This document shows, piece by piece, positions 1 to 64,000 of a DNA stretch of 64,000 nt. Each line of letters opens with the position of its first letter. The stretch's first letter is position 1. A model generated the notes under the pieces. The model was not told where the DNA came from. It did not search any database and was given only the letters and a program-made list of their open reading frames with translations. This DNA is from Verrucomicrobiia bacterium DG1235 (lineage in GTDB: Bacteria > Verrucomicrobiota > Verrucomicrobiia > Opitutales > Opitutaceae): positions 4,598,060 to 4,662,059 of the forward strand of contig DS990592.1 of the NCBI GenBank assembly GCA_000155695.1, in the 5' to 3' direction. Both the position numbers and the translations under genes were made by a program.

Positions 1-1355
1 AGCTCGGCGAGACTGCGGCCGATCAGCGATTCGATGTTGGCGGCTCCGATGTGGTAGGATTGGAGCGCTTGCAGGTAGCTCTCTTGGAGCTCGAAAAGGG
101 TTCGCTGCGCGTCGAGAACGTCGAGGAAGGGAAGCTTGCCTTCCTTGAATGCGAGCTGGGTTCCTTGGTAAGCCTTTTCTGCGGCGGGTAGCGCTCGGTC
201 GCGGATGGCGACGGCTTCGTCGTAGGCGTTGGCAAGTTCGGAATAGGATTCGCTAAGGAGTCGTTCGAGGCGAAGCTCGGCAGCTTTCTGGCGACTGCGG
301 GCTGAGGCTTCGCCAGCTCGGGCGGATTGAATTTGCGCTTGTCCTCTATTAAATAGCGGCAGTGGTAGTGATATCCCGACTACGATGGCTTCGTCTCCGC
401 TTTCGTTGTCTCGCTTTAGTCCGAATCGTCCAGTTATATTCGGGATGGCTTCGGCTTTAGCGAGGCGGCGTTCGGCGATCCGAGCGCTGATTTCGATGGC
501 CCAACGAGCAACGTCTGGATTCTCGCCTAGATGTTGGATCAAGGCCTCGGGACTGGGGGCTGGCGACACTGCGTCCAGGTCGCCAGCGATTTCTGTGAAC
601 GTCACTACTCGTTCTCCCCAGCTTAGGGAAAGTCTTCGATAAGCGGCCTCGCGTAGCCGTTCGGCGCGTTTGAGTGCGAGCTCGGTCGTTATAACGGGGA
701 CGATTACTCGGGAGAGTTCCAGCGGTGATGCATCGCCTGCGTCAACGCGGTTTTGAGTGAGTTCTTCGGTGGCTTCGGCGAGTTCGAGTTCCTGTTTAGC
801 AAGATCCAGGCTCCGATCCGCAGCGAGAGCGGCGATGAATCGCCGCGTGACTTCGGCAATGGTTTCAAGGCGGGCCGCGTGATAGTCCCAGTCGGCGAGT
901 TGGGAGTCTAGTTCAGCGATCTTTCTGCGTTGCTTAATGCCTCCACCGAGCGGGAGGGTTTGCGCGAGGCTTAGAGTGGATTCGGCCAAGTCCGAACCGT
1001 CGAATTTTCCGTTGCCTCCAAAGTTCTCGCGTTCGTATTCAAGCTCTGGGTTCGGCCAGAGGCGAGCTTGGCGAATTCTGGCAAGCGAGCCGTTGGCATC
1101 CCAAGCGAGCGCCTGAAGCTCGGGGCTGTGCTCGATGGCGAGCGAAATAGCACGCTGAAGCGTGACGGTACCCGATACTCTTGGAGCCTCAGTTTCGCTC
1201 GGAATGTCGCGTGGAGCCGGATGAGCGGGATGAGCCGGCGTTCGTGCCTTGGCGGCTGTGCCAGCGAAGGCAAGCGCGGTAGCGAGCGAAATAGCTATTA
1301 ATCTGAGACGCCAATGCGGCGCGATTTCTAAAGTAGAAGATTGGTGACTGGGCAT
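1..1355 (-). CDS. TolC/CzcC-family outer membrane efflux protein (C-terminus outside window)
   Basis: Translating the minus strand from the ATG at 1355 gives an open frame of about 451 residues to the window edge, so the C-terminus is missing. A hydrophobic signal-like stretch (LIAISLATALAFAGTAA) follows a short basic N-terminus. The body shows the two-fold repeat of outer membrane efflux proteins: RAISLAIEHSPELQAL with LWPNPELEYE early on, and later FKEGKLPFLDVLDAQRTL with LQALQSYHIG. In the family, such proteins form the trimeric outer membrane channel of tripartite RND pumps; the wording of the repeats is closest to CzcC/CusC metal pumps. The inner membrane pump and adaptor would lie left of the window. 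It is co-oriented with the small secreted gene at 1471-1899. Family assignment is firm; metal specificity is inference. Confidence 0.85.
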   Translation of the reverse strand, partial: MPSHQSSTLEIAPHWRLRLIAISLATALAFAGTAAKARTPAHPAHPAPRDIPSETEAPRVSGTVTLQRAISLAIEHSPELQALAWDANGSLARIRQARLWPNPELEYERENFGGNGKFDGSDLAESTLSLAQTLPLGGGIKQRRKIAELDSQLADWDYHAARLETIAEVTRRFIAALAADRSLDLAKQELELAEATEELTQNRVDAGDASPLELSRVIVPVITTELALKRAERLREAAYRRLSLSWGERVVTFTEIAGDLDAVSPAPSPEALIQHLGENPDVARWAIEISARIAERRLAKAEAIPNITGRFGLKRDNESGDEAIVVGISLPLPLFNRGQAQIQSARAGEASARSRQKAAELRLERLLSESYSELANAYDEAVAIRDRALPAAEKAYQGTQLAFKEGKLPFLDVLDAQRTLFELQESYLQALQSYHIGAANIESLIGRSLAE

Positions 1356-1470
1356 GGAAAATCCTGTTTCGTTTTCGAGTGTAGAACGCGGTTTCCCTGT
1401 GGGAATCGCGGTCAGAAAGGTCCGAGGCACTCCTAGGCGCTTAGGACGGTTTCGAATTTAAAACAGGATA

Positions 1471-1899
1471 TCAGACGCGGAACACGACGGTGTCCGCAAA
1501 AAGCCGGGCGGCTCCATTTTGTATTGGTGGAGCCCTTACAGGAGTATTCTTTGAGATTATCTCTTCGTTGCGGACTACAATTAAGTCCGTCGAAGTCCAA
1601 GCGATAACAGCAATAGCTTTTACGACAACTCGGTCAACGCTGACAGTCGCTTCTTCCTCGCTCGCATCGATTTCGTAATCGATGCAGTGGTCGCATTCGA
1701 AAGGACGTGGTGCGTTCGCTGAACTCTTTACCTCCTCGATTGGACAGCAGTTTTCCGGAAGGTTAGCAGTCTTCTCCGAAGTGACGCTGCAAATCGTTCC
1801 GGAGCCCTTCTCGACGCAGTAGACCCAACCGCCAATGCCCGCTAGTGCAGAGTTGCACGCGAGAGCGATTGTGAAGATGAGCGCGAAGATAGGTTTCAT
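1471..1899 (-). CDS. Small secreted Cys-rich protein of unknown function
   Basis: The 142-residue product starts with a clear signal peptide (MKPIFALIFTIALACNSALA), so the mature protein is probably periplasmic. The mature part carries seven cysteines by eye, including CC at about residues 51-52 and CDHC at about 69-72, which could bind metal or form disulfides. It lies 115 bp upstream of the efflux gene in the same orientation, so co-transcription is likely. Small Cys-containing periplasmic proteins are common at the head of metal-efflux operons, which makes a metal-sensing or metal-buffering role plausible, but this is inference from position and composition. I do not recognise a named family. 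Confidence 0.6.
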   Translation of the reverse strand: MKPIFALIFTIALACNSALAGIGGWVYCVEKGSGTICSVTSEKTANLPENCCPIEEVKSSANAPRPFECDHCIDYEIDASEEEATVSVDRVVVKAIAVIAWTSTDLIVVRNEEIISKNTPVRAPPIQNGAARLFADTVVFRV

Positions 1900-2019
1900 T
1901 ACGTTTTGGTTTACGATCCTTGTCTGAATAAGATTGCCGGAAACTCAAGTCAATTCTTGAGAACGGATCTCAACCATTTCGCAAGACGCTAGAATCGTGG
2001 ATTTTCAAAAGAAAAATGA

Positions 2020-2061
2020 GATGTGACGCCAAATGTCACAGATGTGACGCCGAAAGTCGCG
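2020..2061. promoter_or_regulatory. Pair of direct repeats, likely operator, ahead of the element's first gene
   Basis: GATGTGACGCC occurs at 2020-2030 and again at 2041-2051, a 21-bp period or two helical turns. The first copy continues as an interrupted palindrome (GTGAC-7 nt-GTCAC). The repeats lie about 85 bp upstream of the SSB-like gene, between it and a divergently transcribed gene, as expected for a regulator or replication-initiator site. A strong Shine-Dalgarno-like AAAGGAGGGG sits at 2113-2122, which is 24 nt from the chosen ATG at 2147 and nearer an out-of-frame ATG at 2130. Confidence 0.45.
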
Positions 2062-2146
2062 CCTTGGGGGTGTTAGCAGCTCCTCCGAGAAACAAAGACG
2101 CGGTGTCCTAGTAAAGGAGGGGCTGCCTAATGAATCGAAAATCATT

Positions 2147-2803
2147 ATGGCAAAACTTGCACAACCCTCAGCGAGCACTTTCGAAGTCGGAGAACTCGCA
2201 CCAGCTGGAACTTTCGTCGCGACTTGTCTCGACGTACTCGATCAATTCGGCGTCGAACGCCCGAAGTTCGAGAATCCCAACGAGAGCGAGAAGATCGACG
2301 TGACTCGTTTCCTCTTCGGCCTCCGTGGACAGGACGGAAACATCTACAAGGTTCAATCCTACGAGTTCCGCATCAGCGGTTCTCCGAAGAGCAACCTCTT
2401 CAAGTTCCTCACTGCCTGGCTCGGCAATCCCCCAAAGTACGGCTGGGACTACTGTGAACTGAAAGGCCAAGGCGCGATGATCACCATCGCCCACAAGCAA
2501 AACCGCGACAACACTCGTACCTTTGCTAGCCTCAACAGCATCGCTCCTGTCATCGAGCAGCTGAAGGGCGAAGTGCTTCCACTCGAAGCCTTCCCAGCAG
2601 ATCAAGAGCAACAAGCTCCTGTATCCACCCCTCAAGCACAACCTGCTTCCGTTCCTGCGGCTCACATTCCCGCGAATGTACCGATGCATGGGCAGTACCC
2701 GCAAGCGGTCCAGCCCGCTCAACCACAGGCACCCCAGCAGCAAGCTCCACAGCCTGCCTGGAATCCTGCCATTGCTCCTCAGAATCCGAGCAACCCGTTC
2801 TAG
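2147..2803 (+). CDS. Phage-type single-stranded DNA-binding protein (SSB-like)
   Basis: The protein has 218 residues. Roughly 140 N-terminal residues look like a compact OB-fold-type domain, with SPKSNLFKFLTAWLG, a typical phage ssDNA-binding signature, and a following beta-rich segment ending ASLNSIAPV. A long Gln/Pro/Ala-rich linker follows from about residue 150, and the protein ends in NPSNPF. A disordered tail with a hydrophobic tip is the usual layout of SSB proteins, although this tip lacks the acidic residues of classical SSB tails. It is the first gene of a run that continues with nucleases, DNA polymerase and primase. It probably coats ssDNA during replication or recombination of the element. 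The exact Pfam family was not determined; a DUF669-type assignment is possible. Confidence 0.6.
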   Translation: MAKLAQPSASTFEVGELAPAGTFVATCLDVLDQFGVERPKFENPNESEKIDVTRFLFGLRGQDGNIYKVQSYEFRISGSPKSNLFKFLTAWLGNPPKYGWDYCELKGQGAMITIAHKQNRDNTRTFASLNSIAPVIEQLKGEVLPLEAFPADQEQQAPVSTPQAQPASVPAAHIPANVPMHGQYPQAVQPAQPQAPQQQAPQPAWNPAIAPQNPSNPF

Positions 2804-2851
2804 GCCAAGCCTACAGCCTCAAAACCTATAGCCTAAACACCTAGAATAGAA

Positions 2852-3664
2852 ATGGCAGTTCTCAAAAAAGACAGTGGCTCCTCATCCCACTGGTACAAAG
2901 AAGACGGTAGTCCTTGTCATCGCGTGCCTCGTGCAGGCGGTGACGGGCTCCGTCCCACCACCATTCGCGACGCCCGACGTCTGCGTTTGTATCCAAGCGT
3001 TACCTCCATCCTCGGAATCTTCGCCAAGCCTCAACTCGACCGCTGGAAGATGCGTCAAGTCGCCCTCGCTTCGATGCGACTCGAACGCACGAAAAACGAA
3101 AGCGATGAGTACTTCTCGGATCGCATCATCGAAGAAGCTTTCGCTCAAGTCGGCGAAGCTGCGGAACTCGGTTCGCGTATCCACGACGCTCTCGAAAAGT
3201 ACTTCGAAGGCGTACCGATTGCCGAAGACCTCCAAGTCTACACCAAACCGGTTATCGACTGGAAACATGAGAAGCAAATCGAGTTCGTTGAACGCGAAAA
3301 GACGCTTGTAAACCACAAGGAAGGATTCGCCGGAACAATGGATGTAGCTTGTCGCTATGGAGGGGACGGAATTGGCGTCATTGACTTCAAGACCCGCAAG
3401 ACCACTCCCGGCCAACCCGTGTATCCTTACGACGGCCAAGCCATGCAGATCGCAGCCTATGCCGCGACCTACTGGGGCGAGGAGAACCTCGGAAATGTCT
3501 TCGGAGCCAATGTCTACATCTCCACCACGGAGCCCGGACGCCTCGAAGTCTGCTCCTACACTCCTGAACTTCTGATCGAGGAATACGACGTATTCAAAAA
3601 GGCCTGCTCCATGTGGAGGCATATGAAGGGCTTCGATCCACGGAAGGGAGCTAAACATGGCTGA
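2852..3664 (+). CDS. PD-(D/E)XK exonuclease, RecB/lambda-Exo/Cas4-like
   Basis: The 270-residue product shows the RecB-type nuclease core: an early helix with GEAAELGSRIHDALEKY, then GFAGTMDVACRY supplying the metal-binding Asp, then GIGVIDFKTRK, the D-x-K active site, and finally the QAMQIAAYAATYW helix (QxxxY). These are the standard motifs of the phage exonuclease/RecB/Cas4 superfamily. Next to an SSB-like protein, the likely role is resection of DNA ends for recombination-dependent replication of the element. No CRISPR array or other cas gene is present, so Cas4 proper is unlikely. The stop overlaps the next gene by 8 bp, suggesting translational coupling. Confidence 0.75.
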   Translation: MAVLKKDSGSSSHWYKEDGSPCHRVPRAGGDGLRPTTIRDARRLRLYPSVTSILGIFAKPQLDRWKMRQVALASMRLERTKNESDEYFSDRIIEEAFAQVGEAAELGSRIHDALEKYFEGVPIAEDLQVYTKPVIDWKHEKQIEFVEREKTLVNHKEGFAGTMDVACRYGGDGIGVIDFKTRKTTPGQPVYPYDGQAMQIAAYAATYWGEENLGNVFGANVYISTTEPGRLEVCSYTPELLIEEYDVFKKACSMWRHMKGFDPRKGAKHG

Positions 3665-3944
3665 TAAAGCTTGGAAAGCCCTAGAGAGACGCGTTGCCAC
3701 GTACTTCAACACGGAACGCAACGCTCTCTCCGGCGGCAACTCCAAGGTCACTCGCTCCGACTCGCTGCACCCCGATCTCTTCATCGAGTGCAAGCAACGT
3801 CAGAAACATTCCGCCGTCACGCTCTGGGATGAAACGAAGCAACTCGCCGACAAGGAGCAGAAAACTCCCGTCGTTTGTCTAGCCGAGAAGAACCGTAAGG
3901 GATTCTGGATACTGGTCCACTCCGACGACCTCTCGAAGCTGTAA
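3657..3944 (+). CDS. Small PD-(D/E)XK endonuclease, possible Holliday-junction resolvase
   Basis: This 95-residue protein opens with a basic helix containing a conserved-looking Glu (KALERRVATYF), then a beta hairpin with HPDLFIECKQR, a textbook PD-(x)n-E-x-K active site, then a hydrophobic strand (KTPVVCLAEK). Size and layout match archaeal-type Hjc resolvases and related small phage nucleases. It overlaps the upstream exonuclease gene and precedes a hairpin terminator, so it closes the first transcription unit. Resolving recombination or replication intermediates of the element is the likely job; a restriction-type function cannot be excluded. Confidence 0.6.
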   Translation: MADKAWKALERRVATYFNTERNALSGGNSKVTRSDSLHPDLFIECKQRQKHSAVTLWDETKQLADKEQKTPVVCLAEKNRKGFWILVHSDDLSKL

Positions 3945-3959
3945 AAACCCACAACTAAA

Positions 3960-3990
3960 GGCCCGTCCGCAGATGGGCGGGCCTCCTTTT
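3960..3990 (+). terminator. Hairpin terminator after the SSB-nuclease unit
   Basis: GGCCCGTCC (3960-3968) pairs with GGGCGGGCC (3975-3983) around the loop GCAGAT, followed by TCCTTTT. A closely related hairpin recurs at 6230-6251 after the polymerase gene, so the stem is also a dispersed repeat. Confidence 0.65.
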
Positions 3991-4047
3991 CTAAAACTCA
4001 ATTACGCAACCCAATGCACCCGCGTGTGCAGAAACCTAAAAATCTAA

Positions 4048-4275
4048 ATGGAAACAAGTTTATCTACCGAATCTAAACCCAAACTCGTTGATGCAAACGG
4101 ACTGCTCGAAGTCCTCTTCGACAAGTCCTCTCGACCCTCCGTTCGCTGGGTCCGTCAAATGCAGGCCCAACGCAAAATCCCATACGTCAAGATCGGCCAC
4201 CTCGTCCGATTCGACGTAGAAGAGGTGAGGCAAGCCCTCAGCGAAAACTGCACCGTCAACCCTCGTCGACGCTAA
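4048..4275 (+). CDS. Small helix-turn-helix DNA-binding protein (AlpA/excisionase type)
   Basis: The 75-residue protein contains a MerR/AlpA-like winged helix: VRWVRQMQAQRKIPYVKIG followed by HLVRFDVEEVRQAL. The pattern of a helix, then I-P-Y-x-K-I-G, then a 'vRF' strand and a closing helix is typical of excisionases and small phage regulators. It lies 6 bp upstream of the DNA polymerase gene, so the two are likely co-translated. Roles to consider are excisionase, working with the integrase at 11939-13267, or repressor/activator of the replication genes. Confidence 0.65.
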   Translation: METSLSTESKPKLVDANGLLEVLFDKSSRPSVRWVRQMQAQRKIPYVKIGHLVRFDVEEVRQALSENCTVNPRRR

Positions 4276-4281
4276 ACGATC

Positions 4282-6126
4282 ATGGTTTGCTTAAGTCCAC
4301 CTTACGCCAAGCCGGAACCAACCGACCCCGACCAGATGAGTCTCGGACTCCTGGCCGGGGCCAACGGCGGCTCCCGCATCCAACCCGCGCAACGTCGCGT
4401 CTACGGCTTCGATACCGAAACGTATTACTCAAAAGGATACGACATCCGCTCCCTCGGAGTAGACGCCTACGTCGCCGATCCTCGCTTCGATTGCTACCTC
4501 GCGTCCTTCTGGGGACCGCATGGCAACTTCGTCGGCCACCCGAGCGAATGTCCTTGGGAAGAGTTCAACGACTGTGTCTGGATCTCCCACAACGCCCGTT
4601 TCGACCGTGCCGTGTTCTTCCGCATGAAAGAGCTCGGAATCGTTCCCGCTCACATCATGCCTCGCGAGTGGCACGACTCCGCCGCTTTGGCCGTCTATCT
4701 GCAAGCTCCTCGCAACCTCGCAGGAGCCGCAGAAAAGCTGCTTGGCGAAAAGCCGAACAAGGCCATCCGCGACGCGATGAAAGGCATCCAAGGCGGTTTG
4801 CTCTGCCACGACAAAGCCGTGCTCGACTACGCCCTCGACGATGCTCGCCTCGCTTGCGAACTCTGGATTTCCCATTGCGACAAATGGCCCAAGAAGGAAC
4901 GCCTTCTTTCTCAGCTCACCATCGAGCAAGGCGAGTACGGCGTGCACCTCGACCAGAAGCGAATCCGCGAAGGCATCGAAACGCTCACCCAAGTTCGCGA
5001 CGATGAAGCGACGAACCTCCCTTGGTTCCCACGTCTCAAGCCGAGCAGTCCCAAGGCATTCGCCGAGGCTTGCCAGCAAGCACGCATCCCGATTCCCAAC
5101 TCCACCAGCGAAGACGATCCGCAAACTCAAGAATGGATCGAGCGCTATGGAGAACGGTATCCATGGCTCAAACACATGAGCGAGTGGCGAAAGGCCAATC
5201 GCATGCTCAAGGTTCTCGAAACCATGCAAAGCCGCTGTCGCCGCGATGGCAGCCTTCCATTCGGTCTCAAGTACTTCGGAGCTATCGCGACCGGACGCTG
5301 GGCAGGCGACGCCGGGCTCAACTTCCAGAACTTCAATCGCGAAGCCTACTATGGAGTCGATCCCCGCAAGTGCCTCGTCGCGCGACCAGGGCATAAGCTC
5401 ATAATCGCCGACCTTTCTCAGATCGAACCCCGCGTCCTCGCATGGATCGCGGGCGATCGCGAACTCTTCGACAAGATCCGCAACGGCCTCCCGATCTACC
5501 AAGCCCACGCCGAAACCTCGATGAACTGGAAAGGTGGTGATCTCAAGAAAGAGAACTCGAACCTCTATCTCCTCGCCAAATGCCGCGTCATCGGTCTCGG
5601 CTACGGAGCCGGTTGCAAGACCTTCCAGTCCTTGGCGCGTGGATACGGATTGGAGATGTCCATCGGCGAAGCCAAACGCACCGTCGACGACTTCCGCAAA
5701 GCGAACCCTCGTATCGTCAGTCTCTGGCAAGCTGTCGAAGACAGCATGCGCTATCACATCGGGAGCACCTTCTTCATGTACCTGCCGAGCCTGCGATCCA
5801 TCCGCTACTTCGACGTGCAAGAAGAGGAGGGCCTAACCGCCACCACCGAACGCGGCGGCCGACGTCTCCACTGGTACGGCGGAAAGCTCACCGAAAACCT
5901 CGTCCAAGCCACTGCAAGAGACGTCTTCGCAGAAGGACTCCTGCGTATCCACAAAGCGGGCATCCGTATTCTCTGGACCGTCCACGACGAAGTCATCTGC
6001 GAAGTCCCCGAGAACTCCGACATCACCGTCGAAACCGTAACGGACCTACTCGCCCAAACACCCGACTGGATCCCCGGCCTGCCCGTCGCCGCCGAGGGAA
6101 TAGAGACCAGCTGCTATACAAAGTAA
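4282..6126 (+). CDS. Family-A DNA polymerase with 3'-5' exonuclease (phage type)
   Basis: The 614-residue protein has a DnaQ-like proofreading domain with all three motifs: GFDTETY at about residue 42, SHNARFDRAVF near 105, and a YALDDARLACELW segment near 186. The polymerase domain has motif A (IIADLSQIEPRVLAWIAGD, about 374), motif B (KCRVIGLGYGAG, about 433) and motif C (WTVHDEVICEV, about 566). The 5'-nuclease domain of cellular Pol I is absent, as in T7-like and other phage replicases. It probably copies the element's DNA with the ATPase and primase-like proteins downstream. The ATG at 4282 follows the helix-turn-helix stop by 6 bp; a later ATG (residue 19) would also keep all motifs. 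Confidence 0.9.
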   Translation: MVCLSPPYAKPEPTDPDQMSLGLLAGANGGSRIQPAQRRVYGFDTETYYSKGYDIRSLGVDAYVADPRFDCYLASFWGPHGNFVGHPSECPWEEFNDCVWISHNARFDRAVFFRMKELGIVPAHIMPREWHDSAALAVYLQAPRNLAGAAEKLLGEKPNKAIRDAMKGIQGGLLCHDKAVLDYALDDARLACELWISHCDKWPKKERLLSQLTIEQGEYGVHLDQKRIREGIETLTQVRDDEATNLPWFPRLKPSSPKAFAEACQQARIPIPNSTSEDDPQTQEWIERYGERYPWLKHMSEWRKANRMLKVLETMQSRCRRDGSLPFGLKYFGAIATGRWAGDAGLNFQNFNREAYYGVDPRKCLVARPGHKLIIADLSQIEPRVLAWIAGDRELFDKIRNGLPIYQAHAETSMNWKGGDLKKENSNLYLLAKCRVIGLGYGAGCKTFQSLARGYGLEMSIGEAKRTVDDFRKANPRIVSLWQAVEDSMRYHIGSTFFMYLPSLRSIRYFDVQEEEGLTATTERGGRRLHWYGGKLTENLVQATARDVFAEGLLRIHKAGIRILWTVHDEVICEVPENSDITVETVTDLLAQTPDWIPGLPVAAEGIETSCYTK

Positions 6127-6229
6127 CACCAGCGCTGGTCTCGTCGTACCGAGGAACCGCAGGTTCCGACACTCGAGCGCAGCGAAGACATCCCATTGCT
6201 ACACCAAGTAGCAGACCCCAATCAGGTAG

Positions 6230-6251
6230 GGCCCGTCCGCCGTGGCGGGCC
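6230..6251 (+). repeat. Second copy of the GC-rich hairpin
   Basis: GGCCCG (6230-6235) and CGGGCC (6246-6251) flank an inner CC/GG extension, matching the hairpin at 3960-3983. It lies in the 169-bp gap between the polymerase and primase-like genes. No clear T-run follows, so terminator function is weak; it is probably a REP-like repeat. The remainder of this gap ends with the CCTA-rich spacer described under findings. Confidence 0.5.
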
Positions 6252-6295
6252 TCATCCCTACAGCCTAAAAACCTACCACCTAAACAACCTACAAA

Positions 6296-7225
6296 ATGGC
6301 CATCTTAAAAAACACCACCAAAGCCCTTGAGGCATCACTCAAGCATCCACCCGAGCCCGGACAACGAAACGTCTGGCTCTATACAGTCGCCAAGCGTGCG
6401 AAGAACGTCGCTTCACGCGAAAAGATACGCTCCTTCCTGATGAGCGTCGCCTCTCAGTGGAACGACCGCGACTTCACTCCGGAGATCGACCGAGCCATCG
6501 CTCGAGCCTTCGAAGATCGCGAAGCACCTCCCGAGTCCGAACGCATTCCGCCTTGGCCCAAGTTCAACCAAGACGCCTGGAATCGTCGGCTCGACCACCC
6601 GAGACTCTTCGGGGGCGAAGGCGCTCAGTTGCCTGCCAGCGCGGTCATAGACCGTCTTTTCTCCGAAAACGACCTGCTCTGCATGTCGCTTGATACCAAG
6701 AGTGCTGTCACCCAACGACGCCAATTATGGCGCGGGTCGGAAGCTGCTATGCAGTTTTTGGTTCCCAATGCCATGACCAAAGAAACAGGCATCACACAAT
6801 CCGGCAACATCTCTTGCCGCTCCCTCGATAACGCCACCCGATCCAAGACCTACCAAGTCATTGAATACGACCGTGGCACTCTCGAAGAACAAGCATCCAT
6901 CCTCTCGTCACTACACACTGAATACACGCCCCTCATCATGGTCGTCTACTCAGGAGGTAAGTCACTGCACGGATGGTTCGACGTTCGCACCCTCGACGAA
7001 GCCTCCAAGCTCCGATTCTTCCGCCATTCCGTCTTCCTCGGATCCGACGCCTCACTCTGGGACGCCTCCAAGCTCGTACGCATGCCAGGAGGACGCCGAG
7101 ACAACGGAAAGACACAGGACATCCTCTACTTCAATCCTTCGAGCTCGCCTCGAACCCTGAGCTCGTCGAAGGGCTCTGCACCCCGTGTCCGCCATAGCTT
7201 TAGCGAAGGAGGAAAACACCCATGA
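6296..7225 (+). CDS. Primase-polymerase-like (AEP superfamily) protein
   Basis: The 309-residue protein shows three motifs of archaeo-eukaryotic-type primases: an acidic strand VIEYDRG (about residue 187), YSGGKSLHGWF (about 215-225), and a C-terminal block with KLVRMPGGRRDNGKTQ (about 257). The first 80 residues (PGQRNVWLYTVAKRA, then a helical segment ending DRAIARAFEDRE) resemble the PriCT accessory domain, here placed before the catalytic part. The likely role is priming for the neighbouring DNA polymerase. Only one acidic motif residue is obvious to the eye, so activity is uncertain. The last 25 residues or so are encoded by a REP-like insertion (7138-7205). The stop overlaps the next ATG as ATGA. 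Confidence 0.6.
   Translation: MAILKNTTKALEASLKHPPEPGQRNVWLYTVAKRAKNVASREKIRSFLMSVASQWNDRDFTPEIDRAIARAFEDREAPPESERIPPWPKFNQDAWNRRLDHPRLFGGEGAQLPASAVIDRLFSENDLLCMSLDTKSAVTQRRQLWRGSEAAMQFLVPNAMTKETGITQSGNISCRSLDNATRSKTYQVIEYDRGTLEEQASILSSLHTEYTPLIMVVYSGGKSLHGWFDVRTLDEASKLRFFRHSVFLGSDASLWDASKLVRMPGGRRDNGKTQDILYFNPSSSPRTLSSSKGSAPRVRHSFSEGGKHP
7138..7205. repeat. REP-like insertion in the 3' end of the primase-like gene
   Basis: The stretch contains CCTTCGAGCTCG, then CCTGAGCTCGTCGAAGGG, then GTCCGCCATAGCTTTAGCG. The first two form an interrupted inverted repeat (CCTTCGA...TCGAAGG). Similar CCTGAG/CGAAGGG sequence recurs at 10938-10964. The insertion keeps the frame and supplies the C-terminal residues SSSKGSAPRVRHSFSEGG. 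Confidence 0.55.
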
Positions 7226-8361
7226 GCACCAACCTTATAGAAATCTGGAAGGAGATCGAGGATCCCAACTTCCACGTCACCGAGAACCAACTACACCCAT
7301 CGCCCAAACCCTTCACCGTTCTCAACGGTTCGAAACTCCGCTCGATCCCTGTGCCCGAGAAGGTCGATATCCTTGGCGACGGCGTCATCTCGCTCGGTCA
7401 GCTAACCACCATCATCGGACAGGGAGGCACAGGAAAGAGTCGCGTCACCATGCAGATCGCCATCTCCCAAATCCTCGGATGGAGCATGGCCGGACTGAAG
7501 ACGCACCCCGAACCACTGAAACACCTGCTCATCGGTACCGAGAACAGCATATACCGCCAGAAGTCCGAATATCGAAAGATGACTCAGTCGCTCTCACCTG
7601 AACAACGGGAGCAAGTAGATGCCAACATGTTCTTGCATGTGGTCCAAGAGATGGACGACGCCTTCATACACCTTGGGTCGGACGACATCCGTAAGAAGTG
7701 GGTGGATACATTCGAACTCGTCAATCCCGACGTCGTTTACATCGATCCTTATGGAGAAGTTCACGTGGGGGACATCAACAAGGATGCCGACGTCCGCCAC
7801 ACCCTCCGAGAAATCACCAAAGTCTGTCGCCGCTTCAATCCCCGTACTGCCATCGTCATCGTGCACCATGGACGAACCGGTCGGGCAAACATCGCTCAAG
7901 CCGTCGGTTGGGACAAAGGCAACTACGCCCTCGGATCCAAGGCCCTGTACTCGGGAGCACGTTCCCAAATCAACATAGCCCCCGCCGATCCCGACGACCC
8001 ATCCCGCATCATCCTAAGCAGTGGAAAGTCCAACGACGCCAAACCCTTCGACCCCGTCGGCCTCAAGCTCGACGACACAACCATGCTCTACGGGATCGAC
8101 GCATCCTTCGACCTCCAAGCCTGGAAAGCCGATGTCGACGGCAAGCAGTTGAACACGAACTTCTCCATCAAAGAAGTCGCTCAACAACTCCTCGATAAGC
8201 CGAAAAAGAACTCCGAAATCCATGCCGAACTGGGCGGATCCGAAGCCGGTTCACGCCGCTCTTTAGACCGCATTTTGGCCAAAGGCAAAAAGGAGGGCTA
8301 TTTTCGCACTGAAAAACGGGGATACAAACTCACTAAAAAGGGAAGCGATTTGATCGCCTAA
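7222..8361 (+). CDS. RepA/DnaB-like RecA-fold ATPase (replicative helicase candidate)
   Basis: The 379-residue protein has a Walker A motif (GQGGTGKS, about residue 67), a Walker B strand (VVYIDPYGEVH, about 172) and a hexameric-helicase-type sensor strand (TAIVIVHHGRTGR, about 210), typical of the RepA/AAA_25 group of plasmid and phage helicases. After residue 310 comes a winged-helix tail (SIKEVAQQLL ... GGSEAGSRRSLDRIL ... GYKLTKKG). Its ATG overlaps the stop of the primase-like gene, so a coupled primase-helicase pair is likely. The KaiC/RecA fold is sure; helicase function is inferred from family and neighbours. Confidence 0.8.
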   Translation: MSTNLIEIWKEIEDPNFHVTENQLHPSPKPFTVLNGSKLRSIPVPEKVDILGDGVISLGQLTTIIGQGGTGKSRVTMQIAISQILGWSMAGLKTHPEPLKHLLIGTENSIYRQKSEYRKMTQSLSPEQREQVDANMFLHVVQEMDDAFIHLGSDDIRKKWVDTFELVNPDVVYIDPYGEVHVGDINKDADVRHTLREITKVCRRFNPRTAIVIVHHGRTGRANIAQAVGWDKGNYALGSKALYSGARSQINIAPADPDDPSRIILSSGKSNDAKPFDPVGLKLDDTTMLYGIDASFDLQAWKADVDGKQLNTNFSIKEVAQQLLDKPKKNSEIHAELGGSEAGSRRSLDRILAKGKKEGYFRTEKRGYKLTKKGSDLIA

Positions 8362-8404
8362 ATCCGTATCCTACAACCACCTACAAAATTCCCGAGTCAC
8401 GTTC

Positions 8405-8488
8405 TATGACATGTCATAATGACAGGTCGCAAAGCCCTATCATATGACACTATGACGACCCCCCTTTAGGGGGGTGTCATCGTCATAG
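8405..8488. promoter_or_regulatory. ATGACA repeat cluster with palindrome and long hairpin; candidate origin or operator
   Basis: A perfect 14-bp palindrome TATGACATGTCATA lies at 8405-8418. ATGACA repeats follow at 8419-8424 and 8444-8449, with ATGACG at 8452-8457. Next comes a long hairpin: CTATGACGA plus CCCCCC (8450-8464), loop TTTA, then GGGGGG (8469-8474), a TGTCA bulge, and TCGTCATAG (8480-8488). The cluster fills the gap between the RepA-like gene and a small helix-turn-helix gene. Iterons beside a replication ATPase suggest an origin; the hairpin may also act as a terminator. Confidence 0.5.
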
Positions 8489-8521
8489 ACGGGTCGGGAA
8501 GCTTAAAACGCCTTATCGCTC

Positions 8522-8749
8522 ATGGCCTCAAATTCCGAAGAACAATTACTCTCCGTCAAAGAACTCGCTTGGAAACTCAATCGCCACCCGAACTACGTCT
8601 ACCTCATGCGAAAGGCAGGCTTCGTGATGGGCGGCAATCGAACCACGCTCGAAGAAGCACGAGAGTGGCTGGCAGAAAATCCAAACTGGCGAGGACGCCT
8701 AACAACAGGCGACTCCAAACTCGGCAAGATCGTATCCAGCCACGACTGA
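8522..8749 (+). CDS. Small helix-turn-helix protein (excisionase-like)
   Basis: The 75-residue product carries a helix-turn-helix of the excisionase/HTH_17 type: LLSVKELAWKLNRHPNYVYLM, then GGNRTTLEEAREWLAENP. It is unlike the first such protein (4048-4275) in sequence but of identical length. It sits just after the ATGACA repeat/hairpin cluster, which could be its binding site. Candidate roles are excisionase or copy-control regulator. It is the last clear gene before the 1.57-kb gene-free stretch. Confidence 0.6.
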   Translation: MASNSEEQLLSVKELAWKLNRHPNYVYLMRKAGFVMGGNRTTLEEAREWLAENPNWRGRLTTGDSKLGKIVSSHD

Positions 8750-9614
8750 CAACAACCCCTCACTCGCTGGCGCTCGCTCGGTAGTCCTCCTCCCGTTGGT
8801 CGTCGTGCTGTCGCGGCAACATCCACCCAACTCGACTCCACCCGCAGACGCTGAGATCTTCGCTCTCTCCGTTCCATTCCGCTTAGCCGTTCGCGGTGGC
8901 TTTCCCTCGTTTCTGCTCGTGCCCCTCGCTCAACCGCTACCGATGCGGCGAGTCCAGATCTCGGACAAGCCGAGCACTGGTCTCGCTTATCGCATCGTCC
9001 GCGGATTCGCGTCCTGCTTCGCAGGCACGTGGCACCAGCAGCCCCGAGCCGCCACCACTGAAACGGCACGCTCCATTTCACTACGATCTCTCAGACGTCA
9101 GCGACTGTTCGCCCAATTCGCAATCAACATCCCCGTGGTCGCCCGTTCGCAGAGCTAGCAGCAGCAACCGTCTACGCTTCGTTCCTCAGCTTCGCCTATA
9201 GCTGCCACTACCACTGCTCGGCGGGCTCTCGAATCACCGCGATCGCTCGCCAAACTCACTCCATCCGCAAACGACAAACATCGCCGCTCATCGGTTGTCA
9301 CCGAAACGCAACTACACCCCCCTCGCATCTTGAGTGCCAGCAAAGCTGTCACACGAAGCTGCACCCACTGCAGTCCGGCTTCGCCCGTACAACGTGACAT
9401 TATGTCCATTTCGTTCACGCTACGCTCACCCTCGCTTGGCAGGTATGCCTGCTCTCGGTCACGAGATGGTACATAATGTCGTATTGTACGCTTTCGTGGG
9501 TCGGTCGGCTCCGTTGCGTTCTTGGCTGTCGCCAAGATTCGCGGCTTCTGTCGAGTCACCATCGCTGACGCGATTCCACGCTGTTAGCTTTTCGGCTCTT
9601 ATCGATTGTAGCTG

Positions 9615-9643
9615 TTCCCAGCCACCCGGGCCCCGGCTGGGAA
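9615..9643. repeat. Perfect 9-bp inverted repeat
   Basis: TTCCCAGCC and GGCTGGGAA are separated by an 11-nt GC-rich loop. No T-run follows on either strand, so it is a structural element rather than a clear terminator. Confidence 0.6.
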
Positions 9644-9803
9644 GGAGAGTCGAGTGCAGCCGAGCCGAAAGAGACGTCCTTCGCTTCGCTCAGTCCTGAG
9701 TAGTGCGGGCTACCCCGCCCCCGCCCGGGGTGCTTGGTAAGTCATCGCTTTGTCGCCCATTCTGTATTCGCTTGTCGAGTACGATTGTCCGGCTGCTCCA
9801 GGC

Positions 9804-9834
9804 GGCCCCTGCCATCAAGAAGATAACAGGGGCC
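9804..9834. repeat. Perfect 8-bp inverted repeat
   Basis: GGCCCCTG and CAGGGGCC flank a 15-nt A-rich loop. This is one of several stable stems inside the gene-free stretch. Confidence 0.6.
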
Positions 9835-10319
9835 TTCCCCCCGCCACCCGCTGCGCGGACGCGGTGGCCCCGCGTCTTCGCCGGCGTCGCTCCGCTGGCC
9901 GGCATTGCCGCTTACGCGCCCCCAGCACGTCGAATCGCCTGCAGCTACGCCGCCAGTCGCCGAGCGGCCAAGCCGCCCGCAACAATCAAACCCTCCATGC
10001 GTGCTTCCCAGCGTGGCCGGTTGAGTTCGCCCCTCAAGGTAGTGCTCGCTAACGCTCGCCTCCACCTTGACCGCCTCGCTCCCCCGTCTCCTCAAACGCT
10101 CGCCGCTTGGCAGGTTGCAAAGTCGGTTCCAGAAAAAACGCTCTTCAAAGAGAAAACCTGCGACGTGGGCCATTGGCATTGTACGCGCCTAAACACAGCT
10201 GGCCTGCGCTGTCACGCAGCCGCGAAGCGGAGAGAAAAACGCGACAGTGAAAGAGCGTGAAAACGGGTTGAGTTGTCGGCTCGCAGCTTGGTTCGTTCGC
10301 CTCAGCATGAGGTCGTGTT

Positions 10320-10751
10320 ATGGCATTCGATATTTCTCCAGACCTTTTGACGATGGGCGCCTCAGCTGTTGCCGGTTTCTACATGAAACATAAGGCAGAA
10401 GAGCGGAAAGAGCGTCACGCCGAACACATACGAGCCTCCGAGCGGCGTCACCTCTCGGAGGCTTCGCGCGTTCGGGCTGCCAGCGTCGCCGGACAGTGGA
10501 TACGCCGCTTGCTCGTTGCCGCCATCGTCTTCGCCGTAATCCTCGCCCCCTTCATTGTCACCGTCTTTACAGACGCTGGAACTGTCCTCCAATACTCCGA
10601 GCAAACCGGAGGAAAACTCTTCGGCCTATTTGGCCCCGCCAAAAACGCCGTTCGCTTTCAAGCAATCGACGGCTTGCTCATCACTCCCGAAACCCGCCAA
10701 GCGCTGCTCGCCGTTGTGGCCTTTTACTTTGGACAAGGAGCCGCGAAGTGA
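10320..10751 (+). CDS. Small membrane protein, holin-like
   Basis: The 143-residue protein has a charged N-terminal third with many Arg, Lys, Glu and His (KHKAEERKERHAEHIRASER), then a strong membrane segment (LLVAAIVFAVILAPFIVTVF, about residues 65-84), and a second, weaker hydrophobic stretch near the C-terminus (ALLAVVAFYFGQG). Size, charge pattern and two membrane segments resemble small phage holin-type proteins. It overlaps the following membrane gene by 4 bp. Without a lysin or spanin in view, lysis is only one option; an envelope-associated or exclusion function is equally possible. Confidence 0.55.
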   Translation: MAFDISPDLLTMGASAVAGFYMKHKAEERKERHAEHIRASERRHLSEASRVRAASVAGQWIRRLLVAAIVFAVILAPFIVTVFTDAGTVLQYSEQTGGKLFGLFGPAKNAVRFQAIDGLLITPETRQALLAVVAFYFGQGAAK

Positions 10752-10933
10752 AACGCATCCTCCTCAGCCTTCTCGAAGATCGTGCCGCCCTCATCGGCTC
10801 TGCCGGAACCGCCTGGACGGTCGCGCTCAAACACATCCACACTTCAGTGGGCATCCTCGTAGGACTCCTCACCATCGTCTACCTCACGATCAAGATCCGG
10901 GAAGAGCTCAAACGCAGCAAACGCGATGACTGA
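10748..10933 (+). CDS. Very small membrane protein, holin-like partner
   Basis: The frame starts with GTG at 10748, overlapping the upstream stop (GTGA), and encodes 61 residues. A single membrane helix (SVGILVGLLTIVYLTIKI, about 33-50) is followed by a very basic tail ending EELKRSKRDD. I chose the GTG because the overlap implies coupling and the longer upstream frame is only a shadow of the previous gene. A pair of small overlapping membrane proteins is the usual layout of holin/antiholin genes. The region just downstream holds a REP-like repeat. Confidence 0.55.
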   Translation: MKRILLSLLEDRAALIGSAGTAWTVALKHIHTSVGILVGLLTIVYLTIKIREELKRSKRDD

Positions 10934-11213
10934 GCCGCCTGTCCTGAGCGAAGCCGAAGGGCTCACCCGGGCGAAGCCCAAAAAACGCACTCGCCCGGGA
11001 AGGGGGTTAGGGGGATGGGCAAGCGAAGCGCGAAAAACGCGCTCGCCAGAAAAAACGCAAAAACGCCCCGCGCCAGAAATCGCGCGAGGGCATCCGGAGG
11101 AATCGCGAAGCCGTCTACTGACGGAGTCGAACCGAAGGGGCGAAACCTAAGTTAGCGACTACAGCGAGCTCATGCTCCCACTTGCGAAGCAAGAAGGAGA
11201 CTGAGTGCCTGAC
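10934..11213. other. Gap with REP-like repeat
   Basis: CCTGTCCTGAGCGAAGCCGAAGGG (10938-10961 approximately) resembles the REP-like insertion at 7138-7205. The rest is rich in AAAAACGC words and GC-rich inverted repeats (GGGCGAAGCCC, CGCGCCAGAAATCGCGCG). A 74-codon Lys/Arg-rich frame starting at 10926 runs through it but looks like repeat DNA, not a gene. Confidence 0.4.
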
Positions 11214-11876
11214 TCATCTCATTGGACCGAAGACGCCTACACTGTTTAGGGTTTCCCAAACACGCTTGATCGCTTGTCCAGTTTCCTTGCTGACAAAAAG
11301 CGATGAGACTTTTCCACACGGCCTGCCAAGGAAGTAAGGCCTCATGTCTTCCCAATGTTCGCCAACACTCGCATTTCGCCAACTGGGAATTTCCTTCTCC
11401 AGCATCATAGCAACTGCCGACCTCGTCGGAATGCTACCATCGCCTGGGATATAATCATAACTTTCGCAGGTGACTAAAACCGGAGTTGCGTTCTCATAAT
11501 AAAGAGGGAAATCCAGTCGAGTAGCTTCTATGTGTGCCAAGGCTTCACTCTGGTCGCATTCTTCTATAGATTGGATGACAGCGTCGTCCCCTGCGTAAGG
11601 ACAAGTAATGAATCCTCCTCGCATGAAGATGGTGTGGTCGATGCCTCTGTATCCACATCGTTCACTCGGTATTGTTTCAGTTCCGAATTCATCCGGCTTC
11701 AAATTTACCATAGGATGCCAGCTTGGATAGCTCTCGACCACAGGACCATGCTCATCAATCAATTCTTTTAACTTCTGTATGCTGGAAGGTCTTACATCTC
11801 GATTTAGCCCCTCCGTTAGGTAGTGGATCGCTCTCTCCCTTGCACTTTCTGTCTCTTCTTTAATTCTAAAAACCAT
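11214..11876 (-). CDS. Unknown cargo protein of the integrative element
   Basis: The product has 220 residues from the ATG at 11876; a GTG at 11906 would add 10 residues but would place the GTGCAC palindrome inside the gene, so the ATG is preferred. The protein looks soluble, mixed alpha/beta, with several Cys (ERCGYRGIDHTIF; GFITCPYAGDDAVIQ; TCESYDYIPGDG). I recognise no family. Base composition is lower in GC than the replication genes. It is transcribed towards them, between the holin-like pair and the integrase, the usual place for accessory genes such as defence, toxin or regulatory functions. Function is unknown. Confidence 0.6.
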   Translation of the reverse strand: MVFRIKEETESARERAIHYLTEGLNRDVRPSSIQKLKELIDEHGPVVESYPSWHPMVNLKPDEFGTETIPSERCGYRGIDHTIFMRGGFITCPYAGDDAVIQSIEECDQSEALAHIEATRLDFPLYYENATPVLVTCESYDYIPGDGSIPTRSAVAMMLEKEIPSWRNASVGEHWEDMRPYFLGRPCGKVSSLFVSKETGQAIKRVWETLNSVGVFGPMR

Positions 11877-11880
11877 AGTT

Positions 11881-11906
11881 GTGCACAAGATAGGTGTATT
11901 GTGCAC
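11881..11906. promoter_or_regulatory. GTGCAC repeat pair upstream of the cargo gene
   Basis: The palindrome GTGCAC occurs at 11881-11886 and 11901-11906, 20 bp apart centre to centre, in the context TTGTGCACAA and TTGTGCACGA... read on one strand. It lies 5-30 bp upstream of the ATG at 11876, where a repressor operator would overlap the promoter. Confidence 0.4.
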
Positions 11907-11938
11907 GAGTCAATGTATTTGTGGTTTGATGAAGGTCT

Positions 11939-13267
11939 CTACAATGCAACTTTCAGCTCTTTCGCTTCTTCGAAACGTCCAGCAACCTTCACGAGATTTT
12001 GGGGAAGGTTCGTGCCTTCGGGTGTGATTCTCCAGAACTCGTCGGCTTCTGCCTCGGTCTTCAAGTCGAGGTAGTGTTTGCGGATGATGTTCTCGGAGTT
12101 GCCAGCTTGTAGGGCGGCGTCTCCGACGGACTGAAAAGCTCCCACGATCATCGAAATGAAGGTGTGACGGAGGACGTTGTGATCGAGTCCGTTCTTTTTT
12201 CGGATAATTTTGCGATGGTACTCGAGGCGATTGGGGACGATGGGGTATTCGTCGAGCGGGTACTTTTCCAGCCAGAGACGCAAGTTTGGTTGGATCTTGA
12301 TGGCTCGCTTTTCATCGACCTTGGAAACTTCCGGTTCGATGAGGATCACGCCCGTATCGAGGCGTATATGCTCTTTCTTGAGGCGACCGATTTCGCCGGT
12401 GCGAATGTCTGGCCGGAGTCCTGCGAAGAGGCAGAGAGCAAAATACGGGACGAAGATGCCTTTGGGGAGAGGCTTACGCTTTGGGTTGTCAGGATCGCCG
12501 TCGTAGTCCTCGACGTACTTCATGAGTGCCTCGGCTTGCTCGGCGGTGATCGTTTCCGCAGAGCCTCGCTTCGCTTTGATCGTGAACTGAGGGACCTTGT
12601 CGAGAGGATTGAGCATGAGCCAATCCTTGAGCACACAAAAGCGAAAGAAGGTGTTCAGGTAGCCTCGCTTGTTGTTGAAGGTCTTGGGGCTGATATGGCT
12701 GTTGTTTTCGCCAAAGGTCAGATTGTTAAGGTAGTTGCGGATGAGCTCGGGATCCATCTCGCCAAGAAGCTTTTCGCCGTACTCTGCTTTAAATTTGGTG
12801 AGCTGCGTGGTCATGGTACGAAGTTGCACGGCGGTGATGATGTTTCGCTGATGCTCGATTCGCTTGTGCTTCAAGTATTCGTCGATGGAGGTTTCGACGG
12901 TTTGCTCGAACTCCGCTTCGCGGTAGCGGTCGAGGGCGTACCTTACATAGTAGGAGAGAGGTTTCTTGCGGCCTTCGAGCATCTTGAAGGCGATCTTGGC
13001 TTCCTCGCATTCTTCGCGACTGAGGGAAGTCATGACGACCTTTTCGTAGTTCTGCTCGGCGCGTTGCTTTACTTCGAGCCGCTGCTTTTCCTCGGTAGCC
13101 TCAGACTTCTCCTGGAAGTTCTTGCGGTAGCGTTTGCCGTTGATGGTTCCGGCAACTCGCCAGTAGACGGTTCCGGTGGGGTGCTTCATCCGCTGGACGG
13201 TGAACTTCCCGTATTTCTTTCGCTTCTTTTCCCCTGGAAGCGACGCAGGGGTGCTTGAGTTGGACAT
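11939..13267 (-). CDS. int: Tyrosine recombinase (integrase) of the element
   Basis: The 442-residue protein has a basic N-terminal part resembling an arm-binding domain (VYWRVAGTINGKRYRKNF), a core-binding helical region in the middle, and a C-terminal catalytic domain. Catalytic residues visible are Arg in CLFAGLRPD (with an extra IRTGE insertion), Lys in EPEVSKVDEKRAIKI, Arg in HNVLRHTFIS and Tyr in IIRKHYLD. The usual His of the HxLR box is Asn here, with a His just before it. It ends at 13267, 54 bp from the 3' end of tRNA-Ser, the classical place of an integrase beside its attachment site. It is the right-hand boundary gene of the element. Confidence 0.9.
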   Translation of the reverse strand: MSNSSTPASLPGEKKRKKYGKFTVQRMKHPTGTVYWRVAGTINGKRYRKNFQEKSEATEEKQRLEVKQRAEQNYEKVVMTSLSREECEEAKIAFKMLEGRKKPLSYYVRYALDRYREAEFEQTVETSIDEYLKHKRIEHQRNIITAVQLRTMTTQLTKFKAEYGEKLLGEMDPELIRNYLNNLTFGENNSHISPKTFNNKRGYLNTFFRFCVLKDWLMLNPLDKVPQFTIKAKRGSAETITAEQAEALMKYVEDYDGDPDNPKRKPLPKGIFVPYFALCLFAGLRPDIRTGEIGRLKKEHIRLDTGVILIEPEVSKVDEKRAIKIQPNLRLWLEKYPLDEYPIVPNRLEYHRKIIRKKNGLDHNVLRHTFISMIVGAFQSVGDAALQAGNSENIIRKHYLDLKTEAEADEFWRITPEGTNLPQNLVKVAGRFEEAKELKVAL

Positions 13268-13320
13268 GGTCCAAATTTGCCAATTCTAATTGGCAAAGAC
13301 AAGCGTAAGTCGTTGATAAA

Positions 13321-13409
<89 letters not shown>

Positions 13410-13602
13410 GGTCTTTTCTTCTCGAAGGTGGCCTGGGAGCCCCTAGAAAAGAACGGCCTAATAAGGCGATTCGCATATGCTCGGTCAATGTCTTTTCTGA
13501 AAAAGTGATTTGGGGCGCTTCACGGCCCGTTTAAAAGTAAAAACCCGCTTGCATGTTAGATGCCCCCACTTACGTTCTGGCGTTTGTAGTGTTCCGAGAA
13601 AA

Positions 13603-14118
13603 ATGGTCTCTTCTAACGCAGATATAGGTTACAACAGCAAGGTCGAGGGCGGCGTCATCGTTTCCAAGGCCGATGCGGTTATTAACTGGATTCGCACCCA
13701 CTCGCTTTGGCCGATGCCAATGGGGCTGGCGTGCTGCGCGATCGAGCTCATGGCCGCCGGCGCTTCGAAGTTCGATATCTCGCGCTTCGGCGCCGAGGTG
13801 ATGCGCTTTTCGCCCCGCCAGTCGGACGTGATGATCGTCGCTGGCACCGTCACTTATAAGATGGCGCCCATCGTCCGTCGTATCTACGACCAGATGGCTG
13901 AGCCGAAGTGGGTGATCGCCATGGGCGCCTGCGCGTCTTCGGGTGGAATGTATCGTTCCTACGCCACCTTGCAGGGAGTGGACCGGATTGTTCCGGTTGA
14001 CGTTTATATCAGCGGTTGCCCGCCTCGCCCGGAAGCCTTGCTCGACGCTCTAATAAAGTTGCAGGACAAGGTCAGCACGGAAACGTCGACCCAGAATTTG
14101 TTCAAAGTAAAATCCTGA
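13603..14118 (+). CDS. nuoB: NADH-quinone oxidoreductase subunit B
   Basis: NuoB carries the N2 [4Fe-4S] cluster of complex I, next to the quinone site. The cluster ligands are visible: the double Cys in [10 protein letters not shown], one in [14 protein letters not shown] and one in [14 protein letters not shown]. From the ATG at 13603 the protein has 171 residues, the normal family length; the frame stays open 31 codons upstream but that part is not conserved-looking. It is the first gene of the operon in view; nuoA, which normally precedes it, is absent, the upstream neighbour being tRNA-Ser on the other strand. Confidence 0.95.
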
Positions 14119-14129
14119 TCGCCCGCACG

Positions 14130-14750
14130 ATGATTGCTCAAGATCTTCTCGTCGCCCTGCAAGGAGTCAGCTCCGAAGTCGCAGAGCGGGAATCGGCCGA
14201 TTGGCCCTCTTTCAACTGTCCGATCGATTCGCTCGTGGCTGTGCTCAAGGTCCTCCGCGACAACCATGGCTACGACATGCTGGTCGATGCGACTGGTATG
14301 GATAATGGAGTCGACGCGAGCCCGCGTTTCACCGTGATCTACCATCTGCTTTCGACGGCGAATCACGTTTACGTGCGGGTCGCGGCAGACTGCGCAGACA
14401 GCGAAAATCCAGTTGCCCCTACTGTTTCCGGTCTGTGGCCGGGCGCTGACTGGCACGAGCGCGAAGCCTACGATTTGCTAGGCATCACTTATGAGAACCA
14501 TCCGGATATGCGCCGCATTCTGATGTGGGACAGTTATCCGCACCACCCGCTGCGCAAGGATTTCCCGTTGGCCGGCCACGAGGACGACCTTTGGGACGAG
14601 GAAATCAGGGAAGAAACGGGAACGAAGGTAATTCCTGCTCCGATGGCGGGTGGACCATTCGTATCGAAAAGTTCCAACTTCGAGGCTCAGAAAGAGCCGC
14701 GAGCCAAGGATGAGAGCTGGAATGAGAAGAAGGAGAAGCCGGAAGGCTGA
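14130..14750 (+). CDS. nuoC: NADH-quinone oxidoreductase subunit C
   Basis: NuoC is a peripheral-arm subunit of complex I. The family signature is clear: WHEREAYDLLGITYENHPDM followed by MWDSYPHHPLRKDFPLAG. The ATG at 14130 lies 11 bp after the nuoB stop and gives 206 residues; a longer frame that starts inside nuoB is not used. The C-terminus ends in a charged tail rich in Lys and Glu (KDESWNEKKEKPEG). NuoC and NuoD are separate genes here, not fused. Confidence 0.93.
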   Translation: MIAQDLLVALQGVSSEVAERESADWPSFNCPIDSLVAVLKVLRDNHGYDMLVDATGMDNGVDASPRFTVIYHLLSTANHVYVRVAADCADSENPVAPTVSGLWPGADWHEREAYDLLGITYENHPDMRRILMWDSYPHHPLRKDFPLAGHEDDLWDEEIREETGTKVIPAPMAGGPFVSKSSNFEAQKEPRAKDESWNEKKEKPEG

Positions 14751-14793
14751 GCGCTGCGTCGCGAAAGCCTCCACATCCAAACGAATTTAGCTA

Positions 14794-16035
14794 ATGGCGA
14801 CCGAATCTAAAGAATACTCGATGCCCGATGCGGCAAGCCGCGCGGCGCAAGCTTCGGAAGAGTTCGAGACTGAAAAGCTCGAGCTTAGCATGGGACCGTC
14901 TCACCCGTCCACGCACGGGGTTTTGCGACTCAACCTCGAGCTCGACGGAGAGATCATCCAGAAGTGCGACCCCGTGCTTGGATATCTTCATCGTGGCGAC
15001 GAGAAGATTGCGGAGAACATGACTTACAATCAGTTTGTGCCTTACACGGACCGATTGGACTATCTTGCTCCGCTAGCGAACAACGCAATCTACGCGATCG
15101 CGGTGGAAAAGCTCACCGGTATTGAGGTGCCTGAGCGTTGCCAGGCGATCCGCGTGCTAACGAGCGAGATGGCCCGAATCTCCTCCCACCTGCTAGGACT
15201 CGGAGCTTACACTATGGATGTCGGGGCTTTGACGGTGTTCATGATTACCTTCACCGAGCGTGAAAATCTCTACACGCTTTTCGAGGAGCTTACCGGAGCT
15301 CGCTTCACTACTAGTTATAGTAGGATAGGAGGAGTCACCCGCGACATGCCGGATGGCTGGATGGACAGGGTGCTTGGCTTCTGCGACCACTTTCTCCCGC
15401 TCTTGGACGATGTCGAGAGCTTGCTTTCGCGTAACCGTGTTTTCGTGGATCGCACGGCGGACATTGGAATCATCAGCAAGGAAGACGCGATCGCGTATGG
15501 ATTGACGGGACCGAATGCTCGCGCCTCCGGTCTCGATCTCGATCTCCGTCGCGACGCCCCTTATTCCGGCTACGAGAAGTACGACTTCGAGGTAGCTCTT
15601 GGCGAAAACGGCGACTGCTACGATCGCTATCTCGTTCGCATGGAAGAGATGCGGCAGAGCGTTCGCATTATCCGGCAAGTCATTGCTCAGATGCCGGAGG
15701 GTCCTTATCGCGCTGAAGACGCGAAGAAGATCATTCTTCCGCACAAGGACAAGACGCTCACTTCCATGGAGGAGCTCATTCAGAATTTCATGATCACGAC
15801 GGAAGGCCCGCAGATTCCCGCTGGCGAAGTCTACTTCGAGGGCGAAGCCCCGAAGGGAGCGCTTGGATTTTTCATCCATTCGAAAGGTGGAGGAGTCCCT
15901 TACCGCATGAAAATTCGTGGTCCCTCTTTCTGTAACTTAAGCATTTTGCCAAAACTCTGTGTTGGCGTCATGGTATCCGACATCCCGTCGATCCTTGGCA
16001 GCTTCGACTTCGTAATGGGGGAATGCGATAGATAA
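14794..16035 (+). CDS. nuoD: NADH-quinone oxidoreductase subunit D
   Basis: NuoD, the 49-kDa-type subunit, forms the quinone-binding pocket with NuoB. The 413-residue protein contains ELSMGPSHPSTHGVLRL, then YLHRGDEKIAENMTYNQF and YTDRLDYL, all family hallmarks, and ends in VMGECDR, the standard C-terminus. An N-terminal extension of about 30 residues rich in Ala and Glu precedes the conserved part. It is followed by a 96-bp AT-rich gap with GTGAGTTGG-type micro-repeats before nuoE. Confidence 0.95.
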   Translation: MATESKEYSMPDAASRAAQASEEFETEKLELSMGPSHPSTHGVLRLNLELDGEIIQKCDPVLGYLHRGDEKIAENMTYNQFVPYTDRLDYLAPLANNAIYAIAVEKLTGIEVPERCQAIRVLTSEMARISSHLLGLGAYTMDVGALTVFMITFTERENLYTLFEELTGARFTTSYSRIGGVTRDMPDGWMDRVLGFCDHFLPLLDDVESLLSRNRVFVDRTADIGIISKEDAIAYGLTGPNARASGLDLDLRRDAPYSGYEKYDFEVALGENGDCYDRYLVRMEEMRQSVRIIRQVIAQMPEGPYRAEDAKKIILPHKDKTLTSMEELIQNFMITTEGPQIPAGEVYFEGEAPKGALGFFIHSKGGGVPYRMKIRGPSFCNLSILPKLCVGVMVSDIPSILGSFDFVMGECDR

Positions 16036-16131
16036 CAATAGTGACTGGTGAAGAGCGAATGGTGAGTTGGGATCAGTATCCATATTAAGCTACATCATAC
16101 TTCACGTTTCATAATTCATATTTTCAAAAAA

Positions 16132-16614
16132 ATGGACTTAAAGCCAGAGACGCTAGCTGAGATCGAAGCTGCGATTCCGAAATATCCGGAAAAGCAGAGC
16201 GCGGTGATGCCATTGCTGCATGCGATTCAGAAGGATCAAGGCACCCTCACCAACGAGGCTGCGGAGTGGGTTGCCGAAAAGCTGGGTATCGCCCCGATTA
16301 ACGTACTTTCGGTTATCTCCTTTTATCCCTTCTTTCGCCAGCATCAGATAGGCAAGCGCCACATTCGCGTATGTCGCACGCTTTCTTGCGCGATGGCGGG
16401 TGGGGCGAAGGTTTGCGATCGTATGCTCAAGGAGTTCGAGACCGAGCTGAATGGCGTATCACCCGACGGTGAAGTGACCGTGGAGTTTGCCGAGTGCCTT
16501 GCAAGTTGCGGCAGCGCTCCAGTCATGTTGGTGGACGAGGAGCTTCACGAGAATCTCGACGAAGCGAAGGCCAAGGAAATTTGCGATAAGATTAAAGCGG
16601 AGGCGAAAGCGTAG
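16132..16614 (+). CDS. nuoE: NADH-quinone oxidoreductase subunit E
   Basis: NuoE (24-kDa type) binds the N1a [2Fe-2S] cluster in the NADH-dehydrogenase module. The 160-residue protein has the cluster Cys pattern C-x4-C in VCRTLSCAMAG and C-x3-C in AECLASCGSAPVM, in the thioredoxin-like fold. The N-terminal helical bundle (YPEKQSAVMPLLHAIQKDQG) is typical. It sits 5 bp upstream of nuoF, its partner in the module. Confidence 0.95.
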   Translation: MDLKPETLAEIEAAIPKYPEKQSAVMPLLHAIQKDQGTLTNEAAEWVAEKLGIAPINVLSVISFYPFFRQHQIGKRHIRVCRTLSCAMAGGAKVCDRMLKEFETELNGVSPDGEVTVEFAECLASCGSAPVMLVDEELHENLDEAKAKEICDKIKAEAKA

Positions 16615-16619
16615 TTACG

Positions 16620-17984
16620 ATGGCAATACATCCAAAAGAGCAACGCCTGATTCTCAAGTACGCTGACGAGCCTGGCTACACTCCAAGTATCGATAGCTAT
16701 CTGGAGCATGGCGGTTATGACATGCTTAAGAAGGCAGTCACCATGGAGCCGCAGGCGATCATGGACGAGGTCAAGAAGTCGACGCTTCGCGGCCGCGGTG
16801 GAGCTGGTTTCCCTTGCGGGCTCAAGTGGAGCTTCGTGGATCGCAAGTCGGGTAAGCCTATTTATCTGGTCTGCAACTGTGACGAATCCGAGCCCGGAAC
16901 TTTCAAGGACCGCCAGATCGTGCACAAGGATCCGCACCAGTTGATCGAAGGAATGATGATATCCGCTTTCGCGAACAACGTCGCGAAGTCCTTCATCTAC
17001 ATTCGTGAAGAGATGCCGCACGGCGCGAAAATTTTGGACCAGGCCATCCTCGAAGCGAAGGAGAAGGGCTTTGTTGGCGATAATGTATTGGGATCTGGAT
17101 ACAGCTGCGATATCGTTGTGCATCGTGGAGCGGCGGCCTATATTTGCGGTGAAGAGACAGGTCTTATCGAATCTTTAGAGGGCAAGCGGGCGAATCCCCG
17201 TATCAAACCTCCCTATTTTCCGGCGGTGCTCGGTCTCTACAATTGCCCGACTATCGTAAACAACGTCGAAACGCTTTGTAACGCGGTCCATATTCTCGAC
17301 ATGGGCGCGGAGGCGTTTACGAAAATTGGCCGTCCCAACAATGCGGGTACTCGTATCTGGTGCGTATCCGGTGGAGTGCAGCGTCCGGGGTACTACGAAG
17401 TTGGTGAGATGACGCTCGGCGAACTGGTCTATGACATTTGTGGTGGACCGCTACCGGGGCGTACGATCAAGGCAATCATCCCCGGTGGCTCTTCGATGAA
17501 GATCCTCAAGAACGGAGAGCGTTATACAGGCAAGAATCCAGATGGATCTGAGTACGATTGGGGACTTGAGGACATTCCGCTCGACTACGATGGCATCGCG
17601 GCGGCCGGTTCTATGTCCGGCTCAGGTGGTATGATGGTGCTCGACGACACGGTATCCATTCCGGGAGCGTTAGCAAACTTGATGGCCTTCTACTCTCACG
17701 AGAGTTGCGGTCAATGTACGCCGTGTCGTGAAGGTTCGCTCTGGTTGAAGAAGATTACTTCGCGCATGGTTCACGAGCAGGCTCGCCCTGAGGACGTGGA
17801 CCTCATGCTCGATGTAGCTGGCCAGATAGCGGGCCGTACGATTTGCGCCTTCGGTTTCGCCGTGGCGTGGCCGGTACAGAGCTACATTGCCAAGTTTGAA
17901 GATGAATTTAGAGAATATGCGGCGCGCCTCAGCGATCCAAATGCTGACCGCCAAGCCATAAAGGAACTCGCGTGTAATGGCTGA
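16620..17984 (+). CDS. nuoF: NADH-quinone oxidoreductase subunit F
   Basis: NuoF holds FMN, the NADH site and the N3 [4Fe-4S] cluster. In its 454 residues the glycine-rich NADH/FMN loop reads LRGRGGAGFPCGLKW, the FMN region CGEETGLIESLEGKR, and the cluster ligands lie in SCGQCTPCREGS plus a later Cys (GRTICAFGF). These match the family completely. The coding end overlaps the nuoG start by 8 bp, so translation is likely coupled. Confidence 0.96.
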   Translation: MAIHPKEQRLILKYADEPGYTPSIDSYLEHGGYDMLKKAVTMEPQAIMDEVKKSTLRGRGGAGFPCGLKWSFVDRKSGKPIYLVCNCDESEPGTFKDRQIVHKDPHQLIEGMMISAFANNVAKSFIYIREEMPHGAKILDQAILEAKEKGFVGDNVLGSGYSCDIVVHRGAAAYICGEETGLIESLEGKRANPRIKPPYFPAVLGLYNCPTIVNNVETLCNAVHILDMGAEAFTKIGRPNNAGTRIWCVSGGVQRPGYYEVGEMTLGELVYDICGGPLPGRTIKAIIPGGSSMKILKNGERYTGKNPDGSEYDWGLEDIPLDYDGIAAAGSMSGSGGMMVLDDTVSIPGALANLMAFYSHESCGQCTPCREGSLWLKKITSRMVHEQARPEDVDLMLDVAGQIAGRTICAFGFAVAWPVQSYIAKFEDEFREYAARLSDPNADRQAIKELACNG

Positions 17985-19677
17985 GGAAAACAAAGAAAAC
18001 CTGATAACGGTCAATATTGACGGACAAGACCTGCAGGTGCCTCCGGGTACCAACATGGTCGAGGCGGTCAAAATGCTCGGCAAGGAGGTCCCGCATTACT
18101 GCTACCATCCTAAGCTTTCCGTGGCGGGAAATTGCCGCATGTGTCTCGTGGAGATGGGTATGCCAGGCCGCGACCGCGCGACAGGCGAAGCCATGCTGAA
18201 CGAGGATGGCACGCCCAAGATAATGTGGATGCCTGGTCCGGCAATCGCTTGCGGCACCAAGGCGGCACCTGGCATGCACATTAAGACGAACTCGCCGAAG
18301 GCGGTCGAATCGCGTGAGTCAGTGACTGAATTTCTTCTTATCAATCACCCGCTCGACTGCCCGATCTGCGACCAAGCTGGCGAATGCAAGCTACAAGAGT
18401 TTTCTGCGTCGCACGGACGTGGATACAGCCGTTTCGTGGAAGAGAAAAATGTTAAGCCAAAGCGCACGCGTCTCGGTCCGAGAGTGACGCTTGACGACGA
18501 ACGTTGTATTCTCTGCTCGCGTTGTATCCGTTTCAGTCAGGAAGTTGCCAAGGATGATGTGCTTGGCTTCACGGATCGCGGAAGCTATTCGACGCTGACC
18601 TGCTTCCCGGGCAAGGAGCTCGCGAACAATTACTCTTTGAACACGGTTGATATCTGTCCGGTGGGAGCTCTCACCAGCACCGATTTCCGTTTCAAAATGC
18701 GCGTCTGGTTCCTCAAGGAAACTAAGAGTATAGATTTTGAATCGAGCGTTGGATGCAATACGGTCGTGTCCTCACGCGAAGGGAAAATCTATCGGATCAC
18801 GCCGCGTCAGAATGATGAAGTAAACGACACGTGGATGCCTGACTCCGGCCGCGAGCTTTATAAGCAAGTCGAAGCGGTCGATCGTCTTTCGTTCTCGAGC
18901 GTGAATGGCTCTGAGACATCGGCTGTCGAAGCAATCAAGTCTGCTGCCGAGCTTTTGAAAGGGGAGGGCGTGGCAATCGTCGGTTCCGGTCGGAATACAG
19001 TGGAAGAGCAATTCGTGCTTAAAGCAATCGCTGATCGAGTGAACGCCAAGGGTGTGTATTTAGTAGCTCGGTACGGTGACGATGACGAAATTCTCGTTTC
19101 CAAGGATCGCAATCCGAACGTTCGCGGAGCATTGGCGACCGGATTGATTTCCGATCTTCCAGCTGAGCAGCTTTCCGTTCTCGCTTCTCAGATTGATTCT
19201 GGAGAGGTGAAGACGCTTCTCGCTACGAAAGAAGATTTGGTAGCGGCTGGCCTCACTGTTGAACAATTGAAGAAGGTGAAGCTTGTAGTCATTGACACGC
19301 ACGCTTCCGATACGACTGCGAATGCAGATGTGGTGATCGCTGGACTGACTCAATTTGAAAAATCAGGCACGCTCATCAACCAGCAGTTCCGTATCCAAAA
19401 ATTCCATAAGGCAGTTCCGGGTCCGGTTGGCTCGATAGACGATTTGGCTGCCTTGTCAGCGATTCAAGCCAGCCTGTCCGGTGAGACGATGCCTACGGTA
19501 GTTGGAACGGTTTGGGAGAGGATCGCGGCTGAAGGTAGCATTTTCGAAGGTCTCAGTTTCAAGGGGATTCCTGATACTGGCGCTCTTCTTGATGGCTCAG
19601 CTTTTGCAGGCCTTGCGTTTGCGGAGGGCAAGTCACTTCACTTTGAACCCAAGCTCGAAGCCGCTGCAGCGGAATAA
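17977..19677 (+). CDS. nuoG: NADH-quinone oxidoreductase subunit G (short form)
   Basis: The N-terminus has the [2Fe-2S] ferredoxin domain (HYCYHPKLSVAGNCRMCLVE), the His/Cys cluster segment (HPLDCPICDQAGECKLQ) and two [4Fe-4S] motifs (CILCSRCIRF, then DICPVGALTS). It is 566 residues, much shorter than the roughly 900 of E. coli NuoG: the molybdopterin-oxidoreductase-like part is reduced to a remnant of about 300 residues. Short NuoG forms are known in several phyla. The gene is intact and in frame, so this is a natural short form and not a truncation. Confidence 0.93.
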   Translation: MAEENKENLITVNIDGQDLQVPPGTNMVEAVKMLGKEVPHYCYHPKLSVAGNCRMCLVEMGMPGRDRATGEAMLNEDGTPKIMWMPGPAIACGTKAAPGMHIKTNSPKAVESRESVTEFLLINHPLDCPICDQAGECKLQEFSASHGRGYSRFVEEKNVKPKRTRLGPRVTLDDERCILCSRCIRFSQEVAKDDVLGFTDRGSYSTLTCFPGKELANNYSLNTVDICPVGALTSTDFRFKMRVWFLKETKSIDFESSVGCNTVVSSREGKIYRITPRQNDEVNDTWMPDSGRELYKQVEAVDRLSFSSVNGSETSAVEAIKSAAELLKGEGVAIVGSGRNTVEEQFVLKAIADRVNAKGVYLVARYGDDDEILVSKDRNPNVRGALATGLISDLPAEQLSVLASQIDSGEVKTLLATKEDLVAAGLTVEQLKKVKLVVIDTHASDTTANADVVIAGLTQFEKSGTLINQQFRIQKFHKAVPGPVGSIDDLAALSAIQASLSGETMPTVVGTVWERIAAEGSIFEGLSFKGIPDTGALLDGSAFAGLAFAEGKSLHFEPKLEAAAAE

Positions 19678-19682
19678 GCGTC

Positions 19683-20786
19683 ATGGAACTTTCAGATATA
19701 GCAATCAAGTCGATCTACGCAGTTATCGTAGTGAGCGTGTTGATGGGCTTTTGCTCCTATGCCGTTCTCGCCGAGCGCAAGATTTCCAGCTGGATCCAAG
19801 GCCGCGTGGGACCGAACCGTACTTCGCTTCCCTTTATCAGCTCGATACCGTACATCGGTCGTTTTTTGACGCGTCTTGGTGTCTTTCAGCCAATTGCGGA
19901 TGGAGCGAAGTTTCTCTTTAAGGAAGACATCACGCCCGCCCATGTTAACAAGTTGTATTTCACGCTTGCTCCGATCTTGTCGCTGATTCCGGCCTTAACG
20001 ACGGTGGTCGTTGTGCCGTTTGGCTATTATGAGAATGCTGCGGGCGAAGTGGTTACGCTTGTGCTCACCGATCTCAATGTGGCGATTCTCTTCCTCTTCG
20101 CGGTTTCCTCTCTTGGGGTGTACGGCATCGTGCTTGCGGGGTGGTCTTCTAACTCTAAGTATCCATTTCTTGGAGGCATTCGCGCTTCTGCACAGATGAT
20201 CTCCTATGAGCTTGCGATGGGCATTTCCGTTTTGCCCGTTTTCATGTGGCTTAACGCTCCGGGTACAGCTGGAACGCTGAGTTTGGTAGATGTGGTTAAC
20301 TCGCAAGGCGGAGCGCTCTGGTACGCGATGTGGATGCCGGGCTCGTTTTTGATTTTTGTCGTTTGTATTTTCGCAGAAACGAATCGCTTGCCCTTCGACA
20401 TGGCTGAGTCTGAGACGGAGCTCGTCAGTGGTTTCCACACGGAGTACAGCTCTTTCAAGTTCGGCCTGTTTTTCGTGGGCGAGTACGCCCATATGCTGGT
20501 CGGGTCCGCGATTGTCGCTATTCTTTTCCTTGGAGGCTGGCATCCGCTACCCTTCATGACATGGGCTGATTTCGGAGTGCATGGTCTCTTGGCTGGCGTA
20601 CTTTCGGTTGGCACCTTGATTGGCAAGCTTTGCGGCTTCATGTTCTTCTTCATGTGGATTCGCTGGACGCTTCCACGTTTCCGATACGACCAAGTGATGA
20701 AGCTCGGCTGGCAAATGTTGCTGCCCGCGTCGATCGCGAACTTGGTCCTCTATACTTTTATAATCTACTTTTTGGAGAGACCTTAA
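19683..20786 (+). CDS. nuoH: NADH-quinone oxidoreductase subunit H
   Basis: NuoH is the membrane subunit at the junction with the peripheral arm and helps form the quinone chamber. The 367-residue, highly hydrophobic protein carries LAERKISSWIQGRVGPNRT in the first loop, GVFQPIADGAKFLFKED, and the acidic loop ETNRLPFDMAESETELVSGF, all diagnostic. By eye it has about eight membrane helices. It starts 5 bp after nuoG. Confidence 0.96.
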   Translation: MELSDIAIKSIYAVIVVSVLMGFCSYAVLAERKISSWIQGRVGPNRTSLPFISSIPYIGRFLTRLGVFQPIADGAKFLFKEDITPAHVNKLYFTLAPILSLIPALTTVVVVPFGYYENAAGEVVTLVLTDLNVAILFLFAVSSLGVYGIVLAGWSSNSKYPFLGGIRASAQMISYELAMGISVLPVFMWLNAPGTAGTLSLVDVVNSQGGALWYAMWMPGSFLIFVVCIFAETNRLPFDMAESETELVSGFHTEYSSFKFGLFFVGEYAHMLVGSAIVAILFLGGWHPLPFMTWADFGVHGLLAGVLSVGTLIGKLCGFMFFFMWIRWTLPRFRYDQVMKLGWQMLLPASIANLVLYTFIIYFLERP

Positions 20787-20798
20787 CCCACACGAGCC

Positions 20799-21341
20799 AT
20801 GGCTATCGTCGTTAAGAGAAAACCACTCAATCTACTTGAAAAACTCTACATTCCGGAGATCGCTCGCGGTCTAGCGGTTACGTTCCGTCGGATGCTGTTC
20901 GGCGAAACCGTCACGCTCGAGTACCCGGAACAACGTCCGCCGATTCCGGCAGGCTACCGTGGAGTGCCCACGCTGGTTCGCGATCCCGAAGGGCGCGAGA
21001 AGTGTGTGTCCTGCCAGTTGTGCGAATTCGTTTGTCCACCCAAGGCCATTCGTATTACGCCGGGCGAAATACCCGAAGACAGCGAGTACGCTCACGTGGA
21101 AAAGGGGCCGAAGGAATTTGATATCGATATGCTGCGCTGCATCTACTGTGGCATGTGCCAGGAAGTTTGTCCTGAAGAGGCGATCTGGCTGCAGAATCAG
21201 TATTCAATGTCCGGCTACAGCCGCGCCGAAATGGTGAACGACAAGACGAAGCTCTACGAACTCGGTGGCACGCTTCCCGACGAACACTTTAAGTGGAACA
21301 AAAAGAAGGAAGCTGCTGAGCACGGCGGCGGCCACCACTGA
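20799..21341 (+). CDS. nuoI: NADH-quinone oxidoreductase subunit I
   Basis: NuoI carries the N6a and N6b clusters that link the electron path to N2. The 180-residue protein shows two complete ferredoxin motifs, CVSCQLCEFVCPPKAI and CIYCGMCQEVCPEEAI, plus the preceding family segment RGVPTLVRDPEGREKC. The tail is rich in His and Gly (EHGGGHH). It lies between the membrane subunits H and J, as in most nuo operons. Confidence 0.96.
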   Translation: MAIVVKRKPLNLLEKLYIPEIARGLAVTFRRMLFGETVTLEYPEQRPPIPAGYRGVPTLVRDPEGREKCVSCQLCEFVCPPKAIRITPGEIPEDSEYAHVEKGPKEFDIDMLRCIYCGMCQEVCPEEAIWLQNQYSMSGYSRAEMVNDKTKLYELGGTLPDEHFKWNKKKEAAEHGGGHH

Positions 21342-21371
21342 TTCTAAATTTGGAATACTCTCCCTCCTCAG

Positions 21372-21875
21372 ATGACTGACCTGTTTTTCTACATCTTCGC
21401 GGCAATCACGCTCGCCTGCGCCTTCGCAGTCGTGTTCAGCCGCAATCCCGTCAACGCGGCGATGTTTCTCATCTTGACCTTCCTTGGCATGGCGTCGCTT
21501 TTCGTGATGCTCGAGGCTTACTTCCTCGCGGTAATCCAAGTGTTGGTTTATGCGGGAGCGGTGGTCGTACTCTTTCTCTTCATCATCATGCTTCTCGATG
21601 TTAAGGAAGAATCCAAGGCGAAGCTCAAACCGCTCACGCTCGTAGCGAGTGTAATTGGATTTGCGATACTGCTGGTTGGGGTCGTTGGCATTACCTCAAG
21701 CGATAACATCAAGGCCACTACCGAAACGCTTCCTGAGGCTGCCGGGGCCACTCTTAAGAATTTTGGCTACGAACTCTTCACAACCTATCAGCTTCCCATG
21801 CAAGTGACTGGCTTCCTTCTTCTCGTCGCCATGATCGGCGTAATCGTGCTCAGCAAGCGCGTTAAGACCGATTAG
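21372..21875 (+). CDS. nuoJ: NADH-quinone oxidoreductase subunit J
   Basis: This 167-residue membrane protein has five hydrophobic helices and the NuoJ signature: RNPVNAAMFLILTFLGMASLF then LEAYFLAVIQVLVYAGAVVVLFLFIIMLL. NuoJ is one of the small antiporter-associated subunits of the membrane arm. It lies 30 bp after nuoI and 52 bp before nuoK. Confidence 0.95.
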   Translation: MTDLFFYIFAAITLACAFAVVFSRNPVNAAMFLILTFLGMASLFVMLEAYFLAVIQVLVYAGAVVVLFLFIIMLLDVKEESKAKLKPLTLVASVIGFAILLVGVVGITSSDNIKATTETLPEAAGATLKNFGYELFTTYQLPMQVTGFLLLVAMIGVIVLSKRVKTD

Positions 21876-21927
21876 CTGTTTGTAATATTTTCATCCTCTA
21901 CACGAAACTCTCCTCTTTTCATAATCG

Positions 21928-22233
21928 ATGACCGTCGGACTTGAACATTATATCGCGTTGAGCGCTTCGCTTTTTGCCATCGGTTTCTTTGGCGTTTTGC
22001 TTCGCAAGAACACGCTCGTCATCTACATGTGCCTCGAGCTGATGCTCAACGCGTGCAACCTCGGCCTAATCGCCTTTTCGCGATACCACGGCGGGATGAG
22101 CGGATCTATCTTTGTCTTTTTCACGATAACGGTGGCGGCGGCCGAAGTCGCAGTCGGTTTGGCCATCATCGTAGCCCTGTTTCGCAAGCGCCAGACAGTG
22201 CAGGTGCCAGACCTCAACGCCCTGAAGAACTAG
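21928..22233 (+). CDS. nuoK: NADH-quinone oxidoreductase subunit K
   Basis: NuoK is a three-helix subunit related to MrpC. The 101-residue protein includes [20 protein letters not shown] and [16 protein letters not shown], with the two conserved membrane Glu residues (LEL and [11 protein letters not shown]) implicated in proton transfer. It ends 7 bp before nuoL. Confidence 0.95.
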
Positions 22234-22240
22234 CTTACTG

Positions 22241-24142
22241 ATGAAACCAGAACTCTTCGCATACGCTCTTCTCGCGTTTCCTTTGATCTCGGCGGTTTCG
22301 ATCGCGTTTGGGATGCGTCGCAATGGGGCCTTGGCTTCCGGCGTTTCCGTCGGCGCGGCTGCTCTTCTTCTAGCGACTGCGCTCCACATTATTTTCCGCC
22401 TCGATACCTTCGAGTTCAGCGTGAATTGGCTTCAAGTCGGGCCGCTCTCGATTGATTTCGGTTTTCTCGTCGACGACCTTGCCAAGCTCATGCTTTTCGT
22501 CGTGGCGTTTGTCGGATTTCTCGTGCACGTATTCAGTCTTGGATACATGAAGGACGATCCGAACAAGGCCCGTTTTTTCGGCGGTCTTTCGATCTTCATG
22601 TTTTCTATGATCGGCTTGGTAATGGCGAGCAGTCTCGTCACGCTCTTCATCTTCTGGGAGCTGGTCGGCTTTAGCTCTTACATGCTGATTGGCTTCTATC
22701 TCGACAAGCCTAGCGCATCTGCCGCTGCCAATAAGGCGTTCATCGCGAATCGGGTGGGGGATTTTGGATTCCTCGTTGGCATCGCTATGGCCTTTTGGAT
22801 TTTTGGCACGGTCAATCTTTCCGAGATGCGCGAGATGGTGGTTTCGGGCGAGGTTGTGATTGCTTCGATTGGGGCGGCGACGGGACTCGGACTTTTACTC
22901 TTTTGCGGTACGGTCGGCAAATCCGGTCAGATCCCGTTGCATGTTTGGCTTCCGGACGCGATGGAGGGGCCAACACCAGTGTCTGCCCTTATTCACGCGG
23001 CAACTATGGTCGCGGCGGGCGTGTTTTTACTCTGCCGTACTGGTTTTCTCATGACGGCTGACGCCTTGCAGGTGATTCTTTGGGTGGGCGTGGCAACGGC
23101 GATTTTTGCAGGTCTTACCGCAATCGCTCAGCGCGACATTAAGAAGATTCTCGCTTACTCTACTGTTTCGCAGCTCGGCTATATGGTGGCGGCCTTCGCT
23201 CTCGGTAGCCTCGCAGCGCTCGCGGCAAATCCGGCGGATGCAGCCGGCGCGGTCATCACGGGCGGCGTTGCGGCGGCGATGTTTCACTTGACCACGCACG
23301 CCTTCTTCAAGGCTTTGCTCTTCCTCGGCTCCGGCTCCATCATCCACGCCTGTCACCACGAGCAGGACATCTTCAAGATGGGCGGCTTGGCCAAGAAGAT
23401 GCCGATCACCTTTGTGTGTTTTTCTCTCGGCCTGATGGCATTGATTGGCACGCCTTTCATTTCGGCGGGCTTCTATTCAAAGGACGCGATTCTTGCGCTC
23501 GCCTACGAGCAAAACACTGCTGCCTTCTATCTATTGGTCTTTGGCGCTTTCCTCACCACTTTCTACATGATTCGTCTTTGGAAGATCACCTTCTTTGGTA
23601 AGGCAAATTCCGAAAACGCGGATCATGCGAAGGAGAATGGCTTAGTGATAACAGTACCTCTCATTCTTCTGGCAGCGCTTTCGGTCGTGGGTGGATTCGC
23701 GTTTATTTACCCGCAGGCGCTCATGCCGATCATCGAAGCGGGCGAACATATCGCTCACGGAGAGCACCACACGACGATCGCTCTTTTTGGCGGTGGCGCA
23801 TGGGCGATCGGCCTTGTACTGGCGTTTGTGATTTATGCGGCGGGAGCGAAGGAAGATCGTTTCAAGAAGATGACTGGACGACTCTACGGCCTGCTTGAGA
23901 AGAAGTTTTTCTTCGACGAGGTTTACGGATTCTACATCGCAAAGATCCAGCAGCGCTTCGCGTCGGCTCTCAACCTCATCGAGCAGATCGCGCTTTCGGG
24001 ACTGATCATTCGTGGAGCGGCTGGCGTGGCTGGCTTGGTCGGCATCGGCTTGAAGGCTCTGCACGTGGGGAGTCTTCATCAATACGTCTACTGGTTTATC
24101 GCGGGTCTCGCGATTTTCTGGGCCTTTGCTGGCGGTTTCTAA
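22241..24142 (+). CDS. nuoL: NADH-quinone oxidoreductase subunit L
   Basis: NuoL is the distal proton-pumping subunit. The 633-residue protein has the antiporter-like core: ELVGFSSYMLIGFYLDKPSA, GKSGQIPLHVWLPDAMEGPT, PVSALIHAATMVAAGVFLLC and the lysine-bearing IAQRDIKKILAYSTVSQLGYM. The C-terminal portion contains the long amphipathic region and final helix. Length and motifs are normal for the family. Confidence 0.96.
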   Translation: MKPELFAYALLAFPLISAVSIAFGMRRNGALASGVSVGAAALLLATALHIIFRLDTFEFSVNWLQVGPLSIDFGFLVDDLAKLMLFVVAFVGFLVHVFSLGYMKDDPNKARFFGGLSIFMFSMIGLVMASSLVTLFIFWELVGFSSYMLIGFYLDKPSASAAANKAFIANRVGDFGFLVGIAMAFWIFGTVNLSEMREMVVSGEVVIASIGAATGLGLLLFCGTVGKSGQIPLHVWLPDAMEGPTPVSALIHAATMVAAGVFLLCRTGFLMTADALQVILWVGVATAIFAGLTAIAQRDIKKILAYSTVSQLGYMVAAFALGSLAALAANPADAAGAVITGGVAAAMFHLTTHAFFKALLFLGSGSIIHACHHEQDIFKMGGLAKKMPITFVCFSLGLMALIGTPFISAGFYSKDAILALAYEQNTAAFYLLVFGAFLTTFYMIRLWKITFFGKANSENADHAKENGLVITVPLILLAALSVVGGFAFIYPQALMPIIEAGEHIAHGEHHTTIALFGGGAWAIGLVLAFVIYAAGAKEDRFKKMTGRLYGLLEKKFFFDEVYGFYIAKIQQRFASALNLIEQIALSGLIIRGAAGVAGLVGIGLKALHVGSLHQYVYWFIAGLAIFWAFAGGF

Positions 24143-24181
24143 CTTACGAGCGAGATACGATAGCCAAACACACTTTCTAAA

Positions 24182-25708
24182 ATGAACGACTCCGTTTCAC
24201 TTCTCCATTTCACCATTGCGGTTCCGATAATCGCCGCGTTCGCCACGTTGTGGGCGGGCAAGCTCGGTCGTCCTGCGGTGCAAATCGTATCGATCACTGG
24301 GTTTGCGATTCCTACTATATTGGCTCTCGTAGCCTGGATCGCTTACAGTCCTGAAGTCGCTGGCGGTTATGATTTCGTCACTCGTCACAATACAGGTCTC
24401 GAATCGGTCGGCATCAGTCTGCACCTTGGTTTGAATGGCATTTCGCTTCCTCTTTTTGTGATGTCTGCGGTAGTGGGTCTCGCGGCAGGGCTTTACGCAG
24501 CTCAGTCAAAGGCGGAAAACCTATCTCGCTACCTTTTCTGCCTTTTGATTATGCAGGGCGGTTTGATGGGGGTCTTTGCTTCGATCGACGTTTTCTTTTT
24601 CTACTTCTTCCACGAGCTTGCACTGATTCCGACCTTTGTGATGGTCGGCGTTTGGGGCGGTCGCGATCGTGGTTACGCGGCAATGAAGATGACGATCTAT
24701 CTCACGCTCGGCGCCATGATTTCTTTGGCCGGTCTGATTGCTCTTTATGTCAAAAGCGGCGCGAACTCCTTCGACTTGATTACGCTGAAGGCGCACCTCG
24801 CTGCCGCTCCGCTTAGCGAAACGGTTTCGCATTACGCGTTCGGACTCCTGCTTTTTGGGTTTGGTATTCTTGTATCGCTCTGGCCACTACACACTTGGGC
24901 ACCCTTAGGCTATGGGGCAGCTCCGAGTTCGGCAGCGATGCTGCACGCGGGTGTGTTGAAGAAGTTCGGTCTCTATGGCTTGATCCAAATCGCTGTGCCG
25001 CTCATTCCGGGCGGAGTAGGGCAGTGGGAGAACTGGATCGTCTGGCTCGCACTTGGAAACGTCGTGGTAGTCGGGCTCATTACGATGGCTCAGCGGGACT
25101 TGAAGCAGATGCTCGGTTACAGTTCGGTGATGCACATGGGTTACGCCTTTCTCGGGATCGCGGCGATGTCAGTTCTTGGTGTCGGCGGGGCGGTTCTCAT
25201 GATGGTGGCGCATGGTCTTACGGTTGCATTGCTTTTTATGCTTTCGACAATGATTCACCACCGCACTCAGACTTTCGAAATGGAGGAAATGGGCGGGCTA
25301 TCCAAGAAAGCTCCGGTGCTTAGCGCATTCTTCGTTTGCGCGATGATGGCTAGCATTGGATTGCCTGGACCGGGTCTCGCGAATTTCTGGGGAGAGTTTG
25401 GAATCTTCGTCAGCATTTGGGAATACAAGCCGTGGGTGCTTTTTGTGGCGGCGACTGGTATTATAATATCTGCGGTCTACGGGCTGCGTTCGATATCGCG
25501 GGTCTTTTTCGGGAACGAGTCTGAGGACTTCCTCGAAGTGCAGAAGGAGAACAGTGTGACTGATATGACTTGGGCAGAACGCGTGCCTGCTTTGATCCTT
25601 CTCGTATTGCTTTTCTTTATCGGGCTTTTCCCGAAAACAGTGACTTCCTCCCTCAACGAAGCCCTTGAGAGTGAACCCGTCTATGCAAAGGCGGAAGCCG
25701 GCGAATAA
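24182..25708 (+). CDS. nuoM: NADH-quinone oxidoreductase subunit M
   Basis: NuoM is the second large antiporter-like subunit. In its 508 residues the conserved blocks are visible: FFYFFHELALIPTFVMVGVWG with the key Glu, LWPLHTWAPLGYGAAPSSAA, MLHAGVLKKFGLYGLIQIA and MAQRDLKQMLGYSSVMHMGY. It lies 39 bp after nuoL and precedes nuoN by 18 bp. Confidence 0.96.
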   Translation: MNDSVSLLHFTIAVPIIAAFATLWAGKLGRPAVQIVSITGFAIPTILALVAWIAYSPEVAGGYDFVTRHNTGLESVGISLHLGLNGISLPLFVMSAVVGLAAGLYAAQSKAENLSRYLFCLLIMQGGLMGVFASIDVFFFYFFHELALIPTFVMVGVWGGRDRGYAAMKMTIYLTLGAMISLAGLIALYVKSGANSFDLITLKAHLAAAPLSETVSHYAFGLLLFGFGILVSLWPLHTWAPLGYGAAPSSAAMLHAGVLKKFGLYGLIQIAVPLIPGGVGQWENWIVWLALGNVVVVGLITMAQRDLKQMLGYSSVMHMGYAFLGIAAMSVLGVGGAVLMMVAHGLTVALLFMLSTMIHHRTQTFEMEEMGGLSKKAPVLSAFFVCAMMASIGLPGPGLANFWGEFGIFVSIWEYKPWVLFVAATGIIISAVYGLRSISRVFFGNESEDFLEVQKENSVTDMTWAERVPALILLVLLFFIGLFPKTVTSSLNEALESEPVYAKAEAGE

Positions 25709-25726
25709 TCAATTTTTGGATACACG

Positions 25727-27259
25727 ATGCCAACTGAAACTCTGAAATCCCTCGGCGATATCGCCGCTACCAATAGCTGGGGAGCGATCTATCCGGAATT
25801 GATCCTCGGCTGCCTAGCACTGGCGTTGCTCGCTCTCGAAGTGATCTTGCCGAAGTTCGCCCACGGCGCGATTCCTAGAATCTCGATTCTTGGTCAGGTG
25901 TTGTTGCTGGGCTACATCATCATTTTCGATCCTGCCGGCTGTTGTAATGGAATTGCCTTCGGGGGAATGATCGAGCTTTCCGGAACGTCTCAAGCACTGC
26001 GCATCTTCTTCCTGCTCGCCTCGATATTCGTAAGCTATCTGGCGATGGTGAGCTTCGAGAACAAGACGCTTGCCCGAGTCGAGTACTTCGCCATCACGCT
26101 GGTCGTTACCGGGGCTCTTTCCATCATGGCGATGAGCAATCATTTTGTAATGCTCTTTGTCGCTCTCGAAACGGCGACAGTTGGCTTCTACATTCTCGTC
26201 AGCTACTTCCGCCAAAACACACTTTCTCTCGAGGCGGGCTTGAAGTATTTGATCATGGGAGCGCTCAGCTCAGCCATCTTGCTTTTTGGCATTGTTTTGC
26301 TCTATGGAGCGGCCAGCAATCCTGCTATGGCAGGCAGTAGCCTGGATTCGATGAATTTCCAAAATCTGCGGGTGTTCCTCGAGGCGAATCCGACCGATAC
26401 GCTTTCGATTTTGGGCATGCTGCTGGTTATTTCTGGTGTCGCGTTTAAGATCGGCGCCTTCCCGTTCCAAATCTGGATTCCCGATGTCTACCAAGGCGCG
26501 CCCGTTTCTACGACTGCCTTTCTCGCTGTATCGTCAAAGGCGGCGGGCTTTGCGGTCTTGCTAACGCTGACAAAGGTTTTTTCTCCGCTATCAGATTGGC
26601 TGTTGCCGCTGCTTTCGGGCATTGCGGCGCTGACGATTCTGTTTGGTAATTTCGCGGCTCTCACGCAACGGAATCTCAAGCGCATGATAGGTTTGTCGGG
26701 CGTTTCTCATGCTGGCTTTTTGCTGGTGGGGGTTGTTGCGGTCCAGACGGTTCCGGAAGCGACCAATTGGGTGCTGTTTTATCTCTTTGCCTATCTGCTC
26801 GGATCGATGGCGGTCTTCTGTGTTCTTGCTCACCTTCCTAAGGAATGGGATGCGGATCTGTCGCTCGACGATCTCGGAGATCTAGCTAAGAAGAACGGAT
26901 TTCTGGGTATCGCCTTGGCGATTGGGATTGGTTCTCTTGCAGGGATTCCGCCACTTGCTGGTTTCATCGGGAAGTTTTTGATCTTCGTCGCTGCGTTCAA
27001 GGCAGAGCTTTATGTGCTGCTTGGCGTGGGCATCGTCGGTGTTGTAATCTCGATCTACTATTACTTCGGCGTGATCAAAGCTGCTTTCTTCGAAGTCTGG
27101 AGCTTCACTGACGAGGATGAGAAGAGCGATGCCCCGGCGGTTTTGCCCGGTCAGTCTCTGACGGCTCTTGGCCGACTCGCGATTGTCTTCGCTGTTGGCG
27201 GTTCGATTGTATTGGGCTTCTTCCAGGGACCACTCGGATCCTGGCTTTCCGGTCAATAG
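25727..27259 (+). CDS. nuoN: NADH-quinone oxidoreductase subunit N
   Basis: NuoN is the third antiporter-like subunit and closes the operon. The 510-residue protein shows FVALETATVGFYILVSYFRQ, LEAGLKYLIMGALSSAILLFG, FPFQIWIPDVYQGAPVSTTAF and ALTQRNLKRMIGLSGVSHAG. Total hydrophobicity fits about 14 membrane helices. A hairpin terminator begins 32 bp after the stop. Confidence 0.96.
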   Translation: MPTETLKSLGDIAATNSWGAIYPELILGCLALALLALEVILPKFAHGAIPRISILGQVLLLGYIIIFDPAGCCNGIAFGGMIELSGTSQALRIFFLLASIFVSYLAMVSFENKTLARVEYFAITLVVTGALSIMAMSNHFVMLFVALETATVGFYILVSYFRQNTLSLEAGLKYLIMGALSSAILLFGIVLLYGAASNPAMAGSSLDSMNFQNLRVFLEANPTDTLSILGMLLVISGVAFKIGAFPFQIWIPDVYQGAPVSTTAFLAVSSKAAGFAVLLTLTKVFSPLSDWLLPLLSGIAALTILFGNFAALTQRNLKRMIGLSGVSHAGFLLVGVVAVQTVPEATNWVLFYLFAYLLGSMAVFCVLAHLPKEWDADLSLDDLGDLAKKNGFLGIALAIGIGSLAGIPPLAGFIGKFLIFVAAFKAELYVLLGVGIVGVVISIYYYFGVIKAAFFEVWSFTDEDEKSDAPAVLPGQSLTALGRLAIVFAVGGSIVLGFFQGPLGSWLSGQ

Positions 27260-27290
27260 AAACCCTGTAATTCACTGTTTATTAAGCTCT

Positions 27291-27318
27291 AAGCTCGCCA
27301 AAATCGGCGGGCTTTGTT
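27291..27318 (+). terminator. Terminator of the nuo operon
   Basis: AAGCTCGCC and GGCGGGCTT pair (one G-T pair) around an AAAATC loop and are followed by TGTTG. The T-run is short, so strength is moderate, but the position directly after nuoN supports the call. Confidence 0.65.
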
Positions 27319-27399
27319 GCGATTAAGGTTGAGTTGGCAACCTTATAGAATTGGAACTGTTTACCAGTTTTTAACAAAATCCCCGAATACGAAATACGA

Positions 27400-28746
27400 A
27401 TGAAAGTAACTGGTCTCGCGATCGTACCACCAGAGTCCGCAGAGGAAGGTTTCAAGGTAACGCCTGAGCTTCTTGCATCCGTATTGGCTCGCTACTCGCG
27501 CAGCAACGAAGGCATTTCGACGATCATGTCGAAAGTCGACTTGAAGAATGCTGATAAGTCGATCGATCGAATTTTAAAGTTCGTAGATTACGGGCATGCC
27601 TCGATTGGGGGACTGACCGGCGGTATCGCGATCGCTATCGACGACGTTTCGATGTGGCTGGCGTACAAGCTTTTTGAGGTGTCTCAGATGAGTGACGGGC
27701 AGGAGTCCAGCACGCGCTACATAGCGATGGATCCGCAGAATATTCCGACGCCCGACGAGATTGGGATGCCGGTTGACCTTGCGGAAGAATGGCTCTCAAT
27801 CGTTAGCGAAGCATTCGACTGCTATAACAAGGAGTACGCCCGTTTGGATAGGGTGGCGAAGGAAGATCCCAGCATAGTGCGCGCTCCGGAAGAAACGCCG
27901 GAGAAGGTGCTCGCTCGTATGCGCAAGAACTACGCACTCGATCGAGCGCGTTACTTCATCCCGTTTGCGACCAAAACGAACTTAGCCTTAGTCATGTCCG
28001 CCCGCATGTGGGCGCAGACGATCAAGCACTTGGCATCGCTACCGCAGAAGGAAGCTCAGGTAGTTGCGGAAAAGATACGCGAGGAGGTCGCGAAGTTTGC
28101 TCCACGCCTCGTCAAGCACAGCAAGGCCGAAAAATCGTTTCAGCGACAAGCGCTTGAGGAACACAATCGTAGCTTGGATTTGCTGAAGTCGCGCCTTTCG
28201 ATCGAGGCACTCGAAGACCAGGTTTGGGTGAGTGTCGACAAAAGCGTGCCGCCGTTTCTCAAAGAGAAACAGTCGATCGCGAATGCCCTCAAGTACCGTG
28301 CGAATCGCTACGGCTATTGTGGTACGGGAGTTCGACGCATGCGGGTCTCTTTTGCTTGGAACAACATGGCTATCGCCGAATTGCGTGATCTCAATCGTCA
28401 TCGAACGGGGCACCGCTACACACCATGTATCCAAACTGGATTTTATTTGCCTGAAGAAATTGATCGCGAGGAGTTTCGTCCTTTTCTGGAGCGTCAAAAG
28501 GCATTTCTCTCCAAGCTCATGGAGCGCGGTGAGGCAAGCTATGTTTACGGGCTGATGCTTGGCAGTCAGACGCCTTTCGAGCACTCGACTCACGCTGACA
28601 AGTTTATTTACGAAGCGGAACTCCGCACGGGACTGGGTGCCCATTACCGTTACGCGGAACACTTGAGCGCGGCCTTGGGCGAATTCTATAAGCAAGTGCC
28701 GGACGCTCAGGAGTGGGTCGTTGAAGGTACGGCGGAGCCCGAATGA
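27400..28746 (+). CDS. Tandem ThyX-like protein (flavin-dependent thymidylate synthase family)
   Basis: The protein has 448 residues, about twice a normal ThyX. The N-terminal half carries YGHASIGGLTGGIAIAID and DGQESSTRYIAMD, matching the H-x-S and S-x-R-Y parts of ThyX, then SARMWAQTIKHLASLPQKEA, resembling the conserved Arg and AQ-E-I helix. The C-terminal half repeats the theme: MAIAELRDLNRHRTGHRYTP, then PFEHSTHADKFIYEAELR and GLGAHYRYAEH. The canonical RHRxxSxNxxSxRY is therefore split and altered. ThyX makes dTMP from dUMP with FAD and methylene-tetrahydrofolate; whether this form does so is open. It overlaps the next gene as ATGA. Confidence 0.7.
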   Translation: MKVTGLAIVPPESAEEGFKVTPELLASVLARYSRSNEGISTIMSKVDLKNADKSIDRILKFVDYGHASIGGLTGGIAIAIDDVSMWLAYKLFEVSQMSDGQESSTRYIAMDPQNIPTPDEIGMPVDLAEEWLSIVSEAFDCYNKEYARLDRVAKEDPSIVRAPEETPEKVLARMRKNYALDRARYFIPFATKTNLALVMSARMWAQTIKHLASLPQKEAQVVAEKIREEVAKFAPRLVKHSKAEKSFQRQALEEHNRSLDLLKSRLSIEALEDQVWVSVDKSVPPFLKEKQSIANALKYRANRYGYCGTGVRRMRVSFAWNNMAIAELRDLNRHRTGHRYTPCIQTGFYLPEEIDREEFRPFLERQKAFLSKLMERGEASYVYGLMLGSQTPFEHSTHADKFIYEAELRTGLGAHYRYAEHLSAALGEFYKQVPDAQEWVVEGTAEPE

Positions 28747-29195
28747 TGATTCGTTTCTGCCGATTCTTTGTCGCTGTTTATATTGCGGGAGCTCTATTGC
28801 TTTCGTCGAATATCGAGGCAGCGAATAAGAAGCCGAAGGCAGAGCCGATGAAGATTATTAAAGCCAGCGAAACGCAGTTTAAGCACGCCAAGCTGGTGCA
28901 GACCAAAAAGGTCAAAAAGAAGAAGTTTCTTTGGTTTAAGAAGAAGAAAACGAAGCTTATTGAGCCGGAGACAATTCCTTTGGCTTCGCAGCTGGCGGTG
29001 TCGAAGGTTCAGAAACAGGAAATCGAGAATCCGGCTGCCGATGAATTAATCGTTCCTGTTACGAAAGCATTGCCAAACCGGGAGGCTGAAGTTGAGAGCT
29101 CTGGCGGTCTTTTAGTACGCCCTCAAATTTTGGATACTGATACGAAGGTTCGTGTAGTGGAAGAATCAGCCTCAGCTGAAGAGGCAGAGGAATAG
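28743..29195 (+). CDS. Secreted Lys/Glu-rich protein of unknown function
   Basis: The 150-residue product starts with a signal peptide (FCRFFVAVYIAGALLLSSNIEA) and continues as a low-complexity charged protein: a Lys-rich patch (KKVKKKKFLWFKKKKTK) then an acidic tail (EESASAEEAEE). No folded domain is evident. The start overlaps the ThyX-like stop, so it is co-expressed, and a strong terminator follows 69 bp after it. A surface or cell-wall-associated role is possible, but nothing in the sequence defines it. Confidence 0.5.
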   Translation: MMIRFCRFFVAVYIAGALLLSSNIEAANKKPKAEPMKIIKASETQFKHAKLVQTKKVKKKKFLWFKKKKTKLIEPETIPLASQLAVSKVQKQEIENPAADELIVPVTKALPNREAEVESSGGLLVRPQILDTDTKVRVVEESASAEEAEE

Positions 29196-29264
29196 GGATC
29201 TCATAGCTTGTCACGAATAAACGGACTTTTTTGCTCTTTGAGACTAGCTTAATGATTCTACCTT

Positions 29265-29297
29265 TAAAGTGAGTTTGCGACTGAAACTTCACTTTTT
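29265..29297 (+). terminator. Terminator after the ThyX-like operon
   Basis: AAAGTGAGTTT (29265-29275) pairs with AAACTTCACTTT (29283-29294) with one bulge, followed by a T-run ending at 29296. The rest of the 264-bp gap to the next gene is AT-rich with no other feature seen. Confidence 0.75.
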
Positions 29298-29459
29298 TAA
29301 CTGTGATTGTCTCTGGAAAGGGTGTGTTGAATCTAGGAAAATTTGTGGCTTGTATCTGAATGGTTTATGCAATGAGGTTTTCGGAAGTATGAGAGTCAAT
29401 CTCTTGAGACTTTGGCTAAAGCAAGACCATCGATAATAGATTTAATCATATAGATTATT

Positions 29460-30089
29460 GTGAATAATGTAATTATGGCATCTTACCCGCGTAGTGGGCA
29501 TGAGATTACAGTTCGGATTCTATCGAATTACTTTGGTTCAGGTATGTTTCACCATGTTGATTGCCATGAGGCTAGAAACATTGTCCCAAGTCTACTAAGA
29601 AACATGAATTGTCATAAGACGCATGATTTTTTCCTAAATGTATCGAAGGAATTACCTCTTGTCTATTCGGTTCGTTATCGGACGCCGATAGAGTCTATTG
29701 TCTCTTGGTATTTGATGAATTTTAGTAAAGGACTGTGGGGGACGGATAAGGATTCGATTGATGTATTCAAGCCTTGGGCACAAGAACGTATTGATTATTG
29801 GAAGCGTTTTGCAAACAAGTGGATAATAGATAGAGGAGGCAATGACTTTCACTATTTCAGCTATCATGAATTTATCAAAGATCCGATGAAAGAAATGACG
29901 CGTACGATCGTGGATGTATATGGCGAGGCTTGTAATGAAGCTCGTCTAGCAACCGTTATAGAAAGATTAGGCGTTTCGAAGAAAAACGATATTAGGACGT
30001 TTCGCTACTTTGATGAAAGTTTTTTCAAATCTTTAGAGTTACAGGTTGATCGTGAAATGGATCGGATAGGGCTGCCTTCAGCCCTTTAA
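29460..30089 (+). CDS. Sulfotransferase-family protein
   Basis: The 209-residue protein begins with MNNVIMASYPRSGHEITVRI, where YPRSG is the 5'-phosphosulfate-binding loop of PAPS-dependent sulfotransferases. The 3'-phosphate segment is probably YSVRYRTPIESIVSWYL, and a later segment (FHYFSYHEFIKDP) matches the family's Y-E-D-L-x-x-x-P region loosely. Start is GTG; an ATG five codons later would leave almost nothing before the loop. The gene is clearly AT-richer than its neighbours and stands alone, suggesting transfer, like the sulfotransferases at 55541-57244. Substrate unknown. Confidence 0.7.
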   Translation: MNNVIMASYPRSGHEITVRILSNYFGSGMFHHVDCHEARNIVPSLLRNMNCHKTHDFFLNVSKELPLVYSVRYRTPIESIVSWYLMNFSKGLWGTDKDSIDVFKPWAQERIDYWKRFANKWIIDRGGNDFHYFSYHEFIKDPMKEMTRTIVDVYGEACNEARLATVIERLGVSKKNDIRTFRYFDESFFKSLELQVDREMDRIGLPSAL

Positions 30090-30127
30090 GTGAAACTAGC
30101 ATCTTAAGCCTTATTTAATCCGAGAGA

Positions 30128-30409
30128 CTAACTGTTCTTTCGGACAGCTTCCTTTTTCTCTTCGCGTTCTTCTTCAAGGCGGGCTTTTTCGTTGGCGAGT
30201 TGCTTGCGGATGTCTTCGGCTTCGGGGAGGTTTCCACTGGCTTGAGCGGAGGCGAGCTTGGGAGTGAGAAAGACTTCGCGCTCGGCGATCTTGGCCCGGT
30301 ATTTTTCGTCGATCTCGGCGAGCTTTGCTTTTTGCTCTTCGGTAACCGGCTTGTGGTCGCCATCCTTTGCGGCGAGGCGTTCCATGGCGAGTTCGTAGGC
30401 GGATTTCAT
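30128..30409 (-). CDS. Small charged helical protein of unknown function
   Basis: I choose the internal ATG at 30409 (MKSAYELAMERLAAKDGD), giving 93 residues; the longer frame from 30487 overlaps the comEC end and looks non-coding. The product is almost wholly predicted helix, rich in Lys, Glu and Ala (EEQKAKLAEIDEKYRAKI; LANEKARLEEEREEKKEA), suggesting a coiled coil. No family recognised. It lies 44 bp downstream of comEC on the same strand. Confidence 0.55.
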   Translation of the reverse strand: MKSAYELAMERLAAKDGDHKPVTEEQKAKLAEIDEKYRAKIAEREVFLTPKLASAQASGNLPEAEDIRKQLANEKARLEEEREEKKEAVRKNS

Positions 30410-30453
30410 ATGATTGGAATTACGAGACTTGACGCTTGGGTCAATGGAATTGC

Positions 30454-32088
30454 TCAAAGCTGAAGGTAGCCGATCCAGAGTCCGCATGCCAAGACGCTAG
30501 CGAATTGCCAGTGCTGCTCGCGTGGCTTTCCGAGTTGGCAATAGCCGTATGCGACAAGCGCGAGGGAGCTGAGAATGGCGGTCGCTGCTAGGCTGGCGGG
30601 TATGGGAGCAGTTGCTATGCTGGAGGCCGGCAGGGTAGATGTGAATTCTAGTGTTAGGTGTATCAGTTTTATAAGTACGAGTGCTGCATTGTTGAACAGT
30701 TCGCTAATGGGGAGGATGGTGTTTAGGGGTGAGAGGAGGAGCGAGAGAAAGCCTGCTACGATCGCTAGTGATGCGATGGGGAGGGCGACGAGGTTTATCA
30801 GAATGCCGTAGGTTGGAAGGATCTGGAAGTAGTAGATGCCGAGCAATGCGGAGCTTAGGAACGCGGCGATACTGACTCCAGTTGCGTCGAGTAGCCAACG
30901 TTTGGATACGCATAGCCAGCGTTGCCAAGTCGTCTGGATCGCGTGCGGGATATGGGGGAATAGTGGGAGAAGGCGATTGAGTGACTTGGCGAGCGGGAGC
31001 CCGAGGAGGAGAATGGAGGAGACCGTGAGGTAAGACATTTGAAAGCCGGCTTGAAATAGCTGGCCGGGAAGTAGTAGGAGGTAGATGAGGGCTGAGGCGA
31101 CAAGAGCATTGAGGGGAGATGCCTGCTTGTGTCCAAATGTGGTGAGGTAAAGGCAGGCGACCATCAGCAGAGCCCGCCAGGAGGATGCGGACCCACCGGT
31201 GATGATGACGAAGCATGCGACTGCTAGAAGGGCGACGACGGCGCGGACGCTACCATCGAGTCGCATCAGGGAAAGCAAGTGATGGAAGCAGAGCGCGATG
31301 ACGCCGATGTGCAGACCGCTGATCGCGAAGATGTGCATGGTTCCGTTTGAAAGGAACAGTTGTTTTTGTTCGGGAGTGAGTTCGCTCTTTTGCCCGAGCA
31401 TAAGACCTTTGTAGGCCCCGGTGTAGGGACTTTCGGGGATTTTGTTTTGGGAGAGGGAGTTTGCGAATGCGGTGCGGGCTTGGTTTGCGAGCGAGGCGAG
31501 TCCTATGGCGGGAGCGGTGCGTTCGAGCAGGTAGCCTTGTTTGTAGGCGTGGACGATGCCGAGGTTGCGCAGGTAGGCGTCGAAGCGATCGCCTTCGTAA
31601 TAGGGGAGCAAAGGACGGATGACGCCAATGGCGGAGAAGGTCTCTCCTTCAACCGGGTAGTTGTCGAGTCGCTGGGTTTCGAGAAAGAAGAAGAGGCGAA
31701 GCCCTTTCAGCTCTGATTGTTGTATTGGGGCGCTAACTACGGTGGCAATTCCGAGGGCTGTTTCAGGATCGGTAGCGTTGAACAGGGTTTTGATTTGTAG
31801 CTCTATTTCAGCTTCTCTAGGAATTTTGGAAACTTCGGAGTTCGGAGCAAGATGAGAGGTGAGAAAGCGTGTCGCTCCCAGTAGGATGATACTTGCGGAG
31901 AAGAATAGATGCCAGGTGCTGCTTCCTTTGTGGGATGCTTTGTAGGCGAGGAATAATCCGATGATCGCAATAGCGATGAGTATTGGAGTTTGGGGAAGCG
32001 GCAGAAATCGGGCGATGCAGATCCCGGTGGCGTAGGGTAGCAGTATCCAAAGCAGCGGTACGCGTCGCGGCTTGGTGGCTTTGGGCAT
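30454..32088 (-). CDS. ComEC/Rec2-type DNA uptake channel protein
   Basis: ComEC moves one strand of incoming DNA across the inner membrane in natural transformation. The 544-residue hydrophobic protein contains a soluble OB-like domain near residues 70-190 and the competence domain proper: YKGLMLGQKSELTPEQ, then NGTMHIFAISGLHIGVIALC (the conserved H-x-x-A-x-S-G-L-H) and GGSASSWRALLMVA, where ComEC proteins usually have S-x-x-R-A. The C-terminal metallo-beta-lactamase domain of long ComEC proteins is absent. Only comEC is seen; other competence genes lie elsewhere. Confidence 0.85.
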   Translation of the reverse strand: MPKATKPRRVPLLWILLPYATGICIARFLPLPQTPILIAIAIIGLFLAYKASHKGSSTWHLFFSASIILLGATRFLTSHLAPNSEVSKIPREAEIELQIKTLFNATDPETALGIATVVSAPIQQSELKGLRLFFFLETQRLDNYPVEGETFSAIGVIRPLLPYYEGDRFDAYLRNLGIVHAYKQGYLLERTAPAIGLASLANQARTAFANSLSQNKIPESPYTGAYKGLMLGQKSELTPEQKQLFLSNGTMHIFAISGLHIGVIALCFHHLLSLMRLDGSVRAVVALLAVACFVIITGGSASSWRALLMVACLYLTTFGHKQASPLNALVASALIYLLLLPGQLFQAGFQMSYLTVSSILLLGLPLAKSLNRLLPLFPHIPHAIQTTWQRWLCVSKRWLLDATGVSIAAFLSSALLGIYYFQILPTYGILINLVALPIASLAIVAGFLSLLLSPLNTILPISELFNNAALVLIKLIHLTLEFTSTLPASSIATAPIPASLAATAILSSLALVAYGYCQLGKPREQHWQFASVLACGLWIGYLQL

Positions 32089-32256
32089 GTAGGGTAAGGG
32101 GTGGAGGTGTTTTGAGCTAGAGGAAAGCTGTAGGGTGCAGGCGGTCGTCGAGGGACGAGCTTAGTGAAAGGATTGTAGATGCCAAGTCCCCGCTTTGGAA
32201 AATAGGGCTGGATTCCCTGATGAATCGGATGGTGCGAGTCGCTTTTTGTAGCGAGC

Positions 32257-32577
32257 TCAGTTTCGCTCGATCAGCTCCGCGATTTCTTTTTCGAAGAGCT
32301 TACGCGCCATATCCTGGTTGGAGTTGAAGCGCGGGAAGTGGGGGTGGGCAACGGAGGTCATCGAGAGCCGTATTGTCTCGTCACGAAGGTGGGCTGCGGT
32401 GTCTTTCAGTTTTCCATCGAAGTGAAACTCGAAAGCAGAAGTGGCTGAGTCGTAGGTGTTGAGAGTCTGGTGATAGGCCTCGCTCCGAATTGTAAAGGGG
32501 CTTTCCTTGGCGGCGACTGATTCGAGTTTGCGGGTGATCGCGAGGAATTCCTCTCCTTTCACTTTTAGTGAGTCCAT
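32257..32577 (-). CDS. Hypothetical protein
   Basis: The 106-residue protein is soluble and has helices around MDSLKVKGEEFLAIT and MARKLFEKEIAELIERN with a beta-like middle (TSAFEFHFDG). It lies between comEC and the divergent rarA gene, whose start region is 168 bp away. I recognise no family, and the codon use looks normal for the window, so it is probably a real gene. Confidence 0.5.
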   Translation of the reverse strand: MDSLKVKGEEFLAITRKLESVAAKESPFTIRSEAYHQTLNTYDSATSAFEFHFDGKLKDTAAHLRDETIRLSMTSVAHPHFPRFNSNQDMARKLFEKEIAELIERN

Positions 32578-32745
32578 GGGTTGAAAATCGTCTGAAAGGA
32601 AGAGGTCTTGAAGTTAATTAACTGTGAGCTTTCGAGGGAGGATAAGTTGGCTTTTGCGGAGCTATCAGGGGTCGCGTGCCGATTTGGCTGCGATATCGAT
32701 ATGATGGCTTTGACGCGGGCTGAAGCACCGCGCTACTTGTTGGGG

Positions 32746-34098
32746 ATGGATGATCAGTCGAGTTTGTTTGGGGAGGAGGAGGAAGTGACCTTGCGGGAGT
32801 CTGCTGGGGAGCGCTCGAATAAGCGTCAGCCCTTGGCGGCGCGGCTGCGTCCGCGGAGCTTGAGCGAGGTCGTGGGGCAGGAGCATATCTTGGCTCCCGG
32901 AAAACTTCTTCCGCGGTTAGTGGAAGCGAACACGTTTGGGAGTCTGCTATTTTATGGGCCTCCGGGTTGCGGGAAGACGAGCATGGCGGAGGCGATCGCG
33001 GGGGAAACGAAGAGTCGCTTCGTGCGAATCAATGCGGTGATGTCGAACGTGGCGGAGCTGCGGGAGATTCTCGGTATCGCCCGCCGTATGGAGGATAAGG
33101 ATACGGTGCTTTTTATCGATGAGATCCATCGCTTCAACAAGTCGCAGCAGGATTTGCTTTTGCCGGATGTGGAGGCGGGGAATATTCGCTTGATCGGGGC
33201 GACGACGCATAACCCTGGGTTTTATGTGAATGCACCGCTGTTGAGCCGAAGTCATTTGTTTCGCTTGAATCCCCATGATGTGGATACGGTGGCGGCTACG
33301 CTGGCGAAGGCTTTGACGGATGAGGAGCGGGGGCTTGGTGAGCGGAAGATCACTGCAGTGGCGGGGGTGCTGGAGGGATTGGCGAAGTTGTGCGACGGGG
33401 ATTTGCGGAGGGGTTTGAACGCCTTGGAGGTGATCGCGATGGGGCTCGAGGAGGGCGGAGAGATTACGGAGGAGTCGGTGGGTGTATTCGCGTCGGAACG
33501 ACAGATCCGCTATGACGCGGATGAGGACGAGCACTACGATACGATTTCAGCGTTTATCAAGAGCATGCGCGGAGGCTCGCCCGATGGGGCTTTGTACTGG
33601 CTGGCGAAGATGTTGAAAGGCGGCGAGGATCCGCGATTTATTGCGCGGCGGCTGGTGGTGTTTGCGTCGGAGGATGTGGGGCTGGCGGATTCGGGGGCCC
33701 TGAGTTTGGCGGTGGCGACGCAGCAGGCGTGCGACTTCGTAGGGATGCCGGAGTGTCGGATCAATTTGGCCCATTGCGTGAGCTATATGGCGGCGGCGCC
33801 GAAGAGTAATTCGGCGTACTCGGCTTTGGCGAAGGCTTTGGCGGCGATCGAGGCGGGACCGGTGCAGGAGGTGCCGCTGTGGCTTCGGGACAAGGGCGGG
33901 AAGGCGTCGAAGGCTTTGGGGAACTCGAAGGACTATCGGTATAGCCATGACTTTGCAGAGAATATATCCGGGCAGGAGTACATGGTGGAGCCGATGCGGT
34001 TTCTGGAGCTGAACCGGGTGGGCGAGGAGACGGAGATCGCTAAGCGTCTTGATCGGTGGGAGAAGCTGAAGAAGGAGCGGATGAAGGATGAAGGATGA
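32746..34098 (+). CDS. rarA: Replication-associated recombination protein A (AAA+ ATPase)
   Basis: RarA (MgsA) acts at stalled replication forks. From the ATG at 32746 (MDDQSSLFGEEEE, a typical N-terminus) it has 450 residues. The AAA+ motifs are clear: Walker A FYGPPGCGKTSMAEAIA, Walker B TVLFIDEIHRFNKSQQD, sensor RLIGATTHNPGFYVN, and arginine-finger region LLSRSHLFRL. The C-terminal MgsA domain includes KSMRGGSPDGALYWLAKML and AMEIGL-like segments. A longer frame from 32608 exists but adds unrelated residues. Confidence 0.93.
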   Translation: MDDQSSLFGEEEEVTLRESAGERSNKRQPLAARLRPRSLSEVVGQEHILAPGKLLPRLVEANTFGSLLFYGPPGCGKTSMAEAIAGETKSRFVRINAVMSNVAELREILGIARRMEDKDTVLFIDEIHRFNKSQQDLLLPDVEAGNIRLIGATTHNPGFYVNAPLLSRSHLFRLNPHDVDTVAATLAKALTDEERGLGERKITAVAGVLEGLAKLCDGDLRRGLNALEVIAMGLEEGGEITEESVGVFASERQIRYDADEDEHYDTISAFIKSMRGGSPDGALYWLAKMLKGGEDPRFIARRLVVFASEDVGLADSGALSLAVATQQACDFVGMPECRINLAHCVSYMAAAPKSNSAYSALAKALAAIEAGPVQEVPLWLRDKGGKASKALGNSKDYRYSHDFAENISGQEYMVEPMRFLELNRVGEETEIAKRLDRWEKLKKERMKDEG

Positions 34099-34143
34099 AT
34101 TGGAGATTGGAATACCGGAGAGGAGAGGTGAGGATGGCCGCCT

Positions 34144-34620
34144 ATGATCGTTGACCATATTTCGAATTGGAAAAGCTATTCGCTCGGCGAGGCATGGGAA
34201 AAGGCGTTTGGCTTTTTGGAAACGCTTTCGGTGGATGCGGAGGAGAAGGAGTATCCGATCGATGGGGACGCTATTTTCGCTCGCGTGATGAGCTATCCGA
34301 CGAAGGTGGAAACGGATCCGACTGCGGTACTGGAGGCGCATCGCAAGTATGTGGACATTCAGATGGCTTTAGTGGAGTCGGAGCGGATCGCGGTTTATCC
34401 GACGCATGAAATGGTGACGAAGGATACGTATGACGCGGAGCGGGATGTAGAGTTTTTTGAATACAAGGAGCCGGGCAAGCTCCAGCTTTCGATGTATCCG
34501 GGGACCTTTGCGGTGTTGTTTCCGCAGGACGCTCACATGCCTCAGCTTTTCACTGAGCGCGAGGGCGCTGTGGTGAAGAAGGTAGTTGTGAAGGTGTTGG
34601 CGGAGCGGCTGCGGGGTTAG
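34144..34620 (+). CDS. YhcH/YjgK/YiaL-family protein (DUF386)
   Basis: The 158-residue protein matches the YhcH/YiaL family of cupin-like proteins: MIVDHISNWKSY at the start, then VLEAHRKYVDIQMALVESE, FEYKEPGKLQLSMYPGTF and FPQDAHMPQLF. The His and Glu residues in these blocks form the metal site of the family. Members often occur with sialic acid or sugar catabolism genes, but this one is isolated after rarA, so its substrate is unknown. Confidence 0.85.
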   Translation: MIVDHISNWKSYSLGEAWEKAFGFLETLSVDAEEKEYPIDGDAIFARVMSYPTKVETDPTAVLEAHRKYVDIQMALVESERIAVYPTHEMVTKDTYDAERDVEFFEYKEPGKLQLSMYPGTFAVLFPQDAHMPQLFTEREGAVVKKVVVKVLAERLRG

Positions 34621-34673
34621 GCTCTTTCTGCTATGCCAGAAAATCGCGTGACAAGCACGCTTCCACAACCTGG

Positions 34674-35393
34674 CTAGTTGGCTCCGAAGTCTGAGTAGCG
34701 GAAGAGGTGAAAGGTGGTGTTGTCGTCGTGCTTGCTGGCGGTGATGCGCTGGTAGTAGGGCGGCAAGTTTGGCAGGCTGATGGTGTCTGATTCGGTGCGA
34801 ATCAGAAGGAAGGTGGGCTTGTAGCGGTCGAAGTTCATGCCGTCGAGGGCGCGGGCTTCATAGCCGATGAGGTTGAAGACCATAAGCTCGAAGTTGCTCT
34901 CGAAGTTTGCCCGCTCGAGGATGCCGACAATAGAGTTTGTGCTGACGTAGTGGACTTGTTTGCGCTGAGTTTGGCCAGGTTTTGGCGCTTCGATGGGTTT
35001 TCCTTCAAGGCGTTCTTTGGCTTCTTGAAGGAGTTTTTGGCGGACGGATGCGGCGGGTGGCATGCCGACTATCTCAATGTAGGAGTCGCGTAGGAGTCGT
35101 TCGGATGCCGCTACGTTGAGGGCAACGCTTGACTTGCGGTTTTTTCGGCAGCGGTGAAAGAGGTGGGGCCATGGCTCGACGAGGAGGCCTTTCCAGCCGA
35201 GGGCTTTTTCGAGGTAGGGGGTGATGCTGCCTTTGATGCCGTCGCGGGCTCCGATTTCGACGAATTTTCCTCCGGGAGAATCGAAGTAGGGAAGGAGGGT
35301 CTTCACGTGAGGGCGCAGAGCTCCCATGTTGAAGGTGCGATGGTAGGCACGCGTGAGGATGCCTTTCTTTTGGATTTGCTGATTCGTTGCCAC
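34674..35393 (-). CDS. FkbM-family methyltransferase-like protein
   Basis: The 239-residue protein has a SAM-binding glycine motif FVEIGARDGIKGS near residue 44, then GWKGLLVEPWPHLFHRCRKNR with the acidic ribose-binding Glu, then SSVALNVAASE, a pattern of FkbM-type methyltransferases. The C-terminal half (STNSIVGILE, FNLIGYEARALDGMNFDRYKPTFLLIRTES) matches the family's later strands. FkbM proteins methylate sugars or other small surface molecules. It is a single gene with no obvious partner. Confidence 0.75.
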   Translation of the reverse strand: MATNQQIQKKGILTRAYHRTFNMGALRPHVKTLLPYFDSPGGKFVEIGARDGIKGSITPYLEKALGWKGLLVEPWPHLFHRCRKNRKSSVALNVAASERLLRDSYIEIVGMPPAASVRQKLLQEAKERLEGKPIEAPKPGQTQRKQVHYVSTNSIVGILERANFESNFELMVFNLIGYEARALDGMNFDRYKPTFLLIRTESDTISLPNLPPYYQRITASKHDDNTTFHLFRYSDFGAN

Positions 35394-35644
35394 TTTTGAG
35401 TCGTAAGCTTAATTGGTCATTCGGCGGTTTGGCCTTTGGGTTAAGCTCGAATGCAGGAATTCAGCCTATTCGGAAGGCTTTTCTTGTTAGGTTGCTGACT
35501 CTAGGGGATTAGAGGAGGGACATGTCGCGTTTACGCCTGATTTACAAAGGCTTAGCGAATGCGCTACTATCTGCGGCACAGTGACGGAGGGATCCGTGGC
35601 TGTCTCAGAAAACGAAGAAGACATTTTCTCCAAGCAACAGTGGG

Positions 35645-35671
35645 ACCCGCAGTGAAGACTGCGGGTTCTTT
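35645..35671 (+). terminator. Orphan terminator-like hairpin
   Basis: ACCCGCAGT (35645-35653) pairs perfectly with ACTGCGGGT (35658-35666) around GAAG, followed by TCTTTGTGTTT. Both flanking genes are on the other strand. Confidence 0.6.
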
Positions 35672-35720
35672 GTGTTTGGAATGGGAAGAGTAAAAGGGAG
35701 CTTCCGCGGAAGCCGGGGAT

Positions 35721-35758
35721 GCGCAATCTGATGTCTAACGTTAGACATCAGATTGCGC
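35721..35758. repeat. 38-bp perfect palindrome
   Basis: The left arm GCGCAATCTGATGTCTAAC is the exact reverse complement of the right arm GTTAGACATCAGATTGCGC, with no spacer. It ends one base before the stop codon of the glycerophosphodiesterase gene. It may be a bidirectional terminator stem or a protein-binding site. Confidence 0.85.
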
Positions 35759-35759
35759 G

Positions 35760-36656
35760 TTATTTTGTTTTGTTTTGGTGTTTGTTGGTTTTTTTGAGCG
35801 CTTGGAGGAGTAGGGCGGGTTGGTTGGTGGTGAGGGAGAGGGCTCCGAGGTCGGTCCAGCGTTGGGCTTCGGCGGGGGTGTCGACGGTCCAGACGTGGAG
35901 CTGGTAGCCGGCGTGGTGAATGGGCTGGAAGTAGGCTGAGTCGACATGGGGATGAGCGTAGACCGAGACGCCGTCGGCTCCGGTGCGGCGGAGGGTGTGG
36001 AGGATTTGGTCGGGGGTGGGTTCGAGGGGGGCGCCTTTGGAGCGATGGCGGATGTCGGTGAGCCACATGGCTTTTAGGGAGGGGCGTTGGGATTTGATTT
36101 TTTTGATGACGCGGGCGGAGAAGGCGATGATGACGAGTTGGTCGGGGTCAATGCCGGAGGCGTCGATGGTGGCGAAGAGGTGGCGTACGATGCGGGCTGA
36201 GCTTTTGATTTCGATGTAGAGCTTTTTACCGGCGGGGACGGTGGCGAGGACTTCGGCGAGGGTGGGGATTTTATAAGGAGTGAGTGGTGAGGAGTGAGTT
36301 GTGAATTTTGGGAAGAGAAGGTCGAGGGCTTGTAGATCGGCGAGCTTGGTTTTGCGGACGGTGAGTTTTTTGTGCGAGTAGGCAGATGTATTGTCGTCGT
36401 GGATACAGACGATCTGGCGGTCGCGGGTCAGGTGGAAGTCGCCTTCGATAGCGTCGGCTCCTTGCTGCCAGGCGAGCTGGAAGGCGGGCAGGGTGTTTTC
36501 TGGGGCGTCGGCGGAGGCTCCGCGGTGGGCGACGATGAGGGGTGGATTGGGTTCTGGGTTCTGGGTTTTGGGTACTAGGTGGGATGTTGGGGTGGCGGTC
36601 ATGAGGGGATGGAGGACGGCGATGGTGGCGGCGAGTAGGATGGATTTTGGGGGCAT
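35760..36656 (-). CDS. Glycerophosphodiester phosphodiesterase family protein
   Basis: The family hydrolyses glycerophosphodiesters to glycerol-3-phosphate and an alcohol. The 298-residue protein shows the core motif VAHRGASADAPENTLPAF, then GADAIEGDFHLTRD and IVCIHDDNT, supplying catalytic His and Glu/Asp residues, and LYIEIKS further on, as in the family. The N-terminus has a possible signal or membrane anchor (SILLAATIAVLHPLM). Two segments look inserted: a run encoded by GGGTTCTGG repeats near residue 30, and THSSPLTPYK near residue 118 encoded by GTGAGTGGTGA repeats. Confidence 0.85.
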   Translation of the reverse strand: MPPKSILLAATIAVLHPLMTATPTSHLVPKTQNPEPNPPLIVAHRGASADAPENTLPAFQLAWQQGADAIEGDFHLTRDRQIVCIHDDNTSAYSHKKLTVRKTKLADLQALDLLFPKFTTHSSPLTPYKIPTLAEVLATVPAGKKLYIEIKSSARIVRHLFATIDASGIDPDQLVIIAFSARVIKKIKSQRPSLKAMWLTDIRHRSKGAPLEPTPDQILHTLRRTGADGVSVYAHPHVDSAYFQPIHHAGYQLHVWTVDTPAEAQRWTDLGALSLTTNQPALLLQALKKTNKHQNKTK

Positions 36657-36812
36657 TTTGTCAGGTCGGCTGCGCCGAGTAGGCGGGCTACGGCCGATAG
36701 GCTGGCTGGAGTGGGTGAGACTCTAGCGTTGGTTGATCGCGGCACAACAGTCTTCGTTCGCGTGCGAACTACGACCGTCAAGAGGCAGCTTCCTTCGGGG
36801 AGAAGAGGTTGG

Positions 36813-37037
36813 CTAGCCTTCGAGGCGGATGATGGAGACGGGGCAGTGGAGGGCGGCTTCTTCGAGGGCGGGGCGGTCTTCTTCGAAGCCTTGGGCTATC
36901 TGGTAGGGGGACTCTTCGCGGTGGACTTGGTGGAGCTGAGCGAGGCCTTCGGTGTCCATGTGCCAATAGTTGGGGGCGACTTCGGCGCAGAGGGCGCAGC
37001 CGATGCAGTCTTGGCGTTTGTGTTTGATGAGGAGCAC
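36813..37037 (-). CDS. Small ferredoxin with one [4Fe-4S] cluster
   Basis: The 74-residue protein has cysteines in DCIGCALCAEVAP and ALHCPVSIIRL, the CxxCxxC...CP layout of monocluster ferredoxins. The middle is an acidic helix (REESPYQIAQGFEEDRPALEEAA). It lies 31 bp downstream of, and co-oriented with, the U32-family gene, whose family uses Fe-S chemistry. It may donate electrons to that enzyme. Confidence 0.8.
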   Translation of the reverse strand: MLLIKHKRQDCIGCALCAEVAPNYWHMDTEGLAQLHQVHREESPYQIAQGFEEDRPALEEAALHCPVSIIRLEG

Positions 37038-37068
37038 GGGAGAAGAGTGAAGGGTGAAATGGGGGAGT

Positions 37069-38352
37069 TTAGACGGGGAGGTGGAGGAAGAATCTGTCGT
37101 TTAGGCGGACGCGTTGGTCGACTTTGATGCTGAAGACTTGCTTGGCTTCGACATGGTCGACGAGGGAGGTGTCGTCGAGGCGAAGCTCTTCGAGGGTGCC
37201 GGAGAGCACGCCGGTGCTTTCGCCGATGATGAGGTATTCTTGGCCTTTGGCGATGGGGCCGGTGGCGGTGATTTCGGCGACGCCGATCTTTTGGTAGTAG
37301 TGGGTGACTTTTCCGGCGAGCAGTTTTTGGCGACTGGACTTGGTGCCGTATGCGGCGGACCAGCCTTGTTGGCGGCCGAGGTAGTAGCCGGAGGAGTGAC
37401 CGCGGTGGTAGACTTTTTTGAGGTCGGATTGGAGATCTGCGACGAGTTCGGGCGTGTAGGTTTTGGACTGAATGGCGTCGACGGCGCGGCGGTAGGTGGC
37501 TGTGACGGTGGAGACGTATTCGGGGGAGCGGCCGCGGCCTTCGAGTTTGAGGGTGTGCACGCCGGCTTCGAGGACTTGGTCGAGGAAGTCGATGGTGCAA
37601 ATGTCGTTGGGGGACATGACGTAGTTGTTGTCGACGAGGAGTTCTTGGCCGGACTCCGGGTCGACGACTTTGTACTCTTTGCGGCAGTTTTGGGTGCAGG
37701 CTCCGCGGTTTGCGGAGGCATTGTCGGTGTAGAGGGACATGCCGCAGCGGCCGGAGACGGCGATGCAGAGGGCTCCGTGGGCGAAGGCTTCGATCTCGAC
37801 GGGGCGTCCGGAGGGTCCGCGGAGGTCGTCGTCGAGGACTTGCTGGCGGATTTTTCGGATCATGGAGAGGTTGAGCTCTCGAGCGAGCACGATGCGGTCG
37901 CAGAATTGTGCGTAGAACTTGAAGGATTGGTAGTTGGAGACGGAGAGCTGGGTGGAGAGGTGGACTTCGAGGCCGAGTTCGCGGGCTCTGAGGATGCAGG
38001 CCATGTCGGAGGCGATGACGGCGTCGACTTTTTGTTTGGCGGCTTCTTCGAGGAGGGCGAAGCAGAGGCGAAGGTCGTGGTCGTAGAGGAGGGTGTTGAG
38101 CGTGAGGTAGCCGCGGATGCCGGCGATGTGGCAGCGGTCCATGATTTCGGCGAGGTCCTGTAGCTGGAAGGAGCGGCGGGCGCGGGCGCGCATGTTGAGC
38201 TGGGCGAGGCCGAAGTAGACGGAGTGCGCGCCGGAGTCGATGGCGGCTTTGAGGGATGCGTAGCAGCCGGCGGGAGCGAGGGTTTCGACGTGGGGGGACG
38301 CGGTGGTGGTCGGAGTTGCGGCGGTGTTTGGTGCGGTGGTGGTGGCGCTCAT
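37069..38352 (-). CDS. U32 peptidase-family protein, TrhP (YegQ)-like
   Basis: The 427-residue protein from the ATG at 38352 (preferred over the further upstream frame) contains [20 protein letters not shown], the usual N-terminal barrel strand, and the U32 signature [20 protein letters not shown] with later Cys in [13 protein letters not shown], matching the cluster ligands of U32 hydroxylases. In E. coli, TrhP hydroxylates tRNA wobble uridine. The later [20 protein letters not shown] is also TrhP-like. RlhA or UbiU-type roles are the alternatives. The ferredoxin gene follows directly. Confidence 0.85.
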
Positions 38353-38649
38353 GGCTGTCTTTGTTTCGGAAATTGAATTAAAGACAGATTGGTATGTGAT
38401 ATAGGGCGTGAGAGTCAAGGCCGGCGGTCGGGATGGGGAGGGAGTGTTTTTAACAGGGATCGCTGCGCGAGCAGGATGGCCTTTGGCCAGCAGGTGGGAG
38501 TGGAGTTTGTTGTATTGGCTCTGCTTGGGTGGTCGGGTCGGCCGGGGTGGCGAATTGGGTAGAGATGGGAAAGCTCGGCGGATGGGCCGAGCTTGGTGTG
38601 AGGGTGCTGTTGGTGCCGAGCTGGGGGTCGGCGTTCCCGGGTGGGCTGC

Positions 38650-38994
38650 TCAGCCGGGGGGCCAGGCCATTTGGCGGCCGGCTAGGAGGTGGATGTGGAG
38701 ATGGGGGACGGCTTCGCCGCCGTGGGGGCCGTTGTTGATGACGGTGCGGAAGCCTTCGGTCCAGCCGAGCTTGGCGGCGAGCTGGGGGATGATGGACATG
38801 AGGTGGCCGAGGAGCTGGGTGTCTTCGGGGGTGGCTTCGCCGATGCGGACGATGAGCTTTTTGGGGATGAGGAGGAGATGGGTGGGGGCTTGGGCGGCGA
38901 TGTCGTGGATGACGATGCAGTGGTCGTCTTCGTACTCGATGGTGGCGGGGATCTCGCGGTCGATGATTTTTTGGAAGATGGTTTTTTCGGACAT
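38650..38994 (-). CDS. HIT-family (HINT-type) nucleotide-binding protein
   Basis: The 114-residue protein has the HIT motif HLHIHLL (H-x-H-x-H) near the C-terminus, preceded by FRTVINNGPHGGEAVPH and, earlier, the KIIDREIPATIEYED segment of HINT proteins. HINT proteins hydrolyse AMP-lysine-type phosphoramidates. Length and ending (AGRQMAWPPG) are normal. The 297-bp gap to the U32 gene holds no recognisable gene. Confidence 0.92.
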   Translation of the reverse strand: MSEKTIFQKIIDREIPATIEYEDDHCIVIHDIAAQAPTHLLLIPKKLIVRIGEATPEDTQLLGHLMSIIPQLAAKLGWTEGFRTVINNGPHGGEAVPHLHIHLLAGRQMAWPPG

Positions 38995-39048
38995 GTGATT
39001 TTTCGCCCACAGATTGCTCAGATGAGCACAGATATGGCTTTGGGGATG

Positions 39049-39522
39049 CTAGTAGATGATGAGGTTTAGGTGGCTGGAGGGGCGGGTGCGGGATTGGCAG
39101 AAGGCGCGGGCGTAGGCGATGGCGTTTTGGTATTCGGCTTTGCGGCGGGTGGTCCAGCGTTTTCCGGCGGGGCAAATTGATTCTTTGAGTCCGGTGAGGA
39201 CGAGGAGGGGTCGCTCGAAGCGGCAGGTGCGCTTGAGGGCTTCGAGGAGGCGGGCGCGGAGGGCGAGCTCGGAGTAGCCTTGGGCTTCGGGGGCGGCGAC
39301 GAGGTCGACGATGGAGCGTTCGGGGTGGCGTGCGGTTTGCTCGACGAGGGTTTGGGCGGCGGCGAGGAAGGCGGAGGGGGAATCGCGGGCGGGCTCGGGG
39401 AGGGCGGCTTCGATGGATTCTTTGATTTGGCGGGCGAAGTAGAGGTCGTCGCCGATGTTCTCGGCGAAGAGGGCGCAGATGATCTGGAGCTTGGAGAAGT
39501 CTTTGTGGGCGCCTGTTTTCAA
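39049..39522 (-). CDS. Hypothetical protein
   Basis: The 157-residue protein is Ala- and Arg-rich and helical (LFAENIGDDLYFARQIKESI; AFLAAAQTLVEQTARHPE), with a hydrophobic strand (RPLLVLTG) and a basic C-terminus. No family recognised. It lies between the HIT and nrdR genes in the same orientation. Its frame is bordered by clear genes, and the composition is protein-like, so it is likely real. Confidence 0.5.
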   Translation of the reverse strand: MKTGAHKDFSKLQIICALFAENIGDDLYFARQIKESIEAALPEPARDSPSAFLAAAQTLVEQTARHPERSIVDLVAAPEAQGYSELALRARLLEALKRTCRFERPLLVLTGLKESICPAGKRWTTRRKAEYQNAIAYARAFCQSRTRPSSHLNLIIY

Positions 39523-39613
39523 GGTAATTTGTCAGGTTGGCCTGTGGCCAATTAGGTGTCGCTACGCGACTTTAGGTTTTGGGTTGTTTGTACAGAAGGT
39601 GAATAGGTGGATT

Positions 39614-40075
39614 TTATAGGAGTTTGGGGGCGTTGATGCCTCCTATTTCGTCGAGGAATTCGTCGAGGTTTTTGAAGTCTTTATATACGGAGGCGAAGCG
39701 GATGTAGGCGATGGGGTCGATGGATTTGAGGTTTTCGAGGACTTTGTCGCCGATGGCGGAGGAGGGGAATTCCATGCCGAATTCGGATTCGAGGGCGTCG
39801 ATCATGTCTTCGACGAGGATGTTGATCTGCTCGGCGTCGACGGGGCGCTTTTGGCAGGCGCGGCGGAGGGAGTAGATGATCTTGGCTTTGTCGAAGTCTT
39901 CGCGGCGTCCGTCGCGTTTGGTGACGTAGAGGTTTTCGCGGAGGACTTGCTCGGTGGTGGAGAAGCGGTGGGAGCAGTCGAGGCACTCGCGTCGTCGGCG
40001 GATAGTGGAGCCGTCTTTGGAGGCTCGGGAGTCGATGACTTTATCTAGCTCGGATCCGCACTTTGGGCATCTCAT
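39614..40075 (-). CDS. nrdR: Transcriptional repressor NrdR
   Basis: NrdR represses ribonucleotide reductase genes by sensing ATP/dATP. The 153-residue protein has the N-terminal zinc ribbon MRCPKCGSELDKVIDSR with CLDCSHRFSTTE, then the ATP-cone starting YVTKRDGRREDFDKAKI and containing IAYIRFASVYKDFKNLDEF. These match the family fully. It is 5 bp from trpG, so the two may be co-transcribed. Confidence 0.97.
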   Translation of the reverse strand: MRCPKCGSELDKVIDSRASKDGSTIRRRRECLDCSHRFSTTEQVLRENLYVTKRDGRREDFDKAKIIYSLRRACQKRPVDAEQINILVEDMIDALESEFGMEFPSSAIGDKVLENLKSIDPIAYIRFASVYKDFKNLDEFLDEIGGINAPKLL

Positions 40076-40080
40076 GGTGG

Positions 40081-40644
40081 CTAGAGGGTAAGGAAGTTTT
40101 TGAGAATATCCATCCCGTTTTCGGTGGCGATGGATTCGGGGTGGAACTGGACGCCCCAGATGGGGAGCTGGCGGTGGCGCAGGCCCATGATCTCGCCTTC
40201 GGCGGTCTCGGCGGTGATTTCGAGGCAGTCGGGGAATGAGGCTCGCTCGACGAGGAGGGAGTGGTAGCGGGTGGCGGCGAGGCCTTGGGGGAGTCCGCGG
40301 AAGAGGTCTTTTCCGTTGTGGGAGATGGGGGAGGTCTTGCCGTGCATGAGGCGGTCGGCGCGGACGACTTTTCCTCCGAAGTGCTGGCCGATGGACTGGT
40401 GGCCGAGGCAGACGCCGAAGAGGGGGACCTTGCCGGCGAAGGCTTCGATCATGGCGATGGAGATGCCGGCTTCGGTGGGGGAGCAGGGCCCGGGGGAGAT
40501 GAGGACGCGTTCGGGCTTGAGCGCAAGGGCTTCTTCGGTGGTGATCTGGTCGTTTCGGAAGACGCGCTGCTCGACGCCTAGGGTACCGAAGTACTGGACG
40601 AGGTTGAAGGTGAAGGAGTCGTAGTTGTCGATGACAAGCAGCAT
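40081..40644 (-). CDS. Anthranilate/4-amino-4-deoxychorismate synthase glutamine amidotransferase
   Basis: This 187-residue class-I amidotransferase supplies ammonia from glutamine to TrpE or PabB. It starts with [19 protein letters not shown] and has the catalytic Cys in [18 protein letters not shown] and the His-Glu pair in [14 protein letters not shown]. The much longer frame upstream of 40644 is not conserved. No trpE, trpD or pabB gene is adjacent, so whether it serves tryptophan, folate or both cannot be told. Confidence 0.92.
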
Positions 40645-40816
40645 GTTGTGTGGTGTTGGCTGTGGTTTAAATAGGGCGGCGGGAGGTGGGTCAAGCTCAG
40701 CGCAGGGAGTGTGAATAAGTAGCTTGGGCGGAGTGGAAAAGGGTGGATGGCGAAAAGCGATGAGTGAAATATTTGGGTTGTTTGGAGGGGGTGGGAGGAT
40801 AGGGTGTCGCGGTTTT

Positions 40817-41962
40817 ATGAGCGAACATTTTGAATTGCTGAAGAAGGATGGGGAGACGGACGCGCGGCGCGGGCGTTTGAAGACGGTGCATGGCACGATC
40901 GAGACGCCGATTTTCATGCCGGTGGGAACGCAGGGCACGGTGAAGGGGCTGACGCCTTTGCAGATCAAGGAGGAGGTGGGTGCGCAGATTATTTTGGGCA
41001 ATACCTACCACTTGAATCTGCGGCCGGGGTCGGAGCTGATTCGCGATGCGGGGGGCTTGCATACGTTCATGGGCTGGGATGGGCCGATCTTGACGGATAG
41101 CGGGGGCTTTCAGGCGTTTAGCTTGGCGAAGCTGAGCAAGCTGACGGAGGAGGGAGTGGCGTTTCAGTCGCACTTGGATGGCTCGAAGGTTTTTCTGGGG
41201 CCGAAGGAGGTGATGACGATTCAGGCGAACTTGGGGTCGGATATCGCGATGGTGATTGACGAGTGTCCGCCGTATCCGTGCAAGAAGGACGATTGCGTAA
41301 AGGCGATCGAGCGTACGACGCGTTGGGCGAAGGCGTGCAAGGAGATCGCGTTGGATAATGGTTTTTTGGATACGGGGCATCATGTCTTTGCGATTGCTCA
41401 GGGGTCGGAGTATGAGGATTTGCGTCGGCGTTCTGCCGAGGAGTTGGCGGAGCTAGATTTTCCAGGGTATGCGATTGGCGGAGTGAGCGTGGGCGAACCG
41501 GAGCCGGAGATGCTAAAGCAGGTGCGGGCGACGGCGCCGTTTTTGCCTGAGGATAAGCCACGCTATACGATGGGCTTGGGGACGCCTCCGCAGATGTTGA
41601 AGATGATCGCGGCGGGCGTGGATATGTTTGATTGCGTGTTGCCGAGTCGGGTGGCGCGCAATGGGGCGTTTTTTACGCCGGATGGGATGAAGAACATCCG
41701 CAACGCTCGCTTCGCGACGGACTTAAGTCCGCTTGTGGATGGGATGGAGAACTATACGTGTCGGAATTTTTCGCGAGCTTACTTGCGTCACCTGACGATG
41801 GCGAAGGAGATGCTGAGTTGTACCTTGCTGACCTTGCACAATTTGCATTTCTATTTGGATTTGATGGAGCAAGTTCGCGGGCATATCGAGGCGGGGACTT
41901 TTGCGAAATGGAGTAAGGACTGGATCGAGCGCTACGAAGCAGGCGAGCGGGGCGACGGGTAG
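40817..41962 (+). CDS. tgt: tRNA-guanine transglycosylase (queuine tRNA-ribosyltransferase)
   Basis: Tgt exchanges guanine for preQ1 at position 34 of GUN-anticodon tRNAs. From the ATG at 40817 it has 381 residues with [19 protein letters not shown], the active-site [22 protein letters not shown] and [20 protein letters not shown], then [16 protein letters not shown] with the second catalytic Asp. Near the C-terminus the zinc ligands appear in [15 protein letters not shown], though the spacing of the later ligands departs somewhat from the standard C-x-C-x2-C. Confidence 0.95.
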
Positions 41963-41998
41963 GGCCTCGACGTAGATTTGTAGTTGAGGAATGGATAT

Positions 41999-43384
41999 AT
42001 GAGCGAGGCGCATGATAGGGCCGAATCGAAGTTGCGAGTGAATATGAAGCTCTCGGTGGTGGAGGGGCTTTTCGCGATGCCGATCTGTTTCTTCGCTTTG
42101 CCGGGAAATTTTCTGACTGCGAGTTTGGCGACGGAGGCGATCGGGCTGAAGGAGTCGGTCTATGGCGTGATTGCGTCTTTGCCGGCTTGGGCGAATGTCG
42201 TGCAGCTATTTGCGTTGCCTTGGTTGACGCGGCACTTGTCGCAGAAGACGATTTGCTTATCCTTTTCGTGGATACACTTGATGTGTTGGACGGCGATTGG
42301 GTATTCGCTGCCGAAGATCGCGATGGGAGGGCCTTGGCATTCGCCGACTTTGGTCGTGCTGCTGTTTGCCTTGGGAGCTTTGGCTTTCTCTTTGGTGAAT
42401 GTGAGCTGGACGTCTTGGGTGCAGGAGTGGCTACCGACGAAGGCTCGGGGAAAGTACTTGGGCAGGCGGAACCGATTGCTTCAGATCAGTACTGTGGCGT
42501 TTCTGGTGGCTGCGTCTTGGTTTATCGGATACTGGAAGGAGAGTGCCTTGTTCGGTTTTCAGATGGTGATTTTCGGGAGTGTGGCGATGCGGGCGGTTTC
42601 GATTGTATTGCAGCTTCGGATACTGCCGACGAAGCGGATAGCTGATGAACGAGGCTCGCGATTGGTGGAGCAGTTTTCCGTTATTTTGAAGAACAAGCCG
42701 TTGACTCGGTTTGTGCTTTTCGGCGCGGTGTTTGGTTTTACGGCGAATGTGATGGGGCCGTTTTTTCCGGTTTTCTTCTATAAGGCTTTGGGCATGAGCG
42801 TGGCCGAGGTGGCGCGGCTGGCGATGGTGGCGACTACTACGGGCGCTTTATCGATGCCGCTGTGGGGGCGCATTTGCGATAAGTATGGCTGCCGTCCCAG
42901 CTTGCTGATCGCATTGGGCGTCTGGATGGGAATTGGATATGGGTATTTTTTCGCGACTCCCGAGCGGCTTTGGGTGTTGTATGTGATCTGGGGAATAGGG
43001 GGTACGGCGGGAGCTGGCTTTTTGTTTGGATCGTTTAGCATGATTCTAAAGCTGATTCCGCCTGAGGCGAAGACGGCGGCGATCAGTTTTAACCTGGCGG
43101 CGAGTTCGCTGTCGGCTGCTGTCGCTCCGATCGTGGGCGGGTTTATATTCGCTTGGGCTGAATCGAGCTTCGTTGACCTAGTGGGCGTTTTTCATGTGAT
43201 GTCCTGTATCCATCATACGGCGACGCTGTTGACGGGCTTGATCTTGTTTGGGGTGGCGGAGCCGAAGGCGGCGACGCTGACTCAGGCGATCGGGGCGATG
43301 CGACCTATGCGGCAGTTGGGCGCATTGCTCGGCGTGTCGTTTTTGGCCAACTACAGTTTCTTTCGGAAGGAAGACGAGGAGTAG
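41999..43384 (+). CDS. Major facilitator superfamily transporter
   Basis: The 461-residue protein has about twelve hydrophobic segments. MFS traits are the loop after the second/third helix, a SWVQEWLPTKARGKYLGRRN segment, and in the second half SMPLWGRICDKYGCRPSLL, the D-x-x-G-x-R-x loop repeat. It resembles large unclassified MFS proteins of Verrucomicrobiota and related bacteria. The substrate cannot be judged. It starts 36 bp after tgt, so they may share a transcript. Confidence 0.8.
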   Translation: MSEAHDRAESKLRVNMKLSVVEGLFAMPICFFALPGNFLTASLATEAIGLKESVYGVIASLPAWANVVQLFALPWLTRHLSQKTICLSFSWIHLMCWTAIGYSLPKIAMGGPWHSPTLVVLLFALGALAFSLVNVSWTSWVQEWLPTKARGKYLGRRNRLLQISTVAFLVAASWFIGYWKESALFGFQMVIFGSVAMRAVSIVLQLRILPTKRIADERGSRLVEQFSVILKNKPLTRFVLFGAVFGFTANVMGPFFPVFFYKALGMSVAEVARLAMVATTTGALSMPLWGRICDKYGCRPSLLIALGVWMGIGYGYFFATPERLWVLYVIWGIGGTAGAGFLFGSFSMILKLIPPEAKTAAISFNLAASSLSAAVAPIVGGFIFAWAESSFVDLVGVFHVMSCIHHTATLLTGLILFGVAEPKAATLTQAIGAMRPMRQLGALLGVSFLANYSFFRKEDEE

Positions 43385-43470
43385 GAGCAACTTGGGTTCG
43401 GCATGGATTGACAGGATGATCAAGGTTTTGTGCTTTGGAGCCGTCTGACTGACTTGTAAACGATACGAAT

Positions 43471-44403
43471 ATGAGAATTTTGATAACTGGTGGGGCTGGT
43501 TTTTTGGGGAGTCATCTATGCGAGCGTTTGCTTGGCGAGGGTCATGAGGTGGTTTGTCTCGATAACCTTTTTACGGGGCGGAAGGCGAATATCGCCCACT
43601 TGCTTTCGAATCCGTATTTCGAGTTTGCGCGTCACGATGTGATCGATCCGTTTAAGTTCGAGGTCGATCAGATCTATAATTTGGCCTGTCCGGCGTCGCC
43701 GCCGCACTACCAGTACAATGCGATCAAGACGATCAAGACCTCGGTGATGGGGGCTATCAATTGTCTCGGGCTGGCGAAGCGGCTTCGGGCTCGCGTGTTT
43801 CAGGCTTCGACTTCGGAAATCTATGGAGATCCGGTCGAGCATCCGCAGACGGAGGCTTACTGGGGGAATGTGAATCCGATCGGGATTCGCTCTTGCTACG
43901 ACGAGGGGAAGCGTTGCGCGGAGACTTTGTTTTTCGACTACCATCGGCAGAATGGCGTGGATATCCGCATCGCTCGCATCTTCAACACTTACGGGCCGAG
44001 GATGTTGGCGAACGACGGGCGCGTGGTCTCGAATTTCATTGTGCAGGCCTTGAAGGGCGAGGATCTGACGATTTACGGGGATGGGTCGCAGACGCGCTCG
44101 TTCTGCTTCTACAGCGACCTGATCGAGGGCTTTATCCGCTTGATGAGTCAGGATGAGACGACGGGGCCGGTGAATATTGGAAATCCGGGCGAGTTTACGA
44201 TGCTGGAGCTGGCGGAGGCGGTGCTGAGGGAAGTCGGCTCGAAGTCGAAGCTGGTGCATCTCGATCTACCGGCGGATGACCCGAAGCAGCGTCAGCCGGA
44301 TATTTCGATCGCGAAGGAGAAGCTCGGCTGGGAGCCGAAGGTTCCGCTTGAAGAAGGGCTGCGGGAGACGATCGCTTATTTTCGGAAGGATCTGGGGGTA
44401 TGA
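43471..44403 (+). CDS. UDP-glucuronate decarboxylase-type epimerase (UXS)
   Basis: UXS converts UDP-glucuronate to UDP-xylose. The 310-residue extended SDR enzyme starts [18 protein letters not shown] (NAD-binding G-x-x-G-x-x-G), then has [50 protein letters not shown], catalytic [14 protein letters not shown] (Y-x3-K) and [20 protein letters not shown], a UXS hallmark. It is likely a sugar-nucleotide donor gene for surface polysaccharide, fitting the glycosyltransferases further right. A hairpin terminator follows. Confidence 0.92.
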
Positions 44404-44445
44404 TTTTCCGTTTAGATCCTAAACTATGGTAAACCTTTTCGTTGC

Positions 44446-44485
44446 AAGCCTGTCCGCTTTTGTCTAGCCGGACAGGCTTTCAATT
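44446..44485 (+). terminator. Terminator between UXS gene and secA
   Basis: AAGCCTGTCCG (44446-44456) pairs perfectly with CGGACAGGCTT (44469-44479), followed by TCAATTT. It ends only 14 bp before the secA ATG, so it lies in the secA leader. Confidence 0.7.
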
Positions 44486-44498
44486 TACCCAAGCTCTA

Positions 44499-47414
44499 AT
44501 GCTATCGTCATTTTTCAAGAAATTCGCTGGGCGCTCCAATAAGAAGTGGCTCAAGTCGTGCGAACCAACTGTCGCTTTAATCAACGAGTTTGAAAGCTCG
44601 TACCAGTCTCTCTCGGAGGAGGAGCTTAAGGCAAACACCGCGAAGTTTCGGGAGCGCGTGGCCAACGGCGAGTCTTTGGACGACATCTTGCCTGAGGCCT
44701 TTGCCACGGTAAAAAACGCCGCTCGTCGACTAGTGGGCAGTACCGCGATGGTTTGCGGACGGGAGCAGCGTTGGGATATGGTGCACTATGATGTGCAGTT
44801 GGTAGGTGGTATGGCTTTGCACCAAGGCCGTATTGCTGAGATGGCGACGGGCGAGGGGAAGACGCTCGTATCGACGCTTCCGATTTACCTCAACGCGATG
44901 GCGAGTCGAAACGTGCAGTTGGTCACGGTCAATGAGTATCTTGCGCTGCGCGACTCTGAGTGGATGGGGCATCTTTTCACCTATCTGGGACTCACTGTCG
45001 GTTGTATCAAGAATCAGATGCCTCCGCCATTGAAGCGTGAGATGTATAAATGTGATGTCACCTACGGTACCGCTTCGGAATTCGGTTTCGACTACCTCCG
45101 TGATAACGGAATGGCTCATAGCAAGCAGGAGCAGGTGCAGAGAGACCATTTTTTCGTGATCATCGATGAAGTTGACTCGATCCTTGTGGACGAGGCTCGT
45201 ACGCCTCTCATCATATCGGGACCGGCTCCTATCCAGCGAGAGCAGCCATATACTCGCTTGAAGACGGCGATTGAAGGGCTCGTTTCGACGCAAAACCGCT
45301 TCTGCAATAATTTGATTGCCGAAGTGAAGAAGGAGCTCGAGAGCGGCGACTGTGATATGTGGGAGGTGGGTCTGAAGATGCTTCAGGTGAAGCTTGGCAT
45401 GCCTAAGAACAAGCAGTTGCTGCGTCTGCTCGAGAACGGGGAATACCGTAAGCTTCTCGATAAGTCTGACCTCGAGATGCATAGCGACATGAACAAGGAG
45501 AAATTCTTCGCATTGAAGGAGGACCTCTTTTTCGTGATCGACGAAAAGCAGCGCCAGGCGGACTTGACTGAGAATGGACGCACGGAGCTGCGCCCGGACA
45601 ATCCGGACGCCTTCGTTTTGCCGGATTTGGCGACCCGTTTTAGCGAGCTCGACAAGGATGCTTCGCTGAGCCCGGAGGAGAAGGACGCTATCAAGCTGAA
45701 GGAGCAAGAGGCTCTGGAGGTGGTTGGCGAGGATATCCACGCGATCAGTCAATTGCTTCGCGCCTACGCGCTTTACGAGAAAGACGTGGAGTACGTCGTG
45801 CAGGAGGGCAAGGTAGTGATCGTCGATGAGAACACGGGCCGCGTAATGGCGGGGCGTCGTTGGGGTGATGGCTTGCACCAGGCGGTCGAGGCGAAGGAGA
45901 ACGTGACTATCGAACGTGAAACGAGGACTTTCGCGACTGTCACGGTTCAGAATTATTTTCGCTTGTACGACAAGTTGTCGGGAATGACGGGTACGGCTGA
46001 AACCGAAGCGACGGAATTTCACGATATCTACAATTTGGGCGTAGCTGTTATTCCGACCAACAAGCCTTGTATTCGCATCGATGAAAACGACGTTATCTAC
46101 AAGTCGCGCCGCGAGAAGTACAACGCAGTGGTCGACGAGGTTGAGGCGGCTCACAAGAAAGGGCAGCCGGTGCTGGTCGGAACGGTTTCCGTCGAGGCGT
46201 CGGAATTGGTGGGTCGAATGCTGCGACGGAAGAATATCGCCCACAATGTTTTGAACGCGAAATTTCACCAGCAAGAGGCGGAAATCGTAGCTCGAGCGGG
46301 GATGAAGGGCGCTGTGACAATCGCTACGAACATGGCCGGACGTGGTACCGACATCAAACTTGGCGAAGGGGTCAAGGAAGCTGGCGGTTTGCTCGTGATC
46401 GGCACGGAGCGTCACGAGTCTAGGCGTATCGACCGCCAGTTGCGTGGACGTTGCTCTCGCCAGGGTGATCCCGGGCGTTCGAAGTTCTATATTTCGCTCG
46501 AGGACGATCTGATGCGTCTCTTCGCGAATTCAGGGTTTATGGCTAAGATCCTCCATGGGTCGATGGAGGAGGGCGAACCGCTCGAGCACTCCCTGTTGAA
46601 TCGCTCGATTGAGACAGCTCAGAAGAAGGTCGAGGGCAGCAATTACTCGGTCCGCAAGCGTCTTCTTCAGTACGACGACGTGCTCAACAAGCAGAGAGAA
46701 ATCATTTATGGACTGCGCAACGAAGCGCTTCATAGCGATACGCCGTTTGAAACCGTTCTGGAGCTGGTCGAAGAGGAGGTCGCGGATCGCCTTGATGAAG
46801 CTAAGGGTGACTTGGCTGGATTCGTGACTTGGGCGAATTCTCATTTTCCGATCGGTTTGTCGGAGGAAACGGTTTCGAGCAAGTCAGGTGATGAGCAGTT
46901 GAAGGCGGTGCTAGATTCCATCCGAGAGGCTTATCGAATCAAGAAAACGGCGGAAAACGAGGCGGCTCTCGAGCATCTCGAGCGCTACGTGCTGTTGAGC
47001 TCGATCGATGGTCGTTGGCAGGAGCATCTTACTGAGATGGAGGACCTTAGGCGGAATGTCGGCCTCAGAAGCTATGGACAAAAAGATCCTCTCAACGAGT
47101 ACAAGAACGAGGCCTATATTTATTTTGAAGAACTCATGCGGAACGTGAGGTCTCAGGTTTGTACTCGGCTTTTCCGAACTGCTACGAACCTCGTGGCGAT
47201 CGAGAATGTGAAAAACATGCTCGCTCGCCAGGCGGTCGCTCAAGGCGGGGGAGCGGAGCCGGTAGCGCAGGGGCAGGCCAAGCTGAAGGGGGCTCAAGGC
47301 AAGGAGGTGCAGTTGCCCAAGGTCGCGATAAAGAGAAATCTTCCTAAGGTAGGGCGGAATGAACCCTGTCCCTGCGGGAGCGGTAAGAAGTTTAAACAGT
47401 GTTGCGGTAGGTAG
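44499..47414 (+). CDS. secA: Protein translocase ATPase SecA
   Basis: SecA drives preprotein export through SecYEG. From ATG 44499 it has 971 residues. Visible motifs are Walker [14 protein letters not shown], the [23 protein letters not shown] box, [42 protein letters not shown] and [19 protein letters not shown] segment of about 150 residues (about 270-420), charged and helical, enlarges the preprotein cross-linking region. The C-terminus is the zinc-binding tail [16 protein letters not shown], the SecB-binding type. The longer upstream frame is not used. Confidence 0.96.
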
Positions 47415-47499
47415 TTTCCGTGTTTTACTTCAAGAGGTATTGGCTCGAACCGATCTAAGCTTGGTGCGGTTGGTCCGCCGAAAAATTATTTTAAGCAAA

Positions 47500-47530
47500 T
47501 TGACACTTGATGCATCCGTAAAGGTATCTA
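47500..47530 (+). promoter_or_regulatory. Possible promoter of the secreted protein pair
   Basis: TTGACA (47500-47505) and TATCTA (47525-47530) are separated by 19 bp, one or two bases longer than ideal, about 45 bp before the ATG at 47574. Confidence 0.3.
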
Positions 47531-47573
47531 CTCTCGTAATGCTTCGTATTCCCCCCATTCAATTAGAAATTAT

Positions 47574-48611
47574 ATGAAAAACAAGGTGTCTATTTTTCTC
47601 ACTCGAGCGACTGCCTTGGCTCTACTCGCTGCCCCATTTTGTCCGATCCAAGCCCAGGAGGTTTACTCCGCGACGATCGGCGCAGTAGCGGTTAAAGTCC
47701 CAAGTCAATCGGACGTAATGGTTGCCCTGCCGTTCAAGCAGGAAAAAGCGGCTGGCGGAAACGTCACCGCTGTTGACGGTTCGGTAGCGTCTCTGGGAGC
47801 AGACACGCTGACTGAAGGCGAGTTTAACGCCACAGACGGAATTGCGTCCCACTACCTTTATGTTGAAAATGAAGGTCTCAAAGGACGTCATTTCGACATC
47901 GTCTCGAACACGGCATCGGCCGTCACTCTTGACGCCGCGGATCTCACCGGGCTGTCCGGAGCGAACGTGTCGATTAGAGCTCACTGGACGCTAGGAACGC
48001 TCTTCCCGGAAGGGGTGGGCTACTTCAAAGAATCGCAAGCGGGGCGCCGCGTCGTAGAGGTGATCGTTCCGGATCTGAGATCAGTAGGTGGGGGCTTGGC
48101 TGCCAATCGTATTTTCTATTTCTACGAAGACGATACTGAAGCTGCTTGGCGGGAAGTCGGAAAACCTCTAGAATCAAATCTAAATTCAGCAGTGATCGAG
48201 CCGGGCACAGCTTTTGTTGTCCGAAACAACGGAGCTACGGATCTTGATTATTTCTTCTTCGGAGAGGTTGAATATGGTCCGCTGGCTATTCCAATCGTTT
48301 CTGCGACAGGTGATAGCATCGACAATTTCGTTGCCGTTGAACGTCCCCTTGGTCTGACAATCAACGATCTGCAGCTTCATAGCAGTGGCGTTTTTGGCGC
48401 AGACGACAGGTTGTTGGTCTTCTCAATGGCGGGAGGAAAGAATCAAGCCCCGAAGGCTTACCAATATACGGGAGGGGCCTGGCAGTTAGAGGGCGATTCC
48501 GCCGACGCCGGTTCTACGATGATCAAAGCTGGTCAAGGAATCGCTGTTCGAAAGGCAGCAGGAATAGACGGTACAAATTACTGGGTTAACGAATGGAGTC
48601 TCGCACAATGA
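47574..48611 (+). CDS. Secreted protein of the TIGR02597 type
   Basis: The 345-residue protein has a signal peptide (FLTRATALALLAAPFCPIQA) and then beta-rich sequence with SDVMVALPFKQE, ANRIFYFYEDD, GTAFVVRNNGA and a final WVNEWSLAQ, consistent with the TIGR02597 proteins that are mostly reported from Verrucomicrobiota. Function of the family is unknown. It overlaps the next gene as ATGA, and the two probably act together at the outer surface. Confidence 0.7.
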   Translation: MKNKVSIFLTRATALALLAAPFCPIQAQEVYSATIGAVAVKVPSQSDVMVALPFKQEKAAGGNVTAVDGSVASLGADTLTEGEFNATDGIASHYLYVENEGLKGRHFDIVSNTASAVTLDAADLTGLSGANVSIRAHWTLGTLFPEGVGYFKESQAGRRVVEVIVPDLRSVGGGLAANRIFYFYEDDTEAAWREVGKPLESNLNSAVIEPGTAFVVRNNGATDLDYFFFGEVEYGPLAIPIVSATGDSIDNFVAVERPLGLTINDLQLHSSGVFGADDRLLVFSMAGGKNQAPKAYQYTGGAWQLEGDSADAGSTMIKAGQGIAVRKAAGIDGTNYWVNEWSLAQ

Positions 48612-50398
48612 AAAAACTAGCAGCATTTACAATCGCCGCAGGACTCGCGGTCAGCGGTGCTTCCGCGAAAGTCTCATTCTCGCTCGATATCGAAGCTCTC
48701 GCACAGAGTGATGGAGTGAACAGCATATCAGACAGTGGTCTGATCGTGCTCGTAGTCGATACAGGTGACGATGGGTTTCAGTTACCGGGTGGTGGGAGCA
48801 TAGCTTCAGGCAATGATGAAGTGGTGACCTATTGGGACCTTGACGACTATGATTTTGCCTCGCCTGACATAACTTTGTTAACCGAGGGGGGAGTTAGCTA
48901 CGGATCGAATTGGAGTGAGGACGATAAACTCGCACTCTTTTGGTTTCCAACGCTATCGTCTTCAAACATGAGTCCGGCTGCTGATACAGCGTATGGAGTA
49001 TTTGCGGACGCGATTGGTTTGGCGAGCGGTGACGAGTGGGTGATGCCCGCTGATGGAACGCTACTCCATAGCCTAAAGCTTTTTACTGCAGCAGCGACGA
49101 AACTAGTGTCTCTCGGTGACGTTCCGAGCTCAGCAGGCAAGACGGCTTTTGCGGTTAATAACCCACCATCGACCACTGCGCCTGCTGCTCCTAGTTTAGG
49201 AGTAGTTAATGCTGGGGGTAAGAGTACGCTCACATGGACCGCATCTGGTGATACTGCCGGTGGTTTTATCGTACAGCGTAAAACACCTTCTGGCGACTGG
49301 GAAAGTATAGGTGTCGTTGATGGTGGCGACAATTCTTTCGAAGATACTAATGTTATGCCAGGCCGAGAATATGAATATAGACTGTTTTCTGTCGGGTCCT
49401 TTGCCGCGACTCTAAGCAATCTTCCCTCTGCAATTACATCGGAAAGATCGTATTTTGCCAATATCTCATCTCGAGCCTATGTAGATCAGGATAGTGCTCT
49501 AGCTCCTTTTAAGCTTCTGAATGTCGGAGCGCGACTGGCTGGTAATGATCCTCTCAAGAAACTCATGGCGCTAGGCTTCGGGCCGTATCACAATGAGAAC
49601 AATAACATCTCAACTTGGACTGACGAAGTGCTCCTTGAGTATTATCTGGGAGGTTCCGAGGTTGCAACCAATGATGATTGGATGGAAGACTTTACTAACC
49701 CTGGTAACCCTAATCCAGATACTGACGACATAAAGCTGACTATGGCGAATGTGGGGTCGCCCGTTTTCTTCGACGATTCGAAGGATGCTGTAATTCTGGA
49801 GGATGTTGCTACCAACGCCAGTGTGCTTTTCAGAGCGACATCTTCAGGCGTAAGTGGAAATATAGCGGTAGGTCTTTTCGACGCTGAGTTCGATGGTCCT
49901 GGTGGACCGATAATTCATGACAATCGAATTGTTAATTTATCTTCGAGAGGCTATCTGGCTGATGGCGGAATTTTTAATGGAGGAATTATCATTAAAGGGA
50001 ACGTCCCGAAAGAGGTTTTGGCCGTGATTCAAGGTCCTTATGTTCGTGACGCTTTGAATGGTAACCCGGATATTGTGTTAGAGAACCCGAGACTCGAAGT
50101 GACGCGACTTCAGGGGCCTAACGGAAATCAACTCATTATTACCAATAATGATTGGGATGACCAAGATGGTGTAGCTGATCCGTCGAATGGTTTGTTGGCA
50201 GTTGAGACTAATATGGAGCGACTGACTCGGGTTTTAGAAGCACGAAACTTTCAAACTGAGCATATGAGCCTGGATGCTGCGGTTTTGCTGACTTTAGATC
50301 CAGGTCGCTATATTTTCCGAGTTTATGCGGAAGATGATGGAGTCAGTTCGCCAGACGGGTCTGCTGTAATTGCTCTTTGGGAGAATGAAATAGACTAA
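48608..50398 (+). CDS. Secreted beta-rich protein with fibronectin type III-like domain
   Basis: From the internal ATG at 48608 it has 596 residues (the frame from 48593 is five codons longer). A signal peptide ([20 protein letters not shown]) is followed by a beta-rich domain. Around residues 190-280 comes a fibronectin-type III-like domain ([32 protein letters not shown]). The C-terminal half holds two related modules, each starting [16 protein letters not shown] or [16 protein letters not shown] and containing [11 protein letters not shown] or [11 protein letters not shown]. It is probably exported and attached to the surface; its ligand is unknown. A strong terminator follows at 50419. 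Confidence 0.7.
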
Positions 50399-50418
50399 AA
50401 TACTCCTAGAATTCCTTT

Positions 50419-50454
50419 GAAGAGCCTGTCTTTTTCGAGACAGGCTCTTCTTGT
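50419..50454 (+). terminator. Strong terminator after the secreted protein pair
   Basis: GAAGAGCCTGTCT (50419-50431) pairs perfectly with AGACAGGCTCTTC (50438-50450), a 13-bp stem, followed by TTGT. Confidence 0.8.
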
Positions 50455-50684
50455 ATCTGTATTTGTGGATGGTAAATAAGGCCCTGTTGTCCGATTGGAA
50501 GGAAAGCGTGTCGCGAAGCGGCATGCCATTCGTCTAGACTGAGCTCTTCTATTTGTAGCGACAAGCGTCCTAGGCTTGTAAGCCGGTACAGAATCCACCC
50601 CTAGGCTGATCTTGTACCGCTTACTTCGATCGGAGGCATCGCGTATTTGAATAGAGGATACGCGTTGCGGATAGACCGTTTTCT

Positions 50685-50988
50685 TCAGCGTTGGTACCAG
50701 GCCTTGGCCATCCCGTCCTTGAGGTCGATTCTCCCCAAGGAGCAACGAGAGGGCTTCGTTCTTGAGCGTAAGTTTGCCGCTTGAAGTGTCGACTCCGAGA
50801 GGCCACGTGAAACCTCCCTTCTCAAGGCGTTTGGCCAGGACCCAGAGTCCCGTTCCGTCCCAGAACAGAATCTTGAGGCGGTTGCACCGCCTGTTCGAGA
50901 AAACGAATAGTCCGCCACTCAGTGGGTTTTCTTTCGGATGGTTGATCGCGACCGCGTAGAGACCGTCGAAGCTCTTTCGCATACCCAC
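50685..50988 (-). pseudogene. IS66 tnpB-like, frameshifted
   Basis: TnpB is recognised by [34 protein letters not shown] and [21 protein letters not shown]. Near 50740 the reading changes frame: one frame continues [10 protein letters not shown] while another gives [17 protein letters not shown], the expected TnpB C-terminus, before a stop at 50685. The gene is therefore broken by a frameshift. Confidence 0.7.
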
Positions 50989-51092
50989 GGAATTAATCGC
51001 CAGTTAAATGCGAATCGCGGAGGAAAAACTCAGCATGCCTTCAGCTCCCGTTTCCAGCCTCCGATGAAGGACTTTTGGGCATTCATAGGAAA

Positions 51093-51332
51093 CTACGCCC
51101 AAAGACCATTGGGCAAGGCCACTTTCAATCGCTGGTCGGTTTCCTGTTCTCCGGCAAGCTCGACGAACTGAACCGACTTCATCGGTCCAGGTCCGAGCCA
51201 ACGTTTCAGAGTCGGATAGCTCAGTTTCATCTCCTTGTAGAAAGGCGAGGTTTACAATCCGCTTTGGCGGAAGGGCTCGAAAAGCTCCTTCTTCTGGTCT
51301 TGGGTGTAACGTTCTCCTGGTTCAGTGGACAT
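51093..51332 (-). pseudogene. IS66 tnpA-like with in-frame stop
   Basis: The minus strand from ATG 51332 reads MSTEPGERYTQDQKKELFEP and continues to a stop codon (TAA at 51254-51252) at codon 27; beyond it the same frame gives YKEMKLSYPTLKRWLGPGP and QRLKVALPNGLWA before the next stop at 51093. The pattern is an IS66 OrfA-type protein, disrupted by a nonsense mutation. Confidence 0.65.
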
Positions 51333-51524
51333 GAAGGAACATTAGCGGAAAAACGATCAAACGGCTAGGGGACAGATTCTGTACCGCTTACTCTCATTCT
51401 GTATCACGTGCAGTCGATGTGCTGCCCGTCGGGTGGAAAGCCGGTATTTTGACTGTAACGCTTACCTTGGGGCTGTGTTTTGTGCAATTTGTTTGCGAGT
51501 GGTACAGCAAGTTTACTTTGGGGC

Positions 51525-52655
51525 TTAGTCGGCAATGTTTGATCCTTCAAGTAATGATTCGTGTATCACAAGTGTTTTGTCTGTTTTCTTGATTAAGGGT
51601 AGAGATGTAATTAAATCCTTTCGAATCTTTTCTAGTTTAATATCAATATTTCCTCGTTTTGCTAAATAACCGAACGGTTTTGCGTTATGTACTTTTCCAG
51701 AAAGTTCGTTTAACAAAATGGAACCCAGTTCAGAAGTGTAGTGACTTGTGTCCAGCCAGTATTTCGGATTTTGAGTGTATTCAGATACCTCTGTGAAATC
51801 GTAAAAATTTGTTATTTCCGTTAGCCTCCGTTTAAATTCGTCAATAGTATTCCTATCCCGAGCATAGAGTGTCTTGTGGAATCTGGGGGTGATGAAAAAA
51901 TTGATTCGAATATTTTTTTCTCTACACAGCTTTATGGTCTCCGATATTTCTGTAAGTAATTCTGATGATCTGGGGTCTTGCTTTAGAAGGTGGAGTCCAT
52001 GTGGGCGCTGCTTAAGTAGTTTTTTCTTATGTTTATCGAGATCAAAATTTGAAGGTAGTTCATGCCCTCTTTTTGTGTAATTCTCAATTGTCCAACTGAA
52101 TTCAATTAATTTTCTGTTACCTTTTAGTATATCTAGATCTTCAAAAGTTACAGGTTTGAAAAGGTAGAATATGTAGTATTTTATCCACTCGAAACTATTG
52201 CTAGGGTGCGGGTAAAAGTTGTATAATTTGTAGTCGTCTCGAAGCCTGTATAGGTCGGCGTCATCGAGGGCAAATATGACGTTTGTCAGTTCAACTCCAT
52301 GCGATATTAGTGTTTTTAAGTTATGTAAATGTTCATAAGGGGCTCCGCCGGGGTAGGTTAGCTTGTACCACTTTCCTCCGAGGGTCTCGTTCAGTTGTTC
52401 GGTTCCAAACCCATGAAAGACTCGTGATGATCCGAATATGACGCTGTTGAAATTTTCCTTGTTTTTGATAAGGTGAGAAACTCTTAGAAATGAAGCATTT
52501 ACTCTAGGATGGGGCTGAACTATATTGTAAGCGTGTTTAATGTCTTCATTGAGTACGCGCCAGCGATCAATACGGTAGTGGATTGTTGGAATAGTTGACA
52601 GTCCGATTATAAAAAAGACGGAAAAAAATATACAGAAACGAATTTTTGATTTCAT
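51525..52655 (-). CDS. SGNH/DltD-AlgX-type protein partnered with an MBOAT acyltransferase
   Basis: The 376-residue protein has an N-terminal membrane anchor (RFCIFFSVFFIIGLSTIP), then a GSSRVFHGFG block near residue 73 and, near the C-terminus, LDTSHYTSELGSILLNEL, where D and H are the late catalytic residues of SGNH hydrolases. Such DltD/AlgX-like proteins act with an MBOAT partner to transfer acyl groups onto polysaccharides in the periplasm. The adjacent gene is such a partner, 3 bp away. The gene is AT-rich, unlike the housekeeping genes left of it. Confidence 0.65.
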   Translation of the reverse strand: MKSKIRFCIFFSVFFIIGLSTIPTIHYRIDRWRVLNEDIKHAYNIVQPHPRVNASFLRVSHLIKNKENFNSVIFGSSRVFHGFGTEQLNETLGGKWYKLTYPGGAPYEHLHNLKTLISHGVELTNVIFALDDADLYRLRDDYKLYNFYPHPSNSFEWIKYYIFYLFKPVTFEDLDILKGNRKLIEFSWTIENYTKRGHELPSNFDLDKHKKKLLKQRPHGLHLLKQDPRSSELLTEISETIKLCREKNIRINFFITPRFHKTLYARDRNTIDEFKRRLTEITNFYDFTEVSEYTQNPKYWLDTSHYTSELGSILLNELSGKVHNAKPFGYLAKRGNIDIKLEKIRKDLITSLPLIKKTDKTLVIHESLLEGSNIAD

Positions 52656-52658
52656 AAT

Positions 52659-54158
52659 TTAAAAATTAAAGTATATGAATTCATTACCGCTTGTTGAAAG
52701 AATCTTGTAAATCGAGATTCCAGCGATTGTTCCAATGAACGAAAAGGTTATGATCGATGTCTTTTTGTTAAAAGAATTTCTAATATAATTTTCTAGTTGA
52801 TTAGAGTTTTTGAACAGAAGGCCTATTAGGCCTATGACTATTGGGATTTCTATGGGAATGATATTTGTTTTTTCTGTAGTTAGGCTTGTGTAATAATAAG
52901 AATACTCAAAATTCGATCGTAATAGGTTTAGGAACTCTGATGAATAGCTCGATTCGTAAGATCCGAGTAATTTAGTAATTAATACCATGCTTTCCGATAT
53001 GCTGTCAGATCGGAACAGTACCCAAAGTATGTTTAGTGTGATAAAGGTGAGAAGCCATGCTAGTGCTTTAGGCATTCTCAAGCCCGTATTCGACCAAATT
53101 CTATTAATGGATACGGCAGTTCCGTGCAACACTCCCCAGAAGACGAAAGTCCATCCTGCGCCATGCCAAAGGCCGCTAAGCAAAAAAGTTAAGAGAATGT
53201 TGATGTAGGTTCTGCTGATTCCTGATTTACTGCCGCCTAGGGGTATGTATAGATAGTTTTCAAACCACCTTGAAAGCGTCATGTGCCATCTTTTCCAGAA
53301 ATCGCGAATGCTCAGTGCCTTGTACGGTGAGTTGAAGTTGCGAGGAAGTGATATGTTGAATAGTAGTGCGGCTCCACAGGCCATGTCGGTGTAACCGGAG
53401 AAATCGTAGTAGATTTGAAGTGTGAATCCAAGTGTTACGACCCAGGCGTCTATAAAGCCTAGATGATCTATATTGTTGAATCCGATATCGACTACGTTGG
53501 CGATGGGGTCGGCAATGACGCTCTTTTTGAAGAGTCCAATAAAAAAAATTGAGATGCCTAAAACGATGTTTATCGTATTAGGATGGCTGTTCTTTTTGTC
53601 TGCGAACTGCGGCATCATTTCGGAATGATGGACAATTGGACCTGACACTAGCTGGGGAAAGAAGGATACGAAAAGTGCGTAATTGAGAAAGTCCTTTTCT
53701 TGTCGCTTGTCCCTGAAGCAATCTACAAGGTAGGCGATTTGCTGAAAAGTGAAAAAGCTAATTGCTAGAGGAAGAATTGCATTTTGAAGCGGTTCTGTGT
53801 TTCCTTGTACTAGTAAAATTTCTGTTTTGAAAAAATTCCAATACTTGAAACATGCTAGAATTATGAGATTGGTGGCAATTCCAATAGAGATAGCAACTGT
53901 CTGTGATGTTTTTTTGTTGTTATTGAAAACTTCTGAAAACGATTCGCTTAGGAAAATTTTTGTAAGTAGATAATTGAATCCTATCGAGCTTGTTAGGAGA
54001 AAGATGTGGTATGGGTTTCGATATGCATAGAAAAACAGTGAGGAAGATAGTAGCCAAACTAGTGCTGCAGAATGCGAAAACCGTGACTTTAGTATGAAGA
54101 AAACAAAACAGACTGTTGGCAGAAAACCAATTATATATAAAGGAGTGTTAAATTGCAT
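52659..54158 (-). CDS. MBOAT-family O-acyltransferase (AlgI-like)
   Basis: The 499-residue protein has about eleven hydrophobic segments and the MBOAT core: FNISLPRNFNSPYKALSIRD, FWKRWHMTLSRWFENYLYIP, GGSKSGISRTY and FLLSGLWHGAGWTFVFWG with the invariant His. In the family, AlgI/DltB proteins pass acetyl or alanyl groups across the membrane to a secreted partner. Here the partner is the SGNH-type protein following it. The likely result is O-acetylation of a surface polysaccharide. Its 5' end is next to the IS256 element. Confidence 0.88.
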   Translation of the reverse strand: MQFNTPLYIIGFLPTVCFVFFILKSRFSHSAALVWLLSSSLFFYAYRNPYHIFLLTSSIGFNYLLTKIFLSESFSEVFNNNKKTSQTVAISIGIATNLIILACFKYWNFFKTEILLVQGNTEPLQNAILPLAISFFTFQQIAYLVDCFRDKRQEKDFLNYALFVSFFPQLVSGPIVHHSEMMPQFADKKNSHPNTINIVLGISIFFIGLFKKSVIADPIANVVDIGFNNIDHLGFIDAWVVTLGFTLQIYYDFSGYTDMACGAALLFNISLPRNFNSPYKALSIRDFWKRWHMTLSRWFENYLYIPLGGSKSGISRTYINILLTFLLSGLWHGAGWTFVFWGVLHGTAVSINRIWSNTGLRMPKALAWLLTFITLNILWVLFRSDSISESMVLITKLLGSYESSYSSEFLNLLRSNFEYSYYYTSLTTEKTNIIPIEIPIVIGLIGLLFKNSNQLENYIRNSFNKKTSIITFSFIGTIAGISIYKILSTSGNEFIYFNF

Positions 54159-54167
54159 TCAGGTGGC

Positions 54168-55505
54168 GGTGTAAGGATGTTTGTGTAAGTCGCTTTTTCC
54201 GGAGTTGTTCTATTTGTTGATGTTGTCGGTGATTCTCTCGCCGAACTCAATGGTGAAACGGTTCAGGGCCGCAGGCCAGTCGCGAACCGGATGGGTCCAC
54301 TTCTTGGCGATGTTCCTCGCCGAGAGGTAGAACAGCTTGTAGAGCGAGTCCAGCGTCGGGAAGAGGTTGCGGTGGCGGCTGACCTTGCGGAACGAGCTGT
54401 TGAGCGACTCGATCGCGTTGGTCGTATATATGATCTTTCGGATCTCCGGCGGGTAGTCGAAGAACGGGACCACCCGCTCCCAGTTCGATTCCCAGCTCTG
54501 GCCGATGGCGGGGAGACGTTCGTCGTAGGTCTCGCGGAACTCGTCCAAGGCGGCTTTCGCCGCTTCGGCGCTGGAGGCGTTGTACACGTTCTTTAGCTGG
54601 GCGGCGACCGCCTTGCGCTCCTTCCAGCTCACGAACTTCAAACTGTTGCGAAGCATATGCACTATGCACAGCTGCACCTTGGCCAGCGGGAAGACCGACT
54701 CGATAGCCTCGGGCAAGCCCTTCAGCCCGTCCACGCAGCATATCAGGATATCGGATACGCCCCGGTTCTGCAGCTCGGTGAACACGCCCAGCCAGAAGCG
54801 CGAGCCCTCGTTCTGCGAGGACCACATCCCGAGGATCTCCTTGCGGCCCTCCAGGTTGACGGCGAGGGCCAGGTAGATCGCGCGCGAGCTTACCTTCCCC
54901 TCGTGCCTGACCTTCGCCACGATGGCGTCGAAGTAGACGATCGGGTAGAGGCGCTCCAGCGGACGGGACTGCCACGCCTTGACCTCTTCGGCGACCGCGT
55001 CGGTGGCGTTGGAGACGAGCATGGGCGAGACCTCGACCTTGTAGATCTCCTTGAGGTGCTCCTGGATCTCGCGAACCGTGAGACCGCGCGAGTACAGGCT
55101 GACGATAGCATCGTCGAAGCCGTCGAAGTGGCGCTGCCCCTTGGGCACGAGAACCGGCTCGAAGTCGCCGTCGCTATCCCGCGGCACCTTCACCTCGATC
55201 TTCCCGTCGTCGCTTCGCAAGCTCTTCTTGCTGTGTCCGTTGCGCGAGTCGCCGCCAGGCTCCAACCTCTTGCCGTGCTTGTCGTAACCTAGGTGGGTGG
55301 TCAGTTCGGCATCCATCACGCGGTTTATCAGCCGCCTTTTCAGCTCGGTCAAAAGCCCGTCGGGACCGGTGAGGTCCTCGGGCTTGCTGTAGTTCTCAAG
55401 GAGCTGGTCAAGCAGCTCGTCCTTGATCTTGTCTTTCATCGTAGGGTGTCCTTTATGCTTACGAACAGCCCCGCAGCCAGCTACTTACACAAAATTTTGT
55501 ACACC
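54168..55505. mobile_element. IS256-family insertion sequence
   Basis: One transposase gene (54210-55439) is flanked by imperfect inverted ends: left GGTGTAAGG...GTGTAAGTCGCT from 54168 and right, read inward on the minus strand, GGTGTACAAAATTTTGTGTAAGTAGCT from 55505. No matching target duplication is evident in the adjacent 8 bp. A hairpin with T-run lies immediately outside the right end (55501-55530). The element's GC content is far above the AT-rich genes around it, so it is a recent arrival. Confidence 0.8.
54210..55439 (-). CDS. IS256-family transposase
   Basis: The 409-residue protein is of normal length and intact. It starts MKDKIKDELLDQLLENYSKP and includes the first catalytic Asp region (PIVYFDAIVAKVRHEGKV), the second (ILICCVDGLKGLPEAIES) and, late, the Asn-Ala-Ile-Glu segment (YTTNAIESLNSSFRKVSRH) with the final catalytic Glu expected of Mutator-type DDE transposases. 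Nothing suggests inactivation, so it may still move. Confidence 0.92.
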   Translation of the reverse strand: MKDKIKDELLDQLLENYSKPEDLTGPDGLLTELKRRLINRVMDAELTTHLGYDKHGKRLEPGGDSRNGHSKKSLRSDDGKIEVKVPRDSDGDFEPVLVPKGQRHFDGFDDAIVSLYSRGLTVREIQEHLKEIYKVEVSPMLVSNATDAVAEEVKAWQSRPLERLYPIVYFDAIVAKVRHEGKVSSRAIYLALAVNLEGRKEILGMWSSQNEGSRFWLGVFTELQNRGVSDILICCVDGLKGLPEAIESVFPLAKVQLCIVHMLRNSLKFVSWKERKAVAAQLKNVYNASSAEAAKAALDEFRETYDERLPAIGQSWESNWERVVPFFDYPPEIRKIIYTTNAIESLNSSFRKVSRHRNLFPTLDSLYKLFYLSARNIAKKWTHPVRDWPAALNRFTIEFGERITDNINK

Positions 55506-55530
55506 CTCTTCAGGGTGTTCCTTTTTTTTA
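55501..55530 (+). terminator. Hairpin with T-run at the IS256 right end
   Basis: ACACCCT (55501-55507) pairs with AGGGTGT around CTTC and is followed by TCCTTTTTTTTATTTT. It points rightwards, against the flanking minus-strand genes. Confidence 0.6.
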
Positions 55531-55540
55531 TTTTGTAATA

Positions 55541-56287
55541 TTAACAATTAGGAGTGATGCGGCTGAGCCTGTCTAGTTCTGTTGTTGTTAGGTGTTCGTG
55601 CAGGGTAAGCACTTCCTTTTCGTAGTTATAGTCTTTCGTGAGAGGGGGGAGTTCTGTGTTTTCTAGTTGTGAGTTTATTTTTACTGGAATATCGATCTGT
55701 AATGACCTGAATATCTTTCCGAGTTCTTGTTCAGGTGTGCAACAAAGCTTTTTATGATCTATTAAGTAAATGTTATCGCGGTCCGAATCTAGTGCCCTGT
55801 CTAGCGATTCTTTGTATTTGAGGTAACGGGCTAGGAATAACTCAATTGGGACTTTTCTTTTTTTGTACGATTTGTAAAGTAATCTTATGTCTTTGAGTAT
55901 GATAATAAATGGTGTCTCTGGTACTCTAGAAATGATATCACAAAGATTGTATGCGTAGGCTGGAGTCTTGTCGATTAACTGTTGGCCGGGCCTAATTGCA
56001 GGGCTTGCTTGGGCTAGTCTAACGTAGAACTCTCTCCAGTTCTCTGTTGCGCAGACCCAGTTTCGTTCTTGCTTAGTTAGCCCCCATTGTCCTGTTTCGA
56101 CCGGCATGCAAAGCCAGTCGTAAAATGGTTGTACTTCATTGAAATCTTTTGGACTAGTTTTGGATAGTAGGACGCCGCACTCGAAAGCGCAGTTCAAAGT
56201 GTTTGTGTTGGATTTTATGAGGCTAGTGAGGAATGTTGTTCCTGAGTGCTCCATTCCGCTTATAATTACATATGGATTCCTAGTCAT
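55541..56287 (-). CDS. Sulfotransferase-family protein
   Basis: The 248-residue protein starts with PYVIISGMEHSGTTFLTSLI, the 5'-phosphosulfate-binding loop of PAPS-dependent sulfotransferases (here GMEHSGTTF), and has a 3'-phosphate-type segment IILKDIRLLYKSYKK later. The stretch YLIDHKKLCCTPEQELGKIF matches the sulfotransferase helix-turn region. It is AT-rich. The stop lies 36 bp from the IS256 right end, and the start is 6 bp from another sulfotransferase-like gene. Confidence 0.7.
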   Translation of the reverse strand: MTRNPYVIISGMEHSGTTFLTSLIKSNTNTLNCAFECGVLLSKTSPKDFNEVQPFYDWLCMPVETGQWGLTKQERNWVCATENWREFYVRLAQASPAIRPGQQLIDKTPAYAYNLCDIISRVPETPFIIILKDIRLLYKSYKKRKVPIELFLARYLKYKESLDRALDSDRDNIYLIDHKKLCCTPEQELGKIFRSLQIDIPVKINSQLENTELPPLTKDYNYEKEVLTLHEHLTTTELDRLSRITPNC

Positions 56288-56293
56288 TCCTGT

Positions 56294-57244
56294 TTAGGAG
56301 GTAATTGTCCATGGACTATTTCTAAGATCGGTTCCAGTTTCCTTTATCCGAATGGCGATAGTGTCGCCAGTTTCTGTCTTTCCAATCGCAGGGTGTGAAA
56401 TGTTAAAGCCGCAGTAGCCGGTGGGGTGTAGGCCTTTGGTCAAGATGTCTTCTCTGAAATCTAATGGTATAAACGTAGTTTGGTATTTTTCATTTACAAA
56501 AAGATCCAGAGCTACTTTCTGGTTTGATTTTGAGTAGGCGGCCCAGCCTGAAGCCTTAGGGCCGATTACAGAATCGAGATATCCGTAGTGTTTAACTGCG
56601 CTTGTATTGATGAGATAGTCTCTGGGGCTTGGCTGTATGGAGTTGATCGCGTTTTTTCTTTTTTCTTCGCTTGTTGTTTCTTTTAGGCCTGTGAATTCCA
56701 AGAGTTTATTTATGAAGGGTTCTGGGTTTTTTAGAGTTTTTTCGTACGACAGGAGCAAGGTGCTCGGAGTATGCTTTTCAATGAACGCCAAAATTTTTTG
56801 ATAATCACTTATAGCCGAATGCATGGTAGGGAAGGGCTTTGCTTCCATTGATAGACTGTTTCTCTGGGCAATAGCTAGAATATCTCTAAATATGACTATG
56901 TATATAGGGTTTGAGAGTAGGTTATGAAGGGTTTCAATGGTGTCGTTAGTTGTGGGGCGTTTGAAGGCCCATACTTCATATGATTGGTTGTATTCCTCGA
57001 TTAGTTTCGTCGCCTCTTCAAAATTGTGGGCTTCAAGAGCTTTACTGAGTGGTATATCTTCAAAAATTGGTGGGCGACTATCTTTGCCAGTAAAGACTCC
57101 TAATTCATTTAAGGCTTTGGAGCAAAGTGATGTACCGCCTCTTCCAACGCCCAGTACGATGATTGTTTTTCGCTTGCCTTTGGACAGTGGGCCAAAGGTT
57201 TGGAGACCGTCGTTTATTAAATGATCGGTGGTTTCGGTAGCCAT
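56294..57244 (-). CDS. Second sulfotransferase-like protein
   Basis: The 316-residue protein has a nucleotide-loop region IIVLGVGRGGTSLCSKALNE and a later IVIFRDILAIAQRNSL, corresponding to the 5'- and 3'-phosphate binding segments of sulfotransferases. STLLLSYEKTLKNPEPFINKL fits the family's C-terminal dimer helix. It lies 6 bp upstream of the smaller sulfotransferase and 6 bp downstream of the large glycosyltransferase, forming a single AT-rich unit of glycan-modifying genes. The C-terminal 80 residues are beta-rich, with no family I can name. Confidence 0.65.
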   Translation of the reverse strand: MATETTDHLINDGLQTFGPLSKGKRKTIIVLGVGRGGTSLCSKALNELGVFTGKDSRPPIFEDIPLSKALEAHNFEEATKLIEEYNQSYEVWAFKRPTTNDTIETLHNLLSNPIYIVIFRDILAIAQRNSLSMEAKPFPTMHSAISDYQKILAFIEKHTPSTLLLSYEKTLKNPEPFINKLLEFTGLKETTSEEKRKNAINSIQPSPRDYLINTSAVKHYGYLDSVIGPKASGWAAYSKSNQKVALDLFVNEKYQTTFIPLDFREDILTKGLHPTGYCGFNISHPAIGKTETGDTIAIRIKETGTDLRNSPWTITS

Positions 57245-57250
57245 GGCTTT

Positions 57251-60200
57251 TTAAAGTGAGTAGCTAAAGTCTTCGCTATCTTTGGTTAGATTGGGATTAT
57301 AATAGGGATCTCTATCTATTGTTTTACGCCATTTGCCGTACATGTAGTTCATTTCTAAAGTGAATTGTGTTGAATCTTTTTTATTAGATAGTGGGTTTCC
57401 TCGTGTTTCGGATTCCTTATGATAAAGGAGAGCGAATGGAGTTAAGATTGTCTTTTTTCCTGTTTTACCGGCTCGAAGGCAAAAATCGATATCACTGTAA
57501 GACACTTTAAGGTTCTTTTCGTCGAAACCGCCAAGTTCTGACCATAGACTTTTCTTGAACATCATGCATGCTCCTGTAACAGCTGAGTATCCACTGACTA
57601 GGTGAGCCCTATGAATGTGTCCGTCGTCGTCGCGATGCAAGTATTTGAATGCATGTGCAGCTACACCACCGATACCCATTATGACTCCTCCATGTTGAAC
57701 GTGGTTGTGTGGATATAGCAGTTTTGCTCCTACGACGCCAATTTCGTTTCGCGTTGTATGCCGTACCATTTCATTGAGCCAGTTGTCTTGTGTTACTTCA
57801 ATGTCGTTGTTCAGCAGACATATAATTTCAGATGACGTCGCGCTTATTGCTTTGTTGTTGAGCCTGGAATAGTTGAATTCTTCTGAGTCCTTTAAAATTG
57901 ATATGTTTTCGTAGCTATTGATACTATTTAAGTATCTTATTGTGTCTTCTAACTCTGAGCCATTATCTATGATTACTATTTTGTAATTTGAATAGTTCGT
58001 TTTCTTTAAGATGCTATCTATGCATGGCTTCAGAAGGTCGATACGATCTTTAGTCGGTATGATGATTGATACGGTCGGTTGCGGTGTCGGGATCTCGTAT
58101 TCTATTTTCCAGTCGAATCCATCTACACTTTTGACAATTGCTTTTGTAGTGGTTCTTCTCAAATGTGCCTCGATTGCTTTTTTTTGGGCGGCAATTGCGT
58201 AGTTTTTATGCTCAATGTTGTGTGCGGTTGAACCTTCTATGTTTCTCCAATGATACAGTATTTCAGGAATGTGGATAATGTCAGAGCTTGGTATTATTTC
58301 GATAAAACGCAGTGCGAGGTCCCAGTCTTGAGCTCCTTCGTATCCGCCTCGAAAGCCGCCAGTTTGTTCGAAGATATCTTTGCGATATACTCCAAGGTGA
58401 CTTATCATATTGCAGCCGAGAAACAGATCGTAATTCCAGTCGCTTTTGAAGTGAGGTCCATGTCTGAGTCCGTTCTGATCAATTTTATCTTCGTCGGAGT
58501 AAATTAGTTTGGCTGTAGGGTTGGTGCTGATGCTTTCGGCAACTTTAGCCAATGCATGAGGTGCTAACTCATCGTCGTGATCAAGTAGTGCGAGATAGGT
58601 TCCTGTTGCGAGGCTTGCGGCTGAGTTGCTCGCCTGTGAAATGTGTCCATTTTCTTTTCTGAAGGTAATTTTGATTCGTGAATCACTTTGGGCGTATTGA
58701 TGCAGAACCTCTTTGATGTGTGGTTTATTAGAGCAATCGTCAGCGATGCAAAGCTCCCAATTGGTGTAAATTTGTGAGAGCACAGAATCTATGCATTTTC
58801 GAAGCCAAATTTCCTCTACGTCGTACACGGGAAGGATTATGGAAATCTTGTCACAATTCGTTTGTGACTCACTATAGTTTTCAATGAATTGGGTGACTTT
58901 CTTTTTTTCAGCCGCAATGTATTTATAATACTCTTTGTGGTAAGAAGGATGGCCTTTGGGCGGGAGGTCAGTTTCTATTGTTTTTTTTTGTTCTTCGACA
59001 GTGACTGAATCTGTAGCGGTATCTTTTGTCTTAAATGGGTCTATAAGGTTTCTGCGAAGGAAACGAAGTGGAGCTGTTAGTTTCCACGAGACTGTTGATT
59101 CGATTCTTCGCACCTTTTCTTCTTTTTCTTTAAGAATTTGTTCAATGTGATGTGATTTCTCTTTTAAGGATTCGAGTTCTTCGGAAATGGATTTATTGAC
59201 CGACTCTTTCTGTTCTAGCTCTGATTTTAGGAGGTGAATCTCTTGCTGTGATATTTCTCTGTCTTGTACGAATTGTAGTTGTGGTGGTTTTGTTAGTGAG
59301 TGTTCGGCATTTTCTACGCGTTGATAGAAGCGGACCAAAATTTGGTAATTTCTTTTTCTAGCGAAGCGCTTTTCGACATATCTTCTTGCGTTCTTTCCTA
59401 GTTGATTTGCGAGTGATTCGTTTTGAAATATGCTTTTGGCTAGATAGGCTATTTCGCGGGGAGTGCTTTGTTCAAGGAAAAGGCAATAAGGTTCGTCGAA
59501 ATCCTCAGAAATCTCGTACATTTTTGGAATGATGCATGGGCGTCCAGATGCGAGAAATTCTGGGATTTTGCATGGAAAACGATCACGGTTGAACTGATTG
59601 TCTTTGCCCGGTTGTACGAGGAGATCGGCGATGGCAAGTAGCTTGGGGACTTCTTCGACGTTGAGATTCCCAATGTCGGTAGATACCTCATCGAGAGGAA
59701 ATTCGAAACTAGATTCAAAGTCTGAACAACTCGCGCCTGCTTTCACGATACGGCATCGGATCCCTTCTTGATTTAGGATACGTATTGCGAGATAGAGTTC
59801 TCGAATGTCAGCCCGATTGCTTGAAGTAATTCCTCCCGGATAGACTATTATTTTTTCGTCTTCTGAAAGGCCTAAGCTTTTTCGTTTAGCTAATTTCGTT
59901 TCCGGCGAGCTCTCCGGCTCTAGTTCGAAGATTGGTGTGATGTCTTGGGTGAGCTTGGGTACCGGAATGAGCTCTTTGAGCGAAGGAGCGAGTAAAGTGA
60001 CGGCATCAGAGGAGGCAAGAAATTCTCTGTATTCGATGGGGTGGCAGAGTCGGGGATTCCAGTTAAAATTTGGTTCTTCTAGGCAACGTCTTTGCAAAGA
60101 GATGATGTCGCATTGGTAAGCGCTTTCCAGAATAGATACCTCGTTGTCCTCCAAGTGGATGATGAGTTTCGTCGATGGGAAGCGAGACTGATATTCTTGG

Positions 60201-60550
60201 ACAAATTTTCGAACGTTCTCTCGAGGAGTCCACGCGTGTATGATAGTGGCGGGTTTGGCGTCAGGGAAGGGCTCTTTTCCGTCCAGTATTTCCTCGTAGT
60301 TGAAGTGCGGGAAGAGGTATCCGGATTTGTTCACGTCTGCCTCTTCGGGAGCCGACTCGGTTACTACTGCACTTGAGTGTCCTTGTGTGCAGAGCTCGTT
60401 CGCGAACGGGACAATATGGATCATGCTATTTGAACGTAGATGACCGTAACTTACGAATAGGATGTTCAAGGATGTGGCTGGTTTTGGGTGGATTGGAAGA
60501 TATTCGGACCGTAGTTTGGTTAGTGGCGTGAGCGGCTTTGTCCATTGCAA
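57251..60550 (-). CDS. Three-domain glycosyltransferase (GT4-like plus two GT2 domains)
   Basis: This 1099-residue protein starts with a GT4-like domain (about 1-420), with LNILFVSYGHLRSNSM at the N-terminus and GNARRYVEKRFARK-like ending, followed by a coiled coil (about 430-500). A first GT2 domain begins KISIILPVYDVEEIWLRKCI with the DxD-type LLDHDDELAP and DWDLALRF motifs; a second begins TVSIIIPTKDRIDLLKPCID and ends with GGFDEKNLKVSYSDIDFCLR. Such fusions often polymerise or decorate capsule and O-antigen chains. Acceptors and donors are unknown. The gene is divergent from the small GT2 gene at 60668. Confidence 0.82.
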   Translation of the reverse strand: MQWTKPLTPLTKLRSEYLPIHPKPATSLNILFVSYGHLRSNSMIHIVPFANELCTQGHSSAVVTESAPEEADVNKSGYLFPHFNYEEILDGKEPFPDAKPATIIHAWTPRENVRKFVQEYQSRFPSTKLIIHLEDNEVSILESAYQCDIISLQRRCLEEPNFNWNPRLCHPIEYREFLASSDAVTLLAPSLKELIPVPKLTQDITPIFELEPESSPETKLAKRKSLGLSEDEKIIVYPGGITSSNRADIRELYLAIRILNQEGIRCRIVKAGASCSDFESSFEFPLDEVSTDIGNLNVEEVPKLLAIADLLVQPGKDNQFNRDRFPCKIPEFLASGRPCIIPKMYEISEDFDEPYCLFLEQSTPREIAYLAKSIFQNESLANQLGKNARRYVEKRFARKRNYQILVRFYQRVENAEHSLTKPPQLQFVQDREISQQEIHLLKSELEQKESVNKSISEELESLKEKSHHIEQILKEKEEKVRRIESTVSWKLTAPLRFLRRNLIDPFKTKDTATDSVTVEEQKKTIETDLPPKGHPSYHKEYYKYIAAEKKKVTQFIENYSESQTNCDKISIILPVYDVEEIWLRKCIDSVLSQIYTNWELCIADDCSNKPHIKEVLHQYAQSDSRIKITFRKENGHISQASNSAASLATGTYLALLDHDDELAPHALAKVAESISTNPTAKLIYSDEDKIDQNGLRHGPHFKSDWNYDLFLGCNMISHLGVYRKDIFEQTGGFRGGYEGAQDWDLALRFIEIIPSSDIIHIPEILYHWRNIEGSTAHNIEHKNYAIAAQKKAIEAHLRRTTTKAIVKSVDGFDWKIEYEIPTPQPTVSIIIPTKDRIDLLKPCIDSILKKTNYSNYKIVIIDNGSELEDTIRYLNSINSYENISILKDSEEFNYSRLNNKAISATSSEIICLLNNDIEVTQDNWLNEMVRHTTRNEIGVVGAKLLYPHNHVQHGGVIMGIGGVAAHAFKYLHRDDDGHIHRAHLVSGYSAVTGACMMFKKSLWSELGGFDEKNLKVSYSDIDFCLRAGKTGKKTILTPFALLYHKESETRGNPLSNKKDSTQFTLEMNYMYGKWRKTIDRDPYYNPNLTKDSEDFSYSL

Positions 60551-60667
60551 TCCGATGCTTCTGCTCGGGTGAGAATTTGGAAATGGGTGGACATAGGGTT
60601 TAATGAAGCTAAGGAAAGGAGCCTCTCAAGAAAGGCGAAATTCCCTTTCGCTCAGCATTGTTCGATT

Positions 60668-61360
60668 ATGGCGCTTCTTTCCATTATTATTCCCGTTTTC
60701 AATGAAGTGAAGACTCTCTCTTCGGTGATAGAGGCGGTACGCGCGTGCAGCCTGAAGGATGTGCAGCTGGTGGTGGTGGATGATTACTCCACCGATGGAA
60801 CGCGCCAATTGCTGGATGGGGAGCTGGGCGACGACATAGACCTGGTGGTGATGCATGAGAAAAACCGCGGTAAGGGAGCGGCCTTGCGCACGGGAATAGA
60901 GGCAGCGACTGGCAAGTATGTGGTCTTTCAGGATGCTGACCTTGAGTACGATCCGAACGAGCTGCAGCTGATGTTGGATCTTTTGGAGAAAGGAGAAGCG
61001 GACGTGGTCTATGGCTCTCGGTTTTTGAATCCTGAGATAAAGAAGATCAGTCCGTTTTGGCACCGCATGGTGAATCGTGGGCTTACTGAGTACTCTAATT
61101 TTTTCACCGGACTGCGTCTCACGGACATGGAGACTTGCTATAAGATGTTCCCGAAGCGGGTGCTCGACCAAATAACGCTGACGGAGGATCGGTTTGGAGT
61201 GGAGCCGGAGATCACGGCGAAGGCGGCGGCTCTGGGGCTTTCGTTTTTGGAAATTCCGATCAGCTACGATCGTCGCACTTTCGACGACGGGAAGAAGATC
61301 GGGGCTCGGGACGGGTTTCGGGCTTTGTATGTGATCACGAAGTACGCCTTCGTAGACTAA
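60668..61360 (+). CDS. GT2 glycosyltransferase, dolichyl-phosphate mannose synthase-like
   Basis: From the ATG at 60668 the protein has 230 residues, all within the GT2 fold: SIIIPVFNEVKTLSSVIEAV at the start, the donor-site segment VVVDDYSTDGTRQLL, KNRGKGAALRTGIEAATGKY, the DxD-type VFQDADLEYDPNEL, and a C-terminal GSRFLNPEIKK region. Polyprenyl-phosphate sugar synthases have this layout, without added membrane domain. It likely makes a lipid-linked sugar or adds one residue in glycan assembly. It is transcribed away from the big glycosyltransferase. Confidence 0.85.
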   Translation: MALLSIIIPVFNEVKTLSSVIEAVRACSLKDVQLVVVDDYSTDGTRQLLDGELGDDIDLVVMHEKNRGKGAALRTGIEAATGKYVVFQDADLEYDPNELQLMLDLLEKGEADVVYGSRFLNPEIKKISPFWHRMVNRGLTEYSNFFTGLRLTDMETCYKMFPKRVLDQITLTEDRFGVEPEITAKAAALGLSFLEIPISYDRRTFDDGKKIGARDGFRALYVITKYAFVD

Positions 61361-61391
61361 GGTCTCGTCTGGGCTGAGACCGTCTGGAGCG

Positions 61392-64000
61392 CTACCAGAG
61401 CGCGATGGAGCGGAGTCGTTTGCGGTAAATGTTTGAGATCCGGTCGGGCGAGTAGAGTTCGACGATTGTTTGCTTGGCTTGCTTTCCGAGTTCGGCGGCA
61501 CGATCGGGATTGGCCACGAGGGTTTGCATGTGCTTGGCGGCGTCGAGTGGATCGGGGTCGGCCCAGAGCTGGCCTTTTTTGTAGGGTCCGTGGTTTTGGG
61601 TGAGTTGGGTGAGCTTGAAGGCGACGGGATATCCGTTGCTGGCGTTTACGAATTCGCTGGTGGCGGACCAGTTTGTGGAGATGACGGGCTTTTCGAGAAA
61701 CATGCTTTCGGCGACGGTGAGGCCGAAGCCTTCGGATCTGTGCAGGGACACGTAGGAGTCGCAGGCGGCCATGAGGCCGTAGGTCATATCTCGGGAGAGG
61801 GTTCGGTCGATGAGGTAGCAGTTGGGCAGCCCTTTCAGGAGAGTTTGAAGCTCCTGGTAGGCGGCTTTGTTGTTGTTCGCCGAGTGGATTTTGATGACGA
61901 GTCCGACGTCGTTCGCTCTATCGCTTCCCATGAAGGCTTCGCGGAAGGCTTCGATGGCGGCCTTAGGGTTTTTGCGTTCTTGGTAGCTGTTGAGGTCGTA
62001 GGCGAAGGAGAAGAGAAACTTGTCGCTTGGCAGGCCGAGCTCTTGTCGGTAGTCGCGGTCCGGTATTGAAAAGTCGATACAGTGGGGGACGGTGATGACG
62101 GGGACCGGGGATTTGATGGAGATGGCCTCGCGAACGAAGTTGGAGGGGGTCCAGATTTCGTTGAAGTAGCGGATGTGCTGGGTCCATTCGTCCGGGAAGT
62201 CGGGCAGCTCCCAGGCCCAGTAAGCGATATTGTATCGTCCTTCGCGAAAGGCTTTTCCGTGGTGGTGGTCGATATCGGGGCTTTGGGGGGCGTCGATGTG
62301 GAAGATGTTTATGGGATAGGGATTTTCCGGGAAGAGTTGACCTGCGTAGGTTTGGTCGCCTTGTGAAGCGAGGCAGTTGACTTTGAGCGGCACGAAGGTG
62401 TGCGGGATATCGCTGAAATCGAGTGCCTTGGCGGCGAGCCGAACCGACTCACCGATGCCGAGTTCGGCCTTGAACCATCCCACGAGGTTGATGCCGAGTT
62501 GGGCGTGCTTGACGGCGTATTCGGTGTTGAGCGGGTTGGTGGCGTCTTTGGCGAAGTTGTAGACGTCTTCGTCGTTGATTCTGATGCTGTGGATCGAGAG
62601 GCGCTTGTTGAGCTCCTGATCGCGGTATCTAGCGAAGTGTTTTCGAATGCGTGATGGAATTATGGATACGCCAGCGAGCTTCCTTCCGAGGTATGCCTTG
62701 GTGTTGCTCTTTTCTACGCCGAGGAGCTTGATTTCGATATGGGTGCTGTCTTGGGCTCGAGCGGGAGCATTGTCGAAATCGAGGCTAAATTCTCCTGGCT
62801 TGATCGGGTAGTGGGTGTTGACGGCAGCGTCGTTGACTTTGATGGCGAGTCCGAGCTTGCCTGCCGCCCATGGCACGTTCGAGTCGGCGATTTTACCGGT
62901 GATGGAGATGGATGAGATTAGGGTTCCGCGAGGGAGGCTGATCGTCGCTTTTTCGCGCATCCAAACGCCTGGCCTGTCTGTCCAGTGCGTGTAGAGTCCT
63001 TCATATTCGTACCGGTCTTTGAGGGGGGATGCGTGGGCGTTGCGTTCTTCTTGCTTGATCATTTCGTCGGTCCAGTGGTCGAGTCGGGCTTTCCAGTGTC
63101 GTTCGTTTCTCTCTTGTTCGCAGTAGGCGTTGTGGAGGGCGGCGGGGGCGGGGCCTTTTTTTAGGCAGAGAAATCTTAGCAGGGCGTCTTTGAGAAGCTT
63201 GGCGTCCAGAGCTCTGGGATGGGGAATCGTTTTGGCTTCGGCGAGGTAGCGGTCTGGCCAGAGGCTGGCGGCTTGATGAGCGAGTCGCGCGCTCCATTTT
63301 CGTTGGAGGAGTCGGGAGTTACGCTCGTCGTTGTCGCTAGATTTTTTGCGAGTGGCGCTGACGTGGTGCTGGACGATGCTTCGATTAGCGACGGCTATCT
63401 TGTAGCCGTTTTTCGAGAGCCGAAAGCAAAGGTCTACGTCTTCTCCGCCATTGACGAAGGCTTCGTCGAAACCGCCGATTTCCAGGTAGAGCGAGCGTTT
63501 TATGGCGCAGCAGGCTCCGGTGACTGAATGAAATCTTGTGTAAGCAGGCTGTCCAATGAGGTTACGGTTTTCAGATTTTTTGTGAACTATGCTGCCTTTG
63601 GGAGATGTGTATGTACCTGCGTGGTCGATCTCGCCGGTGGCCACGCTTGTCTGGATATTTCCGACGAGGCCGAGCTTAGGCACTTTCTTGAAGGCAGCGA
63701 GCATGGGCTCCAGCCAGCCTGGTAAGAAGATGAGGTCGTTGTTTGCGAGGATCAGTGTTTCTCCTCGGGCGTGGACAGCTCCGATGTTGTTGGAGTGGGC
63801 GAATCCTTGGTTGGTCCGGTTTTCGATGACTCGGATGCGGTCGTTGGCGAGTTCGTTTAGGCCATGGGTCGCTTCTTCATCGCTGCCGTCGTTTACTAGA
63901 ATGATTTCGTATTCGATGGAGGACGCTGTTTGCTGCAGGGAGCTGATGCAGTCGAGGGTCAGGTCGAGGTGATTGAAAACGGGGATTATGAAGGAGACGT
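61392..64000 (-). CDS. Large GT2 + GT4 glycosyltransferase (N-terminus outside window)
   Basis: The frame stays open to the right edge, so the start is missing; about 869 residues are seen. The visible N-terminal part is a GT2 domain (VSFIIPVFNHLDLTLDCISS, LILANNDLIFLPGWLEPM, FVNGGEDVDLCFRLSKNG). A middle portion with beta-rich sequence (PRGTLISSISITGKI) follows, then a GT4 domain with GLGINLVGWFKAELGIGESV-type opening, DRTLSRDMTYGLMAACDSYV and HRSEGFGLTVAESMFLEKPV. Only the first in-frame Met inside the window is at 63704, well within the GT2 domain. It is probably a multi-step glycan-assembling enzyme. Confidence 0.8.
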   Translation of the reverse strand, partial: VSFIIPVFNHLDLTLDCISSLQQTASSIEYEIILVNDGSDEEATHGLNELANDRIRVIENRTNQGFAHSNNIGAVHARGETLILANNDLIFLPGWLEPMLAAFKKVPKLGLVGNIQTSVATGEIDHAGTYTSPKGSIVHKKSENRNLIGQPAYTRFHSVTGACCAIKRSLYLEIGGFDEAFVNGGEDVDLCFRLSKNGYKIAVANRSIVQHHVSATRKKSSDNDERNSRLLQRKWSARLAHQAASLWPDRYLAEAKTIPHPRALDAKLLKDALLRFLCLKKGPAPAALHNAYCEQERNERHWKARLDHWTDEMIKQEERNAHASPLKDRYEYEGLYTHWTDRPGVWMREKATISLPRGTLISSISITGKIADSNVPWAAGKLGLAIKVNDAAVNTHYPIKPGEFSLDFDNAPARAQDSTHIEIKLLGVEKSNTKAYLGRKLAGVSIIPSRIRKHFARYRDQELNKRLSIHSIRINDEDVYNFAKDATNPLNTEYAVKHAQLGINLVGWFKAELGIGESVRLAAKALDFSDIPHTFVPLKVNCLASQGDQTYAGQLFPENPYPINIFHIDAPQSPDIDHHHGKAFREGRYNIAYWAWELPDFPDEWTQHIRYFNEIWTPSNFVREAISIKSPVPVITVPHCIDFSIPDRDYRQELGLPSDKFLFSFAYDLNSYQERKNPKAAIEAFREAFMGSDRANDVGLVIKIHSANNNKAAYQELQTLLKGLPNCYLIDRTLSRDMTYGLMAACDSYVSLHRSEGFGLTVAESMFLEKPVISTNWSATSEFVNASNGYPVAFKLTQLTQNHGPYKKGQLWADPDPLDAAKHMQTLVANPDRAAELGKQAKQTIVELYSPDRISNIYRKRLRSIALW

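Follow-up and report, generated by a model that had tools for sequence, protein, structure and literature searches.

How does a large chromosomal island move between bacteria when it carries phage-type replication genes and an integrase, and no virion or conjugation genes are seen in it? This question is raised by a locus of the marine Verrucomicrobiia bacterium DG1235 (contig DS990592.1, positions 4,598,060 to 4,662,059), a stretch of 64,000 nucleotides that we call the window. On balance, and with modest confidence, we favour the reading that the element is a headless derivative of capsid-forming satellites of Opitutia, which probably spreads in borrowed particles.

The whole element measures 46.1 kb (G000:C6:4565277-4611404, window -32782 to 13345) and is bounded on both sides by a 26-bp exact repeat of the 3' end of a tRNA-Ser gene. 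Its left repeat, attL, lies at G000:C6:4565277 (window -32782), 32.8 kb to the left of the window start, so the extent given in an earlier note on this DNA had to be corrected. Only the right-hand 13.3 kb (1-13345, no strand assigned) fall in the window, delimited by the att repeats, a sister element and the element-free locus in seven relatives. The right repeat, attR (26 bp, 13320-13345, plus strand), repeats the 3' end of tRNA-Ser(GGA) (13322-13409, minus strand; ARAGORN and Rfam), which is the integration target. The tyrosine integrase (11939-13267, minus strand; phrog_1, E 2.7e-25; 98% identical in the sister element) stands beside this tRNA gene, just as the note had described. The tRNA-Ser/NADH-dehydrogenase locus was found in 7 of 7 other Pelagicoccus genomes searched, and no element protein matched beside it in the 20-kb stretches read there. 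The att repeats and the element-free sites establish that the element integrated site-specifically. Partial extra copies of att also occur.

The replication, HTH and integrase genes proved to lie at the positions noted before. The first of them, on the plus strand like the rest of the block, encodes a protein of 218 aa (2147-2803) that we continue to call SSB-like on account of its place in the operon and a conserved C-terminal Pro-Phe, which we take to be an SSB-type motif; no Pfam or PHROG family matched this protein, and its structure model is of low confidence (mean pLDDT 39.5). It is followed by a RecB-like PD-(D/E)XK exonuclease (2852-3664; phrog_298, E 5.5e-25; PDDEXK_1, 3.7e-4, below cut-off), a Holliday-junction-resolvase-like small nuclease (3657-3944; phrog_2002, E 3e-6), the excisionase-type HTH protein HTH1 (4048-4275; a weak match to phrog_1840, 1.3e-4) and a family-A DNA polymerase (4282-6126; DNA_pol_A, 3.5e-21; phrog_17, 1.4e-72; alignment). 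The polymerase had been described as proofreading; its polymerase domain is clear, and the 3'-5' exonuclease domain matches weakly (E 0.016). A primase (6296-7225; phrog_2597, 7.9e-6; structure model of low confidence), a RepA-like AAA_25 ATPase (7222-8361; AAA_25, 3.3e-19) and a second excisionase-type HTH protein, HTH2 (8522-8749; phrog_66, 4.6e-4, weak), complete the block.

Two membrane proteins on the plus strand lie further right. TM1 (10320-10751; phrog_38283, 1.1e-22) has relatives in Verrucomicrobia phage P8625 and in Roseobacter phages, adjoining a cell wall hydrolase gene in CRP-603, and the small TM2 (10742-10933) has relatives at 16 loci (E 1.6e-13 to 1.3e-6). A 230-aa ORF (11214-11906, minus strand; no Pfam match) fills a variable slot before the integrase, which holds different genes in the sister copies. 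PHROGs were run on ten window proteins only. PDB sequence searches gave no useful match, and viral contigs searched with the primase and the exonuclease yielded no relative, the short patterns used reaching close relatives only.

The left three quarters of the element, about 35 kb, are cargo, largely metal resistance and metal efflux. Its end in the window (1-1899, minus strand) consists of an outer-membrane efflux protein that crosses the left edge (OEP domain) and a 142-aa protein, both conserved in the sister element, and from there the cargo extends left to attL. Neither this cargo nor the conserved 1.5-kb non-coding region described below had been foreseen. Virion, terminase, tail, relaxase and type IV secretion domains were all absent from the 50 element ORFs scanned with Pfam, two of which were covered by way of their orthologues in the sister element; outside the scan lay ORFs below 60 aa, an ORF of 90 aa at window -9455, and ORFs that overlap or oppose others or fall inside the non-coding region. 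Likewise, no capsid, portal or protease gene and neither terminase subunit was found in the element (Pfam; PHROGs on ten proteins). The claim that capsid, terminase, tail and relaxase genes are missing thus extends to these 50 ORFs of the whole element, and structural genes looked for beyond the left edge were not found in the ORFs scanned. An ordinary temperate phage with structural genes past that edge was rejected on the position of attL and the content of the cargo, and we give it next to no probability: the 32.8 kb to attL are cargo with no virion domains in the scanned ORFs, and two other copies of the block in the genus have restriction-modification genes nearby instead, although a tailed prophage (G360:C27, below) also has the replication block.

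The same scan bears on conjugation in trans, in which the element would carry an oriT and no relaxase and use its replication block for copy number only. The size of the cargo suits conjugation, and pOriT plasmids whose transfer machinery is all encoded elsewhere are described in the passages of PMC11389934 cited here; no relaxase domain occurs among the 50 scanned ORFs and the relatives carry phage head genes, which makes this route quite improbable.

Evidence of movement came from the second species, where a sister element bounded by 29-bp repeats occupies a different tRNA-Ser gene. It is 93.8% identical to the window element over 30.8 kb, whereas a flanking gene is 82.6% identical between the two species; at four-fold sites, five element genes match the sister at 82.3% of 868 and the flanking gene at 91 of 183. 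Since the sister sits at another tRNA-Ser gene and is far more similar than the flanking genes (about 82%), the element moves, and the comparison indicates a recent transfer between species. Altogether there are four headless copies in three genomes, and the two other genus copies of the replication block have restriction-modification genes in their neighbourhood.

These copies also bear on a reading as decay, in which deletion removed the head block of a satellite or prophage and left a fossil that carries metal cargo and moves only by chance, through general transduction or recombination. In keeping with decay, no virion gene was detected in the element, the partial extra copies of att point to a site in frequent use, and no helper terminase was found in the genus genomes searched: terminases of two Pfam types were absent from 8 of 8 Pelagicoccus genomes, which thus gave no sign of a resident helper or of a relative that forms capsids. 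We nevertheless regard decay as unlikely, because no core ORF is interrupted in the window copy, protein conservation exceeds that of four-fold sites in those genes that were compared, the non-coding region is constrained, and headless copies recur in three genomes, one of them a near-identical copy at a different tRNA gene of a second species.

Outside the genus, the closest relative and similar islands encode terminase, portal, protease and capsid, and no tail genes were detected in them. One locus, L037, has the order SSB-EXO-HJR-HTH1-POLA-PRIM-REPA-HTH2, as in the window element (five BLAST rows, 56-74% identity), and continues after HTH2 with TerS, TerL, portal, protease, capsid and an integrase at tRNA-Leu, its terminase search having had no positive control. 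Another island, in the one-contig genome G183, lies between 25-bp repeats 37.1 kb apart and has head genes, with no tail family among its 14 scanned ORFs. A PHROG scan of 40 of the 54 ORFs that lie past the capsid gene in the relatives (the L249 integrase and all of L275 and L276 left out) matched 38 families; among the 25 of these 38 that were listed, one is a head scaffolding family and none is a tail family. The genes scanned in L037 and G183 showed no head-tail connector and no HNH endonuclease; the Portal_Mu profile matched nowhere, and its absence is uninformative.

Of the 32 loci with a capsid match, 16 have a relative of TM2 behind the capsid gene, placed 10-776 bp downstream of the MCP in 15 of them and overlapping its end in L265. 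In the Pelagicoccus copies the head block is missing and the neighbouring parts, the TM2 gene and the non-coding region, are kept. HTH1 relatives sit near the integrase in the capsid-forming islands, and HTH2 relatives occur in L037 and some IMG/VR relatives. The satellite reading proposed earlier therefore gains family evidence, both from head-gene relatives without a detected tail and from the loss of the head block with its neighbours kept. The polymerase is not constant in the family, since the IMG/VR relatives L244 and L248, with most of the block present, gave no polymerase match. Nor does it define the family, since polymerase relatives abound in IMG/VR (318 in the search, of which the best 80 show 35-46% identity). 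A literature search found no description of capsid-forming satellites in Opitutia.

Whether ordinary tailed phages of this host group share the gene order was answered in part by G360:C27. This tailed prophage has the same SSB-exonuclease-polymerase-primase-ATPase order as the window element; it differs in that no resolvase or HTH1 match lies in between and in that a terminase-like and a tape-measure-like gene, which have relatives in phages, follow (its other late genes were judged by eye). The IMG/VR contig L226 also carries the block. We therefore rejected the replication block alone as proof of a satellite; what marks a satellite is what follows the block.

In the window element, HTH2 is followed by a conserved non-coding region of about 1.5 kb (8750-10319, no strand assigned), which has 1-nt indels and no consistent ORF. 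Its identity to G003:C75, G003:C71 and G004:C84 is 96, 84 and 79%, above the 82, 58 and 58% of four-fold sites in coding genes, and this comparison indicates that the region is constrained. Within it lies a putative packaging-site-like core (9798-9939, plus strand), whose profile matches near TerS in the relatives. In 29 of 30 loci having both core and TerS, the gene of the small terminase subunit, the core match ends 197-496 bp upstream of TerS. This count omits 5 of 35 loci with TerS and no motif at E <0.01, retains near-duplicate contigs such as L245/L246, and is biased towards loci with TerS, since the loci had been selected for their likeness to terminases or capsids. From the DNA side, a search of 384 genomes with two candidates scored each gave six rows outside the core's own locus that overlap it, four beside TerS and two (G008, G310) without head genes where read. 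G008 was considered as a second headless element and rejected, as it looks like an isolated motif copy. When the full-length region is aligned with L037, most of the alignment is forced; an independent match at E <0.01 covers no more than about 85 nt.

The position of the core suggests that the non-coding region may serve as a packaging site. A sizeable possibility, if not the one we prefer, is that the element is a packaged satellite whose non-coding region is instead a replication origin or a structured RNA. Constraint over 1.5 kb is more than a packaging site needs, stray core copies occur without TerS, folding of the first 0.8 kb is stronger than in 20 shuffled sequences for either strand (z -6.4 and -6.7), and a 20-nt inverted repeat lies at 9386-9490. 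Against this, the best conserved part is the core at its near-fixed distance upstream of TerS. The RNA version was set aside, as the region belongs to no Rfam family, folding in the second half is not clearly better than in shuffles (z -1.3 and -1.1), and consensus folding of the four copies gave no covariation support (covariation term +11.8; both partners changed in 7 of 192 pairs), four sequences having little power.

Under the explanation we favour, the island would descend from a capsid-forming phage satellite family in Opitutia. Its own integrase would insert it at tRNA-Ser, the excisionase-type HTH proteins would probably serve its excision, and the phage-type block of exonuclease, family-A polymerase, primase and helicase-like ATPase may copy it. 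The head block (TerS, TerL, portal, protease, a small protein and capsid) would be gone, and the non-coding region, which in the relatives stands immediately before TerS, would be retained. A terminase acting in trans, from a phage that infects the same cell or from a relative that forms capsids, would then probably recognise this region and package the element DNA, with metal resistance carried along as cargo. The absence of two Pfam types of terminase from eight genus genomes, the 46-kb size and the stray core copies without TerS speak against this explanation. A three-tier chain, in which a capsid-forming satellite packages the headless islands in its own heads and takes tails from a tailed phage, is a rather doubtful extension; if true, such a parasitic chain would move metal resistance between marine bacteria. 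The family places capsid-forming satellites in Opitutia and links large resistance islands, whose transfer route is often unknown, to phage satellites. In addition, headless and head-bearing members that share one non-coding region allow a satellite living on the packaging of another element to be tested directly.

P4-like satellites have a P4-type alpha primase-helicase together with psu, delta and sid; the names Sid, Psu and Rpp did not occur among our library matches. P4-like satellites and classical PICIs share a tRNA integrase, an excisionase-type HTH protein and their own primase with the window element and are packaged in helper particles, as may hold for the window element, which differs in its own family-A polymerase, exonuclease and resolvase and in being much larger. 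Tycheposons and VEIMEs are marine integrating islands with cargo possibly carried in virions, to which the window element bears a likeness in description; they are named in passages of PMC11389934, PMC10803314 and PMC10690885. MulchRoom and MiniFlayer, satellites from Streptomyces, resemble the outside relatives in having genes for capsid and packaging, and are described in the cited part of PMC10690885 as having no primase, whereas the window element has a replication block and no capsid genes. The same part describes cf-PICIs as widely distributed across Bacteria and as having genes of their own for capsid, portal, protease, the two terminase subunits, head-tail connectors and an HNH endonuclease, with no tail genes, and Opitutia is not among the main host groups named for them in the cited passage of PMC10803314. 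By these passages, the outside relatives resemble cf-PICIs in TerS, TerL, portal, protease, capsid, tRNA integrase and primase without a detected tail, and differ in that their scanned genes showed neither a head-tail connector nor an HNH gene; the Pelagicoccus element differs in having no capsid genes and in its 46 kb. Satellite genomes of 6 to 18 kb are named in the part of the review PMC11389934 cited here, and the window element is larger than these.

The element is an integrated one that has been transferred between species. A DNA search of its own 5.78-Mb genome (window: C6:4598060-4662059) showed that the tRNA-Ser 3' end recurs exactly over 26 bp at C6:4565277, 46.1 kb to the left of attR (window 13320..13345), with a second, shorter copy of 21 bp at 4565113. 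Each of the seven other genomes of the genus has the tRNA-Ser/NADH-dehydrogenase flank, without any element-protein match beside it in the 20-kb stretches that were read; in genome G005, three genes resembling those left of attL are found some 10 kb away from that tRNA-Ser.

A sister element of 36.7 kb, bounded by 29-bp repeats, occupies tRNA-Ser(TGA) in Pelagicoccus sp. SDUM812002 (G003, class Opitutia; contig C75). It is 93.8% identical to the element over 30.8 kb in 12 blocks; in the chromosomal comparison with G003, the NADH-dehydrogenase gene is 82.6% identical. For the flank, identity was 81.9% to G003; five more genus mates gave 80.7-82.5%, and the sixth no match in that test. Additional extra att-like tRNA-Ser end copies near this kind of site, at G003:C75 24865 and G004:C142 9154 (oriented locus), suggest tandem or earlier insertions. 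Elsewhere in the window, GC goes down to 0.35-0.44 in parts of 29001-60000 (29-30, 51-54 and 56-60 kb), and past 29 kb the GC skew climbs steeply.

Gene calls with Pfam and PHROG profiles bore out the genes that the earlier note had named in the window; of these, the SSB alone is called from where it lies and from a terminal Pro-Phe that is conserved. In the stretch from attL to the SSB-like gene, Pfam identified a sigma factor, a heavy-metal-type P-ATPase, two RND pumps with partners, cytochrome c, a sodium/proton antiporter, MerT/HMA, MerR and a cation-efflux protein, along with a weak metal-resistance domain under the Pfam cut-off. The other cargo comprises a transporter, an AraC regulator, a Schlafen-type protein and proteins without Pfam match. 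No virion, terminase or relaxase domain occurred in the 50 element ORFs scanned with Pfam, a set that leaves out one 90-aa ORF and overlapping ORFs. An IS-like ORF pair is present in the cargo of three copies (G003:C75 43760-46155, G004:C84 97953-100327 and G003:C71 426434-428733); two of these pairs lie no more than about 2.5 kb from the SSB-like gene.

Further copies of the block, on G003:C71 and on C84 of Pelagicoccus mobilis (G004, class Opitutia), sit among different surrounding genes, with restriction-modification genes nearby that are type II/IIG-like in G003 and type I in G004. The G004 contig stops within a membrane-protein gene, and contig C160, carrying a 67% identical integrase at tRNA-Leu, seems to be the right end of this copy. 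Proteins were more conserved than four-fold sites in all five element genes compared. Four-fold identity of coding genes was 82% for G003:C75, 58% for G003:C71 and about 60% (403/675) for G004:C84, the last figure leaving out an exonuclease row with wrong coordinates and 10 stops (58% with it).

The element has a conserved replication block and lacks the head block that its relatives outside the genus carry. A pattern-based primase scan of 84,980 species genomes, whose reach is limited to close relatives, returned four loci, three in Pelagicoccus and one (L037) in an Opitutae MAG. L037 has the eight block genes in identical order, followed by an ORF-poor stretch, TerS, terminase, a Mu-like portal, protease, an unknown and capsid, and then by a lipoprotein-like ORF, a 331-aa protein and an integrase (43% identical to the window's) abutting tRNA-Leu; the interval from capsid to integrase showed no tail gene. 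Where L037 ends on the left is uncertain, the sole candidate repeat having 4 mismatches in 24 and the left part being partly scanned. Its capsid protein found matches in 50 of 384 genomes of the class. No head genes follow the non-coding region in any genus copy, and a search without positive control gave no match to the L037 terminase in these Pelagicoccus genomes.

Similar islands in Opitutia, two in G183 and one each in G266 and G127 (the latter pieced from two contigs), run from tRNA through integrase, HTH1, replication genes and an ORF-poor region to a head block ordered TerS, TerL, portal, protease, unknown, capsid. One G183 island has 25-bp repeats 37.1 kb apart and no tail families among 14 ORFs scanned; FtsK-like, PAPS-reductase and aminotransferase V genes are among its cargo, and we take these to be a Dnd-type defence set. 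The G266 island lies at a tRNA-Ser(GGA), and its neighbours look like the same NADH-dehydrogenase operon as at the window element's target. Relatives of the L037 terminase are encoded by 33 IMG/VR loci, many being fragments. Two of these viral loci (L244 and L248) show matches to SSB, exonuclease, resolvase, HTH1, primase, ATPase and HTH2 upstream, none to the polymerase, and a head block downstream. Beyond the capsid gene (40 ORFs), no tail family appeared in the 25 shown of 38 matched, and one match was a head scaffolding family.

Two small membrane protein genes, TM1 (10320..10751) and TM2 (10742..10933), lie to the right of the non-coding region. Of 32 loci with a capsid match, 16 have a TM2 relative immediately after the capsid gene, so the stretch from the non-coding region to TM2 appears to be where the Pelagicoccus copies lost the head block. 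Relatives of TM1 occur in Verrucomicrobia phage P8625 and Roseobacter phages, with no significant match in capsid-forming loci; a cell wall hydrolase gene adjoins the relative in one phage, which hints at a link to lysis.

The non-coding region (8750-10319) is 96%, 84% and 79% identical in G003:C75, G003:C71 and G004:C84, outscoring four-fold sites in all three, with many single-base gaps. A profile was built from the four genus copies without outside sequences. Among 35 loci that have TerS, 30 matched it at E below 0.01 on the upstream side of that gene, in the part around window 9798-9939 (the core). The distance to TerS was 197-496 bp in 29 of the 30 and 2870 bp in L274, among loci picked by terminase or capsid likeness, and the likeness of the core may reflect common descent, not one function. 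An unbiased DNA search, with two candidates scored for each genome, gave six rows other than the element's own locus that overlap the core; four adjoin TerS, and the other two (G008 and G310) showed no head genes where read. This position relative to TerS suggests the core as a candidate packaging site; an origin is a possible reading of the non-coding region.

The integrase and HTH proteins would excise the element, which would copy itself and have its DNA packaged in trans. Neither a Terminase_6N-type terminase (control positive in 6/14 genomes) nor a GpA-type one (3/14) was found in eight genus assemblies; the partner would therefore have to be an outside one or have a terminase of a different type. 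Contig G360:C27 carries SSB-exonuclease-polymerase-primase-ATPase, followed by a gene with annotated phage large terminases among its relatives and by one related to annotated tape measure proteins; judged from these likenesses, the replication block itself is common to ordinary phages. The literature consulted comprised PMC11389934, PMC10690885, PMC10803314 and PMC10924106. In the open-licence PMC literature (titles, starts of abstracts and PMC10924106), a scope outside which subscription journals fall, we found no description of phage satellites in Verrucomicrobiota.

In L037:2865-5766 and G266 28792-31771 (oriented), a QueC-like protein comes after a 262-267-aa protein, a recurring pair that is likely defence cargo; PADLOC calls the L037 QueC-like protein QatC. 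A capsid relative with 29.8% identity lies in Akkermansia phage DTMo-2021a (CP084202.1 15881-16633), within a 31.9-kb unannotated Akkermansia record. Of the 384 genomes of the class, 43 have primase relatives. An integrase with the same profile is close by in 11 of 22 neighbourhoods read, often within apparent small integrase-HTH-primase elements without polymerase.
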